This document shows positions 1 through 64,000 of a DNA stretch of 64,000 bases, one piece after another; the stretch's first letter is position 1; every line of letters begins with the position of its first letter. The stretch lies in the NCBI GenBank assembly GCA_003024785.1, contig PUQB01000051.1, positions 160,819 to 224,818 of the forward strand. The letters are read 5' to 3'. A model generated the notes under the pieces. It ran no database searches. It saw only the letters and a list, made by a program, of their open reading frames with translations, and was not told the origin of the DNA. Origin of the DNA: Selaginella tamariscina. Lineage: Eukaryota; Streptophyta; Lycopodiopsida; Selaginellales; Selaginellaceae. A program made the translations under genes and the position numbers.

Positions 1-745
1 TGGTACACGAGCAACAACAGCATCAACCTTCATCGAAGCAAGACCATCCCCACATGAAATGAAACAAGAAAACGTGAAGTTGCAAGTGGGAGAGGTGATG
101 ACTCATTGTTGTGCTAGCCTCAAAGAGTCATTGGAGCTAGTGCATGCACAAGGCCCACAAGGTCTTGACGAAGTGTTGGCCACAACATACCTAACTTGAT
201 GCATTCCAACATGTTAAGCTCTGCATGTAGCAAAAGGCTCCGAAAGCAAACACTAAACTACATCACTAACTTAGATGTTTCTTGACGAATACGATGCAAT
301 TGCTAAAAAGCATCGTCATAGTCGTCCACATGCCTAAATGCACATTTGAAGATCTCTGAAAGAACACTCCAATCCCCACGGGTTGCAACGTTCAACCATT
401 GTACCATTGCAATGCCATCCAAACTCGCGCAAACATTGAACATCATTTCATAAATGATATGTATCAACCACAGTAAAGTGGTAAAACCAATGGTACACAT
501 CATTCCCAAGATTTCCGCAAAAAGAAATCCGACCGGACGCAAGGATTTGCAGCAGAACAGGAGGAGGAGTACCACGGGTTGTGAATGCCGCCATCAATTG
601 AGAGTGATTGTTCAGTTCATCCGCATGGCATCTAACAACTGCATGAGTAGTTGCTCCATAGACAAAGGATTTGCCTGTTGTGCATCCATGGACGAAATGA
701 GAAAAAAGAACAAAATCTACAAGAAAATAATAGATTTAGACAATG
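1..745 (-). mobile_element. Ty3/gypsy gag remnant, cut by left window edge
   Basis: Reading the minus strand, this segment matches the N-terminal gag region of the Ty3/gypsy element at 60,180-60,840: the same series of phrases occurs, from the segment around 'PQQ' near 690 to the end of the capsid-like part near position 60. The fragment is truncated by the window edge and shows no LTR. It is an old, broken copy with multiple breaks. The family link is seen directly in the shared sequence; the assignment to Ty3/gypsy comes from the polymerase of the right-hand relative. Confidence 0.75.
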
Positions 746-1732
746 GAGAAGCTAGATTTTAAAAAAATAAAGAAGATATATAAAAAAGACACAAATCCAA
801 GCGCTCCTTAAGGACAATTAAAGGTGCCCCTCACCTCCACCAATTTGAGAGCTCGTAATATAGAAATGTGTATATCCATTAGTCCAAGAACCCTAACTTA
901 TATACAAGAGCAAGTGAACCAATCCGACGGCTATCAAAATCCACTATGCTAATAATAATATTGCACATATAGCCGTATACATGGATTTTACAACATGATT
1001 ATTCTTTTTAATATATTTAATGCTGAAACTTTTAATTTATATTTAATAATAAAGTTAATTATTTAGATTAAACATTGAAAATTTTAATTTTTACATTTAG
1101 ATTCTAATTTTAATAATGAGAATTTAATAGTTTATTTAATCATACATAGCTGATAAATGATATTAAGAAATATTCGTTTTCACAATAATAATTTCAATTT
1201 CCCATTTTAAAAACATAAAATTAAGTGAACATTAACTTTGTTTAGAATATTAAAGTTAATTATTACATTTGAATTCTTTTAAATTTTAAATTTAATTTAA
1301 AATGTTCATGCACGATACTAAAAATTTATATTTATATAATAATCTCAAAAATACTTCTTTCAATCATGTTGCATATTTGCATAATAAATCCTTGTTTTTT
1401 ACAATTAACCCTTTTAAAAGCATTACTTAAACATGTATGTTATTTATTTAAATGTGGATATTCATTTAATATAAAGGAATAAAAATTTAAAAAGCTTAAC
1501 TACTTTACTTATAATTGTAGTGATCATCTTATGCTTTTAAAGAATGTTAGTTCTAATTCATATTAAACAACATATAAATTTTTTTTATAATTTCCAATAA
1601 TGGAATGATTTATTTTTTTTTCATGCTTTTAACATAAAGTGCAAAATGAATTATTACTATAATGCATGTTTTAAAAAGTGTAACTCAAAAAGTAAGATAT
1701 GGTATTGGACTATCAATTTATAATATTTATAT
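746..1732. other. AT-rich spacer without recognisable gene
   Basis: Very AT-rich sequence with many short A and T runs. I see no coding segment, RNA gene or clear repeat boundary. It lies between the gag remnant and the dispersed AT-rich repeat. Confidence 0.6.
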
Positions 1733-3000
1733 ATTAATTAAATAATCAACACCAAATAAAATATGAGTAAAACTTCAAAAAGTTCCTTAACATTAAAAAA
1801 TATCTTTTAACAATATTTAATAAAGTCAATTAGTATTCTTTTATTGTTATTTGAACAATGAAATGAAATAAAATAAATATGTGTGTGTGTAAAATTTAAA
1901 ACAACTTGAAAATTATAAAACAACATTCATACATACAATTAAATTAATATCATAAATTTTTTATGGATAATAAAAACCACTATTAATACATTAAAACATA
2001 TTTTTTAATATGTTAATAAATTCACAAAATTAATTTCTTAGAAAATATTTTTAATGCAAATTAAATTTAAGTAGCATATATATATTTATGCATTTATTAT
2101 GCATGGAAAAACATAGTTTTCATGTATTTTTTGAAATTTTTACAGTTAGACCTAAAAAATTGATAAAATAAATAAAATTTAAAATTGAAACATTGCACCA
2201 TACACATGCTAAATGATTATAATGTACATGTTTAAAAAACTATAAATTATAAATTGTTATAACAATTTAATTATGTCATAAGATTTTTAAATTTGTATCT
2301 CATGATTAACATATTGTTGGTATGTCATTTTTATATATTATTCATTATATCATCCATTAGAAATTATTAGAAAGTATACATTTCACATGTATTACAAATT
2401 TATTAAATTAATTCTAATTATGCATATCTTATTTCAAAGTAAAACATGAATATGTTTAGAATATACTTAAAATATCAGAAATTATTTTAAATCAATTGTC
2501 TAGATTTAATTTTAAGAATAAAAATATTTAAAATAGAATAATAATTTATATTTATTAGATTATCTGCAAAACCAAACTTTTAAGTAATAGAAAAGCATTT
2601 GTAATGAATATTAAAAAAAAATAACAACACACACACACACACATAAATTAATTTCACTAGAATTTTTTTATAAATTCTTTTATACCCTAGCATGCAAAGG
2701 CACCTATTAACAACATATATTTGTTAATTTTAAATAAATTGCCAAGAATATAATAAGTATATAAACATTATTATTTAATAATGAAGAACTTTTGCATTGT
2801 AAGTAAACACACAAAAATATAAATTATATAAAATTAAAATGTTAATTTTAAATTTAAATAAATATATTTCAAAATGTACATGCAAAAATATTTAAATAAT
2901 GCGATAACTTTATATAATACTTTAATCTTTTAATATAAGCTGCTAATTTTTTCAGCAATCTTTATATATAGTTTTAAATTTATATTTATAATATAAATGT
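1733..3000 (+). repeat. Dispersed AT-rich repeat, copy 1
   Basis: About 1.3 kb of AT-rich DNA aligns collinearly, in the same orientation, with 47,137-48,345. Shared landmarks include a short TG run preceded by AATAA, the phrase CATACACATGCTAAAT, and a TATCATCCATTAGA segment. The copies differ by many substitutions and small indels, so the duplication is old. No coding capacity is visible; it may be the non-coding body of an unidentified transposon. Confidence 0.7.
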
Positions 3001-3196
3001 GAAACGTAAATGCAGTAAATTAAAATAGAAATCAAAACACAAATAAATTTTAGTCTAGCTTTATTATCTAAAATTTTAACTGTTTTAAATATCAAAATTT
3101 GAAAATAGCTAAAGTCTTCACTTAATATTTCTAATAATGAAACATAATGAAATACTTTTGTTATTATTTGGACACTGAAATGAAATAGAATAAATA

Positions 3197-3228
<32 letters not shown>

Positions 3229-3580
3229 TTAGAACAATTGGAACAAAATAAATTAATAAGTAAATGTTAAGAAAATACCATAATTTTTTTAATAGCTTTA
3301 TTATTTTATAAATTATTATATCATAATCTCTCTCTTGTATGAAAAGAAGTATGGACATTTTTAATGCATATATTATGAATTCAAAATATATAACATTTGT
3401 CTGTTTAATAAATGGTAATTATTATAAGGAATAATGTATTATTAGAATAATGCAAATTAGATTTTTTATAACCCTAATTGAGGTGCCACATCAGCAAATA
3501 TACGAGGTTATGAATGAGGACATGGCATTTTTAAGAGTTAGGGCATAGTTTTTTTTCTTACTATAGAGCCATTTGGTGGA
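3001..3580. other. AT-rich spacer with a TG microsatellite
   Basis: AT-rich sequence holding a (TG)n run at about 3,197-3,223. The section around 3,120-3,230 partly repeats the section around 1,825-1,910 (GAAATGAAATA followed by a TG run), so the AT-rich element seems internally duplicated with a period near 1.3 kb. No gene is seen. Confidence 0.55.
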
Positions 3581-3679
3581 GCAGCTCCGATGCCGCCTGG
3601 TTGCCGGCCGGAACGGACAGTGACGAATCTTCATCGGCTTCTGGCCCCACATCGAAAAAGGTTGTGTTTCATTGTTTTG

Positions 3680-4030
3680 AGATGGTTATGTTTTCTTATC
3701 AAAATATGTGTTTTTGACTGTGTTTCCCTATCAAATCTGCGTTTTGTACTGTGTTTACTTATCAAAATATGTTTTGATTGTGTTTTCTTATCAAAAACCA
3801 GGATTTTGACTTTGTTTCTATAAAAATCTGAGTTTTTGATTGATTTTTCTTATCAAAATCCGTGTTTTTAGCTACATATATGCTGTCTTTACATATCTGC
3901 TGTGTTTTCTTATCAAAATCCAAGTTTTTTACTGTATATTATTTTAATGAAATTTCAGGTTTTGTTTTACTGTGTTTTATTATCAAAATCTGTTTTGATG
4001 AATGTATTTTGTTATCAAAATCGGGGGCTT
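3680..4030 (+). repeat. Minisatellite, about 30-bp unit (TTATCAAAAT)
   Basis: Roughly nine degenerate units share a core like GTTTTCTTATCAAAAT followed by a TG/TTTTTGACT tail, mostly 28-35 bp apart, with some longer spacers. One isolated unit, followed by the same GCAGCAGGAGCTGTATTC phrase, is present at 48,855-48,940. The open frames across this tract are a by-product of the period and are not annotated as genes. Confidence 0.75.
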
Positions 4031-4206
4031 TAGTTACAGGGCGTGCATGTAGCGGCAGCAGGAGCTGTATTCCGTATGGTCGAGGTATTATACATGAAAC
4101 AAAAAACTATAATCATTCTAGATGACCTATTTAGAGAGAGAAATTTATAGTAGTTTATGCATACATACTTATATATATAATACATTATATATTATTTAAT
4201 CTGTAG

Positions 4207-4395
4207 GTATTCGAGCGTTGGGAGCGGAAGACACCGGATTTAGCTCATGGTGGTTTAGACATTACCATTACCACTGGCTCTAACTACCTTCAGCTACGTC
4301 AGGGCAATACAGAGCCTAATGATAAAACTGCACCAACGGGAGATGTAACATTCATGACTAGTGGCAGTGGGTTTAATGTCACTAAAAAATTATAA
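4207..4395 (+). other. Exon-like open frame of unknown function
   Basis: After a good acceptor-like CTGTAG, a frame without stops runs for about 62 codons and ends at TAA (4,393-4,395). It has no starting Met, so it would be a terminal exon. The peptide is polar, rich in Thr, Gly and Asn, with a central ITITTGSNYLQLRQG-like stretch and a final TSGSGFNVTKKL. Its base composition is much less AT-rich than the surroundings, which is why it stands out. I do not recognise it. It could be the last exon of a decayed gene or part of a transposon. Confidence 0.35.
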
Positions 4396-4825
4396 GGTAA
4401 GTGTAATGAAAAGAGAGAGCACCACGTTTATATATATCCATATATAAGTATAATGTATTATTACACATATATATAGGCCTGTTGATAAAATGAACAGATA
4501 CTATACTTATACTAGGTTTAAAGTAAGAGGAAGTTTAGGCTCTATTTTTGACTTTGGTAAATGCTTATAAAAGAATTTTAAAGTTATTAAAGTGATGCTA
4601 CTAAAACAAGCTCAAGCACTCCTTTGAGACTCAATCCAATTTATTAAAATTCTTAATAATCATTTTAAATAATTATATATTCTTACCTATAAAAAAGCTT
4701 GAAGATTGCATTGTGAACAAATTTTATATTCTTTAAGCTTCCATTAGTTAATTCCATTGTATAAATGAATCAATAAACTTCACCAGTGAACGAATTTATA
4801 CAATGGCATTAATGTATTGAATCCA

Positions 4826-4950
4826 CACTTAGTTGTGTAACATGAACCAATGTGCATGTATAAATGTAGAAGTGTAACATGAACCAATGTGCATGTATTA
4901 AATGTAGAAGTGTAACATGAACCAATGTTCATGTATTAAATGTAGAAGTT
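4826..4950 (+). repeat. Tandem repeat, about 38-bp unit, 3 copies
   Basis: Three near-identical units contain GTGTAACATGAACCAATG followed by TGCATGTATTAAATGTAGAA. They differ by one or two bases, which points to recent amplification. The rest of 4,396-5,269 is AT-rich and shows nothing else. Confidence 0.85.
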
Positions 4951-5422
4951 GTAACTCAAGACTCATAGAGTAAATGTATTCTTCAGAAAATCTGTAGGAG
5001 TGGTTCCCATATTGTACATAAGAGTCGCTCAATGTGTAAAGTAACTATAATAAATATGTAGATTATCCTAGTAAATAATTAAAGTATATGTAAAAGTTAA
5101 TTCATGCATTTGTAATTCTTTTCCTTTATAATAAATTTATATTCCCCGACGTTACTTTTGTCACCCTTGTAATACAATATAATACAACTTTTGTATTCAA
5201 GTCAAAATTATATATATAAATAAAAATATTCGTAATCATAATTTAATTATTTTATAAATCAATAATAAATTATCTTAATTATAAAATTAATTTTATATAT
5301 ATCTTAATTATTTACTAGAGTAACTTTGTATTTACCGTAATTATATTACAAGTGTTTGATACACAATATATTCACATAATTCGCTACATGTCATATGAGA
5401 TACACATTTGGAGAATATACTA

Positions 5423-6010
5423 ACATGTTTAAGGTCCTCTTTCCACGGGTGGGTGGAAGATTTGTCACGTCCAGTCTTTTCTATTATTTAATATGATAAC
5501 GACACCTAGGAGCATCGCCATCACAGTGGGCACCTTAGCCCACGGATGAGTCAACATGGAGGTACGTGGGCTGAGTCCAACATGGAGGTACTCGCCGTGA
5601 TGGTTGGCTATCGCACGGAGGACCACAGTGACAGTGGACACCTTAACTCGCAATTAGGTTCAATATGGAGGACCCTACAGTGACAGCAGACACATTTGCC
5701 TGCAGTTGGGTCCAACATGGAGGACCCCGCAGTAACAGCGGACACCTTAACCTGCAGTTGGTCCAACCTGAAGGTCCCTGCAGTGACAGTGGCACAGTAG
5801 CCCACGGTTGGAAGATTGAAATACAGTTTTATCTTTTCACTGCAAAATGCTTTCATACGTAATTAAATGTATAAATTGTTTTCACTTGTGAAAATGTGGC
5901 AGGCAGGTGTAAGAAAGTGTGAGTTTAATGACGACTTAGCAATAGATCAATATTATTGAAAACTATTCTCACTATTAAGAAAATGGCCAAGAGCCATTTA
6001 GAACACACTT
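5423..6010. mobile_element. MITE-like element, copy A (interrupted)
   Basis: The left end AAGGTCCTCTTTCCACG and the body motif TTTCACTTGTGAAAATGTG are shared with elements at 21,483-21,935 and 24,037-24,208. In this copy a minisatellite lies between the left end and the body. It has no coding capacity. Family assignment is open; the short inverted ends suggest a non-autonomous DNA transposon. Confidence 0.5.
5500..5820 (+). repeat. GC-richer minisatellite, about 48-bp unit
   Basis: About six degenerate units carry the phrases CAGTGACAGCGGACACCTTA, CTGCAGTTGGGTCCAACATG and GAGGACCC. The unit is far more GC-rich than its surroundings and is absent from the duplicate MITE in block U copy B, so it arose or was inserted after the duplication, or was lost from B. 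Confidence 0.8.
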
Positions 6011-6207
6011 CCGTGTCAATATTTTGTTTCAATCTTACAGCTACAGACAACTAAGACATTTTCTTGCATTTACATTCAATATGCAAGGATCTATACAATG
6101 ACGTGTGCATGCGTGTGTGGAGAGAGAGAGAGAGAGAGAGATTTACGAACATTGTGCAAGATATGCCTCCGGTGTATTTATACAATGACAACTATTTTAT
6201 ACCTTAA

Positions 6208-6690
6208 ATGGATAGGCAGTTGCATGCAGTTGTGCTCCCATACCCTGGGCAAGGCCACATCAATCCGCTTATGCAGCTCTCCCTCCAACTGTCTTCCATG
6301 GGCTTCCTAGTTACGTTTGTGACAACAAGAGGAAACTACAATTCTATTTTGGATGCATGGTCCAAGCAAGGAGTTGAGAACCCAAACAACATTCGAATGT
6401 GTCAATTGCGGATGATGCTTTATCCCCACGCAGCATGACTGCATGTTCCAGTTTGTTGAAGGAATCAAGCAGTTAAAGAAACCATTTGCAGAGCTCATGC
6501 ATGGATTAGTCCGAGGCATGCCAGTGTGTCTTGTGTTATTTCAGATGTTATTCTGACTTGGTTTCAGAAACAGCACAGAGTTTTGGCATCCCATGGGTGC
6601 CTTACTACCCGTTAGCAGCTTCTGGATTTGTAACTCGCCTCCACGCTCCTCTAATGATTAAACAAGGCATTTTCCCATTAGATCAAGGTG

Positions 6691-6739
<49 letters not shown>

Positions 6740-7672
6740 TTTACTGTACAGATGCTTTCTATCGTGAGCATGATACTCTGGAGCTACCAGGTGTGATACC
6801 AGTTCACCCCTTAGAATTGCCCCAATTTGCGTTCTCATCAGAGTTTGCTGGTTACAAGGAGAGATATGAGGAGCAGAGTGCAACATCTAGGAAAGCACCT
6901 TGGCTCTTTATCAACACTTGCGAAACGCTAGAGCAAGAAGAGCTAGAGTATCTAAGACAACAGGGTTTCAGAAACCTGATGCCAGTTGCTCCACTTTTAC
7001 CGGCCAGCTTTATAGAAGAAGAGCAACCACATAACTCCAAGCTTATAACAAGTTCCCTATGGGAACAAGACTACAGGTGCACACAGTGGCTAGATAAGCA
7101 GAGTCCTAGTTCGGTTCTCTACATTTCTTTTGGAAGTATTGCCAGCATGAAATTCTCAGACGTGGACATTCTCTTCAAAGGTCTGGTAAGATCTCAAGTT
7201 AAGTTTCTGTGGGTGCTACGTAAAGACTTGATCCAGGGAACGACAGAAGAAGAATTTCAAGCATTTCTCAGTAAGGCTGAAAGCTCTAGCGGTTGGTGGT
7301 TCATTGGGCATCGCAGCTTGGGATACTGAAACACGTTGCAGTACGTGCTTTTCTTACGCATTGCGGCTGGAACTCGACGTTTGAGAGCATTTGTGCTGGG
7401 TGCCAATGATATGTTGGCCACGTTTTGCAGACCAGAAGATGAATGCAAGGTACGTTTCAGATGTTTGGAAAGTTGGTGTGAAACTCAAACGGGTGGTGAG
7501 CCCTGTTTCGGAGGATGAGGTTGAGAGAATTGTAGTGGATATGATGAGCGGCGAGCAAGGGGAGCTTATAAAGGAAAGAGCTATGAAGCTATCTGTTGCA
7601 TGCAAGAAGGAATTCGCAAAAAAAGGACTGCAGTTATTTGTTAGTGAGCTTAAAAATTATATATCTAAGTGA
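6208..7672 (+). pseudogene. UDP-glycosyltransferase (family 1), copy A, frameshifted
   Basis: Family-1 UGTs transfer a sugar from a UDP-sugar to small acceptors in the cytosol. Exon 1 starts at ATG 6,208 (MDRQLHAVVLPYPGQGHINP, the usual N-terminal motif) and ends near 6,688. A short intron of CT and TA repeats follows, ending in TTTTACTGTACAG at about 6,752. Exon 2 runs to the stop at 7,672 and holds the YISFGS strand and the PSPG region (7,300-7,450), which spans several frames. Against copy B (19,822-21,274), this copy has lost single bases near 6,398, 6,436, 7,292 and in the G run near 7,400, and has a 2-base change near 6,526. The losses are mostly in homopolymers, so assembly error is an alternative to decay. 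Confidence 0.85.
6692..6745 (+). repeat. (CT)n(TA)n microsatellite inside the UGT intron
   Basis: A long CT run followed by TATATATATA starts four to six bases after the 5' splice site of the UGT intron and fills almost all of it. The equivalent intron in copy B (20,743-20,794) has a shorter run. Confidence 0.85.
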
Positions 7673-7689
7673 TGTCGTGTTGTGTTATT

Positions 7690-9380
7690 CCGTCCCAGAG
7701 CAAGTGAATAGGTCAACTCTTCTCACCATTTACATATCTTATGTATTTATTTATAAGACTTACGTGATGCAATAAAAGGTTGCAAATTTCTAGACTATGT
7801 CAAAATATGTGTGCGAGGAGCTATTGCACAGTAAAAGATGTACATTATACATTGCATGTCTTAAACCGTTAGGCTATATTTACTATGCTTGTGGTAAAAA
7901 GTAAATTAGTTTTGTTCTTTTCCACATTTTCATCAGTGAAGGATTTGGAAGGCCATTCTTGAGCGTTAAACGCGGTACGGTGAATGGATTTTCATTGTAT
8001 GGTATTATACTTAAACAATATTATATATAGTATAATATATATATTTGAATTTATATCTTTTGAATCTCAAACCTTTCTAAACTCTACCAATCCTGACTCT
8101 AAGTTAATACACATATTTCAAGTTGAGAGTAGCCGAATAAAATAAAAATGAAAAACGATGCACCTGTATATACTGCATCCGTGGATGCCTGCCTTCCACA
8201 TACATGTTGTGGTTATTTGTATGTTTGAATGTATCTCATGAATGACGTGTGTGCACGTTTTTATTTTGATAACAAACAAGCGTATACTAGACGGCACATA
8301 TTTGTGTGAAAATGCTTATGTGACTGAGTCCCAACGAAAAGGAGGCATAGGCCTAAAATATATCAAAATTTTCATTAAATATTTCTTGGTGGGCAAAATT
8401 TCAATATTCTTGTTGGGAAATGAATATTCTTGTTGGGGAAAAGAATACTTTATGGTCAACACTATATTATTCAAAGAATATTCTTTCATTATATGAGAAC
8501 ATTTTGCATTATTGTTGAAAATTAAGTTATTATATAAATTACACAAGAAAATATGCACATATTCATTGAGACAGCCACTTAATTACATGCTCCTTTTCTT
8601 CCTCAACATTGTAGCAATCCTCGATCCTCTCTACGTTGTTTCTACAATGATTGTTGAGTTCATATCTCCTCAACTCGGCATTATTTGCTATTCTATCCTT
8701 GCTAACTCAAAAGATTTCTTTGTACTTAAAATGTTTCTGCCAAGGTGTATAGATGCAACAAGCAATAATGTCCCCAATCCTATATCTCAAATGAGGTCAC
8801 ATTAACCGCTCAATTATAAGTTGCATAAGCCAAACACTCTTCAGTTGTATCAAAAGCCTGTAATGTTCAAGTTTAAGTTAATGTGTAACATTATAACATA
8901 TTATCTTATCATGATTCTTGGTAATAATTGGGATTATCCACTAGGATGGTAATGCCTAATTTAAGTGGATTCACTATTGTTAAATTTCCAAAAACTTGAA
9001 ACATGAGCACCACCAGCAGAAATTCTTGAAGAAGGTAATAAGTAAATGAGAATGAAAAAAAAGAACTAAGTAGTACCTTCATTTTATGTATATAATATGT
9101 TGCAGTAAGTTCCAAGTCAATAACTTCAACTACCTACACAACTTAAGAAATCAAAGTGATTGTAACAAACACCACCATAAAACCTTGTGTTGCCAAGTGC
9201 ATGCATGTGAATTAGAGGGCCTCATCAAACCTTACTCAATTAAGGTGCAATAGGTTGTTATTCAAAGTATATGTCACATGGTCCAAGTTGGTAAAAAGGT
9301 CCAAGATCACTAAATTGAAGCTAAATTCATCTACCTTCTCTTAGAATTGTGTTTGTGAATCTGGGGTGCGAGGATCCTCA
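7690..9380. other. Downstream part of block U, no confident gene
   Basis: Shared with 18,170-19,800 in reverse. It holds several GAATATTCTT-like motifs near 8,400-8,490 and a hydrophobic frame (8,570-8,800) whose counterpart in copy B (18,680-18,892) has a different sequence after about 20 residues. That lack of conservation argues against a real protein. A possible short exon (about 18 codons, with LELTATYYI) lies on the minus strand near 9,075-9,135. Confidence 0.5.
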
Positions 9381-9396
9381 ACCTTTTATACACCTT

Positions 9397-9675
9397 TTGC
9401 TACTCCACTTCCTCGTCAAAGAATGGTATACACATCTCCTCAATGTCATAGACGGCCAAGTCATATAACCCACGGCTCAATGTTAACACTAAGATGTATA
9501 ACATAAGATCATCCTTAATGTCAATGATCTTAACAATTGGCATAACCTTTTGGAGTAGCAGCAACAACGGCAGAGGTGGCAATCCCAAAGAGCTACCAAT
9601 TGTTGTAGATGTATTGGCCCCCTTTGCCTGAGTGGAAATCCACTTATGAACCTTAGTTTTCATCTCACCCTCCAC
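9397..9675 (-). CDS. Small unrecognised frame, exon of unknown gene (copy A)
   Basis: A minus-strand frame of about 90 codons starts with MEGEMKTKVHKWIS and continues with a hydrophobic PLPLLLLLQKVMPIVKIIDI stretch and an acidic end (YDIEEMC, FDEEVE). The duplicate at 17,896-18,170 keeps the second half nearly unchanged at the amino-acid level, with several conservative substitutions, which favours a translated exon. It lacks about 100 bases that copy A has in the first half. I do not recognise the family. It sits at the edge of block U, next to gene Z. Confidence 0.4.
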
Positions 9676-9739
9676 CTCCTCTGATTGTCACAACAACAAT
9701 GGTAAGTGTGTGTGTGTGTGAAAAGCAAGCAAAAGACAC

Positions 9740-9960
9740 ACCTGAATATGAACCCTAAACAGAAAGCCTTGAAGGATCTTCACTCCAATACAAGCTATTG
9801 ACATTATTGAGCTGCAGAGACACCTTGTGATAGAATGCGCATCTGCGTCAAGGCCATAATATTGGGAGTTTTGTAACAAAGCCGTCAACGCTGACGCCAA
9901 TTGAGTTTCTGGATTCATGAATGAATTTCTGCAGCAACAATATGGGATCACACACACACA
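9740..9960 (-). pseudogene. Gene Z, 5' exon fragment (copy 1)
   Basis: After an acceptor-like TTGCTGCAG, the minus strand encodes a segment including NSFMNPETQLASALTALLQ, and a second frame reads YWSEDPSRLSV near the exon end. The donor falls near 9,742, followed by a TG run. Copy 2 (28,432-28,560) has the same exon with small deletions. The gene is then interrupted by the boundary of block U. See copies 2 and 3 for the remaining exons; function unknown. Confidence 0.5.
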
Positions 9961-10008
9961 CAAATATTATATTCCACCATTTGAATACTAATGTGGATAA
10001 TTATTTAC

Positions 10009-10040
<32 letters not shown>

Positions 10041-10164
10041 AGAGGGAGAGAGAGAGATTGCAGCATGTGTATGTACATAGGTGCTGGTGAGTGGACTCCC
10101 TAGGTTAAAACACATAATTCGTTGGTTTCACAAATCTTATTTTATCCTATCTTACACGGAGAGG

Positions 10165-10305
10165 TCTTATTAAGAGAGGAATCTAGTATTCAACAATGGG
10201 TGGCGGGAAGGCGGGCGTGGTTGGGTACGAACGGTTACGGGCGATCGTCGGAATCCCGGCTTCGACTAAAGAAGGTGGTATCGCATTGATTTGTAGGATT
10301 AATAC
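10165..10305. other. Insert of about 140 bp, GC-richer, unclassified
   Basis: The sister copy at 28,150-28,210 reads straight through from GGTCTTA to CAAGGATGTGCC (on the minus strand), while this copy has about 140 extra bases. These include a G-rich GGGTGGCGGGAAGGCGGG stretch. No terminal repeats or RNA gene features are evident. Confidence 0.5.
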
Positions 10306-10340
10306 ATTTTTACTATCAAGGATGTGCCTGGGAATATATT

Positions 10341-11445
10341 GAAATTATAACCTCAGTATTAACATCCCTACTTACAAAAGTTAAACCCTTAACCTAATTG
10401 ACAAGAGAGCATGAGTTTCATTCGGTGAACTGTCTAAAGAATAGGGACTTCAGTGGCTATTTATCATTCACGGAGTATAAACAGAACCATTAAGAACTAA
10501 ACGTAATAACCGTTATTGCCACCTTAGCGGACCGGCATCTTACCGTCAAATGCCAAGGGATAAATAGGCTGCCTCCACCTTATGACTGAAAGAACGAGTG
10601 TAAGATATGAGTCAGTTAGAAATGCAGTCAATTAAGTTCTGCTAAAGACCAATTGGAAAGGATAATCCGACGAATCTTTCCTACGATTATAACCGCACCA
10701 TACATCAACTTCTTTAGTGTGTAGTATACAGCTTTTGGAAGTCAAATCTGGTAGTTGGGTTAGGTATGTCCTCAAAGTCTGGGGTTTTCGTAATACATCA
10801 CCAGTGGGTGTACACACAAACAAGACTAATGAGCAAGAAATTTACAGGATTATATGTTACCAGTGACCCTCACAATTGACTTTCTATAATAGATAGTAAA
10901 GCACTATCTAAATTAAGTGTCATAAATTTAATTATAACTTTGATATTTTATTTGAAAAGGTTGATTATTATCACTTATTATATTATGTCGATCGACAAGA
11001 AATAAGCTTATTTAGTGCACTTAAGTATTTAATTATAGTCCGACCGGGTGTTATTAAATAATTATAAAAAACTCTATGTAAAATTAAAATTTATTCTAAT
11101 TTATGTTACCAATTAAGGTTTCTCGAGAATATAACTTTTCTTATTTTTCATTAAATGTTAAAGCATATGTAAAGAGAATTCATGGTTTAAAAGAGATAAT
11201 TCATTGATCTCATGGTCTTAAATCTTATCTTATCTTATCTTACATGGGATACATTCCACTGTCAGGAGGACGAAGAAGGCAGAGGTTGTAGCCTCAGTAT
11301 TAACATCTCTCTTCATTTTAAGATATAGTACCTATAATTTAAAACATACATCCATACTATGATTAGTTTATATGATAAAATTAACTCTTCTATGATGTGA
11401 ATCTATGCATATATAACAATTATATTATATATTTTGCACGACCAA
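10341..11445. mobile_element. Unclassified 1.1 kb insert with direct repeats
   Basis: Comparison with 28,140-28,170 shows this piece is inserted between TATTGAAAT and CCAAATTCATAATATTAT. The phrase CCTCAGTATTAACATC is present at both ends (10,349 and 11,290), and the segment upstream of each copy is also similar (10,105-10,160 and 11,190-11,260), giving direct repeats about 1.1 kb apart. A central part (10,985-11,110) resembles 22,155-22,290. An LTR-related remnant or a local tandem duplication are both possible. Confidence 0.4.
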
Positions 11446-11495
11446 ATTCATAATATTATAAGTATATTAACGAAGTTATATGAAAGTGCCCATTT

Positions 11496-12777
11496 TCAGA
11501 GTATCTCAACTAACTCTGGCTTAGCTTGTGGCATAAGAACATACATATCTTCACCATTTGCCACAGGCAGGTAGTTAAAAATCCACCCCAAGGTTGTGAG
11601 AGGTCCAACAAATACTGGCTTCCCATTTCCAAAATCCGCTTCGTACAATGGAAATCTTGCCCAGCTTGTAACCAGTAAATCCGTTCTTGTATCCACTTTT
11701 CCAACAAGACGCTTGCCTGGATGCTCCTCGATCCAATCCACCTGTGACACTATATAGTTGCTCGTCACTCTTTCCTTTGCATCTTTCACCAACTTAATAA
11801 CAAATCCGAGTGGGTTATTAAGTAGGTCTTCTACCGTGCAAGTTATCTTTGGAGAAAGTGTGCAGTTTCCAAAGTAGTTGTCTGGGAGTGGGGGCAATAA
11901 CTTGGACCTCACATCTACCGCAATATAGAGCGTGGTTTGTGCATGTGATTCAATATTCCTCAATTTCATTATACTTCTCCATATGTGTGCAGTTATTACT
12001 TCGAATCGGGTGGCATTTTGAATGCTACTCTCCTTCTTTAAAGCTTCAATCTTTTCTTTGCTGAACTTGAATATGCTTGCCTCCACTCTCCCAACCTGGT
12101 CAGCTTCATTTACCTACATATAGAAAATGTACTTTTTAAGTGTGTATATATCATTTAAGTTACCTGAACCATGGAGAGCTGGACTGGTCTACTGTAATGA
12201 AGCTCCTGGGTTGGCTTAACGGAGTTCTTGTTGAAGCAAGGTTTTTGAACAAGGTTTGGTTTTCCTGAACATATTTGTGCCCATGCTTTGGTGAACAAAC
12301 TCGCAGCATGACCATCTGCAACGTTGTGGCTTATAGCCACAACTAGGCTATATTTTCCGCTCGGAAACCAGGTTAATTGAACCAGAAGTAAGGGATATCT
12401 GTAATGTCACAACCAGGATCAACAGTGCGCTTGCAAGGGCTAAGCTTCTCAGCTACAAAGGGATCCAAACCATCAGGGAGTTCAAATGTAGCAAATGCCT
12501 CGTGGAACTCGGCGCCCGCATCACAGCATGAGATTGCCAGTTTGTTGCTCGGAGTGTGTATGAACCGGCCTGCCAAGAGGGGAAACATTGTCAATGCATC
12601 TGACAGGGATTTCTTGAGTTGCTCAGAAGACACGGGTACTGATAAGGGAAAGAGAAGAATGTATCTCATGTAAACTGCAGGAGTAACCAGATCTAGGTTG
12701 CTTAATGGAACTATGGTTCCTAATGGTGAGGGAAGTGAAGGCTTCACGATCTCCTGCTGTTCCAATGTGAAATCCAT
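11496..12777 (-). CDS. BAHD acyltransferase-like gene, copy A (one frameshift)
   Basis: BAHD enzymes use acyl-CoA to acylate alcohols or amines in the cytosol. Exon 1 starts at ATG 12,777 (MDFTLEQQEIVKPSLPSPLG) and contains the HXXXD catalytic motif as HNVADG near 12,310. Exon 2 starts after an acceptor near 12,116, follows an intron of about 50 bases and ends at the stop at 11,496. The structural motif near the C-terminus reads DFGNG rather than DFGWG. Total length is about 410 codons, slightly under the usual 430-460. A single missing C near 12,388, where the sister copy has four Cs, shifts the frame just before the HXXXD segment. Otherwise it looks whole, so it may be functional if that base is an assembly error. 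The acyl acceptor cannot be inferred. Confidence 0.8.
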
Positions 12778-12799
12778 TTGTTGAGCACAACGAAATCAC

Positions 12800-13395
12800 A
12801 CAATAACACAAGAAGAGGGATTATTTGTAAACATAAGTATTAATGCTGCTATATTTCAACTAATTTTTTTAAAAAAGATTATTCATTATTACGTATTCTA
12901 AAATACCACCATTTTAAACGTACACGATTAATGTAGGACTAGTAAGCGTTAAAATATAGTCAATCTTGGGCTAAGTACGGTGGGAAGCGTACACGATGAG
13001 ATAATTTAAAAGTCAATATACTTGACACATTCTCTAGAAATATTGAATATACATCACTATACATGTTGATGTTATCTGCAGTCACGTAGGGTGTTGGCAA
13101 AAAGGAGAGACTTGTAGAATATTCAAGCTTATGCTGGTATATACCTGGATATTCCCTAGGTATCTATCTGGGAATATTCTATAAAATATTGAAGAATAAA
13201 TGCATTCAATATATGCTTAAAATTACAGATCTTAACTATAAATAATGTAAAAATAAACCTACAGTCTAATTCTACCGATTCAAGTGAATGCCACCCTTTA
13301 CATTTGCCAGCATACAAAACATATTCAATGGAGTTTAGAGTACAAAACATATTTCAATGAATTTTAGAGTTAGTTAGACCTACCACATACTTGTT
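12800..13395. other. AT-rich flank with two GAATATTC motifs
   Basis: No gene is seen. The palindrome GAATATTC occurs at 13,117-13,124 and 13,172-13,179, and CGTACACGAT occurs twice (about 12,918 and 12,990). Because the large transposon at 30,788-46,020 has the same palindrome in its sub-terminal regions, this stretch may be the terminal region of the related transposon remnant that follows. Confidence 0.4.
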
Positions 13396-13399
13396 AAAT

Positions 13400-16100
13400 T
13401 TTCCGTGTTAATAATTGAGGTGCATAGTTTCTTTTATAAGTCACTGTCACTAAGAACACGCCATTGGAGAAAGTATGTTACATTTGGGTTTAATTCAATA
13501 AGTAACTGAGACAAAGTACATATGTGATGGAAACCTGGACATGGTTATCTTCACCATATGAATAACTAAGGCAATAAATGATTTTTGCCTTCCATGTGCT
13601 CCTTTGAACTTCTTAGCTTGGTTGTAGTTCTTCTCTTGCTTTTTTAACAACTTGTTGGGCATTCTTATAGAATGTCCGTTGTAACTTACCACCCGAGCAG
13701 CCCATGCTCCTCTTGGTGATGACAAAGTCTTCTCCATGATTGTGTTAGATGGCCCACATTTGGCCCTCTTGGTGGCTTTCTTTGAGTGTGGAAGATGGTC
13801 TTACTCTTGCTTATTCACTCGTAACTTAAATCCCACTTCCTATAAAGCTGTAACCTCCTTGGGTGTTAAGTTTGTTCCTTTATGAACAAGTCACACATCA
13901 GCCATATGGACAACCTCTATGTAAACAATCCTTGGGTAGGGATGTTTCTAACAAGTCTAAGGCCGAAAGCAAAACCACATCATTGGATGCACATGTTCCA
14001 CATTCTCGAAGGTATTTGTATAATATCTTGTCCTGAAGAATCTTGGAACAGGAACACGTTGTAGATACCCAATAAGGCGGTTGCAAAGTGTCCCTCCCTT
14101 TTATATATTAACACTTCACATGGCTCAACTTTACGATCCTCCATAAGCTTAGTCTATTAGGTGCACCTTGCTTTCTTTGACTTCTTGGAATCTAAGCTTC
14201 TTCTTTCTAGCAATTTGAACCACTTACTCTGCATAGTGGATGTCATGACAATGTGACCAGAGTTCATCAGTGTTGTTCAATCCAGTTGAAGCCTTACGCA
14301 CCATTCAAATGTGAACATTAGTAGAAAGTGAACTTAGGACTTGCCAGGTCGTCCTTAGTATCAACAAGGTTTATAATAGTAACTGGCGACACAAACTTTC
14401 CCACTGACAATTTTGCCAGACTCTATCAATGAGCATATCTTTAAAAGGTCTAGTTTCTGTAAACCTTCCTTCTAATGCTGCCTTCACCTTCACACTTTGC
14501 AAGATGGCATCTATAAAATCTAGCATTGTGGCTTCTAGCAAGGGTACATGCTTTGTTAGTGGAGCCCTTCTTGCTCTTGCGTGAACCACCTCCAAGTTGT
14601 TTGTGGTTGGTACATTAGACATGCCATCTTTTTTAAATAGCACATATCCATTATGAAGATGTGGTCTTCGTGCTTGATCCACTAAGCCAACCATGTTTTC
14701 AAAGTGGAAACGTTTGACACCCTTGCATCCCAAAAAGATTCTAGCATTGCCAGCCTATTCACCTTTTCTTCGCTAGTCAATGCCTTGGTCCAAGAACACG
14801 CTAGATTCATGTGCATTCTTCTATGATCCACTTCTTAGTAACCTTCCTAACGTATTGCATGAAGTGGAACAAACAGCTTCTCTCTTTCCCTTTCATGTAA
14901 TTGCACATGCTTTCAAAAGTCAAAGTGTTCATTTTATTACCATTATTAAATACCTAACAAAGGGCTATCCAAATGGCACCTGCTTCATCAAACATGAATC
15001 TTGCAAAATTAATGTTGAAGAGTCCTTGACACACATTTAACATAGTGTTTAAAAACTTTGTCACTGCCACATTGTCCTTCCAACACATCATTGTACACTA
15101 TAGTGACCATTGAGCGTAGGCTATTTCTTTTCATTTATATAGTGCCATCATAACCATATTCTACATACTTTTTGTGATTAACTCTAGCACTCTTTGGTTG
15201 CTTTTCTTATTACTATCAACAGCTTTGCTTATTGATTGCTTAGCTCTAGCTTTGATTATAAATGACAAGGAACTACTAGTTGGGTAATGATAATGATTAC
15301 GATGAATGAACAATTAAGTCTTAGTCACATCATCAAGTATGATGTAGTAAGATGTGGCCTCGCATCCCTTTAAAAGATATGGCTCCTGGCTTGTATGTCA
15401 TGCCTTTTAACTGTCTCAGAATTAATTGTCTTCACCTTTTGCACAAAGCTTTTAAAATGATATTTGTTGACCTTCTTAATAAGGTCAAAAAAGGGGCAAG
15501 AAGGATTTGTGCACTTTAGATGCTCGACACAACTACTCTGACTAACCTAGGCAGGAACTTGCTAGTGTGTGGTACTAAAGTGTGTCTTGTGGTAGTCTTC
15601 TTTCTCTCCATCCCTAATACTTGCCACTACTATTTTCATGAGGCAATAGCTTAGAAATGACATTTCCATTGTAGGTTTATGACACTTCAGAAACACGTTG
15701 AGATGTCTCAATGAGATTCCTCCCTATTTGACATTTGTTTGTCCTTCAAAAGATCGCAAGCATTGAATCAATCCTTTCAAAACTCTCCATTATAAAAAGT
15801 GGGCCTCTTGCAGTCTGCAACATGTAAAAAACAAAATCAGTAGTACCATCCACTACAATCTCGATCTTTAGACCTGATTCTATAGAAAAGATAACATTTG
15901 TATTATTTTAATATCTTCCCAAGCTAGAATGGAAAACGAGACACGTATTTCTTGGGTGAATGCAAAATGCAAATGCATTTTCATCTTTATCCACAAGAAA
16001 TTCTCTGTCAATAACTCTATATATTTCACTTTTGCCATTGGAGGTATATTGAAAAAATGGAGGCAAAACTAATATTATCCAAAGCTTATAAATTGTTAAC
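13400..16100 (-). pseudogene. Decayed MULE-type transposase, diverged relative
   Basis: Reading the minus strand in several frames, collinear matches to the transposase at 42,455-45,714 appear in order. A Cys-type finger segment has CTNPSC (about 15,500-15,530), and the phrase DDVTKT and FIHRNHYHYP lie near 15,290-15,340. The DEAGAIW aspartate motif is at 14,969-14,989, ERSCLFHF at 14,861-14,884, and EVVHAR, matching the catalytic Glu box ESVHGR, at 14,575-14,592. The longest open part (14,371-14,733) covers the last of these. Stops and frameshifts are frequent and amino-acid identity is low to moderate, so this is an old, dead copy of the same transposase family. Confidence 0.75.
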
Positions 16101-16500
16101 TTAACTAAACTACTGGCATCATTAGTGTAGAAAACAACTAATGCTTACGATTAACTATTCAAAATCATGTGCATGCATTAAATATTTGTGGTCTAAGTAC
16201 CTCAAAATCTGGTATTTGAGGTGTCAATTTTAATTTAAAATTTTAATCAATCCAGGCCGCAGACCTAGCTATTAATAAATCTAAATCATTACCGTCAAGA
16301 AAACAACCCTAAATGAAATCTTGATCATAGATTATTATTTAAAACTTAAAACCTTAGTCGCCGTTACTAGGTTTTAGTGTTTTCTCAATAAGATTGTAGA
16401 TGGAAGAGCATAAATCTTTGAGTTTTCCTTCATCATTGCTTAGATTGCCCTTTATTTTAACTGTTCTTATTTCTTAATACTTTCCTTTTATCTTCTCCTT
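16101..16500. other. AT-rich spacer, no gene seen
   Basis: Between the decayed transposase and the degenerate tandem array. No coding segment or repeat boundary is visible. Confidence 0.5.
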
Positions 16501-16965
16501 GTAGTGCCAACTAGGTGTGGTGCAATATCACCCTAAGTCGACATTAGAGTTATATCTTCTTATGCAGCCCCTTGTTCTATATTTGTTTCTTGTTCAGTGT
16601 TGACTAAGAGTGGTGGCAATATCGCCAATCAACATTAGATGTTGCATATATAAACCTCTTATTTGTCATTGATTGAGAAGTTGGACAACACCTCCCCTAT
16701 ACACACTCTATACTTAGAGTTATCTCATCCCTTGTTCACCCCCTTGTTCAATATCTTTTTTGTTTGGTGCTGACCTAGAGGTTCGACAATAACCCCACCA
16801 ATCGATAATCTTGTGTAAGCAATCTTTATCCATTGACTGGGGTGTTTGGCAATGACAACCCTAGTTGGCATAATTTTCTTTCTTGGGTAATTTTTCCTGG
16901 GTGTTCATTGATTGAAGTGTTCGGCATTACCTTCCCAAGTTGGCATATATTATCACTTTGTTTAT
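16500..16965 (+). repeat. Degenerate tandem array, 60-120 bp units
   Basis: A loosely repeated phrase of the type GTGTTGACT...GGTGGCAATATCGCC...CAACATTAGA occurs about six times (for example around 16,505, 16,600, 16,670, 16,770, 16,845 and 16,915), each followed by a T-rich tail with CTTGTTCA or CATTGATTGA. The units are strongly diverged. It could be an ancient minisatellite or the sub-terminal repeat region of the decayed transposon. Confidence 0.5.
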
Positions 16966-16985
16966 TCTTTTTATATTTTGCAGGG

Positions 16986-17617
16986 GATGTACATGAAAGC
17001 TTCTCGACGACTACAAGAGAAAAAAATTCGTGAACCGTCAAAGTGTGAAGTAAAGGCAAGAGCAGCTTTGATAAGCATAATGTCTAGAAGACGGGGGCAA
17101 GGCTAATGCAACCACAACATAGTTCGATACAGTGTCAGAAAACCATTCTTCTAGTTCCACTAAAGACACAGCCTTGGAGTGCCCAACCTTAATTGTAGTG
17201 CTGCAATCAACTAAGGTACTTGTTTCATTAACATTAACAAATGATCAACAACACCTTGCTGATATATGCAATGGTATCATTGTATTGCAAGAGTCCGGAG
17301 TGGTAGTAGTTGATACGGATGTAGAAGAGAGTGACGTTGAAGCAAGGGATGTCATGGCATCATAGCTCATGTGGTAGACACATGACAATGAGTCTTCAAA
17401 GAAGAAGAAGGTGAAGGGAGTACCAAAGGAGGAAAAAGAGGTGTATAGCTTTCTAGCTAGTCTACAGGTAGAGAATTCAGCTAGCCAACTTCAATGTATC
17501 TCTATCAATGACTTGGGAGATCCTCTGGATGTGCTAGTGTGCCAACTCCATTCTAATGAAGTGGTACGTCGCACAACCCTAGAGGACTTGGACCAGCTCA
17601 TGGCCAGTTTCAAGTAG
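16986..17617 (+). pseudogene. Unrecognised coding remnant beside the decayed transposase
   Basis: After TTTTGCAG (about 16,981) the plus strand has a basic segment (ASRRLQEKKIREPSK, RAALISIMSRR). It is followed by frames at 17,132-17,365 (Ser/Thr and Val-rich, ending ESDVEARDVMAS) and 17,411-17,617 (KEEKEVYSFLASLQ and TTLEDLDQLMASFK, ending with a stop). The parts could be exons of one gene, but only the last part looks protein-like. Codon use is ordinary for this window. It may be passenger coding sequence of the old transposon. Function unknown. Confidence 0.35.
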
Positions 17618-17895
17618 GCAAGTGGATACCTTCTCAACACTACTTAATTTATCATTTCAATTGGTAAACTAGTCAATTTATCCTTTCAATTAGGCCACTC
17701 TAATCTTTATTGCAAGTTTGCAAAATCACAACAGTTTGCACCAAGCACCACCATGAGACCATACTAGTTCTCCTTACATGTGTAGCAAGAAGACTTCTTC
17801 CCTAACCCCATCGAGCGGCAATATGTCCCATTATGTGGCAAGGGAGAAGTCCCAACTTGGGAGGAAACCCTACACATGCAGCATGTTGATGACTT

Positions 17896-18170
17896 ACCAT
17901 TGTTGTTGTGACAACCAAAGGAGGTGGAGGGTGAGACCACCTCCGCCATTGTTGTTGCTACTCCAAGAGGTTATGCCAATTGTTAAGACCATTGACATCA
18001 AAGATGATCTTATGCTATACATCCTAGTGTTGGCATTGAGCTGTGGGTTATATGACTTGGTCATCTGTGACATTGAGGAGATGTGCATGTCATTGTTTGA
18101 CAAGGAAGTGGAGCAGCAAAAGGTATATAAAAAGGTTGAGGGTCCTCACACCCTAGATTCACAAACATGA
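17896..18170 (+). CDS. Small unrecognised frame (copy B)
   Basis: Sister of the frame at 9,397-9,675. It keeps LLLLLQEVMPIVKTIDIKDD and CDIEEMCMSLFDKEVE and then reads on through QQKVYKKVEGPHTLDSQT to a stop at 18,170, where copy A has a stop earlier. Here it is continuous with an upstream open frame that starts at 17,778 outside the duplicated block. The N-terminal half is therefore not the same in the two copies. Family unknown. Confidence 0.4.
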
Positions 18171-19821
18171 TTCTGAGAGGAGGCAGGTGAGTTTAGCTTC
18201 AATTAGTCATGTTGGACCTTCCTACCAATTTGGACCTTGTGACAAACAACAGCCTATTGCACCTTGATCAAGTAAGGTTTGATGAGGCCCTCTAGTTCAC
18301 AGGCATGCACTTGGCAACACAAGGTTTCATGGTGGTGTTTATTACAATCACTATGATCCCTTGAGTTGTGTAGGCAGCTAAAGTTATTAATTTGGAACTT
18401 GCCGCAACATATTATGTTTATTGTGGATGAGATTGACATAAAATAAAGGTACTACATAGTTCTTTTTTCATTCTCGTTTACTTATTATCTTCTCCAAGAA
18501 TTTCTGCTGGTAGTGCTCATGTTTCAAACTTTTAAAAACTCGACAATAGTGAATCCACTTTAAATTAAGCATCCTTGTGGATAATTACTAAGAATCATAA
18601 TAAGATAATATGCTCTAATGTTGTTACAATCGAAGTGTGTTTGGCTTATGCAACTTGTAATTGAGTGGCTGACATGACCTCATTTGAGATATAAAGATTG
18701 GGGACATATCATTGCTTGTTGCATCTGTAGACCTTGGCAGAAACATTTTAAGTAAGCAAAGATAGCCAACACCAAAATAGTAGGCGACGTCAAGTTAAGG
18801 AGATATGAATTCAGCGTGAACAACATAGCGAGGATAAGGATTGCTACAATGTTGAGGAAGAAAAGGAGCATGTAATTAGATGGTCGTCTCAATGAATATG
18901 TGCATATTTCTTATGTAATCTATATAATAACTTAATTTTCAAATGTTCTCATATATATTTGAATAATGAAAGAATATTCTTTGAGTAATATAGTGTTGAC
19001 CATAAAATATTCTTTTCCCCACGAGAATATTCATTTCATCACTTTTGAAATTTTGCCCACCGATAAATATTTGTTGAAAATTTTGGGCCTATGCCTCCTT
19101 TTTGTCGGGACTCAGTCAAGTAAGCATTTTCACACAAATATGTGCCGTCTCGTATACGCTTGCTTGTTTTCAAAATAAAAACGTACACACGCGTCATTCA
19201 TGAGATACATTCAAACATACAAATAACCACATATATCCACGGATGCACTATATACAGGTGCATCGTTTTTCATTTTTATTTTATTCGGCTACTCTCAACT
19301 TGAAATATGTGTTAACTTAGAGTCAGGATTGGTAGAGTTTAGAGAGGTTTGAGATTCAAAAGATATAAATTCAAATAATATATTATATTATATATATATT
19401 GTTTATTTAACATTATTATCACTTCATTAGTATTTTAAACAGTATTCCTTAAAGTATAATACCATATAATGAAAATCCACTTGAGATGCATTCACCGTAC
19501 CGCGTTTAAGACTCAAGAGTGGCCTTTCAAATCCTTCACTGATTAAAATATGTGGAAAAGAACAAAACTAATTTACTTTTTACCACAAGCATAGTAAATA
19601 TAGCCCAACAGTTTAAGACATGCAATGTATAATGTACATCCTTTACTATGTGTGTGTGCAATAGCTCCACGCAGACATATTTTAACGTAGTCTAGAATTC
19701 TATTGCATCACGTAAGTCTTATAAATAAATACATAAGATATGTAAATGGTGAGAAGAGTTGACCTATTCACTTGCTCTGGGACGTAATAAAACAACAGGT
19801 TTAAGGCGTGGTTATTAGGCA

Positions 19822-21274
19822 TCACTTAGATATATAATTTTTAAGCTCACTAACAAATAACTGCAGTCTTTTTTTTGCGAATTCCTTCTTGCATGCAACA
19901 GATAGCTTCGTAGCTCTTTCCTTTATAAGCTCCCCTTGCTCGCCCCTCATCATATCCACTACAATTCTCTCAACCTCATCCTCCGAAACAGGGCTCACCA
20001 CCCGTTTGAGTTTCACACCAACTTTCCAAACATCTGAAACGTACCTTGCATTCATCTTCTGGTCTGCAAACCGTGGCCAACATATCATTGGCACCCCAGC
20101 ACAAATGCTCTCAAACGTCGAGTTCCAGCCGCAATGCGTAAGAAAAGCACGTACTGCAACGTGTTTCAGTATCCCAAGCTGCGATGCCCAATGAACCACC
20201 AAACCGCTAGAGCTTTCAGCCTTACTGAGAAAAGCTTGAAATTCTTCTTCTGTCGTTCCCTGGATCAAGTCCTTACGTAGCACCCACAGAAACTTAACTT
20301 GAGATCTTACCAGACCTTTCAAGAGAATGTCCACGTCTGAGAATTTCATGCTGGCAATACTTCCAAAAGAAATGTAGAGAACCGAACTAGGACTCTGCTT
20401 ATCTAGCCACTGTGTGCACTTGTAGTCTTGTTCCCATAGGGAACTTGTTATAAGCTTGGAGTTATGTGGTTGCTCTTCTTCTATAAAGCTGGCCGGTAAG
20501 AGTGGAGCAACTGGCATCAGGTTTCTGAAACCCTGTGTCTTAGATACTCTAGCTCTTCTTGCTCTAGCGTTTCGCAAGTGTTGATAAAGAGCCAAGGTGC
20601 TTTCCTAGATGTTGCACTCTGCTCCTCATATCTCTCCTTGTAACCAGCAGACTCTGATGAGAACGCAAATTGGGGCAATTCTAAGGGGTGAACTGGTATC
20701 ACGCCTGGTAGCTCCAGAGTATCATGCTCACGATAGAAAGCATCTGTACAGTAAAATATATGAGTGAGAGAGAGAGAGAAGAGAGAGAACGACCTTGATC
20801 TAATGGGAAAATGCCTTGTTTAATCATTAGAGGAGCGTGGAGGCGAGTTACAAATCCAGAAGCTGCTAACGGGTAGTAAGGCACCCATGGGATGCCAAAA
20901 CTCTGTGCTGTTTCTGAAACCCAAGTCAGAATAACATCTGAAACAACACAAGACACTGGCATGCCTCGGACTAATCCATGCATGAGCTCTGCAAATGGTT
21001 TCTCTAACTGCTTGATTCCTTCAACAAACTGGAACATGCCAGTCATGCTGCGTGGGGGTAAAGCATCATCCGCAATTGACACCATTCGAATGTTGTTTGG
21101 GTTCTCAACTCCTTGCTTGGACCATGCATCCAAAATAGAATTGTAGTTTCCTCTTGTTGTCACAAACGTAACTAGGAAGCCCATGGAAGACAGTTGGAGG
21201 GAGAGCTGCATAAGCGGATTGATGTGGCCTTGCCCAGGGTATGGGAGCACAACTGCATGCAACTGCCTATCCAT
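19822..21274 (-). CDS. UDP-glycosyltransferase (family 1), copy B, nearly whole
   Basis: Family-1 UGTs glycosylate small molecules such as phenolics, hormones and terpenoids in the cytosol. Exon 1 runs 21,274-20,794, starting with ATG and the PYPGQGHINP motif; the catalytic-type His lies in that motif. The intron (20,793-20,744) has GA/CT repeats. Exon 2 runs 20,743-19,822. It carries YISFGS, then the full PSPG box: [20 protein letters not shown] begins it, and [15 protein letters not shown] closes it with a terminal Gln, as in UDP-glucose-preferring enzymes. The predicted length is about 467 residues, typical of the family. A single missing base near 20,538 (AGACACAGG against AGACAACAGG in copy A) breaks the frame. 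With copy A as guide this base may be an assembly error. Acceptor substrate cannot be read from sequence. Confidence 0.9.
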
Positions 21275-21482
21275 TTAAGGTATAAAATAGTTGTCATTGT
21301 ATAAATACACCGGAGGCATATCTTGCACAATGTCAGGTACGTAAATCTCTCTCTCCACACACACGCACACGTCATTGTATAGATATGGATATGAGACCTT
21401 GCATATTGAATGTAAATGCAAGAAAATGTGTTAATCATGTATCTGTGAGATTCAAACCAAAATATTGACACGGAAGTGTGTT

Positions 21483-21935
21483 TTAAATGTCCCTACGTAT
21501 AAATGTCCACGTGATATTTACTTTTCCGACCACTATGGGAATGAGTTACTGGAGGGACATTTTCAAGGTGGAAGTTTTAATCTTCCACCCAATCTTAATT
21601 TTTATTATATCAGATAATCAAAATGGCCTCTAATGTGATAATTTTTAAATTTAAAGAAAGTTTTAAAACATTTAACAAACTAGAATTTAATGTAAAAATA
21701 GATTATGAGGTGCTCTTGCCCATTTTCTTAATAATTTTCAATAATATTGATCAGTCACTTATTGCTAAGTCGTCATTAAACTCACCCTTTCTTACACCTG
21801 CCTGCCACATTTTCACAAGTGAAAACAAATTTATACATTTAATTACGTATAAAAGATTTTGATATGACATATTTCAACTGGACGTGACAAATCTTCCACC
21901 CTCCTGTAGAAAGAGGACCTTAAACAGGTTAGTAT
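21483..21935. mobile_element. MITE-like element, copy B
   Basis: The left end reads TTTTAAATGTCCCTACG and the right end CTGTAGAAAGAGGACCTTAAA, giving imperfect inverted ends (TTTAAnGTCC). The body shares the TTTCACAAGTGAAAA block with the elements at 5,423 and 24,037. No coding capacity. The boundaries are estimates. Confidence 0.5.
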
Positions 21936-22079
21936 ATTTTCCAAATGTTGGATATATTGTGTATCAAACACTTGTAATGTAATTATCATAAATACATATG
22001 GAAGTTACTCTAATAAATAAATAATTAAGGTATATATAAAAGTTAATTTTATAATTAAGATGTAAAGTAACTACAATAG

Positions 22080-23757
22080 GTTACCTTAATTAAGGTATCA
22101 CTATGACTCCTCTTTACTATGGACGTTGACTGTTGTTACCTACTGTACTATGTTGATAAGCCCTAGGTGTAGAAGAAACAGGCCCGCTTAGTGCACTTGG
22201 ATATTTAGTGATGGTTCGGCTGAGTGTTATTAGGTATTTACAAGAAACTCTGGGCGAAGTTAGCACTTCTATTTAAAAAACTCTTACCTTTGATTTTCCG
22301 TGTCCGATTGGATTAATGGCTAGTTCCGGTGAGTTCGGCATGTTGAATATGCTTAAAAATACCCCCAAGTTTGACAAGTTAGGGTTTAGGGATCGATGGA
22401 TAACTCACCAAGTATATTCCCTTTGGGAATCAGATTTCAGTGCTAGCCCAGTTATGTAAACAAGAAAACAAAGGGGAGCCTCTATCACATAAATAAAGTA
22501 GTATGTAGTAGGAGAGCTCCTGGATTCATGACTGAGTTCGTTGCTCTTCTGCCGGTGCAAGCTCTAGCTTGTGTCGTTAAGGCACAACCCTTTGTTGTGC
22601 CGCCCTAACTTCCAGATGCTAGGGGTACATCCCACCTTCGAGGTAGCTTACCCTTAACGTTAAAGAATCCATGCCTGGGAGGTCTTGTGAAAATGCACGT
22701 TCCAAGAGGCAAAAGTAAAGGCTTGTCTCCAGCCTCCTCCTCCATGTCAAGCTAGGTGTAACACTCACGGCCAAGCAAGGCACATCCATGTCCTTATTCA
22801 ACTATGGGTGTGGGATCTTGTTTGACAGGTTCACATTACCAGTTCTTGAGGGTTCATTAAGGGGTTCTAGAGTTGGCATTTAGAGCCACATTTGTGGCAC
22901 TTGCAACTCTTGAATCTAAGGGCTATGGCATGATAGCCCACATCGGGAAAGGCAAAGTCACATGGAAATGTGACATGGGCTAAACGTCATGTACAACGCC
23001 CGAGACACGCCCTTTGGGGTTATGTCATACGCTTGTCGCCAAGGGGTTGGATACTTTAGTAAACAAACATGCTTGTGCTTGCACTAGGGTGTTAAGCTTT
23101 GGGCATCCACTCAAAGGAGGTTAGGTCTCATAACTAGGTGTGCTTTGGCACACTTGGCTAGGGAAGTGTTCTCCTTGGAATTCAAGGGTTGAACAACCTA
23201 AGAGTGTTAACAGGAGCCTTTTCGTTTCGTGAGGCACTCGCAAGGTCATGTGTTAAGATTATCACATAGCCTTAGGGAGTTTGCTTAGCAGAACACGTGT
23301 CCTCACTAAGTACTAGCCCTAGGTCTAGGGTATGACTTGGCCACTCAAACCCTTAGGGTTAGTTGTGGTTCAGGGTACCCCTTGTTGCCCTAAAGGGGTT
23401 GTACTTCCGGATGAGGGTGATTCCTCAAGGGTAAATGACGATGCCTTAGCTTTGTCCGGGGGTATGTGTGGAACACACGTCTCCTTGATGGGGGTTAGGG
23501 CATGAGCATGTCTAAGTCTTCTAGGGCAAGACCTTCAATCAACTAGGGTTATCCCTTAAGGGTTTTGGAGGTGGACATTCTAGGGAAACTTAGGCTAAAC
23601 CCTAAAGTATCCTATCCACTTGGGCATTAGAGTCTAACATTAGGGGTCTTGGGGTTGTTCTGAAAACTTAGCGTTACTCACACAGGGTGATGACACCAAA
23701 TGGTCACCTGGTAGTTACGTGTTGTCACATGTTGGCCCTTTAGTTAAAACTTTTGAC
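22080..23757. other. Unclassified 1.7 kb block, less AT-rich than its flanks
   Basis: A compositionally distinct stretch, rich in short CCCTAGGG/CCTTAGGG-type words, with no convincing coding frame. Its flanks carry the same phrase AAGGTATATATAAAA followed by TTTATAATTA (22,028-22,062 and 23,757-23,795), which suggests that the block is an insertion or lies between direct repeats. The 22,155-22,290 part resembles 10,985-11,110. It could be the non-coding end of an LTR-type element, but no ends were identified. Confidence 0.35.
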
Positions 23758-24036
23758 AAGGTATATATAAAAAAATTTTATAATTAGGATAATCTATTAT
23801 AAATTTATAAGATACTTTAAATATGATTAGGACTATACCTTTTACTTATGTAATAAACTTTAACTTAATATAAAGTTGTCTCACGGTAGAGCCACCGAAA
23901 TAGTATGAATTATTGGTCTAGCTCAATATAAATATTATTAATTTTATGTTGTAATGTTAATTTAATGCCTTTGTAATATATTATTGATTATCAATGCTTT
24001 TAATATGTTGTCGATGGTTCATGCCATTGTGGTATT

Positions 24037-24208
24037 AGGTCCTCTTTCCACGTGACATTAACATTTTCCTGCACATTTTCACAAGTGAAAGCAAATTTAT
24101 ACATTTAAAGATTTTTGCAGTGAAAAGATAAAATGGGTGAAAAATTTAATATGACATATGTCGACTGGCCATGACAAATCTTCCACGCTCCCGTGGAAAA
24201 AGGACATT
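24037..24208. mobile_element. Small MITE, copy C (complete-looking)
   Basis: About 170 bp bounded by AGGTCCTCTTTCCACG and CGTGGAAAAAGGACAT, which form an inverted pair with a few mismatches. The interior includes TTTCACAAGTGAAAGCAAATTT, shared with copies A and B. It is the shortest and cleanest member and helps define the family ends. A target duplication of TTA or similar is possible but not clear. Confidence 0.6.
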
Positions 24209-24560
24209 AAACATGTTAGGGTCATTGCACTTATTATGAACAGATGATAAGAATGAGTTGGAGTAAGTAACAATTATGTGTCATATACTATTTTCAAAAG
24301 AACCATTTAACATTATAAAGTAAATCATAATAATATTAATAATATGCCACTTAGAACTCAATAATGAGGTTGATGTTTATGTGATTAAAACAAGTCAGAT
24401 TTATGTGCCATATGTGATTTTAAAGAGAATCACTTATTTTTGTAAAGTAAACCATGGTAATAATGGAACAAATTATTTTTTAAAAAATATTATCATTTAT
24501 AACATATTTTTTCAAAGCTTATGATGAAGATTTAAAAATACCTAAAAACATAGTATTAAT
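24209..24560. other. AT-rich spacer, no gene seen
   Basis: AT-rich sequence with two partial repeats of a phrase around TTTTGTAAAGTAAACCAT. It forms the outer border of the left PPR arm. A similar TTTCTGTAAAGTAAACCA phrase follows the right PPR arm at 46,557, so it may be the original gene's 3' flank. Confidence 0.5.
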
Positions 24561-24567
24561 ACGGTGT

Positions 24568-25352
24568 TCATGCATCCACACTTGCCAAAGCAGTTGCTAA
24601 TACTTGATCTTCTTCAAGTCCAACCTCACAAACTCTTGCATGAATCCTTCGCCCAGTGACTACATCAATGAGTCCTGCACACGCTTTGAGTGCAACAACA
24701 TATGTGAAATCCGTAAGTTCACAGTTCATATTCACGACTAAGTTCATATCTACCTGGTGTACAACCACATTTCACATATCCTAGAATGAGACAGTTCCAT
24801 GTAACCACATCTTTACGTATCATCCCCTTGAAAGCTTCACGAGCAAACTCCACATTTACTATACATGTCCATCAAAGCACTTCACACAACTACGTCACTA
24901 TGAGACATCTCTCAAAGACTTGTCGAGCTATCGGCATGTTCCCACACTTACTATACATTTCCACAAGAGTATCTGCAACAAGCGAATCCACACTCCTTAA
25001 TCTTTTTCATGAATAGCAGTTCCCTTGTCAACACAAAGTTGCTTCTCCGACCGTGCTAAACCAACACATGCCTTGAGTGCAGCAACATATGTAAGAGAGT
25101 CTGGTTTACAGTCCATTCTAGCAAATAACTCCATGACCACTGTACATTCACCCCGTTTTACGTATCCCAGAAGGAGACAGGTCCAAGTAACAACATTCTT
25201 ATGTACCATCTTATCGAAGACTTCCTGAGAAAGTTGCATGTTCCCACATTTCCCATACATGTCCACCAGAGTGTTGGCAACAGCGACATCCGAATCGAAA
25301 CCACACTCCTTTACCTATTACCTATATGTATGTATACGTGTGTGTATATATA

Positions 25353-25416
<64 letters not shown>

Positions 25417-25875
25417 ACCTGTTGGTGAATGGCTATTCCCTTCTGTATACAAGCTTCTCTAGGTAACTCTCTCTCAGCGGCTTCCACACGCCTTGAGAGA
25501 GAGCAGCAAGATATGTGATATGAGTCGGTTTGCAGTCCATGCATGTAAACAGCTCTAGAGCTGTCAATCTCTCACCATTCTCCACGTATCTCAGAGTGAG
25601 AGATGTCCATATAACAACATCTTTGTAAACCATCCCATAGAAGACTTCCCTTGCGAGTGGCATGCTCTTACATTTTCTGTACATTGTAATCAAGGCAGAA
25701 GCTACGTACTTATCCGTGTGGCAGCCTGATGCAACTGCTTCCATGTGTGCTATTTCCCGCCTTCTAAGTCTCTTGTCTCGGTACATTGTTTTAGAGCCGT
25801 AACGAAGTCCCGACCATTCCTAAAGCAATTGTCAACCACTGTTAAGCAAACTGTGTGTGTGTGTATGTAAATGTG

Positions 25876-25908
<33 letters not shown>

Positions 25909-25950
25909 CCTCTTCACTGCTTTGTGATAGGCTGACATCCACACACGCAT
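24568..25950 (-). pseudogene. PPR (PLS-type) gene, left arm of inverted duplication
   Basis: Pentatricopeptide-repeat proteins bind organelle RNA. The minus strand shows repeat segments in order. FVTALKQCTETR and GCHTDKYVASALITMYRKC with REVFYGMVYKDVVIWTSL lie in 25,433-25,830. The next exon (24,997-25,266) has MDMYGKCGNMQLSQEVFDKM, NVVTWTCLLLGYVK and DSLTYVAALKAC. The last part (24,568-24,768) has FTYVVALKACAGL and GRRIHARVCEVGLEEDQVL. An intron with a long TA/GA microsatellite (25,330-25,415) separates the first two. Small frameshifts occur, and the C-terminal part stops soon after ATALA, so this arm is truncated relative to the right arm. Organelle targeting cannot be judged because the true start is not evident. 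Confidence 0.8.
25343..25415 (+). repeat. (TA)n(GA)n microsatellite in PPR intron
   Basis: About 25 bp of TA and more than 45 bp of GA, adjoining the 5' splice site on the minus strand (GTAACTCTCTCT). The matching intron in the right arm (30,231-30,280) has only a short CT run, so the array changed length after duplication. Confidence 0.9.
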
Positions 25951-26109
25951 TCCTCAGTATAGGATTTTGTTTTAATGGCAAGATACACACATACACACAT
26001 ATTGCCAAGGGTAGTTACAATACAACACACACACCACATACACACAGAGTCATATATTATCGAATAAGAGTCAGACTGCATGATCATCAAGTTCCCCATC
26101 AAGTTCCCC

Positions 26110-26441
26110 TCAAGCATGATCATCAAGTTCCCCAATTAGAATCAACTCCCTCTGTACAGAGTCGCTGCTCTCGTAACGTTGCGTAAGCTGAAGATGTCCA
26201 AAGAGAATAAGGAAAGCATGTATAATTAAGTCCTCCTTGCCGACCTCCTTAGCATAGTCCTTCATAAGTTCATAATACTTGAGCTTTGTTTCGATATTCT
26301 CATATGCATCTCCCAATGTTAATGTTGCAAAATATCCCAAAGAAAGTGTCTTTGACTTTGCAAGTGCTGTCTTTAACATTTCCATGTTTTCACTTGCTCT
26401 TTCGTTCCTCCTTAATGTCACCTGTACTAGTGTTTCTATCG

Positions 26442-26482
<41 letters not shown>

Positions 26483-26890
26483 TAATATAATATATATAAA
26501 TATATATTATATATAGATATATAGATATATTATATATGTGGGTGCAAATACATATATAAAAGTAGTAATATGTAATCCTTCTACTGCACATCTCACACGA
26601 ACACACACAATAGTCCATTTGATGAAGACCAATAAACTCCACTTGAATGATCTGCTAGAAGAGCAACCTGCTGGCAGGTGACCAATGGTTCCAATGCTCT
26701 ATATGGATCTTCAGAGTAAAGTAACTCAACCCCTTGTTCTAAATACGGTCTAGGTATCTGAGAGCACCATTCCTTGTATACATATCATATCCAGCCTGCT
26801 GCTTCTATACACTTCAAAGATGAAAAATGCCCTCTCAATCTGTAAAGCTTCTTCTGCCTCAAGAACAAACCTTTATTGTAATAACTCAGT
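26110..26890 (-). pseudogene. Gene Z, 3' exons (copy 3, left arm)
   Basis: Minus-strand exons include one near 26,650-26,750 (ELLYSEDPYRALEPL, TCQQVALLADHSSG) and one at 26,421-26,110 (NERASENMEMLKTALAKSK, YFATLTLGDAYENIETKLK, EVGKEDLIIHAFLILFGHLQ, ending GELDDHA and a stop). The predicted protein is helical with regularly spaced small and large hydrophobic residues, as in TPR-like repeats. I do not recognise the family with certainty; a meiotic ZIP4/SPO22-type TPR protein was considered but not supported. The 5' end abuts the truncated BAHD copy head to head at about 26,895. Confidence 0.5.
26441..26540. repeat. (TA)n-rich microsatellite in gene Z intron
   Basis: About 100 bp of nearly pure TA with ATATATAATATATA variants, able to fold on itself. 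It lies between two exons of gene Z copy 3. Confidence 0.85.
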
Positions 26891-26896
26891 TTTACC

Positions 26897-28103
26897 TCCA
26901 TTAAGCAACCTAGATCTGGTTACTCCTGCAGTTTACATGAGATACATTCTTCTCTTTCCCTTATCAGTACCGGTGTCTTCTGAGCAACTCAAGAAATCCC
27001 TGTCAGATGCATTGACAATGTTTCCCGTCTTGGCAGGCCGGTTCATACACACTCCGAGCAACAAACTGGCAATCTCATGCTGTGATGCAGGCGCCGAGTT
27101 CCACGAGGCATTTGCTACATTTGAACTCCCTGATGGTTTGGATCCTTTGTAGCTGAGAAGCTTAGCCCTTGCAAGCGCACTGTTGATCCTGGTTGTGACA
27201 TTACACATATCCCCTTACTTCTGGTTCAATTAACCTGGTTTCCGAGCGGAAAATATAGCCTAGTTGTGGCTATAAGCCACAACGTTGCAGATGGTCATGC
27301 TGCGAGCTTGTTCATCAAAGCATGGGCACAATATGTTCAGGAAAACAGAACCTTGTTCAAAAACCTTGCTTCAACAAGAACTCCGTTAAGCAACCCAGGA
27401 GCTTCATTACAGTAGACCAATCCAGCTCTCCATGGTTCAGGTAACTTAAATGATATATACACACTTGAAAAGTACATTTTCTATATGTAGGTAAATGAAG
27501 CTGACCAAGTTGGGAGAGTGGAGGCAAGCATATTCAAGTTCAGCAAAGAAAAGATTGAAGCTTTAAAGAAGGAGAGTAACATTCAAAATGCCACCCGATT
27601 CGAAGTAATAACTGCACACATATGGAGAAGTATAATGAAATTGAGGAATATTGAATCACATGCACAAACCACGCTCTATATTGCGGTAGATGTGAGGTCC
27701 AAGTTATTGCCCCCACTCCAGACAACTACTTTGGAAACTGCATACTTTCTCCAAAGATAACTTGCACGGTAGAAGACCTACTTAATAACCCACTCGGATT
27801 TGTTATTAAGTTGGTGAAAGATGCAAGGAAAGAGTGACGAGCAACTATATAGTGTCACAGGTGGATTGGATCGAGGAGCATCCAGGCAAGCGTCTTGTTG
27901 GAAAAGTGGATACAAGAACGGATTTACTGGTTACAAGCTGGGCAAGATTTCCATTGTACGAAGCGGATTTTGGAAATGGGAAGCCAGTATTTGTTTGGAC
28001 CTCTCACACCTTGGGGTGGATTTTTAACTACTTGCTGTGGCAAATGGTGAAGATATGTGTTCTTATGCCACAAGCTAAGCCAGAGTTAGTTGAGATACTC
28101 TGA
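26897..28103 (+). pseudogene. BAHD acyltransferase-like gene, copy B (5'-truncated)
   Basis: Homology to copy A begins at the TTAAGCAACCTAGATCTGG segment; the first 24 or so codons are missing and gene Z sequence takes their place. Exon 1 ends at 27,440, followed by a 50-base intron (27,441-27,490) and exon 2 (27,491-28,103). The HNVADG motif lies near 27,285 in a frame that is open here but shifted in copy A. The DFGNG variant motif is present near 27,972, as in copy A, so it pre-dates the duplication. Frameshifts near 27,148, 27,345, 27,722 and 27,823 and the missing start make this copy a likely pseudogene. Confidence 0.8.
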
Positions 28104-28329
28104 AAATGGGCACTTTCATATAACAACGTTAATATATTATAATATTATGAATTTGGAATAGTATTTCAATATATCCCAGGCACATCCTTGAAGTGAAAGT
28201 ATTAAGACCTCTCCATGTAAGATAGGAATAAATTTGTGAAACCATGAATTATGTGTTTTAACCCAGGGAGTCCACTCACCATCACCTGTGTACATACACA
28301 TGCTGCATAAGCTGACACATCTCTCTCTC

Positions 28330-29535
28330 TCTCCTCACACACACACACACACACACAAATAATTATCCACATTAATATTTCAAATGGTGGGATATAATAT
28401 TTGTGTGTGTGTGATCTCATATTGTTGCTGCAGAAATTCATTCATGAATCCAGAAACTCAACGGCTTTGTTACAAAATCCAATATGGCCTTGACGCATTC
28501 TGTCACATGTATTGGAGTGAAGATCCTTTCAAGGCTTTCTGTTTAGGGTTCATATTTGCTTGCTTTTCACACACACACATACACATTTATATGTATATCA
28601 GGAGGAGCTGTTTACAACATTACTGAGTTATTTTGCTGGAGGACAAGAGCTAGATAACGTAGAATCAACAGCAGCTTTGGCAGCATTTCATGTGGGTAGA
28701 CGGAATGAAGAAGAAGCACAAAAGTGGTTTCTAATGTGCTTTCATGACGCAAAGACAGATTATTTGAAGTAGCAAGCACCTCTTAGCCTTGGCAAGGTAC
28801 TACAACAATATAAGAGGTAATGTTCATTTTAATACTTTCTTAAAACATGATGTTTAAGATTTATAACCTCAGGCATCACGGAGCTCTAGAATGGTTCAGG
28901 AAAGCTAAAGGCTATGCAGACAAGTCTGGGTGCTTAGACTCTTCAACTATTGCTGCATATCTAGAGGCCAAAACACTTATTCAACCTGGCCAGCTTAAAG
29001 ATAGTTTATCAAGGATTCAGCAAGATGGATCAAAGTTTACAAGTGTGTTATGTGCAATGGCGGAAGTAGATATTAAGAGGGGTGAAACAGTCGAGCTTAC
29101 TACTGTATTGCTGTATACACCAAAGCCCACAGTTTGTTAATGTCTTTGATGTCCAACCTTGCAGAGAAATTGATGAAGTACCTTGGTATTTCCAGTTGCT
29201 CTTTTGAGTTTCTGCCAGAGCTTCTGAATCTTGATGGTTTTAGCAGAACGAAAGAGCATGTGAAGACATGGAAATGTTAAAGACAGCACTTGCAAAGTCA
29301 AGGACACTTTCTTTGGGATATTTTGCAACATTAGCATTGGGAGATGCATATGAGAATATCGAAACAAAGCTCAAGTATTATGAACTTATGAAGGACTAGT
29401 CGGCAAGGAGGACTTAATTATACATGTATTCTCTTTGGACATCTTCATTGCGCAACGTTACGAGAGCAGCGACTCTGTACGGAAGGAGTTGCAGGAGATT
29501 CTAATTGGGGAACTTGATGATCGTGCTTGAGGGGA
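28330..29535 (+). pseudogene. Gene Z, most exons (copy 2, right arm)
   Basis: Recognised parts on the plus strand are an exon at 28,432-28,555 (NSFMNPETQ, YWSEDPF), an exon at 28,600-28,815 (ELFTTLLSYFAGGQELDNVE, AAFHVGRRNEEEAQKWFLMC) and an exon at 28,873-29,095 (HHGALEWFRKAKGYADKSG, LIQPGQLKDSLSRIQ). A 3' exon at about 29,235-29,530 matches copy 3 in shifted frames and ends in GELDDRA. The helix-loop pattern suggests a TPR-like alpha-solenoid. Several small indels and the in-frame stop after TDYLK suggest decay, or base-level error. Neighbours: BAHD copy upstream and PPR gene downstream, all plus strand. Confidence 0.5.
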
Positions 29536-29839
29536 ACTTGATGATCATGCTTAAGGGGAACTACCTGATGATCATGCAGTCTGACTCTTATTCGATAATA
29601 TACACTTTGTATTCTAATCAGTGTTGCCTCTGTGTGTATGTGTGTGTGTTGTATTGTAACTACCCTTAGCAATATGTGTGTGTTTTTATGTGTATCTTGC
29701 TACTATTAAAACAAAACCCTATACTGAGGAATGCGTGTGTTGGATGTCAGCCTATCACAAAGCAGTGAAGAGGTGAGAGAGAGAGAGAGAGCATTTACAT
29801 ACACACACACAGTTTGCTTAACAGTGGTTGACAATTGCT

Positions 29840-30787
29840 TCAGGAATGGTCGGGACTTCGTTACGGCTCTAAAACAATGTACCGAGACAAGAGAGACTTG
29901 GAAGGCGGGAAAATAGCACACATGGAAGCAGTTGCATCAGGCTGCCACACGGATAAGTACGTAGCTTCTGCCTTGATTACAATGTACAGAAAATGTATGA
30001 GCATGCCACTCGCAAGGGAAGTCTTCGATGGGATGGTTTACAAAGGTGCACTCTGAGATACGTGGAGAATGGTGAGAGATTGACAGCTCTAGAGCTGTTT
30101 ACATGCATGGACTGCAAACCGACTCATATCACATATCTTGCTGCTCTCTCAAGGCGTGTGGAAGCTTGGCCGCTGAGAGAGAGTTACCTAGAGAAGCTTG
30201 TATACAGAACGGAATAGCCATTCACCAACAGGTAACTCTCTCTCTCTCTCTTCATATATATACACGTATACATACATATAGGTAAAGGAGTTGGTATTGA
30301 TTCGGATGTAGCTGTTGCGAACGCTCTGGTGGACATGTATGGGAAATGTGGGAACATGCAACTTTCTTAGGAAGTCTTCGATAAGATGGTACATAAGAAT
30401 GTTGTTACTTGGACCTGTCTCCTTCTGGGACACGTAAAACTGGGTGAATGTACAGTGGCCATGGAGTTATTTGCTAGAATGGACTGTAAACCAGACTCTC
30501 TTACATATGTTGCTGCACTCAAGACATAGCACGGTCGGAGAAGCAACTTTGTCTTGACAAGGGAACTGCTATTCATGAAAAGATTAAGGAGTGTGGATTC
30601 GCTTGTTGCAGATACTCTTGTGGAAATGTATAGTAAGTGTGGACAAGTCTTTGAGAGAATGTCTCATAGTGACGTAGTTGTGTGAAAGTGCTTTGGTGGA
30701 CATGTATAGTAAATATGGAGTTTGCTCGTGAAGCTTTCAAGGGGATGATACGTAAAGATGTGGTTACTGGAACTGTCTCATTCTAGG
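29840..30787 (+). pseudogene. PPR (PLS-type) gene, right arm, part 1
   Basis: Collinear reverse copy of 24,800-25,830. It shows FVTALKQCTETRE, GCHTDKYVASALITMYRKCM with REVFDGMVYK, then MDCKPTHITYLAAL. After the CT-repeat intron (from about 30,232) come ALVDMYGKCGNMQLS, NVVTWTCLLLGHVK and MDCKPDSLTYVAALK. The segment breaks at 30,787, exactly where the large transposon starts, and resumes at 46,021. Several small frameshifts against the left arm are present in both directions. Confidence 0.8.
30780..30787 (+). repeat. Target-site duplication of the large transposon, left
   Basis: ATTCTAGG here is repeated at 46,021-46,028. A ninth base (C) before it also matches. The uninterrupted left PPR arm (near 24,777) has a single copy, which confirms an insertion with an 8 or 9 bp target duplication. 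Confidence 0.85.
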
Positions 30788-30905
30788 GGGTTTGACATTT
30801 CCTCGAGCGCAGTCTGCCGAGCGTACGGATTTCCGTCATACTGGAATATTCCATTCCGTACAGAATATTCGTTTTCATATAAAGAATATTCTGGTGCGGC
30901 GGGCG
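30788..30905 (+). repeat. Left terminal and sub-terminal region of the transposon
   Basis: Begins GGGTTTGAC and includes CGAGCGCAG at 30,803-30,811. The palindrome GAATATTC occurs at 30,844, 30,863 and 30,884, and the 16-mer CCGTACAGAATATTCG at 30,856-30,871 recurs in the same orientation at 45,906-45,921. These are good candidates for transposase-binding sites. Confidence 0.75.
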
Positions 30906-31084
30906 GGCAATCATGAATGTGTCAAAGTTTCACAAATTTGGGGGTTAATCTGACATATATATTTAATATTTATATTTATATTTATGTTTTTTTTTTTTAA
31001 TATTTATTATTTATAACTATAATTATATTTTTATATAAATACCGCATCAAACTAAATAAAAATTACAATAAAAACATAACTCAA

Positions 31085-34000
31085 TCATGAAGACTTGTTT
31101 CCACCAGCCAGTGCCTCGTCGTTAATGAATGCATTGTTACGGTGTCGTGAACGTTTCTCCAAAATCTGTCTGTTGTAAATTTCGAACTCTTCAACCATTT
31201 TCTTTGCCATCTGATTAGCGTAGTCTGGTAGAACAATACTGAAAACATATTAAAGTTTAAAACCAAAGAAAATGATAAAACAAATCTCACTTATCATCTG
31301 ATGACTCGTATGATCTCTCTTCTGCTGACTCATCTGATGACTCGTCGTTGTGCTCCACGGACTTCTCCGTAACAACATCCTTGTCGTTTCGAGAAGGCGG
31401 ATCCTGGTCTCCATCGTTGTCGCTAGCCAAAGGCAAATCCTGTGCTTCTGTTTCCATGGCCCTCTTCCACTCATCAAAAGGAGTAATCATGGAAACAACT
31501 TGATCATCCCACCACCTTCAGTTGCTGTAACACTTGGAATGACCTTCCTGAAGACATCTCTGGCTGCTAAAACCAGATCCTTGTTGATGTCGATTCCATA
31601 ACCATGTCTCCCTGTGTGAAAAGCTGCAAGAATACTAGCATCGGTTCCCACTGTTAGATCCACGATAGTTCCACCAGGCTTTGTGAGCTTCTCCACTAGT
31701 ATCGCAAACAACTTGGGAGATTTCGGGCCAGTTGAAATCCTGAAAGTTACAATATTAGAACATGAGAAATAACAAACAACATTATACCATGGGAGCTGGA
31801 AATCTTCTGGCTCATCAAAAAGAAGAGTGTAGCGAGTGTCCAAGATCTCCTTGTTCTTGGCAACCTTAGAGTAGGGGGAACCAAAAATACACATGGCAAT
31901 GATGCTTTCCTGAAAAAATAAACATTAAAAATGACATTCTCAAAAAGAAGAATTACCTTTCTAGAGAAACGGTATCCCCATGACTTTGTCGTGTGCACAT
32001 AATTCATCTGCAGAAACTTTAGCTTGCAAGTTTCTGCAGTGTTCTTCAAAGCTAGAACATCATCCGGTAGCACAAACACTACCACATGGCCAGCTCTGTC
32101 TAATATCCCGAAAGCAAGGTTCACCAAGTTCTTCAACAAAGCATCTGAGAACTTCGTGTATTGATCCACCATCCCGCCTGCCTCAGCAACGCATCCGGTA
32201 GGCGGGTCGATGACAACGAGATCAACAGCTCCCTGGATGCATTTTGGTGGAGGCTTCACACCAAACACATGAATAGTCCAACTTGACTTGTGACTCATGA
32301 TCCAATCCTCAAGCTCCTTCAATCCTGACGGAAAAGGCCTTCCGGCTTTGAAGTACTGGACTGCAAGGTTCTGTCAAGCCACGATCCAGGAACCAGGAAG
32401 AGAACAGGATTCCAAGGACATGAAGGCTTGACTCAGGAACAGGACCGAGAGCAGGACAGGAACTAGGAATAGGAACAGGACGGATCTAGGAGCAAGACAG
32501 GATCAGGATAGGATCCGGGAGCAAGACAGGAAAGCACAGGATAGGATCCGGGAGCAAACAGGAACAGGACAGGATCCGGAGCAGGACAGGATCCAGGAAC
32601 AGGACAGGAAATAGGAGCGAGACAGGAACAGGACAAGAAACAAGACAAGACAAGATTGATCGTAGTAAGACTGGTGTTGATAGTAACTGATTGTACAACA
32701 ATTAGGTCGGAGCTTTTATGCTCACAACTCCAAGAGCTAATCTAGGCATGCATGCAAAAGTGGTTGCATGCATGCAAAAGTGATTGCATGCATGCAGAGG
32801 CTAAGATGAGTCCACATGTCCCTTATCCTAGGCATATCCTGGCATATCCTGTAGGAATATCCTGTAGGAATATCCTGCAACCGAATCCTGTGTCCGGAAT
32901 CCTGGTAGGAATATCCTGCAACCCATATCCTGTATCCGGAATCCTGTAGGAAAGTCCTGCAACCCATGTCCTGTATCCGGAATCCTGTATTCTGTATCGG
33001 GTCGTGACAGCACCTCCTCCCTAAAGACGAGTTCCACGAGTCTTGGGACCTGGTTTAGCAGGATAATGCCGATGGAAGGCAGCAACCTTGGAAGAAGCAT
33101 GGAGTAAGTTGGATGCAGGTTCCCAAGTGCGATCAGTAGGCAGGTACCCTTTCCAATCCACCAAGTATTGGAGTTGGTGACGATGAAGACGAGAGTCAAG
33201 GATGGCTGCGACTTCGTACTCAGGTTCGTGTCAATGACCACAGGGGGGGAGGAGAAGAAACACGACCGGGAAGAGAAGAAGGATGATACGGCTCCAACAA
33301 AGAGGTGTGAAACACAGGATGAAGTTTCACCGTGGATGGTAACTCGAGTCGGAAAGCTACAGGATTTACCTCCGCCACGATCCTATAAGGGCCCAATCGT
33401 TGAAAATCCAACTTAGAAGAAGGCCTGTTGGTGCGAATGTGTCGACGAAGAAGCCACACGAGATCACCAATCTTGTATGCAGGTGCCGGCTGACGGTGAG
33501 CATCAGCATGATGCTTGTATCGTTCCTGTGCCTGTTGAAGATGAACCTGGAGATCATCCTGTACCTGCCGAAGATGCTGAAGACGATCCTGTACTGCAGG
33601 AGCGGAAGAAGGAGAAGCGGGAGGAGCAAAGTCAAAACGTGGATGGTGGCCTGTAAGAGCAAAGAAAGGTGTCTGTCCTGTAGATGCGTGGATGGAGTTG
33701 TTGTAGGCAAACTCCGCCATTGGAAGGAGGTCCAACCAGTTGTCCTGCTGGTAACTGATGAAGCAACGAAGATACTGTTCTAAGGTCTGAATTGTGCGTT
33801 CGGACTGCCCATCGGTTTGTGGGTGATATCCTGAAGAAAGATCCGCTTTGACCTGTAGACTCCGAAGAAGCTCTCGCCAAAACTTGGACATGAATTGTGG
33901 ACCTCGATCGGAAACAATGCTCTCAGGAAGACCATGATGTCGGAACACCTCGCGGATCACCAACTCGGCAGTTGTCTGACCTGTAGCTGTCTTGTTGCAG

Positions 34001-37000
34001 GGTAGGAAATGAGCCTGCTTGGTGAAACGGTCAACCACCACAAGAACTGCATCAAATCCACGAGAAGGAGGAAGATCTGTGAGGAAATCCATAGAAATGG
34101 ATCTCCAAGGAGCAGACGGAACAGGAAGAGGACGAAGAAGACCAGAGGGTGCATGATGAGGCATCTTCGACCTGCTACAAGTGTCACAACTCCGTACAAA
34201 CCTCTCCACAAAACCTCGCAACCCAGGCCACCAATAGTTGCGAGTCACCAACTCCACTGTCTTGGCCACACCAAAATGTCCTGTAGCCGGGGTATCATGA
34301 CAATCCTGTACCACACGAGTCCTGGAAATACCAACAGGAACGTACAGGAGACCTTCCCGGTACAGGAGTCCATCCTGTATGGTGAACAGGTTGTAGTCTG
34401 GACGGGAACTGGAGGAAGAGGAACTTGCAACGTCAGGATGAATGTGTGAGAACACATTCTTTGCCAAGTCGTCTGTAGCCAACTGCGAACGGACGTCCTG
34501 TAGGAGTGTTGAATTTGCTGGAGCCTGATGAACCTGCAGTGCCGCAAGCCGGAAACGATCAGGACCCAACAACACTTGCCTTTGACGTCAAATGCAGGAT
34601 CGCCCGGGCTTGGTGCAAGGTAAGAGCGCCTAGACAATGCGTCCGCCTTGCCATTCCGAAAGCCGGGCCTGTAGACGATGACGAAGTCAAAACGTGATAG
34701 GAACTCTGCCCACCTAGCCTGTCGCCGACTGAGGACCCGAGCCGTTTGAAAGTACTCCAGGTTCTTGTGATCCGTAAGAACTTGTACAGGATGTGCAGCA
34801 CCTTCCAGGAAATGCCGCCACTCCTCAAACGAATCCACAATGGCCTTGAGTTCCTTGTCATGAATCTCGTAGTTGATCTCCGCCGACAGGAACTTACGAG
34901 AGTGAAAAGCTACAGGATGAAGCAACTTGTCCTCTCCAACTTGCGATACGGATCCTACTGCAAAATCCGAGGCATCTGCTTCAATGAAGAAAGGATGAGA
35001 AGGGTCAGGATGTGCTAAAATCGGAGCTGTCGTGAAAACGTCCTTGAGTGTTGTGAACGCGTGTTCCGCCTTGTCGGACCAAGAGAAAAGTCCTGTGCGC
35101 TTGGTGAGTTCTGTGAGTGGAAGTACACGCTTGGAGAAGTCCTGTATGAACCGCCTGTAGAAGTTTGCAAAGCCAAGGAAACATTGTACATCTCGTACCG
35201 ACTTGGGCCTCTCCCACTCCACGATGGTCTTCACCTTGTGCATGTCCATGGAAACGCCAGCAGGAGAGACGATGTAGCCCAAGAACTCCACCGAATCCCT
35301 ATCGAAAAAACACTTCTCCAACTTCGCGTACAGGCCATGCTCGCGAAGCCGCTCTAAAACTAGTCGTACATGCTTGTCATGTGCCGCCTGGTCCTTGGAG
35401 AAAATCAAGATGTCGTCGAGGTAGATCACCACAAACTGGTCCAAGAAGTCACGGAAAATGTCGTTCACCATGTGTTGGAAACAGCTGGGGCATTGGTAAG
35501 GCCGAAAGGCATTACCGTGTACTCAAAATGTCCATACCTTGTACGAAAGGCAGTCTTCCACTCATCGCCGGGACGAATCCGTACAAGGTTGTAGGCTCCT
35601 CGTAAGTCGATCTTCGTGAACACCTTTGCTCCTCGCAGCCGATCGAGAAGTTCCGGGATCAATGGCAACGGGTACCGATTCCGAATGGTGACTTGATTCA
35701 AACCCCTGTAGTCCACAACCAAACGTAAACTCCCATCCTTCTTCTTGACAAAGAAGATAGGAGCTCCTGCAGGGGACTTTGAGTGACGAATGAAGCCGGA
35801 TGCCAAGTTGTCCTCGATGTACTGACGAAGAACCTCCAACTCTGTGGGTGACAATGCATAAATCGGTCCGAATGGTGGAGTCTTTCCTTCCGCAAGATCA
35901 ATAGGACAGTCGTAGGACCTGTGAACAGGAAGAACTGCAGCCTTGTGCTTGTCAAAAACGTCCTTAAAGTCGTGGTACTTGGATGGTAGGGAAGAAGGAG
36001 GAGAAGGAGAAGGAGAAGGAGAAAAAACAGGGGAGTCGGATACAGGAAAGGTAGAAGAGGACGTAGGAGTTACTTGAAAGGCAAAAAGGTGGAAGGGAGC
36101 AGGATCAGTGGCGAGTTCATGCATGGTAGTGGTAAGAACTCGGAGAGGAGAAGGAGGGAGCTGTGACTGAAAAAGAGGAAGGATCTTGGGGGATGGAACA
36201 GAAGCAGGGTAACAGAAAGAAGCAGGATTGGAAAAAACCTGTGTGGTGTTGATGAGTGTACAGGATTGGAAGAATCCTGTACAGGAGTCCGTGGTTGCGC
36301 AAGAGTGGAAGAAGCCTGCGAATGTGCTGACGAATCAACAGGAGGTGGATCCTGTTGAGGAGGAACCTTCGACACTGATACAGGATTGGAAGAACCCTGT
36401 ACAGGACACCGCAAACTTACAGGAGTGGAGAGAGCCTGCGGATGTGCTGAGGAACTGATATGAGGTGAATCCTGTCGAGGAGGAGTCTTCAACACTGGTA
36501 CAGGAACAGGCACGGTCAATCCTGTAGCTTGTACTGCCTCAGATACTAAGGATGTATCCTGCACGCAGGAAGGTACAGGATTGATCCTAGCTTGGAGAGG
36601 AAAACGTGAGCGTCCTAGACCTCCAGTCGATCTGCGGATTTGCAACAACGAACCATGGCATGCCCAAAATGATGGGAGTCGACCGAGTCTTGATCAAGTT
36701 GAAGGAAATTGAACAGTTGAATGTGCCATACCTGCAGGAGAGAGGTTCGGTAGCATGGGTAACTGCACCAGAAGCAATTAGACGCCCATCGGCCACCTCT
36801 ACAGGAACTGCACGCTTCAACTTCACCACCGAAATGCCATGTTGAGTTGCAAACGTGTCATCCATGAAGCATGCATTTGCACCAGTGTCTAACAAGGCAA
36901 ACTCCATGAGCTCTCGATTATTAAGATGAATGTGTACAGGAAACTTAAGTGATGGGATGGTATGAGCAGCACCAATGGAGCCTGCACCTACGTCCAACTT

Positions 37001-40000
37001 CGCGGCTCCTAGACGAAGTGGACATTGGAGTTTTCCGACTGAACTTCAGCTTCAACTTCACGCGTCTTGAAGTTCCTGGCTTTAATAGGACAATCTGCCA
37101 CCTTGTGTCCTGCTCCACCACAATACAAGCACAGGTTCTCACTGCGACGACGTTGCTTCTCAGCAGCGGAAAGAGAGCCACGCTTGGATTTCTCAACCTC
37201 CATAGGAACTACTCCAGAAGGTGGTGCAGGAACATGTACCACAGCTGCAGGATTGGTTTGCAGGAACTTGACGGGATCTTTCCTGACGACGCTCGAACAA
37301 ACGGTTGTCGCAACGAACAGCTTGTTGCATGATCTCCGCTAATGTTTGGGCATCCGGTAACGTAAGGAGAAGGTCCTTCACGTCGTCCCTCAACCCAAAA
37401 CGGAAGTGTTCGATCAATGCAGTCTCGTCCCATGGAATGTTCGTGCAAAGTTGCTGAAATTCGGATGCATAGACGGAAGCTGGTCGGGATCCTTGAGTGA
37501 GCTTCCGTAACTTCGTGCATGCAGAACGGTACTTATCAGGATCTCCAAAACAGGCTTCAAAGGCAGCCACGAAACCTTCAAAGTCTCCATCAATGGATCG
37601 TCACGCTCCAGCAAGGGGGCAACCCAAGCCCGTGGAGATCCACTTAGTAAGGATGCCAAAAGACCCACCTTTTGAGCATCAGTCGAGTAGCGCCGTGGTT
37701 GCATACGGATCAAGAGCCGGATCTGATTCAGGAAACCTTGGAAATCGGCACGATTACCACTGAACTTCTCTGGCATGCTAACCTTCGGCTCCGAAGAAAA
37801 GTTTGATGAAGAGGGAACCACCGATGCCTGGGAGAGAGCCTGCGCAGCAGCCTTGGAGGATGCATCAGCAGCTGCATGTGCCGCAGTGGTGGAACCTTGC
37901 AGGTCGGTGACCACTTGGCGCAAAGTGGCCAGCTCATGAAGTAGCATTTGGTGCTCGTGTTGAAAACGCTCAAAATCAGCCATGATCTAGGAAAGAAAAA
38001 AGGAGGAAAATGAAGGAAAGGAATCAAGAAAAAGGTAGCTGGAAAACGGAGAACTATGAAGCAGTTACTATCAAACTGTCAAGCCACGATCCAGGAACCA
38101 GGAAGGAACAGGATTCCAAGGACAGAAGGCTTGACTCAGGAACAGGACCGAGAGCAGGACAGGAACTAGGAATAGGAACAGGACGGATCTAGGAGCAAGA
38201 CAGGATCAGGATAGGATCCGGGAGCAAGACAGGAAAGCACAGGATAGGATCCGGGAGCAAAACCAGGAACAGACAGGATCCCGAGCAGGACAGGATCCAG
38301 CAGGACAGGAAACAGGAGCGAGACAGGAACAGGACAGGAAAACAGAACAAGACAAGATTGATCGTAGTAAGACTGGTGTTGATAGTAACTGATTGTACAA
38401 CAATTAGGTCGGAGCTTTTATGCTCACAACTCCAAGAGCTAATCTAGGCATGCATGCAAAAGTGGTTGCATGCATGCAAAAGTGATTGCATGCATGCAGA
38501 GGCTAAGATGAGTCCACATGTCCCTTATCCTCTAGGCTATCCTGTGGCATATCCTGTAGGAATATCCTGTAGGATATCCTGCAACCGAATCCTGTGTCCG
38601 GAATCCTGGTAGGAATATCCTGTAGGAAAATCCTGCAACCCATATCCTGTATCCGGAATCCTGTAGGAAAGTCCTGCAACCCATGTCCTGTATCCGGAAT
38701 CCTGTATTCTGTATCGGGTCGTGACAGGTTCTCTGAATCTGCATGAATGATTTCCCAGCTTCCATTTCCCTTCTCAGGCATCACCATCCTCAACATATCA
38801 TCTTCTTCCAATCCAACCGAGATGAAGGATGGGGCTGAAGAAGAAGCTTGTCCCTTGCTGACCTTGCTCGCCGATCTAGCATACCTGATATCCATCTTCA
38901 CATGGAGCTTCCTTGCAGCACTGTCGTTCTTCCATAATAGCTCTCGCCGATCATCCTTGTGTATCTTATAGCTGGCCATCTCCCATTCGGGACAGTCACC
39001 AGGAAGGAAATCCAGCCAGAAAGGACAGTGTTCCACTTCGTAATCACTGATATGACGTAACAACCGGCTCCACATGCTAGAATCCTTGGTAACATCCATC
39101 CACTCTTTGAAATCTTCAGGGAGTGCATCGTTTTTCCATTTTAAAAACCTGTAAAAATAGATAAAAATCTGTAAAGAAACAAAAAAAAAAACTTGCCTGA
39201 ATGCCATTCTTTTTGCAGATTTTCCAGCTCAAATAGTCGAGGAGGTGGAATTGTCGCACCGAACTCCTTGTTCTCGAGCATGTTCTGGTATATATCCAAC
39301 TTAATTTCATTGTGCATCTTCGTATACCATGCCATGAACTCCTTTACATGCTCGACCAAAAGCTCTTTAGTTGCCTCCGCGACCTGGCATGATAAAACGA
39401 ATAAAAATAAAAAATATAAATATTAAATTACCTGGAACCAGTAAGTAAAGATGTGCAAAAACTTGATGAAGTCCTTGTCAGGCCAGCCGGTGACACCTTC
39501 CTTCTTGTCTTTCTCCGTCATGTTCACCAACTTCTCAAGAACGCCACGTTCTTGAATGTGCACAAGCTTCCAAGGATATCAAACCTTGACGTTGGAAGGA
39601 AGCTGGGACTTCGCGAGCATTTGAAGCTTCTCTAGAGTTTTTGTTTCGTTGATGGTTGATAGTGATATCTGTGATCGCCTTGAACCAATCTTCACCGACC
39701 GCCGGATCAGCAATGGTGAGGAATTTGTTCATCCGAACTGTGAATGTCTTGTAAACGCTAGAGAGGATCTGAGATTCTGTCTGGTTTGGTTTTCTGTTCG
39801 CAAGTTTTGTAGCGATTTGTCGCTTCAGTTGATTCTGCAAAAGAAACCGAAAATCAAAAAACAGTCAAAAGAAGAAGAAAAGATTACCTCCCAAAAAATC
39901 TTCACCAATGTCGTCTTTGGATACTCGTACCAAACGTCTTCTTTTCTGTTCGATCTCCACACTTCCACAGCTTTTTCTATCTTCCTCCGGCATCCCGCGA

Positions 40001-40983
40001 AGAACATGATCGGTAGAAAGATCTGCAGACTTCACACAACAATTCCGTAAGAACTGCAAGGTGTGAATGATTGTTGTAGGAACCACACGAGCAGTTGCTC
40101 TGCAAAACAAAACAACATTTATTTAGTATTTAAATAATGAAACAAACAAGTCACTTACTCATTCAACCGATTGCAAGCAGCGATTAGTCTCTTCTCCTCT
40201 TGCACTGTGGATGCTATGAGTGTTGCACGTACACGCAAAAGTCCATTTCAAACCTGGCTCTTCAGCAAGCAAAGTGTTCAAAGCAACCCGACGATGATTC
40301 CCATCCCACCCAGAAACTTTGCATCTTTCAGAAATCGATACCACGCAGAAAATGCTGGCTTATGCAAATCTGCTTCAAACTCTCTATCGACTTGTGCTTC
40401 GACTCATTCCAACTTCGGCGTTCGTCTGCACTCAGCTGTGGTCCGAAAGATAAGGTGAACACTGACGTCTCCTGGTAAAATCCTTCAGCTCTAATCCATC
40501 CAACAAGGTCTTTCACGCCGTCCTTAGTGACATTCCTCAAATGTTGTGTGGGAGCAACCTGTGAACCGAGATACGCGGAGGCTCACCAAGCTCAACTGGA
40601 ACGTAGTGGTCTCGTCCTTGTAGCGATGTGTCAATATCCGTGTCATACCGAATAACAAGATTCCGAAGAAGCTTGGATGGAGCCTCAAGTGTCAGCCGCT
40701 CCGGAATTGCATATGATTCGGCAACTCCTTAGGAGCATCCAGTTCCTCTTCTTATTGAACATTTTACTACCAAGATCAATGTCCGGTACTTCCTCTGCAT
40801 TACCGTGTTCTGCAGAGCTTCCTGCGATCTCCCTATTTCTAGGCATCCATTCACTCACCACAGTATGTTCATCAATGACTTGCGAACTATCCACAGGTTC
40901 ATTGTTCGTCGGCATCATCTCTTCGTGTTGCAGTTGTTGCTTGGTGCCTCGGCTCCTTTCTTGCCACGAGGTTTTGGAGCCAT
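31085..40983 (-). CDS. Cargo gene: ParB-like plus class-beta DNA methyltransferase-like protein
   Basis: The start is ATG 40,983 ([10 protein letters not shown]) or, in the frame that continues, 40,918 (MMPTNNEP). A ParB-like part follows: [13 protein letters not shown] (about 40,580), [15 protein letters not shown], and DGNHRRVAL at 40,279-40,305, like the ParB/Srx 'DG-HR' core. Middle exons lie at 40,110-39,865, 39,840-39,570, 39,545-39,433, 39,385-39,197 and 39,147-38,732. The C-terminal part has VVIDPPTG (32,194-32,217), motif IV-like, followed by [15 protein letters not shown], motif X-like, and [20 protein letters not shown] (31,617-31,680), motif I-like. This is class-beta order of N6-adenine/N4-cytosine methyltransferases. 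An acidic Ser-rich tail and a last exon ending [17 protein letters not shown] finish at 31,085. The nested LTR element interrupts one exon, which continues in frame beyond it. T in place of the aromatic residue of DPP(Y/F/W) leaves catalysis uncertain. Two or more single-base shifts lie in the ParB part. Confidence 0.65.
32367..32371. repeat. TSD GGTTC of the nested LTR element (left)
   Basis: GGTTC at 32,367-32,371 matches GGTTC at 38,727-38,731, directly flanking the two LTRs, and shows a clean retrotransposon insertion into the cargo gene. Confidence 0.9.
32372..33009 (-). repeat. 3' LTR of the nested Ty3/gypsy element
   Basis: 638 bp, similar to 38,077-38,726. It contains short internal repeats of the type CAGGATCCGGGAGC and TGTAGGAATATCC, and three TGCATGCATGCA blocks. 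Confidence 0.93.
38077..38726 (-). repeat. 5' LTR of the nested Ty3/gypsy element
   Basis: 650 bp, paired with 32,372-33,009; followed by the GGTTC target duplication at 38,727-38,731. A primer-binding site could not be assigned with confidence. Confidence 0.93.
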
Positions 40984-41396
40984 ATCTGCAAAGCTTCTTG
41001 GACGATATGTTCCTGAAGTGTCAAAGTCTTGTATTTATCTCGCAGTCTCTTACTCTGCCTTTGTCTCATTCTGCAATTACAACAACTGATAAGTGTGTGT
41101 GTGTGAGTTGTTTTAATTTATGGACACACATTTACTATATATGTATACCTATCAATATATATAGACACACACGCACACACACACATATTTATACGTGTAA
41201 TGTTGTTTGTGTGTGTGCTCACTATATAATGTTCCTTGTGTATGTGTGTAATGTTGATTATGTGTGTGTGTGTGCAATGTTGTTTTGTGTTTTGTGATGT
41301 GTCTGTGTGAGAGAATATGGGTATATTCATACTCTTCACATGTATATACAGACGAAAAAGCATCATCTCGTATATACAAGTCTTAAATTCATATAC

Positions 41397-41401
<5 letters not shown>

Positions 41402-41476
<75 letters not shown>
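41402..41476. repeat. (TA)n array with central TATAATATAT, self-complementary
   Basis: About 75 bp of TA repeats, palindromic around TATTATAATA, which could extrude as a cruciform. Confidence 0.9.
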
Positions 41477-41480
<4 letters not shown>

Positions 41481-41629
41481 TCTTTTTAAGTATGTATTTA
41501 AATATATATATTATATATACACACACACATGTATACAAGTCTAATGTTGTATAATCATAATGTGGTACGTGTGTAAATGTTATTTATGTGTGGTGCGCAA
41601 AAAACACACACACCACACACACACACGGA

Positions 41630-41690
41630 TTTCCTGCCCGAATTGGCAGGAAATGTGTGTGTGTGTGTGTGTGTTTGCCGAAATCGGCAA
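41630..41690. promoter_or_regulatory. Paired perfect hairpins flanking a TG run
   Basis: TTTCCTGCC-CGAATT-GGCAGGAAA (41,630-41,653) is a 9-bp stem, and TTGCCGA-AA-TCGGCAA (41,675-41,690) a 7-bp stem, separated by (TG)n. They lie upstream of both divergent transposon genes. The function is unknown; a protein-binding or regulatory role is only inferred from position. Confidence 0.4.
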
Positions 41691-42454
41691 TAACTCATGC
41701 GTCGGAGTGTGTGTGCACACGCGCGTGCGTTTGTGAATACAAAGAAATCCTACTGAATTTGCACATACATCACAGAAATTACTATACACATATATAAGAT
41801 TTTACCTGTAGCCATGTCGCCGTGACGCTCACACTAGCCTCTTGTCGCCGCAAAAAAAAGAACAAAAGTGCCCTCTCTCAACAATGGAGAATGGAGAAGA
41901 AGAATGGGACCCTAACCTTTACCCTAAAATCTAACACTTAACCCTTTGACCCTTAACTATAAAACTGTGTTTAATTAAACCATACAACAGTATATATAAT
42001 ACTTACGATAAATAACTACTATATAAAAGGATACAAATACAAACACATATTTAAGTAAAAATTTGTATGTTAAAAAAACATATTATTATTAATTAAATAA
42101 ATATTCGTGTAAAAATATGTATTTTATAATGTCTACATTTGATAAAATACTGGATCAAATAACTATATAATTATAATAAATAAATTAACAGAATATAAAC
42201 AAGTCATAAATAAATATGTCAGATGAATGTAGATTAGACACACATTTATTTAAAAGACAATAAAGATTGCTCTATCTCTACGTGAAGTGCTATACTATAT
42301 TAGCATCTAAGATCTATACGTTTCCTTGAATTAAATATTCGCCCACGTTGAGTCATGATTGTGAATTTTTGAAATGGTAATATCCGATATTTACCAAAAG
42401 ATGATTAAGTAATGCTGTTGTTTTTCTGTCACGTTTGTGGTAACTGCTTGCAAA

Positions 42455-45400
42455 ATGGCCAGGATTGTTTACGGCAATTTGGATCACGATGTTCCTGTGA
42501 TAGATGGTGTTGGAATCATTCTTACTAATCAGATTAGAACGTTCTTTGGCATTTTTGATTGGCAAAGTGTTCGTCTTTTTAAACTTCTTCATGGGCAATC
42601 TGCTTTACAGATCGAAATAAACGAGGACCAAGATGCTGGAGGGAAGGATAATCCAGATATGTTTTGTTACCGGATGAAGGACCATTGTTTAAGCTTGTCG
42701 TTGCTTCTGACTCTGAATACTCAACGTTGAAGAACCTTTTCACTTCTAATACCTGCAAAAAGGGAAGAATTCTTATCGAGGGTTCCACGATCATTCATAC
42801 AAATGAATTGCCTATTGCGTATGATGGGGATGTCATTTTTGAGCTCCCTCCTTCCGAATACAAATACAAAGGAATGAATCGGAAAGAGGATGGACATACC
42901 TGGACAGCAGGAACGACCAGCAACTGGAATTTTCAAGCGAGGGTGTCCAGGAGCAAATGTGTTGGGAGCCTTTGCTGTATCAACCCGGACTGCCCTGCTT
43001 CTAAGGCAGGATTTCCGAACTGCACTAAATGGAAAGGATGTATTGTTTCCCCACCTTCAATCGACAAACTGGCAAAAGGATTGACATGTTTTTTCTGTAA
43101 AGAAAATCCATTGTGCCTTGAAGTTTGTCATGCTGTGGCGTTTTGCGTTTTCCCAGACGACATAACCAAGACTAGATTGTTTATCCACCAGGGAAAACAT
43201 TCACATCCAGTGGGTGATGGTGTTTCTGCATCGAACAAAGAAGAAATGCATATGGCGGTCCAGAATGCAACAGAAAGAACTCCCAGAGCTAGTCCAAGAG
43301 TCATCGAAATGGCAGCATGTAAAGATGCTATCTTTGGTTTCCTATTAGATAATTCTGAGCCTGGAAGTTGGGATAAGCTCATGGATCATTTGCAACCATT
43401 ATCAAACAATCGAAGGTACAATTAGAGTTTTACTTTGTGCTGAGCATTCTTTGATAATACCTTTGATGCAGAGTTCGTCAATGGGTAGCGTCCGCAAAAG
43501 AACTGCTGCTGAAATGCCAGAGAATATTGATGGATTATTGGAGCTGAAACGAAGGTTGTCTATCCCATTCATCCACGTGATTCACTATCCTGGGATGAAT
43601 TTCCGTGGTTCAGACGACCAGGCATTAGTTTTTAAGATGACGGTTTCAGGGCCAGGTTCTGGAATCGATTATGTAAGGATGTGCCAACCTCCTCTTGGCC
43701 CTTTGCAGAAGAGTTGGGTTCTACTTGATCACACACACCGTGTTGTTGATAAGTGGATCACTTGGCATTGCATGTTTACGACCCAAAGTAAGATGTTATC
43801 TTTTTGTTGTTTGCTTAACTTTTGATTATTTTATAGTGTGCGCCGATTATCCACCATTGCTTATGGTGACATGAAGAGACAAACGGCTGGAGCTGTGGAG
43901 AAGTTTTTCGTGCTATGTTGGATGTCTGTTCCGAGAAGGGAATCTACAATGTGCAGTTCGCTGGGTTTATGTCCGATGAAGCAGGAGCGATCTGGCAAGC
44001 AATTAGGAATGTGTTCTTTAATGGCCAAGAAATTCCTGGACGTGAACGGAGCTGTATCTTTCACTATGAACAAGCCATACAACGTGTGACAAGGAAGTGG
44101 GTCCCTCTTGAACATCAACAACAACATCTTCAACTTTTGAGATCATGGCCAACAGCCACATCAACAACTGATCGTGAAGAAATTGAAAATAATCTTTTCC
44201 GCTTTTGGAATGAAAATGTGAAGGATGTTGGAGTTATGCAGACGTGGTTTTCATGGTGGGAAAGACAGAATCATATTTCAAATGTTGTTCTTGAAAGCAT
44301 GCCGGAGAATGCTGCAAGGGTTGTGCCCATGACAAACCAGTCGGAGTCTGTTCACGGAAGATGGAGGAGGGCTAGAGATTCAAAATACATTTCATTGTAC
44401 CAAGCTACAATCCACGACCTGACTGAATCAGTGCGACAATGTGCTCTTGTGAAGGCTTTTAGAGATGGAAGGTATAGTGGTTCCGGGCCGACTTCAGAGG
44501 AGCTCTCAGCAAGGTTCGAGAGAAGAATGTCAAATGCTAACTCAACAACACCTACAGCAAAGGTTATCATCGACTTAGTTGAAGATGTTGCTCCATCAAG
44601 CATGCAGGATACTGCTTTTGTGGCTGCCACGAATGTTGAACATCGCACTGTGCAAAGAAATATGGGGTCAGAGGCTGAACGATCCCACCGACCGGACATC
44701 TTCTATAGTGAACAGGTTATTCCAACACAGTGTAGACGGAAGCGACGATTGGATTTTCAACTTGCAGAAGAACATGAAGAATATGTTCTGGTTGAAGAAC
44801 AAGATGTTACACCTGGACAATGGGCGATTAGAAGATGTGGTGAAAGAAGTTCTGTGAAATGTCTGGCAGGCTTTCCCTCTTCAGGAGGTCAGTGGAGTGC
44901 TTGTGACAAAAAGATCAGTCCTAGTGGTAATCGAGTGGCTGCTCCTTGTTTTTTGGAAGGATCAGATACAATGACAAAGAAACTGGTGAAGAATGCTTTC
45001 GCTCAAATGATGTATTTTTGTCCAACAAACATGCTTTGCAACAGACATCCAAGACCAACTATTGTTTCTCCGCCAGCTTCTACCTCGGTTTGGAAAGTTC
45101 AAGTGGGCACGAAGCTGATAGCAATGGAGATCAATGATCTGGCAAGATCAGGTTTTATGCTAGCTGGGCTTCCTTCAGCTCATGCAGGAGTGCCAGGTTT
45201 TTCAACACCTCATGTTCCTTCAGTTCCTGTTGGAGTCACTGGATTTTCAACACCCCCTGCAAATTTCGTGGACCTCCTGTTCCTGCAAGTGGTCGGCAAC
45301 AAGAACACCTTTAGGGATGTCTAAGAAACAACAGGTAAGTTTTGAAGCATGTTTGACGTTGGGAGCATATGGCAGAAGTTGACGTGGTTGATCTCCAACA

Positions 45401-45714
45401 TGCATTGCTTCAGAGTATGTGACAACGACCATACATCTGCTTGGGTTGTCATTTGTAGTGCACCATCTTGTTCATGCTCGGAGTTCTGCAATGGTCGTCA
45501 GTGGGTGCCTTACAAACATATGTATTTTGTTTACAAGCGTGTACTGGGAGCTGATCCTCGAGTTGTCAAGCATTTGCAACGTCGTACACTTGCACCCCGT
45601 GAACTAAGTTCTTTATTGATGCTACAAGGAACCTCCATCCTCCACCATCTATTTAGTGTGTTTGGTTTGTTTTCAAACAGCTTCGGTTTTATATTTGTTA
45701 TTTCAAACTTATAA
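42455..45714 (+). CDS. MULE-type transposase with Cys/His finger, DDE core and SWIM-like finger
   Basis: The transposase cuts and joins the element ends. The start is ATG 42,455 (MARIVYGNLDHDVPVI). Exon 1 runs to 43,415 and holds a Cys/His segment (CVGSLCCINPDCPAS ... CTKWKGC ... FIHQGKHSHP) of the WRKY-GCM1 kind found in MULE transposases. Exon 2 (43,472-43,787) has LLDHTHRVVDKW, probably the first catalytic Asp. Exon 3 (43,837-45,334) has MSDEAGAIW (second Asp), CIFHYEQAI (the C-x2-H element) and NQSESVHGRW (catalytic Glu), then a low-complexity linker. Exon 4 (45,376-45,714) has CSCSEF...VPYKHMYFVYKRVL, a SWIM finger with Tyr in place of the third Cys. Single-base losses near 42,664 (T run) and 43,905 (missing C), plus a shift in exon 2, break the frame. 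Donors and acceptors are canonical. Confidence 0.85.
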
Positions 45715-45821
45715 TTTTCAATATAAATTTTAATGGTAATTTTATGCTTAGCATATTTTTAAGTAATTTAACATATATTTTCTTTAAATACAACAAAAAT
45801 ATACTACTATATTTTGTATGC

Positions 45822-46020
45822 GGCCGCCGCACTAGAATATTCTAGAATATTCTTGAAAATTTTGGAAGGTCCAATTGTGTGTACACTTGGCAGTACGAAA
45901 AATTTCCGTACAGAATATTCGAGATATTTAGACAGAAATCGTACGGAACAACGGAATATTCAAGAATTCGGAAATCTAGGTCAATCTCGTTGACCTGCGC
46001 TCGAATTTCGCCGTGCCCCC
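45822..46020 (-). repeat. Right terminal and sub-terminal region of the transposon
   Basis: Ends ...CTGCGCTCGAATTTCGCCG then TGCCCCC. GAATATTC occurs at 45,835, 45,845, 45,913 and 45,954, and CCGTACAGAATATTCG at 45,906-45,921. GCGGCCGCCGCACTAG at 45,820-45,835 is the inverted counterpart of CTGGTGCGGCGGG on the left. Confidence 0.75.
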
Positions 46021-46571
46021 ATTCTAGGATATGTGAAATGTGGTTACTGGAACTGTCTCATTCTAGGATATGTGAAATGTGGTTAGTACCAGGTAGATAT
46101 GAACTTAGTCGTGAATATGAACTGTGAACTTACGGATTTCACATATGTTGCTGCACTCAAAGCGTGTGCAGGACTCATTGATGTAGTCACTGGGCGAAGG
46201 ATTCATGCAAGAGTTTGTGAGCTTGGACTTGAAGAAGATCAAGTATTAGCAACTGCTTTGGTAGACTTTTATGGCAAGTGTGGATGCATGAACACCGCTG
46301 TCCAGATAGAGAGGTGTGGAGTTCCTTGTTGGCAGGGTATAGCTCACTGGTGGACTCGTCCCAGGTGTTTAGTCTTGCTAGAAAGATTCAGGAATCTGGC
46401 TTGCGGATGGACGGCGTGATGTTCATCTGTATTCTGAGGACATGCAGTATTGCCGGCCGGGTAGAAGAGGGGATTATGTACTTTGAATCTATGTTAAGGT
46501 ATGGTGTTATTGAACACTATACTTGCATGGTTGATATGTTGGGGACTTATATAATTATTTCTGTAAAGTAA
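46021..46571 (+). pseudogene. PPR gene, right arm, part 2 (3' end)
   Basis: This is the continuation of the gene split at 30,787. It starts with the target duplication and then a 39-bp tandem duplication of the insertion region. It encodes DFTYVAALKACAGLI-like and GRRIHARVCELGLEEDQVLA segments, VDFYGKCGCMNTA, and in a second frame VWSSLLAGYS, ILRTCSIAGRVEEGIMYFES and GVIEHYTCMVDMLG, which is the start of the E-type C-terminal region of PLS-class PPR proteins. The frame stops at 46,571 in AT-rich DNA without a DYW domain. The left arm lacks this 3' part. Confidence 0.8.
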
Positions 46572-47136
46572 ACCAAAAGGCTTTACAACCAATTTCTTAG
46601 TCATGTTTCATATAATATTACAAATAAATTATTATTAATGTATTTTCTCATATTTAAAATACACATGTATATTTATATTCAAATCTTATACCATAGTCCA
46701 TAACTTGACACATATATTATATAAAAAATATTATGCATGCATGTAATAAAACACCCATGTATATTCATATTAAATTTTTTAATGGGAAGATAACATATAA
46801 TTAAATAACCACACTCCTAAGGCATAACTATAAGCTCATTTGTATATTTTAAATTTATTTGATAAATATATTATTGTGTTTAATAAAATATATGTCCATT
46901 AATTTGTAGACCTACATAATCTGCATACTTTTTAAAAAATAAAATTTAACATTAATTAAAGTGCAGGTTCGCATATACAAAGCAATCCTTTAAATACGGT
47001 GCAAGGTTTTGTGGTACGTAATGCCTGCATAATCAAGTTGTAAGTACGTCGAATATACTTTGATGGTGTATGTACGGCGATCGCAGGCGTGAACGTTGCT
47101 AATCATTATTAACATTAGAATGTAGATATTTACATG
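46572..47136. other. AT-rich spacer, no gene seen
   Basis: AT-rich, with a short GC-richer part near 46,965-47,100 (CGCATATACAAAG..GGCGATCGCAGGCG). No gene, RNA or defined repeat is seen. Confidence 0.5.
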
Positions 47137-48345
47137 TTAATTAAATAATTAACACCAAAAAAATATAAATAAAGTTTGAAGAAATTTTGTTAATACTAAA
47201 ACAGATTTTTTTTATAACATTTAATAAGGTTGATTAATATTTTTTTATTATTAAAATAATAAGTGTGTGTATAAAATTTAGAACAAGTAAAAATATAAAT
47301 CAGCATTCATATATATAAATAATAATCATAAGTCTTTTTTATGGATAATAAAAATCATTATTAATACATTAAAATATACTTTTTACATGTTAACAAAATT
47401 GATCTTCTTAAAAAACATTTTTAATGCAAATTAAATTTAACATAACATATGCATTTATTATGCACGTAAAACATAATTTTCATGTACTTTATAATTTTTT
47501 ACACCTAAAATTTTGATAAAATAAATGAAATTTTAAAGCTAAAACATTTCACCATACACATGCTAAATCATTATAATGTATACGTTTAGAAAACTATAAG
47601 TTATAAATTGTTATAATAAATTTAATTATGTCATAAGGTTTTAAATTCATGATTAGCATATTGTTGGCATATCATTTTATATTAAATTATCGTTATATCA
47701 TCCATTAGAGATTATTGGAAAATATATGTTTCACATGTATTAAATTTATTGAATTAATATGATTATACATATCTTATTTTCACATTAAAAACGTAGAATC
47801 TTTGAGTAAAACATATTTTTAGAATATACTTAAAATATCAGAAATTATTTAAAATCAATGGTTTAGATTTGATTTTAAAATAAAAATAATAATTTATACT
47901 TATTAGATTATTTACAAAGCAGATATGCCAAACTTTTTTAAGATAACAAAAAGAATTCATAATAATAAACCAAACATATTAAAGAAATAACACACGCACA
48001 AAAACAAATTAATTTACTAAATTTTTTTAATAATTTATTTTGTACATTAGCATGTTATCGTTCCATTTGCAAAGGCACCTATTAAAAAACATATATTTGT
48101 TAATTTTAAATAAATTACCAAGAATATAATAAGTAGATAAACATTACTATTTAATAAAAAAGAACTTTTATATTGTAAGTAAACACATAAAAGTATAAAT
48201 CATATAAAATTAAAATGTTAATTCTAAATTTAAATAAATATATTCCAAAATATACATGTAGACACATTTTAAATAATGCAATAATTTTATATAATACCTT
48301 AATCTTTTAATATATAAGTTACTAATTTTTTCAACAATTTTTATA
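47137..48345 (+). repeat. Dispersed AT-rich repeat, copy 2
   Basis: Collinear, direct-orientation relative of 1,733-3,000 (see there). After about 48,345 the copies diverge, and similarity resumes only at 48,855-48,945, which matches 3,995-4,075. So the whole 1,733-4,075 unit was probably present here and lost an internal part. Confidence 0.7.
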
Positions 48346-48850
48346 TATATATTTATAAGGGTGTTCTCTATGTTATATGTTAGGATAAGAATGATATAAT
48401 ATATATGTATTTTTGACATTGAAATAAGAAGAAATTATTTTTTTAACATACTGAGAACCTTAATTGAATTCAAACACCACCACAGGTGTTAATTTCTATC
48501 TTAACAGCACAGTTATAAGGTCAACTATGTTAAATTTAGATGGTTAAATTTTAAAAATTTATGTTATAAAATTTAATTTTATAATATTATATTTGTATAT
48601 ATAGTGTGTGTTTGCTATTAAAAGTTGCTTAATATTGCATGAAATTAAAAATCTTCTCTATCATTGAAATATTCTTTGTCACACACACATATATAATGTC
48701 TTTAAAACAGAATGTGTGTCTATTGTGTCTAATTAGAGTTGTTTTGCACCAGCCCTTAACTTAATTTACTATGCATAAGTTAAATAAGAATTAAGAGTGC
48801 ATTTGATTTAATTTAAGGTTTTAAATTTAATTTAAATTAAAAAAATTATG
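48346..48850. other. AT-rich spacer, no gene seen
   Basis: AT-rich, with short TA and CA runs (48,680-48,700). Nothing else can be supported. Confidence 0.5.
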
Positions 48851-48945
48851 TTAAGGGAAATGTATTTTCTTATCAAAATCGGGGTTTGGTTAGAGGTCGT
48901 GCATGTAGCGGCAGCAGCAGTGGCAGCAGGAGCTGTATTCGGATA

Positions 48946-50400
48946 TGAAAATAATGTCAAAGACCTGGGAAGGGACAACCCTAAGAGACCCAGAGGAAAA
49001 CTTACAATTATCACCCATAATTAACGTAGTCAATGTGATGTATTGTGATACTGCACAAGACTGCCCATTATCATATAAAATGTGCAAAACCTTATCTACA
49101 CGTCTTAAGCATTGATGCGCTAGAAAAGTAGTTATGGAAGACATATTAGATCCCATATCCACTAGCACTGTGATTAAAAATCATTCACCAATGCAGTAAA
49201 TGTGAAAATTGGATGACTGGTGAAACTTGCAATCCTTGATATGCATAGCAGAAAAAATATAGAGGTGAAGTTTCCATCGCACGGGATCCCTTTGTCACCT
49301 GTACGATTACTAGTTTTTTTACAACAAATCCATCTGCAAGAGAGGCTTCATCATATGGAAGCTCATCATCAGACATAATGGTTGCCATAGGCACACCATT
49401 TAGAACATATGGTTGCAAGCTTGGATGTAGTGGACGCCAATCAAGATACACATCACATGCCTGCCAAGTATGTCCAAGTGCCCAACATGCCCAACAATGA
49501 ACTTGATTGGGTCGACCCAAATTGTTCCGATTTCTCATGTCAACCACCATGGGCAGGAATTGGAGCAAGTGCAAAAGGATTTTGTGGAGGTGTCCACAGG
49601 GTTTGCCCCGAGGTGGCCCATGTGCAAGAGGTCGACCACGAAGGGCTTGTCGTGCTGGTACATATGCAGTAGCATCAACCTCCATTGGATAAGCACAATG
49701 AATAGGAGGAGTAGGTAACCCAAGGAACCACGGCCCTCACCAAACACCAATTCAAATCATTGAGCTAGTGCAAAAGCCTCCTCCAATGTGATAGGACAAA
49801 AAGCTTGAATGAATTGAACAAGTTTGGGTTTCAAGTTGCCATAACATATCGAGCTTAATGGGCTCAGGCATGTTAGAATATGCACACTAAGTTAAATCCT
49901 CAAACCTAATATTGAACTACATAAACAGACTCACCATGATGTTATCGTATTGCATGTAATTGTTGAAAAACATTATTTGAGTCCTCAACTTTACCAATGT
50001 ATGTTTGAGGCATTTTCATCAATCGATTACTATTGGCTTGAATCTCCAAGCCAATCCATTATACCATTTGACTATCAAACCCTTCAAACATGTAGGGAAT
50101 TCTCGAGCCCCACCCAATTATGATAATGAATAATAACTTGGAAATGATCAAACTAGCAGTATACATCATCTCCCGGATCATCACAAAAAAGATCGGGGTT
50201 GAACCCTTAGATTTGTGGCTTGTGAAGAAGATAGAAGCAGATCCCCTAGCAAGAGGCTCAGGCGGGGAAGAAGAGAATGACCTTAACAAAGAGCTCCATA
50301 ACTTAGTTTGTGCATCAATAGCAGTTGCAATAATACTAAAAGTTGTCTTCACAAACAAGAAAAAAAAGAAACGAAAGAGAAGAAATACCCAACTTCTCCA
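48946..50400 (-). mobile_element. Ty3/gypsy gag-protease remnant
   Basis: The minus strand shows, in order, a gag N-terminal part (about 50,390-50,060), a zinc knuckle with CWACWALGHTWQAC (about 49,520) and an aspartic-protease-like part with LVDMGSNMSS (about 49,160) ending with RVVPSQVFD. The same parts occur in the right-edge element at 60,300-61,480. No LTR or polymerase is visible. It is an old fragment with several breaks. Confidence 0.8.
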
Positions 50401-50624
50401 CTAATATAAGAATAAATAATAATGCATAAAACATGATACTTTATTTAGCTTCAAAACCTTGCTTATATACAGGGGCCTTCTGCCATGTGGCATACATGCG
50501 ATGTGTGGCACTTACACATGGGGCTAGATCACCACCCATGTGTCACTATGCATGTGTATATACATATGTGTATGTACAATACCTTATATAGATTCAGCAA
50601 CAATAATAGTTAGGCAAGGTTTTT

Positions 50625-51010
50625 CAATTTGTCATTCCTTAAGAGTAAAAGAAAGCACTCCATATAAGTCATATTTTTATAATTTTCCTTCTTAAAAATA
50701 TGCGTAGAAGAAAACACTCCATATAAGCTACATCTTTTTTAATTTATTTCTGAAATTTGATGGTGGTAGTGAATGTGGTAAAAATCACTCTTTTAATATA
50801 AGACTTCTTTTTAATTTGTTTATCCTTAAGAATATGCATAAAAGAAAGCACTTAATATAAGTCACCCCTCTTCAATTTGTACATGAGACTTGGTAGTGGT
50901 ATAAAGAATCACTTCTCTTTAATACAAGTCTCCTCTCTTCAATTTGTCCCTCCTTAAAAATGTGTAAAAGAAAGTATTCTATATAATTCACATTTCTTTA
51001 ATTTGTCCAC
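50625..51010 (+). repeat. Degenerate tandem repeat, 60-80 bp unit
   Basis: About five units share TTGTCC-TCCTTAAAAATATG and AAAAGAAAGCACTCCATATAAG. Two units carry an extra GACTTGGTAGTGGTA-like segment. Divergence between units is substantial. Confidence 0.7.
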
Positions 51011-53950
51011 AAGACTTAGGCCCATTTTCCATTAGTGGTGGTTATTTGGCCGCTAGTAATTAAAACAATGCCACAAATTAATTATTATTATCACTGTTAC
51101 AGTGGTTAATTAAACTAATTTTTTTTTACTAATGCACAACTTTTATTTAACCGGTTACTAAACAAGGTTTTACAAATGTATGTTACACATAATGTAAATA
51201 ATAAAGTGTAGTTACTCAATATGTTTAATTAAAAAGATATATTAAATCCTTAACTCTTTAGTTACTTCATTTTATTTTTCTTATATGGAATCATTAGTTA
51301 TAATTTACTAGTTCTCTCTCTCTCTATAATATATGTATATATATATGACATTATATACACATACATATATATATTACACACAAACATGTGAATGTGTAGA
51401 GAGAGAAAGATCTTTTAGTTATTACATACTCTACATGTGATATTATATATACACACACACACACACACATATATATATATGTGTGTGTGTATTTATACAT
51501 AAGAATTATTTATTTTAATTGTTTATTAATTATATTTATAAGGAGATCTTTCTCTCTAACTCTTTCTTTTTTTTCTTTCTCTAATATATAAATATAGATT
51601 TCTATATACATACATATGTAAAGTAATGTTATACATGTATATGTATATAAATATAACATTGTGCATGTTTTTATTAAGAGAGACACATGTTTATGTGTCT
51701 GTGTTATATAAAGAAACTACCTCGTTTTTAACTTTGCATCATGACATAATGCAATATGTTTAGGGCATATGTGTTTAATGACATCATTTATCAGTGATAA
51801 CGTGGCATGCCACCTACGCATCAGTTTAATTATTATTAATTTTATATAATTTTAAATAAGATTAGCCAAAAAAATATATTAAAAGATAAATTAAGTTTCC
51901 CAAGTGAAAAATGTGTGTGTGTTAACATTTTAATAATTTTTTCTTAAATTAATTTCAGTAAGCTAATTATGTTACAATCATAATCTATACTTTAAATTTA
52001 ATTTTTTATATTTTATACTAATGAAAAAAGCTCAAACTAAAAAAAACTAATTTAGTTTTATGCAATAAATTTTTTTTTATTATTCATAAATAATGTGAAA
52101 AAATGTAAAAAGTTTAAAATGAATTTAGCAACTGAAAAAATATAATTATAAATAAAGCAAGGAGCTTAACTTGTTACAAGACAACCTTTTTATTCTATAC
52201 TGTATAATGTTAAATTTGAATAAAATGAATCTAATTTGAATAATATACTAAGTTTAAAATTTAAATTAATTCTTAATATGCTGTATATTTGGTTATTATT
52301 TTTAATGAACTGAAAATTTTCTATTATTAAAAAAATTTGAATATATATACATATATACATGAATATAAATTGAGTGCTTCATATATATAGTGCTCTATAT
52401 ATATGTAATGGAGCACTATATATATGTGTATACATATTGAATTTAAATTTTCTATATAAATTTGTATATATAAATTGCTTATATGTGTTTAATATAAAAG
52501 TAATTAGGAACTAGTAATTATAAATTATAACAAATTAAAATGTTAAATTTATAAGTTAATAATTAGAAAGAATCAATTTTTTTAATAATTCTTCAGAACC
52601 TACATATACCATACAAATACATGTATGTATATATACATAAGCAAGTGCAAAACATATACACATTCTAGTTATAATTTAAACTTAATGTTATTGCTTGTAT
52701 TAAATCTGATAAATATTATTAAGTTTGAAGGCAAGTGCACAACAACAGCATTTTAAGTGACTATTTCTTGAGGAAAATGTAAAACTAGACTATTACCTTA
52801 ATCTATACTATTTAGCTTATTTATTTTTTATAATTATCATTTCTATAGAAAATGTAATTAGAGTATATATCAGTTTTTCTAGATTCTAATTTTCTTATAA
52901 TTATTATATTTGAAATAAATTTTTGATTAAACTAAAATCTAACCATATCTTAAATATTATTAATTTAATTTTCTAATTATATTTTAAGAAGGGTAGTTTT
53001 CAAATTCAGTGCCCTTCCCTTAATCATAGTTAATTAAATTAATATTTTAATGATTTGATATGCATTTAAAGAATGTAAATTAAAAATATCTTCCGGGTTA
53101 ATATATTTCATCTATATACATAATTTGGTATGTATAAGTTTTTTTAAATACATGTTTTCTTTTTGTTTTTAATATTGCCAATTGATTAAATTAATTAATT
53201 ATTTTAAATAAATATATTTGTTCTTAAATTTATTAGGAAATGCTACATATAAACTAAATTATAATATATTAATAATTTATTTCAATGTATAATAGATATA
53301 CATATACACATTTAAAATATATATATATACAATAGTGTGAAACATGGAACTTTCAACCAGTTGTTTGGTTTTGACATATTAAATTGCAGAATATTCGTAT
53401 ATATTTAATTATGTTTATGTTATCATTTATTTTATACCGTGTCATAGTAAGCATGTGAGCACACATATATGTTAATAGTTTAATTATATAGACTATGATA
53501 AGAATGCTAATTTAATTAACATTAAATTCAAGTTAATATATTTATATTGATGCTCAGTGCTCGCCACACGTATGTGCACACACGTTGACACATTGCATCA
53601 TCTAGGTTTGCTGCTTTATATAATATACAATAATGGTAGTTAGTGTCTTAACTGTTAATTAACTTAACTTAAACTACAACGTGGCAAATCTTTTACGTGG
53701 TGTATATTGATGGGTCCACGTGGCAACCATGCAACTTAGAAATGTTAGAAAAAATGTAAAAACAAAGATAGGCTATTTTTTTAACTACAGAGAGGGTCAG
53801 ACGCTCCAAATAAAGGTGTGTACTTGATTTTGAGAGAGAAATAGAGATTTTATGTTATATAAAAATAAATAAATTTGATTTAAGGTGGAAATTATATGCG
53901 ATTTTTGTCAAATATTCGTGGGGTGATGTCCACAACGAAGGTTATGTTTT
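51011..53950. other. Long AT-rich intergenic region
   Basis: No gene is supported in this 2.9 kb. It holds TA/CA microsatellites at 51,320-51,370 and 51,446-51,492, a small inverted pair around GTGCTCTATATATATGTAATGGAGCAC (about 52,390-52,416), and many A/T runs. The last 300 bases may contain the PP2C promoter or an upstream exon, because TTAATACAG before 53,960 resembles an acceptor. Confidence 0.5.
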
Positions 53951-53967
53951 TTAATACAGGAGCCCAA

Positions 53968-54238
53968 ATGATGATGCCTCTAGAGGAGCAGCAGCAAGCA
54001 CAGCTCCACAATAGATTGCTCAAATCCCAATCTGGTTCTGGAGGTAAATAAACATCTCTCTCTCTCTCTCTCTCTCTCTATATAATATATATATATATAT
54101 ATAATATATAATATAATATAGATCCGTGTATGTGTGTGTATTTCACTAGTTGTGTATGTACATTCAAAGAAGTTTTGCATTTGATCTAATGCCGATGATT
54201 ACATATTTACATCTTGAATATTTGTCCCCAAACTCTCT

Positions 54239-54275
<37 letters not shown>

Positions 54276-54534
54276 AATATATATATATATATAATATATA
54301 TATATATATATAGTTACAGTCATCTTGTATATATACAAAATATCTAATGCTGATGATTACATATTTATATCTTCGAAACTCCCTCTCTTGTATGTATGTA
54401 TGTGCGTACATACACTCTCTCTATGTATGATGTACATATATATAGTTTGTATGTACAAATATGCAAAAGAAGTTTAATGCTGATGATTACATATTTACAT
54501 CCTGACCCAAAAACTCTCTCTCTCTTTCTCTCTT

Positions 54535-54572
<38 letters not shown>

Positions 54573-56072
54573 TTCACTAGTTGTGTATGTACAGTCCTGT
54601 ATATAATAAAAGATGACTGTACATACATCTTTATATATATACAAAAGAAGATTTGATCTAATGCTGATGATTACTTATTTTCATCCTCAGTATTTTCCCC
54701 AAAAACTCTCTCTCTCTCCTCTCTCTTATAATATATATATATATATATATATATACAGTCATCTTTTACATATATACAAAAGAAGTTTTGCATTTGTTCT
54801 AATGACGATGATTAGATATTTACATCCTGAATATCTTTTTACCAAAAACTCTCTCTCTTACACACACACATATGTATGTATACATATATGATGTATAACT
54901 TCACCCAGTTGATAAGCTCATTTATATGTATACTAACACACACACACACACACGCACAGGGAGTGTGTGTGTGTGTGTCTATATATATATATATATAGAT
55001 ATCCATTCCACAGAGGGAGCCAAAGCAAAGTATGGATACTGTCTAGCCAAGAACATGATTGGACACGAATACGAGGACCGGCACATATCGAAGATTATAC
55101 ATCAGAATGGGAAGGAGATTGGTATGTTTGGCGTTTTCGACGGCCACAAAGGCTCGGAAGTGGCCGAGTTTCTTCAGCAGTTCCTGTTCGATTCCATTCT
55201 AGAGAATCCACATTTTGAGAAAGACCCCAAAACTGCTATCAGAGAGTCGTATCTAGCCCTCGACAAAGGTGCGTGTGTGTGTGCGCGTGCGTGTGGACGT
55301 ATGTGTACATACGTATATGCAGGATATTGGATATGGGGAGTGTGAGCAAGAGTTGGCGGTCAGGCTCTACAGCTACTACTTGCTTACTGTTTAATGGGGA
55401 GCACCTCATTGTTGCAAATGTGGGTGACTCGCGAGCAGTTCTGTGCCGTGGCTTTAAAGCTGTTGAAGTTTCTGTTGATCATGATCCTCGAAAGCCTGTA
55501 GAACGTGAAATGGTACGTCATGTGTGTGTGGTGTACAGTAGCTACTATGAATATGAAGTTCTTACTTCTTGCATGTCTACATATACGAATGTGTAAGATA
55601 ACATGACAGAATGAATTGTAAGGTAACATGACAGAATGCACGGTATATAAGGTGTGCACGTGTGTGTGTGGTTATGTGTATTATGCTCTTAGGTGGAGTC
55701 TAAGGGCGGTGAAGTCAGCATGACATTTGGTGGGGTATATCGTGTAGATAGAAGGCTAGCTATGTCTAGAGCCTTTGAGATGATCTTAAGGAGCATATCT
55801 CTGTGGAGCCAGATATATGGGAAGGGGAGTTGAAACCTGAGGATGATTTTTCATAGTTGCAAGTGACGGTTTATGGCATAAGGTACGTGTGTGTATGAGT
55901 GTGTGGGGGTGTGTGATAATGTGTGTATGTATACATAGATGACAAGCCAGGAAGCCGTGGACCTCGTTCAAGATGCTGAGGATACACAGCGGGCAGCTGA
56001 GGCTCTTGTTGAAGCTGCTGTTATGAAGAAGGAGACTGATGATATACTGTTGTCGTTATTGGGCTCAAGTAA
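53968..56072 (+). pseudogene. PP2C-type protein phosphatase, five exons, frameshifted
   Basis: PP2Cs are Mg/Mn-dependent Ser/Thr phosphatases. Exon 1 (53,968-54,043) starts MMMPLEEQQQAQLHNRLLK. Exon 2 (55,014-55,272) has EYEDRHISKI and GVFDGHKGSEVAEFL, including the metal-binding DGHxG. Exon 3 (55,323-55,512) has SGSTATTCLL and IVANVGDSRAVLC. Exon 4 (55,693-55,882) has GGVYRVDRRLAMSRAF and then, shifted, VASDGLW. Exon 5 (55,939-56,072) has MTSQEAVDLV and ends near the DD(I)TVV motif. Exons join in phase if exon 2 ends at GGTGC before GTGTGT. Single bases appear to be missing near 55,777, 55,848 and 56,048. The protein is short (about 260 residues), a compact single-domain type. All three losses are one-base deletions, so assembly error is a real alternative. 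Confidence 0.85.
54050..54900 (+). repeat. Intronic tandem repeat with CT/TA arrays (PP2C intron 1)
   Basis: Five units of about 130-170 bp contain AAGAAGTTTTGCATTTGATC, TAATGCTGATGATTACATAT and TTTACATCCTGA, followed by CCAAAAACTC(TC)n and a TA array. Units start near 54,165, 54,340, 54,465, 54,640 and 54,775. Unit boundaries are blurred by microsatellite length change. Confidence 0.8.
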
Positions 56073-56162
56073 AATTTGAATTCGAGCCTCTGTGTTTGTG
56101 TGTGCGTGTGTGTGGAAGATATATATATATATAAAAATGTTTTACTTTGTATATTCCTTGTA

Positions 56163-56707
56163 AAACGTTTTAAGATTTTGCATAAGAAGATCCACCTTCA
56201 GCAGCAGCTTCTTGCAAGCTTTCCGAGCTCCTCTGCATTTCGTCTCATCTTTCCCGGCTTCACTCCCCATTAATCCCTTATTGCCTCTGCGATCCCCTCC
56301 TTGGTCCTTGTAATCCCCATTCCAATACCTTACAAACCTTTTATATATATATGTTGTGTCTGTGTATATATATATAATATATATATCTTATACACGTACT
56401 CACACACTTAATACCTTTGCCTTCGAGGATCAGTTTACAGTTGGTATTCTGCTCGCTGTGGCGTGGCCAACCCAGCATTGGAACACCCCCACTCAAGCTT
56501 TCGGTATGGATTCCATCCACAATGTGTCACAAATCCACCCACCGAATTGTGTTGTAAAACTGCAAGCTGTGCTGCCCAAGTCACTACCAGTCCCTTCTCA
56601 CGGTTCCTCTCCATAAATTCCTTGATCACAACATAATAAAAACTTAGTACTATTTCAACAACATTAAACTGACTCTGTAGAACAATCACATGTAAATACA
56701 CAAGCAG

Positions 56708-56741
<34 letters not shown>

Positions 56742-57582
56742 TATTCAAGTGTATTTAGCTACCTGACATGCATATACAGATTTATATAGATGTGCTAGGC
56801 ATGTTTATGTACTTAAGTAATTCAAGAGAGTGTGGGATGTATAGCTCTCTCTCTCTCTCTCTCTCTATACACACACACACATATACATACCCATACATGA
56901 TGTATAGGTGTTTGTGTACATACAACGCATGTGCACATACAGCTATAAACGTAATAAAACGAGCGAACCTTAAGATAGTCCTGAGGCAAGTCTGTAACCA
57001 AGTTTTGAGGAACTACGAGCAAGAATAGACAATCACTGGCTTCTAAACCATCTGTGAGCTGTTTGAACTCCTCGAATGTTAATATGGAAGCGCTCCCAAA
57101 TGCGACATAGAGTACTGAGTTGGGTGCGTGTTTGTCAAGAAAACGTAGTGCATCTGCATCCTCTGGCCGTAAACTCACCTAAATTAACAAAGTTTAAACG
57201 TATATGTGGAATGCTACACACACACACATATTATAGAGAGAGAGAGAGAGAGAGTTTGTAGACTCGTAAGTACCTGGATCTCATTTTTGTCATGGTTCTT
57301 ATGTGGAAACAGAGGTCCTATTGAAACGAACTTGCCAGCAATAGATTGATCTACTGCATCAAAAACTTCTGCCTCCATTTCATAAAATGAATTTACAAGG
57401 ACCAAGGGCTCGAACTCGAGTCTTTAGCGTATTGGTCATCCCTATAATCCTTGTATAAAACTCATACCACAGGTATATAGGTAATTTCCGCCTTTATCTG
57501 CTCCAATCCCGGCAGGTATGTTATAATTTGATCAGCATTTGTTTCTGCAGCAAAGTATCATTACATACATACATATCACGTA

Positions 57583-57640
<58 letters not shown>

Positions 57641-58350
57641 AACTGTTTACCTTGAACAGGACAATGACCATGATCTATCAGTTTACCGACGTTAAACTCG
57701 ATAGAAGCCCAAGTAGCAGCCCCAGACCAGAAGCAAACTGAAGTAAACCCAGCCTTACGTGCCGAGAAAGGCGCAGAAAGATGAACATAATCCGAAACCA
57801 CGCACTGAATATCTCCAACCTCGGTGTTAAGTCGAGTTAACAGCTCTACAAGACGGTCTTCAAGTGCTTCTATACAATCCATGAAAACACGTAGTTCACT
57901 CAATGTGCTTGCATCAATCCTGCTGCTGGAAGCTTTGCCTCTAATGGTATCGATTCTAGTCGTATTTCTTGCTCAGGAATAGCTTCCTAAAAGCAATTAT
58001 ATTAGTCGCGCGCGCGCTCGTGTGTGTGTGTGTGAGAGAGAGAGAGAGAAACTAAACAAGAACACTATCACGTATTATAAATCATCATAACACCAAGTAA
58101 AATTCTAGCTCTCACATTTGTAAACATAACGACAACTCTGATCTATTGTATATACGTATGAATGAGTGCACACACATGTTTTTAATTTATGTGCTATGTA
58201 TGTTGTACACCACACAGAATATATACATCTGTATATATTATCTCGAGTATGTATATTTAATTTTTCTCCAGCAGATAAGATCTAAACTGTACAACCAATA
58301 CATTAACTGTGTGTGTTGCTATGTTTAAACATACACAACAGCGTACACAG

Positions 58351-58384
<34 letters not shown>

Positions 58385-58566
58385 GAGGGAGGGAGGAGCT
58401 TACCAGTGCTTTTCACAACCTCGTGAATGCTGTCAATATTGATAATGGTGATAACGAAGCCTTGAAGAGCGAGTTTTGTTGCTAAGTAGAGCATTGGTGG
58501 TATGTGGCCTTGAGCAGGAAAAGGAACTAGAACGATATGTTTAGATGTCTTCTTTGAAGATGCCAT
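56163..58566 (-). pseudogene. UDP-glycosyltransferase (family 1), third locus, multi-exon
   Basis: Exon 1 (58,566-58,404) starts MASSKKTSKHIVLVPFPAQG with GHIPPML. Exon 2 (57,986-57,651) has IRLESIPLEAKLPAAGLMQA and, shifted by one missing T near 57,905, LSELRVFMDCIEALEDRL. Exon 3 (57,544-57,274) has TYLPGLEQIKAEI and NSFYEMEAEVFDAV. Exon 4 (57,178-56,969) has LRFLDKHAPNSVLYVAFGSA. Exon 5 starts at 56,620 ([18 protein letters not shown]) and has [10 protein letters not shown] of the PSPG box, followed in another frame by [22 protein letters not shown]-terminal part (56,330-56,163) spans frames with EGIAEAIRD and MRRNAEELGKLA. It has many more introns than the UGT copies at 6 and 20 kb, so it belongs to another UGT subfamily. 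At least six one-base deletions plus stops in exon 3 suggest a pseudogene, or poor consensus. Confidence 0.8.
57583..57642 (+). repeat. (CT)n(CA)n microsatellite in UGT intron 2
   Basis: A CT run of more than 30 bp followed by a CA run of more than 24 bp, just downstream of the splice donor on the minus strand. Confidence 0.92.
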
Positions 58567-58799
58567 AGCAAATAAATGAAGAATACTTAGTAGATTTTAT
58601 GAAATTTCAATGAATGAGACGATCCTATTGATTCCCTCAAGTAGAGATAAAATGTCTATGACAGAATACTTATCTAATCCATTAGCTATATAAAATTCTG
58701 AAATACCCAAAGCTAGAGTTACACGAATTTAGAATCTGGATATAAAGACGTGTCTACACACACCATATATGTATGCGTGCATACGTGTTATGATGTATG

Positions 58800-58880
58800 T
58801 GTATGTGGGGACCTTATTCAAAATACGGAGAATACACAGAGGGCAGCTGGGGCTGTTGCTGTCATGTCAAAATAAAATAG
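58800..58880 (+). pseudogene. PP2C last-exon fragment
   Basis: The phrase ATACACAGAGGGCAGCTG with its flanks (GTGGGGACCTTATTCAAAAT before, GGGCTGTTGCTGTCATG after) matches the last PP2C exon at 55,955-56,035 (GTGGACCTCGTTCAAGATG, ATACACAGCGGGCAGCTG). It is a short, diverged piece upstream of the UGT start. It suggests a former second PP2C or a local duplication. Confidence 0.6.
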
Positions 58881-58893
58881 TATACAAGTACAC

Positions 58894-58899
<6 letters not shown>

Positions 58900-58944
<45 letters not shown>
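58900..58944 (+). repeat. (GA)n microsatellite
   Basis: An uninterrupted GA run of about 44 bp after GTGTGTGA. Its placement after the PP2C fragment mirrors the splice-donor arrays seen in other introns. Confidence 0.92.
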
Positions 58945-58946
<2 letters not shown>

Positions 58947-59039
58947 TAAAATTTAGTTGTGTATGCGTTCAAACACATACACATACTAACATTGTTCTTT
59001 TTATAGCATACCAAGTGGGTGATATGAACACACACTAAG

Positions 59040-59659
59040 AAAAAACTTAAGTAAGGTATTAATAAATGATTTTATTTAATTAATTTATATGTATTTAGTA
59101 ATAAGTTAGTGCTTTATCAAGCGCATGTGTTATACAGCCCTGTGAACACATACTACCTGTGCATGATAAACTAAGCACCGATTGATTTTCATTGATTAAA
59201 GAGATAAGTACACAAGTAAAACATTATTAAATATATTATTTAATATTAATTAATTAATTTCCTAACCCAGTTAAGAATTTAATCAATGCAGTTAACTGTA
59301 GTGTGTATAAAATAGAAAAAAACTTAGAATATATACTACTACATATGCATATAACCATATGATACCTGAGTTTAATTAATTCTAAACTGCATAATTGCAT
59401 GTAGAAGTCCAGCTGTATTTAAATTCTTATATACATTATAAATATTTATTAATTCAGTTTTATTATAAATTAAGAAAAAAAATTAAATTAAATCTTTTAT
59501 AATAAGATTCTAAACATGTCTTCGTACCATTTTAACTTGTATGTCTACAATATGAAGTATTCAGATACAAAATTCAACTTCTGCATTTATGCACAAAGAT
59601 GTGTATGTGTGCATGTATACTGATATATTATATATACCATTTACCATTATATACCTGTG

Positions 59660-59690
<31 letters not shown>

Positions 59691-59948
59691 AAAATGGTAA
59701 ATGATATATAATGTGTATTATTAAGCTGATTAATGGTATATTTATTTGTCCACAAAGATGTGTATCAGCATATTTCACCTTAGGCTTTGTAGAGGACGGA
59801 CTCACAATGTACCCACACGCCCCCTCAGAGTGACACCACGCACAGGTTGTGTGTGTGTGTGTTTAAATATCTCTCCCTCTCATACACAAGAAATTAACCA
59901 TGTAGAACTTTAAACATGGGTTTCTCATTTATTTATTTTTTTTGCAAA
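59040..59948. other. AT-rich spacer with TG microsatellite
   Basis: No gene is seen. A TG run lies at 59,668-59,690 and another at 59,848-59,862. The ATGATATATAATG..TATACCATTTACCATTATATA segment near 59,620-59,710 forms a loose inverted repeat around the TG run (TTTACCATTATATA and AAATGGTAAATGATATATAATG). Confidence 0.5.
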
Positions 59949-60001
59949 GCGCCTGTACTTTTCCTAAGCAGAAAGTCGTAGGTTCGATTCTGTTTGGCGC
60001 G
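59949..60001 (+). pseudogene. tRNA-Arg(CCU)-like sequence lacking the D arm
   Basis: 53 bases begin GCGCCTGTA and end TTTGGCGCG, which pair as the acceptor stem. The interior has the CCT anticodon in TTTCCTAAGCAG and a near-perfect B box (GGTTCGATTC, 59,981-59,990). About 20 bases that should form the D arm and the 5' side of the anticodon stem are missing, and the T stem has mismatches, so it is not a functional nuclear tRNA gene. The similarity to plant tRNA-Arg(CCU) is from memory of that family. Confidence 0.65.
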
Positions 60002-60179
60002 TTTAGCTTTGTTTATATTATATACATGTAATATATAAACGTGTAGTATATGTTTATAAATTGTCCATACGGAGTGTTCAGATTTGTGTCTTTTTATCGA
60101 TTTTCTTTATCTTCTTAGATTTAGCTTTTCCATTATATAGATCTATTCCTTTTTTTTTTAAATTTTGTCTTTTTTTCGT

Positions 60180-63100
60180 TCATGAATCCACAACAGGTAA
60201 ATCCTTTGTATATGAAGCAATTACTTATGCAGTTATTAGATGTCATGTGTATGCAATTGAATAATCACTCTTAATTGATGGCAACATTCACAGCCCAAGG
60301 TACTCCTCTTGCTCATGTTGCAAATCCCCATGTCCGACCAGATTTCTTTCACGGAAATCCTGGAGATGATGTGTACCATTGGTTTGACCACTTCATTGTG
60401 GTTGCCACATATCATTCGTGGGACGGTGCTCAGTGTTTGCGTGAGTTTCCTACTTGTCTTCAAGGGACGTTGCAGTGGTACAATGGTCTGGACGTTGCAA
60501 CTCGTGGAGATTGGAATATTCTTCCAGAGATCTTCAAACGTGCATTTGGGCATGCGGACGACTGATGATGCTTTTCAGCAGTTGCATCGTATTCGTCAGG
60601 AGCCATCTGAGTCGGTGATGCAGTTTGGTGTTCGCTTTCGAAGCCTTTTGCTGCGTGCAGAACCTAACATGTCGGAACGCATCAAGTTAGGTATGTTGTG
60701 GCCAGCACTTCGTCAAGACCTTGTGGGGCTTGTGCATGCACTAGCTCCAGTGACTCTTGACGATGCTTTGAGGCTGGCACAACGATATGAGTCGTCACCT
60801 CTCCCACTTGCCCTTCACGTGCTCGTTCCACTTCATGTTGGGGATGGACCTGCTCCGATGGAGGTTGAGGCTGTTGCCGCTCGTGTACCAGCACAAGGTG
60901 GGGCCCGTGGACGTGCAGTTCGTTGTTGGGCGTGTGATGAGGTTGGACACACGTATCGGCGCTGTCAACGGTTTCCCGATTGGCGTCCCCCATTTCCAGG
61001 ATGGAGGCCATGGCGTCAACAACGTCCGGTTGGTGCTGCTGCAGTGGAAGGTTGTGATGCGGTGGATCTTCCGGGAAACGACGAATCGCACGAGTAGAGG
61101 AGGGTCCTCGTGCGAATAAATTAGTGACCCTCCATCTTTCTTTCGGGAGTATCATCAAGGGGTTCACTCGGCACCAAATCATCCGGTTTTCACTTTTCAA
61201 GCTCGTTTAATCACAGCCACGTCCTGTTTTCCTTTCAGTGTTGGTGGATACAGGTTCAAGTTTGTCCTCTTTTCTCAATCTGTTGCTACACGTTGCAGCC
61301 TTCATTTGCGTCGTGCGGTAGAACCAGTCTTCATTCTGTACGGCAACGGACATACTCATGCTTGTTCGCGGGATGAAGTGGACATTGTTGTTCGTGTGGA
61401 TGATTGTGAGCTCGAGCTTCAATCTTTTGCGGGTGGTGCCGAGTCAAGCTTTTCACCTTATTCTTGGTATGGATTGGTTAACTCGCAATCATGCCAAGTG
61501 TGACTTTGAAAAGTCTCCCCCTTGTTTGACTCTCCCTCGTCTTTCTTCCATTCCTCTTACTTCTATTCCACTTCGTCCATCTGCTTCCACCTCTGCTTCC
61601 ATCACTTTTGTCTCACCCTTATTTCCAACCATTTTCCCTTCATGCTCTTCCTTTCTTCTTGGATCCATCAGATGATCGTCGTGCTGTAGTTGTTGATCAA
61701 CTCAAGAAGGAGTATGCTGATCTTTTCAACTTCGACTTGTCATCTGGGGCCAAGATTGCGACACGCCACCCTATTCCAACTGGAGAGCTAGGCCAATCAA
61801 GGTACCTGTTCGGCGTCGTCACCAAAGGAGCTCAAGATCTTACGAGCGAATGTCAAAGAGATGTTGGAGAAGGGTGTTATCCGGAATCTCGAAGTCCTTG
61901 GGCGTGCGAACCTCACCTTGTGACGAAGCCTGATGGGAGCGTTCGATTCTGCATTGACTATCGCCCATTAAATGAGGTAACCGTCTCAGATGTGTACCCA
62001 CTTCCTCATACTGCAGACCTTTTGGATCGACTGGGGCGGAGCCGTTGGTTCACCAAGTTAGATCTCGCATCTGGATATTGGCAAGTTCCGATGGCTGACA
62101 TGGACATTCCCAAGACTGCTTTTCGGACACCATTTGGCCTGTACGAGTTCTGGTGATGCCTTTCGGTTTGAGCAATGCTCCAGCAACTTTCCAGCGTATG
62201 ATGGATGAGGTTCTTTGCGACATGCCGGAGGTGACTGCCGATTTCATCGATGATGTTTTGATCCATTCGGATGGAACGTGGGAGGAGCATGTCGGTGATG
62301 TACGTAAGGTTTTGGATCGCTGCGGGAAGTTGGTTTGAAGTTGAAGCCATCTAAGTGTGTGTTTGGATCAAAGGACACCACTTATCTGGGTTATCGCATT
62401 TCACGTGAAGGTTTGCAAGTCGATCCTGACAAACTAGTTGCAGTTTTGAAGTTCCCTACGCCAAAGTGTGTGAATGATGTGCAACGCTTTCTTGGCAAGG
62501 TACAATATCTGGGTCGTTTTGTGGATCATCTTTCAGATCGTACTGCACCGTTGCGCGCGTTGTTGAAATCGTCAATGACTTCTTTGTTTGGTCTAAGGAT
62601 TGCAAGCAGGCATTTGCAGATCTCAAAGAGTTGTTGACGACTCCTCCAGTTTTGGCGTACCCGGATTACACCGTCCTTTCATCTTGCGTGTAGATGCTTC
62701 TGACATCGGCCTCGGGGGTGTATTGATGCAGGAGAGTACGAGTGTTCCTGGCCAACGACATCCCATTGCGTACATCAGCCGTACATTGCAGCCAGCAGAG
62801 GTGAATTACTCCACGACAGAAAAGGAGTGTCTAGCAGCAGTTTGGGGTTTTGAGAAGCTCCATGCCTACTTGCATGGTTCGCGGACGTTGTTGGAAGGCG
62901 ATCATGCAGCAGTCACTTCGTTGTTGAAGGAAGAATTTGATTCGTACTGCTCGGTGGGCCTTGAAACTTCAAATTTACGACTTTGAAGTTGTTTCATCCC
63001 AGGAGTTCCATGGCTGATGCTGATGATGCTCTTTCTCGGGCTCCTCTTCCACCTTCTCTCTCTTCTGTTGCCCCAGAGGAACCAGTTGTTCCAGCTTCAG

Positions 63101-64000
63101 TGGACTTTTTGGATGAAGATTCCGTACCATCAGCAGTTGCTGTGCTTGACGTTCAGTGTCCGCAGAATGCAGAGTTAGATTTGCCGTCTTTGGATGAGGT
63201 TCGGGAAGCTCAAAAGGTTGAGCCGTGGATTCGAAGGCTTCGTGATGGGTTTGAGAATCCTGCATCACTTGCTGATGACTTGCCTTTCAGGCATTTACAT
63301 TCACAGTATCGCCTTCAGGATGACCTTCTTTATTTTGTGGGGACTGATCCAGATGATCCTTTGCGGTTGGTGGTGCCTTCAATCTTCATTCCACGCTTCC
63401 TCCATGCTTACCATGACTCTCCTATTCTTGGCGGGCACATGGGACATCGTCGGTGATGGAGAAGCTGCGCAGATCTTTCTATTGGCCGGAGTTGCGAGGA
63501 GATGTGATTCGGTATGTGCGTAGCTGTGTGTGGTGCCAAGCTCGCAATACTCCCCCATGTGCTTCGGAAGGACGGTTGGAGTCAATTGCAGTTTCTCGTC
63601 CGTTTGAATTGGTGGCATTTGATTTGATGGGACCTTTTCCGCGGTCAACTGCTGGTAACGAGTACGTTATTATTGCTTCTGATTACCTAACTCGTTGGGT
63701 AGAAGTTGGTGCTCTTGCTAGTGCGACTGCTTCTGCTGTTGGTCAGTTTCTCCTAATCGGGTCGTGTTTCAGCATTCTTGTCCGGAGCGAATTCTCTCGG
63801 ATAATGGTCCGCATTTATGGCTGAGGCATTTCATGTTTTGACATCTCGATTAGGGATACGCCACACTTTCACAAGTGCTTATCATCCTCAGACAGATGGT
63901 TTAGTGGAACGGCTTCAGAACCTTCAAGGGGATGATCGCGAAGTATGTGAACTTTCAACATTCAGATTGGGATGGTTATCTGCCGTCTCTCCGATATGCT
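60180..64000 (+). mobile_element. Ty3/gypsy retrotransposon, internal part, cut by right edge
   Basis: Plus-strand parts in order are gag (60,180-61,100) with a zinc knuckle CWACDEVGHTYRRC (about 60,930-60,975), aspartic protease (about 61,230-61,480, ending LILGMDWL-like), reverse transcriptase (about 61,880-62,500, CIDYRPLNEVT and later YIDDVL-like segment), RNase H (about 62,670-62,990) and integrase with an H2C2 finger (about 63,390-63,540) and core (to the edge). No LTR lies in the window on the left side. It is of the same family as the remnants at 1-745 and 48,946-50,400. It is broken, with several breaks, and of moderate age. Confidence 0.92.

Follow-up and report, generated by a model that had tools for sequence, protein, structure and literature searches.

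Transposons that bear a gene for a ParB-methyltransferase have been described from algae. According to the excerpt of PMC12477816 consulted here, such a gene is carried by the 21.5-kb Ectocarpus element Sola1-1_Ec32, in which it lies antisense to the transposase and encodes ParB-like and N4C/N6A-type methyltransferase domains, and similar genes occur in green and red algal transposons. Another relevant case is the Arabidopsis MULE VANDAL21, whose accessory protein VANC is connected with short-motif arrays in the non-coding parts of its own family and causes loss of host DNA methylation; the consulted part of that source (PMC5735166) does not describe VANC as a methyltransferase. Finally, bdelloid N4CMT and the Marchantia 4mC methyltransferase are, in the excerpt of PMC8885841, bacterial-type amino-methyltransferases which act on eukaryotic DNA; both are encoded by the host, and modification has been reported for them.

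Here we analyse a 64,000-nucleotide stretch of the Selaginella tamariscina genome (the window), in which a transposon of comparable design was found. As in Sola1-1_Ec32, both domains are combined in one protein encoded antisense to the transposase of the same transposon, although the ParB matches are weak. Also the lengths of the two accessory proteins are nearly equal (1104 aa in Ectocarpus, 1092 aa in Selaginella). On the other hand, the elements differ in the transposase (Sola1 versus Mutator-like), in the host (brown alga versus vascular plant) and in size (21.5 versus 8.9 kb). VANDAL21 offers a possible model of function, being likewise a MULE with an accessory protein; unlike VANC, however, the Selaginella protein resembles a methyltransferase, and unlike N4CMT and the Marchantia enzyme it is transposon-borne and a putative methyltransferase. 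The view of the sequence-only reading that no plant element of this kind had been described stood for the literature searched, but genes of this type are already on record from transposons of brown, red and green algae. New within that literature are the vascular plant host, the Mutator-like backbone, the palindromes at the ends and a catalytic motif that lacks the usual aromatic residue (DPPT/DLPN). We give about an even chance to the proposal that this is a lycophyte Mutator-like transposon with a standard pair of transposase and accessory gene, whose accessory protein reads palindromes at the ends of its own element and marks DNA or blocks silencing.

Anatomy and copies of the element

The main features of the element in the window are as follows.

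30779..30787, no strand: left target-site duplication, 9 bp, CATTCTAGG
30788..46019, plus strand: whole two-gene transposon of family A with a nested retroelement inside it (about 8.9 kb when the latter is subtracted)
30803..30893, plus strand: left imperfect inverted end, part aligned by local alignment
31085..41069, minus strand: ParB-like/methyltransferase-like gene (1092 aa, 7 introns in intact copies)
32372..38726, minus strand: nested Ty3/Gypsy LTR retrotransposon (LTRs 32372-33009 and 38077-38726, 5-bp duplication GGTTC)
42455..45656, plus strand: putative Mutator-like transposase gene (1037 aa, 2 introns in intact copies)
43466..44410, plus strand: DDE core of the transposase with a CIFH (CxxH) motif
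45460..45550, plus strand: end of the transposase resembling a SWIM zinc finger (by-eye reading; CxCx11CxH in intact copies)
45911..46004, minus strand: right imperfect inverted end, part aligned by local alignment
46020..46028, no strand: right target-site duplication, 9 bp, CATTCTAGG

The sequence-only reading had described a 15.2-kb insertion with a target duplication and inverted ends, bearing a transposase on the plus strand and a long spliced gene on the minus strand. All these parts were found, with 9-bp flanks and with the right boundary at 46019 instead of 46020, one base off. The insertion lies in the remnant of a PPR-like gene (read by eye), and its right flank contains a tandem repeat of a 39-bp host sequence, so that the duplication in the window is by itself weak evidence. 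The terminal inverted repeats are imperfect: the two 220-bp ends gave a local alignment score of 41, and none of 500 shuffles scored above 27. A second control was less clean: when 494 pairs of stretches were drawn at random from the window, 1% of them reached 34 or more and the best 123. A search of the whole window against Rfam at gathering scores gave no match.

The 15.2-kb unit is composed of a two-gene DNA transposon of 8.9 kb and a 6.4-kb Ty3/Gypsy element; since the latter is nested inside the minus-strand gene, the transposon proper measures about 8.9 kb. This nesting inside the accessory gene was absent from the earlier account. The LTRs of the retroelement are identical at 627 of 632 ungapped aligned bases, and its domains include reverse transcriptase, RNase H and integrase. 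Both genes of the window copy have frame breaks, to which a premature stop and the nested element are added in the accessory gene; intact versions of both are found in other copies.

All 20 other family A copies examined in the S. tamariscina genome contain both genes and lack the Gypsy element, as anticipated if the pair recurs inside common ends. They measure 8.77-9.05 kb, and 17 were aligned to within one base of both ends (in L016, L021 and L028 one end was missed by 47, 24 and 65 bp, respectively). Clear target duplications of 8-9 bp, at unrelated sites, accompany 14 of the 20; two are ambiguous (one locus), and in four the duplication is absent, some bases off, or the end was not reached. 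These lengths, and the 9 bp of the window, fall within the 8-11 bp given for MULEs in the consulted part of PMC6446971. An intact, identical 1092-aa accessory protein is encoded by at least 4 of the 20 copies, and an intact, identical 1037-aa transposase by at least 10, both counts being lower bounds because splice patterns were unmatched in 9/20 accessory genes and 1/20 transposases. Three of the four copies with an intact accessory protein are 2-3 substitutions away from the majority sequence in 8.9 kb, and the fourth (L015) six; the activity is therefore recent.

The same antisense gene pair was present in 3/3 copies of a second family (B) and in the single copy (1/1) examined of a third (C). 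At 32 of the 45 listed family B transposase places the opposite strand bears a PF01555 match 4-8 kb upstream (0/45 in each of two controls), and at 45 of the 54 listed identical family A places it bears a ParB-region match 2.5-5.5 kb upstream (0/54 in each of two controls). These observations support the idea that a DNA transposon of a eukaryote carries a ParB-like/methyltransferase-like gene as cargo.

Assignment of the transposase, and of the element, to the Mutator-like group is not certain. Consistent with it are the imperfect terminal inverted repeats, the 9-bp duplications, the DDE core with CxxH and the SWIM-like end, intact transposases containing LLDHTH, MSDEA, CIFH, TNQSE and CSCSEFCNGRQWVPCKH (DDE/CxxH/SWIM readings, by eye). 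However, the Pfam MULE profile (PF10551) matched only the isolated family A core and below the cut-off (15.5 bits against 27.6; E 0.025; positions 2-96 of 99), with no match in the full-length A transposase or in the B/C composite core. RNase_H_2 scored about equally on the A core (15.1 bits), SWIM on the transposase reached 8.9 bits, also below cut-off, and the transposase ORF had no homolog in a collection of 5.8 billion proteins (E up to 0.001). Sola elements make short (4 bp) duplications, and KDZ elements are characterized by CxC zinc domains; placement in either Sola1 or KDZ was rejected on the grounds of the 8-9 bp duplications and of no KDZ/CxC Pfam match.

The accessory protein and its methyltransferase-like domain

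The accessory protein begins with a ParB-like part, which is followed by a long middle part and then by a beta-class amino-methyltransferase-like domain. In the window its recognizable segments are the following.

40158..40701, minus strand: ParB-like region with the DGNHR motif, spread over several frames in the window copy
31957..32371, minus strand: methyltransferase exon with motif IV (DPPT)
31788..31909, minus strand: middle methyltransferase exon
31496..31739, minus strand: methyltransferase exon with motifs X and I, SAM-binding (TVGTDAS in the window copy)

Membership of this protein in the ParB superfamily is weakly indicated. The ParB-like segment noticed earlier near the start of the minus-strand gene holds as far as its motif is concerned: WDGNHR is invariant in families A, B and C (VWDGNHR in 20/20 A copies), and DGxHR is a motif of the superfamily. 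Profile matches, on the contrary, were below cut-off or absent. The best ParB-type Pfam match in family A was to DndB, which is akin to ParB, with 19.8 bits (cut-off 29.1) and without a ParBc match, and ParB-type profiles did not match the B and C proteins. Comparison of the ParB-like part with solved structures yielded no ParB-type match, and tblastn against phages only seven weak, unrelated-looking places.

That the gene ends in a methyltransferase-like domain was borne out by the Pfam profile PF01555 (N6_N4_Mtase), whose cut-off of 26.7 bits was exceeded both in A (34.0 bits) and in B (37.9 bits). The motif order, IV followed by X/I, is that of the beta class, and the SAM-binding motif reads TVGTGAS in 19 of the 20 other copies, those in which it was readable. 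When a profile of the three families was compared with solved structures, MboIIA (E 2e-6), CcrM (5e-5) and DpnA (6e-5) were matched in the SAM-binding half, within which most methyltransferase matches of the other searches also lie. In motif order, SAM-binding motif, and profile and tblastn matches the protein is like these enzymes, RsrI and phage or plasmid methyltransferases; unlike bacterial beta-class enzymes (DPPY), it has DPPT or DLPN, is joined to ParB-like and long middle parts, and is encoded by a spliced plant gene. More distant searches were negative: neither the read-through ParB-methyltransferase nor the intact methyltransferase domain had a homolog in the 5.8-billion protein collection (E up to 10), no relative appeared in viral contigs scanned with the methyltransferase exon and with the A/B alignment or in prokaryote genomes scanned with that alignment, and NCBIfam matches were all far below cut-off. 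Two AlphaFold2 single-sequence models were uninformative (pLDDT 41 and 44).

Active amino-methyltransferases have motif IV of the form [DNS]PP[YFW]. In the accessory proteins it is DPPT (20/20 A copies) or DLPN (B and C), and because the aromatic residue is absent from all three families, methylation of bases by this protein may not occur. One alternative, in our opinion a possibility though less likely than not, is a pseudo-methyltransferase, which would bind the ends and SAM, methylate no base, and serve as a partner of the transposase in transposition or end pairing. Besides the motif itself, the distribution of conservation speaks for it, the SAM-binding half being the best kept part between B and C (76% identity) and the motif IV half less so (48%); METTL14, a partner protein whose motif is degenerate and which is catalytically dead, provides a parallel. 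Nevertheless, all three families retain two residues of motif IV, the aspartate at the first position and the proline at the third, and other residues could replace the aromatic one.

Terminal palindromes and the proposed mechanism

Copies of a short palindrome, GAATATTC, are clustered at both ends of the element.

30844..30891, no strand: left GAATATTC cluster (sites 30844, 30863, 30884)
45835..45961, no strand: right GAATATTC cluster (sites 45835, 45845, 45913, 45954)

In family A copy L013, eight sites occur in the two terminal 250-bp segments and none in the inner 8.4 kb (simulation mean 0.03, maximum 2 in 5000). The same pattern, sites at both ends and none inside, was found in 20/20 A copies and 3/3 B copies, and in the single copy of family C the sites lie on either side of the gene pair, outside both genes.

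It may be the transposase that binds the palindromes; since every family seen has both genes, the two possible readers, this enzyme and the accessory protein, are indistinguishable here. If the arrays were subterminal transposase sites, the ParB-like protein would act elsewhere, e.g. on host chromatin, which we consider somewhat unlikely. Plant DNA transposons commonly have subterminal repeats to which their transposases bind, and each family that has either gene also has the arrays. Palindromic recognition, on the other hand, would suit ParB-like proteins, though this point is not decisive.

In the mechanism we favour, that of a standard two-gene transposon whose accessory protein reads its own ends, the two divergently transcribed genes would be regular equipment of the element. 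The DDE/SWIM transposase moves it, generating the 8-9 bp duplications, as its anatomy and copies show. The accessory protein, as its sequence shows, unites a ParB-like DNA-recognition part, through the long middle, with the methyltransferase-like domain; it could recognise arrays of short palindromes at the ends of its own element, GAATATTC being the candidate, a step for which VANC of Arabidopsis MULEs, binding motif arrays of its own family, is a parallel. The SAM-binding domain, used at these ends, would then mark the DNA or keep host silencing off; we infer such self-marking or anti-silencing, and the protection of DNA considered in the sequence-only reading would be equally hypothetical. 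A more far-reaching version seems to us unlikely: that in land-plant transposons a ParB-like reader joined to a beta-class methyltransferase domain with an unusual motif writes a mark (6mA, 4mC or other) on the GAATATTC end arrays, by which the transposase or the silencing machinery tells self from non-self, and that this module has persisted while at least three high-copy families diverged.

Age and origin of the gene pair

The accessory proteins of A and B are 28% identical, and the five family B introns coincide with intron positions of family A (matched by eye). B and C share 539 of 963 aligned residues; over these 963 codons, differences are seen at 27% of second positions, 63% of third positions and 73% of four-fold sites. 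This comparison shows purifying selection on the accessory gene between B and C, two of the three families carrying it. Since all three families hold the pair, A and B are so divergent, and selection is seen between B and C, the two-gene unit is, judged from these sequences, an old transposon module and no one-off capture.

Host gene pieces are often carried by MULEs, as stated in the part of PMC6446971 consulted, and the accessory gene might be a host gene captured once, in the manner of Pack-MULEs, and carried as passive cargo. This appears very improbable in view of a full-length gene of equal layout in three families, of the divergence, the shared intron positions and the selection just described, and of the many PF01555 places in the genome (all 150 scored of 739 candidates exceed the cut-off, transposon-borne and any stand-alone genes counted alike). 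Bacterial contamination or a chimeric contig, suggested by the bacterial look of both domains, is hardly conceivable and was ruled out by spliced copies on many contigs: the gene has introns of 47-59 nt (GT-AG, one GC-AG), and the contig itself contains plant-like UDP-glycosyltransferase genes and PPR-like sequence.

Our results indicate that a methyltransferase-like transposon module, in the searched literature algal so far, occurs also in a vascular plant, where it sits on a different backbone, is present in many copies and has been active recently. The atypical motif IV raises the question of changed chemistry versus a SAM-binding DNA binder. Moreover, whether transposons write epigenetic marks on themselves becomes a testable question, with GAATATTC as the candidate site and three divergent families as natural replicates.

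Anatomy of the window copy

The 15.2 kb insertion proposed in the sequence-only reading was borne out as an element with its target duplication, and so were a transposase on the plus strand and a second, spliced gene on the minus strand; its length, though, includes a nested Ty3/Gypsy retrotransposon, which leaves a transposon proper of about 8.9 kb.

30788-46019, DNA transposon of family A, with a 9-bp target duplication
42455-45656, plus strand, transposase gene, starting mid-element and running outward
31085-41069, minus strand, ParB-like/methyltransferase-like (accessory) gene, starting mid-element and running outward
32372-38726, Ty3/Gypsy retrotransposon nested in the minus-strand gene, with an LTR pair and a GGTTC duplication

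In this copy, the accessory gene is interrupted by frame breaks at several places and by a premature stop. Its SAM-binding motif carries an amino-acid substitution seen in none of the other copies with a readable motif (19 of 20); its methyltransferase domain forms a single 262-aa frame once two GT-AG introns (47 and 48 nt) are removed. Of 632 ungapped aligned bases, the LTRs of the nested element share 627. Counted by eye, they differ by 5 substitutions and about 11 indels, and since indels outnumber substitutions, some frame breaks in the window may be long-read assembly indels rather than decay. At the insertion site (30700-30787 and 46020-46110) lies a remnant of a PPR-like gene, with a 39-bp tandem repeat at the insertion point. 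The context of the window is of plant type (UDP-glycosyltransferase matches, PPR-like flanks as judged by eye, short introns), and the host is probably the lycophyte Selaginella tamariscina.

One gene pair in three transposon families

When the genome (300,702,823 bases, 1391 contigs) was searched with part of the transposase DNA, the window and at least 39 further places were found at 99% identity (40 scored of 139 candidates). Twenty family A copies were fetched together with their flanks. The recurrence of the gene pair within common ends, on which the sequence-only reading depended, was found in all 20, and the nested Ty3/Gypsy element in none of them. Seventeen align within one base of both ends; L016 stops 47 bp before one end, L021 24 bp and L028 65 bp. 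Clear target duplications of 8-9 bp were found at 14 of the 20, a count that leaves out L016, L021, L027 and L028 (none found, match some bases off, or end not reached); for L025 and L026, which share a locus, the duplication is ambiguous. The latter two have the same flanks and the same insertion on two contigs and are probably two haplotypes, so that some allelic pairs may have entered the copy counts.

At least ten of these copies encode a transposase that is intact and identical among them (1037 aa, from a gene with two introns). At least four do so for the accessory protein (1092 aa; seven introns, 47-59 nt long, one of them GC-AG). Both counts are lower bounds because splice patterns were unmatched somewhere in nine of the 20 accessory genes and one of the 20 transposases. 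Family A transposition is recent, as copies with an intact accessory gene differ little from the majority: by 2-3 substitutions over 8.9 kb in L013, L017 and L026 and by 6 in L015, the window copy differing by 69. Among 54 listed places with an identical transposase, 45 have an opposite-strand match to the ParB region 2.5-5.5 kb upstream (75 ParB-region places were used), and none did in either control. In ParB-gene copies on contigs C1079, C637, C150 and C449, an open frame (263-417 aa) crosses the place of the first intron; such copies may be derived, or represent a structural variant.

A transposase-core search at 50% identity listed at least 45 places of a diverged family, B. In three copies (L037-L039) the transposase is about 40% identical to that of family A, and a homologous accessory gene lies antisense to it. 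That of L037 (tblastn E 3e-51) splices to 1011 aa, 28% identical to the family A protein, and its five introns coincide with family A intron places as matched by eye. An opposite-strand PF01555 match lies 4-8 kb upstream of 32 of the 45 listed transposase places, a lower bound since L038 was scored unpaired though its accessory gene is present; the same-strand and wrong-side controls each gave 0 of 45. Family C, known from one place (L040), has the same pair. One-off capture of a single host gene, the case that the sequence-only reading set against itself, is made very unlikely by the occurrence of the pair in three families.

Compared over 963 codons, the accessory genes of B and C differ at 35% of first positions, 27% of second and 63% of third, and at four-fold sites the difference is 73%; judged from such codon comparison, the gene is under purifying selection between these families. 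Conservation is highest in the SAM-binding half, with 76% B-C identity, compared with 48% in the motif IV half. A genome search with PF01555 gave 739 candidates, and all 150 scored were above the cut-off. Two places (C1293:521691-521984 and C1016:101040-101213) exceed the scores of families A-C, and the match at one of them extends over more of the profile (119-220); they may represent other transposon families or a gene of the host.

The transposase is called Mutator-like, as proposed initially, on the duplications, a DDE/CxxH reading and a SWIM-like end taken together. In profile matching, the family A core alone reached 15.5 bits for PF10551 MULE (positions 2-96 of 99; cut-off 27.6) and 15.1 bits for RNase_H_2, the full-length protein had no MULE match and 8.9 bits for SWIM, and a B/C composite core matched neither.

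Accessory protein and terminal palindromes

Of the two domains read in the accessory protein, the methyltransferase-like one was upheld. The intact family A protein matches PF01555 N6_N4_Mtase at 34.0 bits (cut-off 26.7), and a profile built from the methyltransferase part of families A-C, compared with solved structures, matched MboIIA (E 2e-6), followed by CcrM and DpnA, with the matches falling in the SAM-binding half, and further methyltransferases more weakly. Its motif order, IV then X/I, is that of beta-class enzymes. By sequence comparison, the domain is truly related to adenine methyltransferases. The ParB-like assignment is weak: DndB, which is related to ParB, scored 19.8 bits with this part alone, below the cut-off of 29.1, and 16.2 with the whole protein; the corresponding parts of B and C had no ParB/DndB-type profile match, and the three combined matched no solved structure.

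That the accessory protein is a pseudo-enzyme is a serious rival explanation. Motif IV, usually [DNS]PP[YFW], is atypical, reading DPPT in 20 of 20 family A copies and DLPN in B and C, so methylating activity cannot be assumed. B and C have a normal SAM motif, GSGTGSS, and A has one close to normal, TVGTGAS.

In L013, eight copies of the palindrome GAATATTC lie within the two terminal 250-bp stretches and none in the inner 8.4 kb; simulating these ends with a first-order Markov model gave 0.03 on average and never more than 2 in 5000. Each of the 20 family A copies has seven or eight in its terminal 260-bp stretches combined, 2-4 at the left and 3-5 at the right, with none inside; the two ends of the window copy hold 3 and 4. 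Given the background (8 in the 48.8 kb of the window outside the element, 4 in 18.7 kb of flanks), this clustering is far above chance; the inner absence is unremarkable, since 1-2 would be expected there. All three family B copies have 2-3 on the left, 3 on the right and none inside, and in the family C copy, whose element ends are approximate, 3 lie beyond the genes on one side and 1 beyond them on the other. The arrays travel with the gene pair, and either the accessory protein or the transposase may be their reader.

The palindrome is also present in a repeated stretch (8422-8484 and 18972-19032) that apparently belongs to a duplication unrelated to transposon ends, near two gene copies:

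6682-7329, open reading frame, UDP-glycosyltransferase gene copy
19822-20604, open reading frame, UDP-glycosyltransferase gene copy

Precedent and possible function

The sequence-only reading knew of no described plant element with this gene pair. For land plants, no report was found in the mostly open-access literature searched by titles and abstract openings; a MULE survey (PMC6446971) contains neither 'methyltransferase' nor 'Selaginella', and in a 2026 review on genes captured by plant transposons (PMC13317346) neither of these words occurs, nor does 'ParB'. This kind of transposon-borne gene is, however, already known: PMC12477816 describes ParB-methyltransferase genes from an Ectocarpus Sola1 transposon and from transposons of red and green algae. 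What is seen here as new is the Mutator-like backbone, the probable lycophyte host, three families with the same pair, the terminal palindromes and the unusual catalytic motif.

The element is a mobile two-gene unit with palindromes near both ends, whose second gene is kept by selection between two families. The closest functional precedent for the accessory protein is VANC of Arabidopsis VANDAL elements, which, according to PMC5735166, binds clustered motifs of its own family and causes methylation to be lost there. The ParB-like part of the accessory protein would find the palindromes at the element ends, and its SAM-dependent part would mark or shield these ends.
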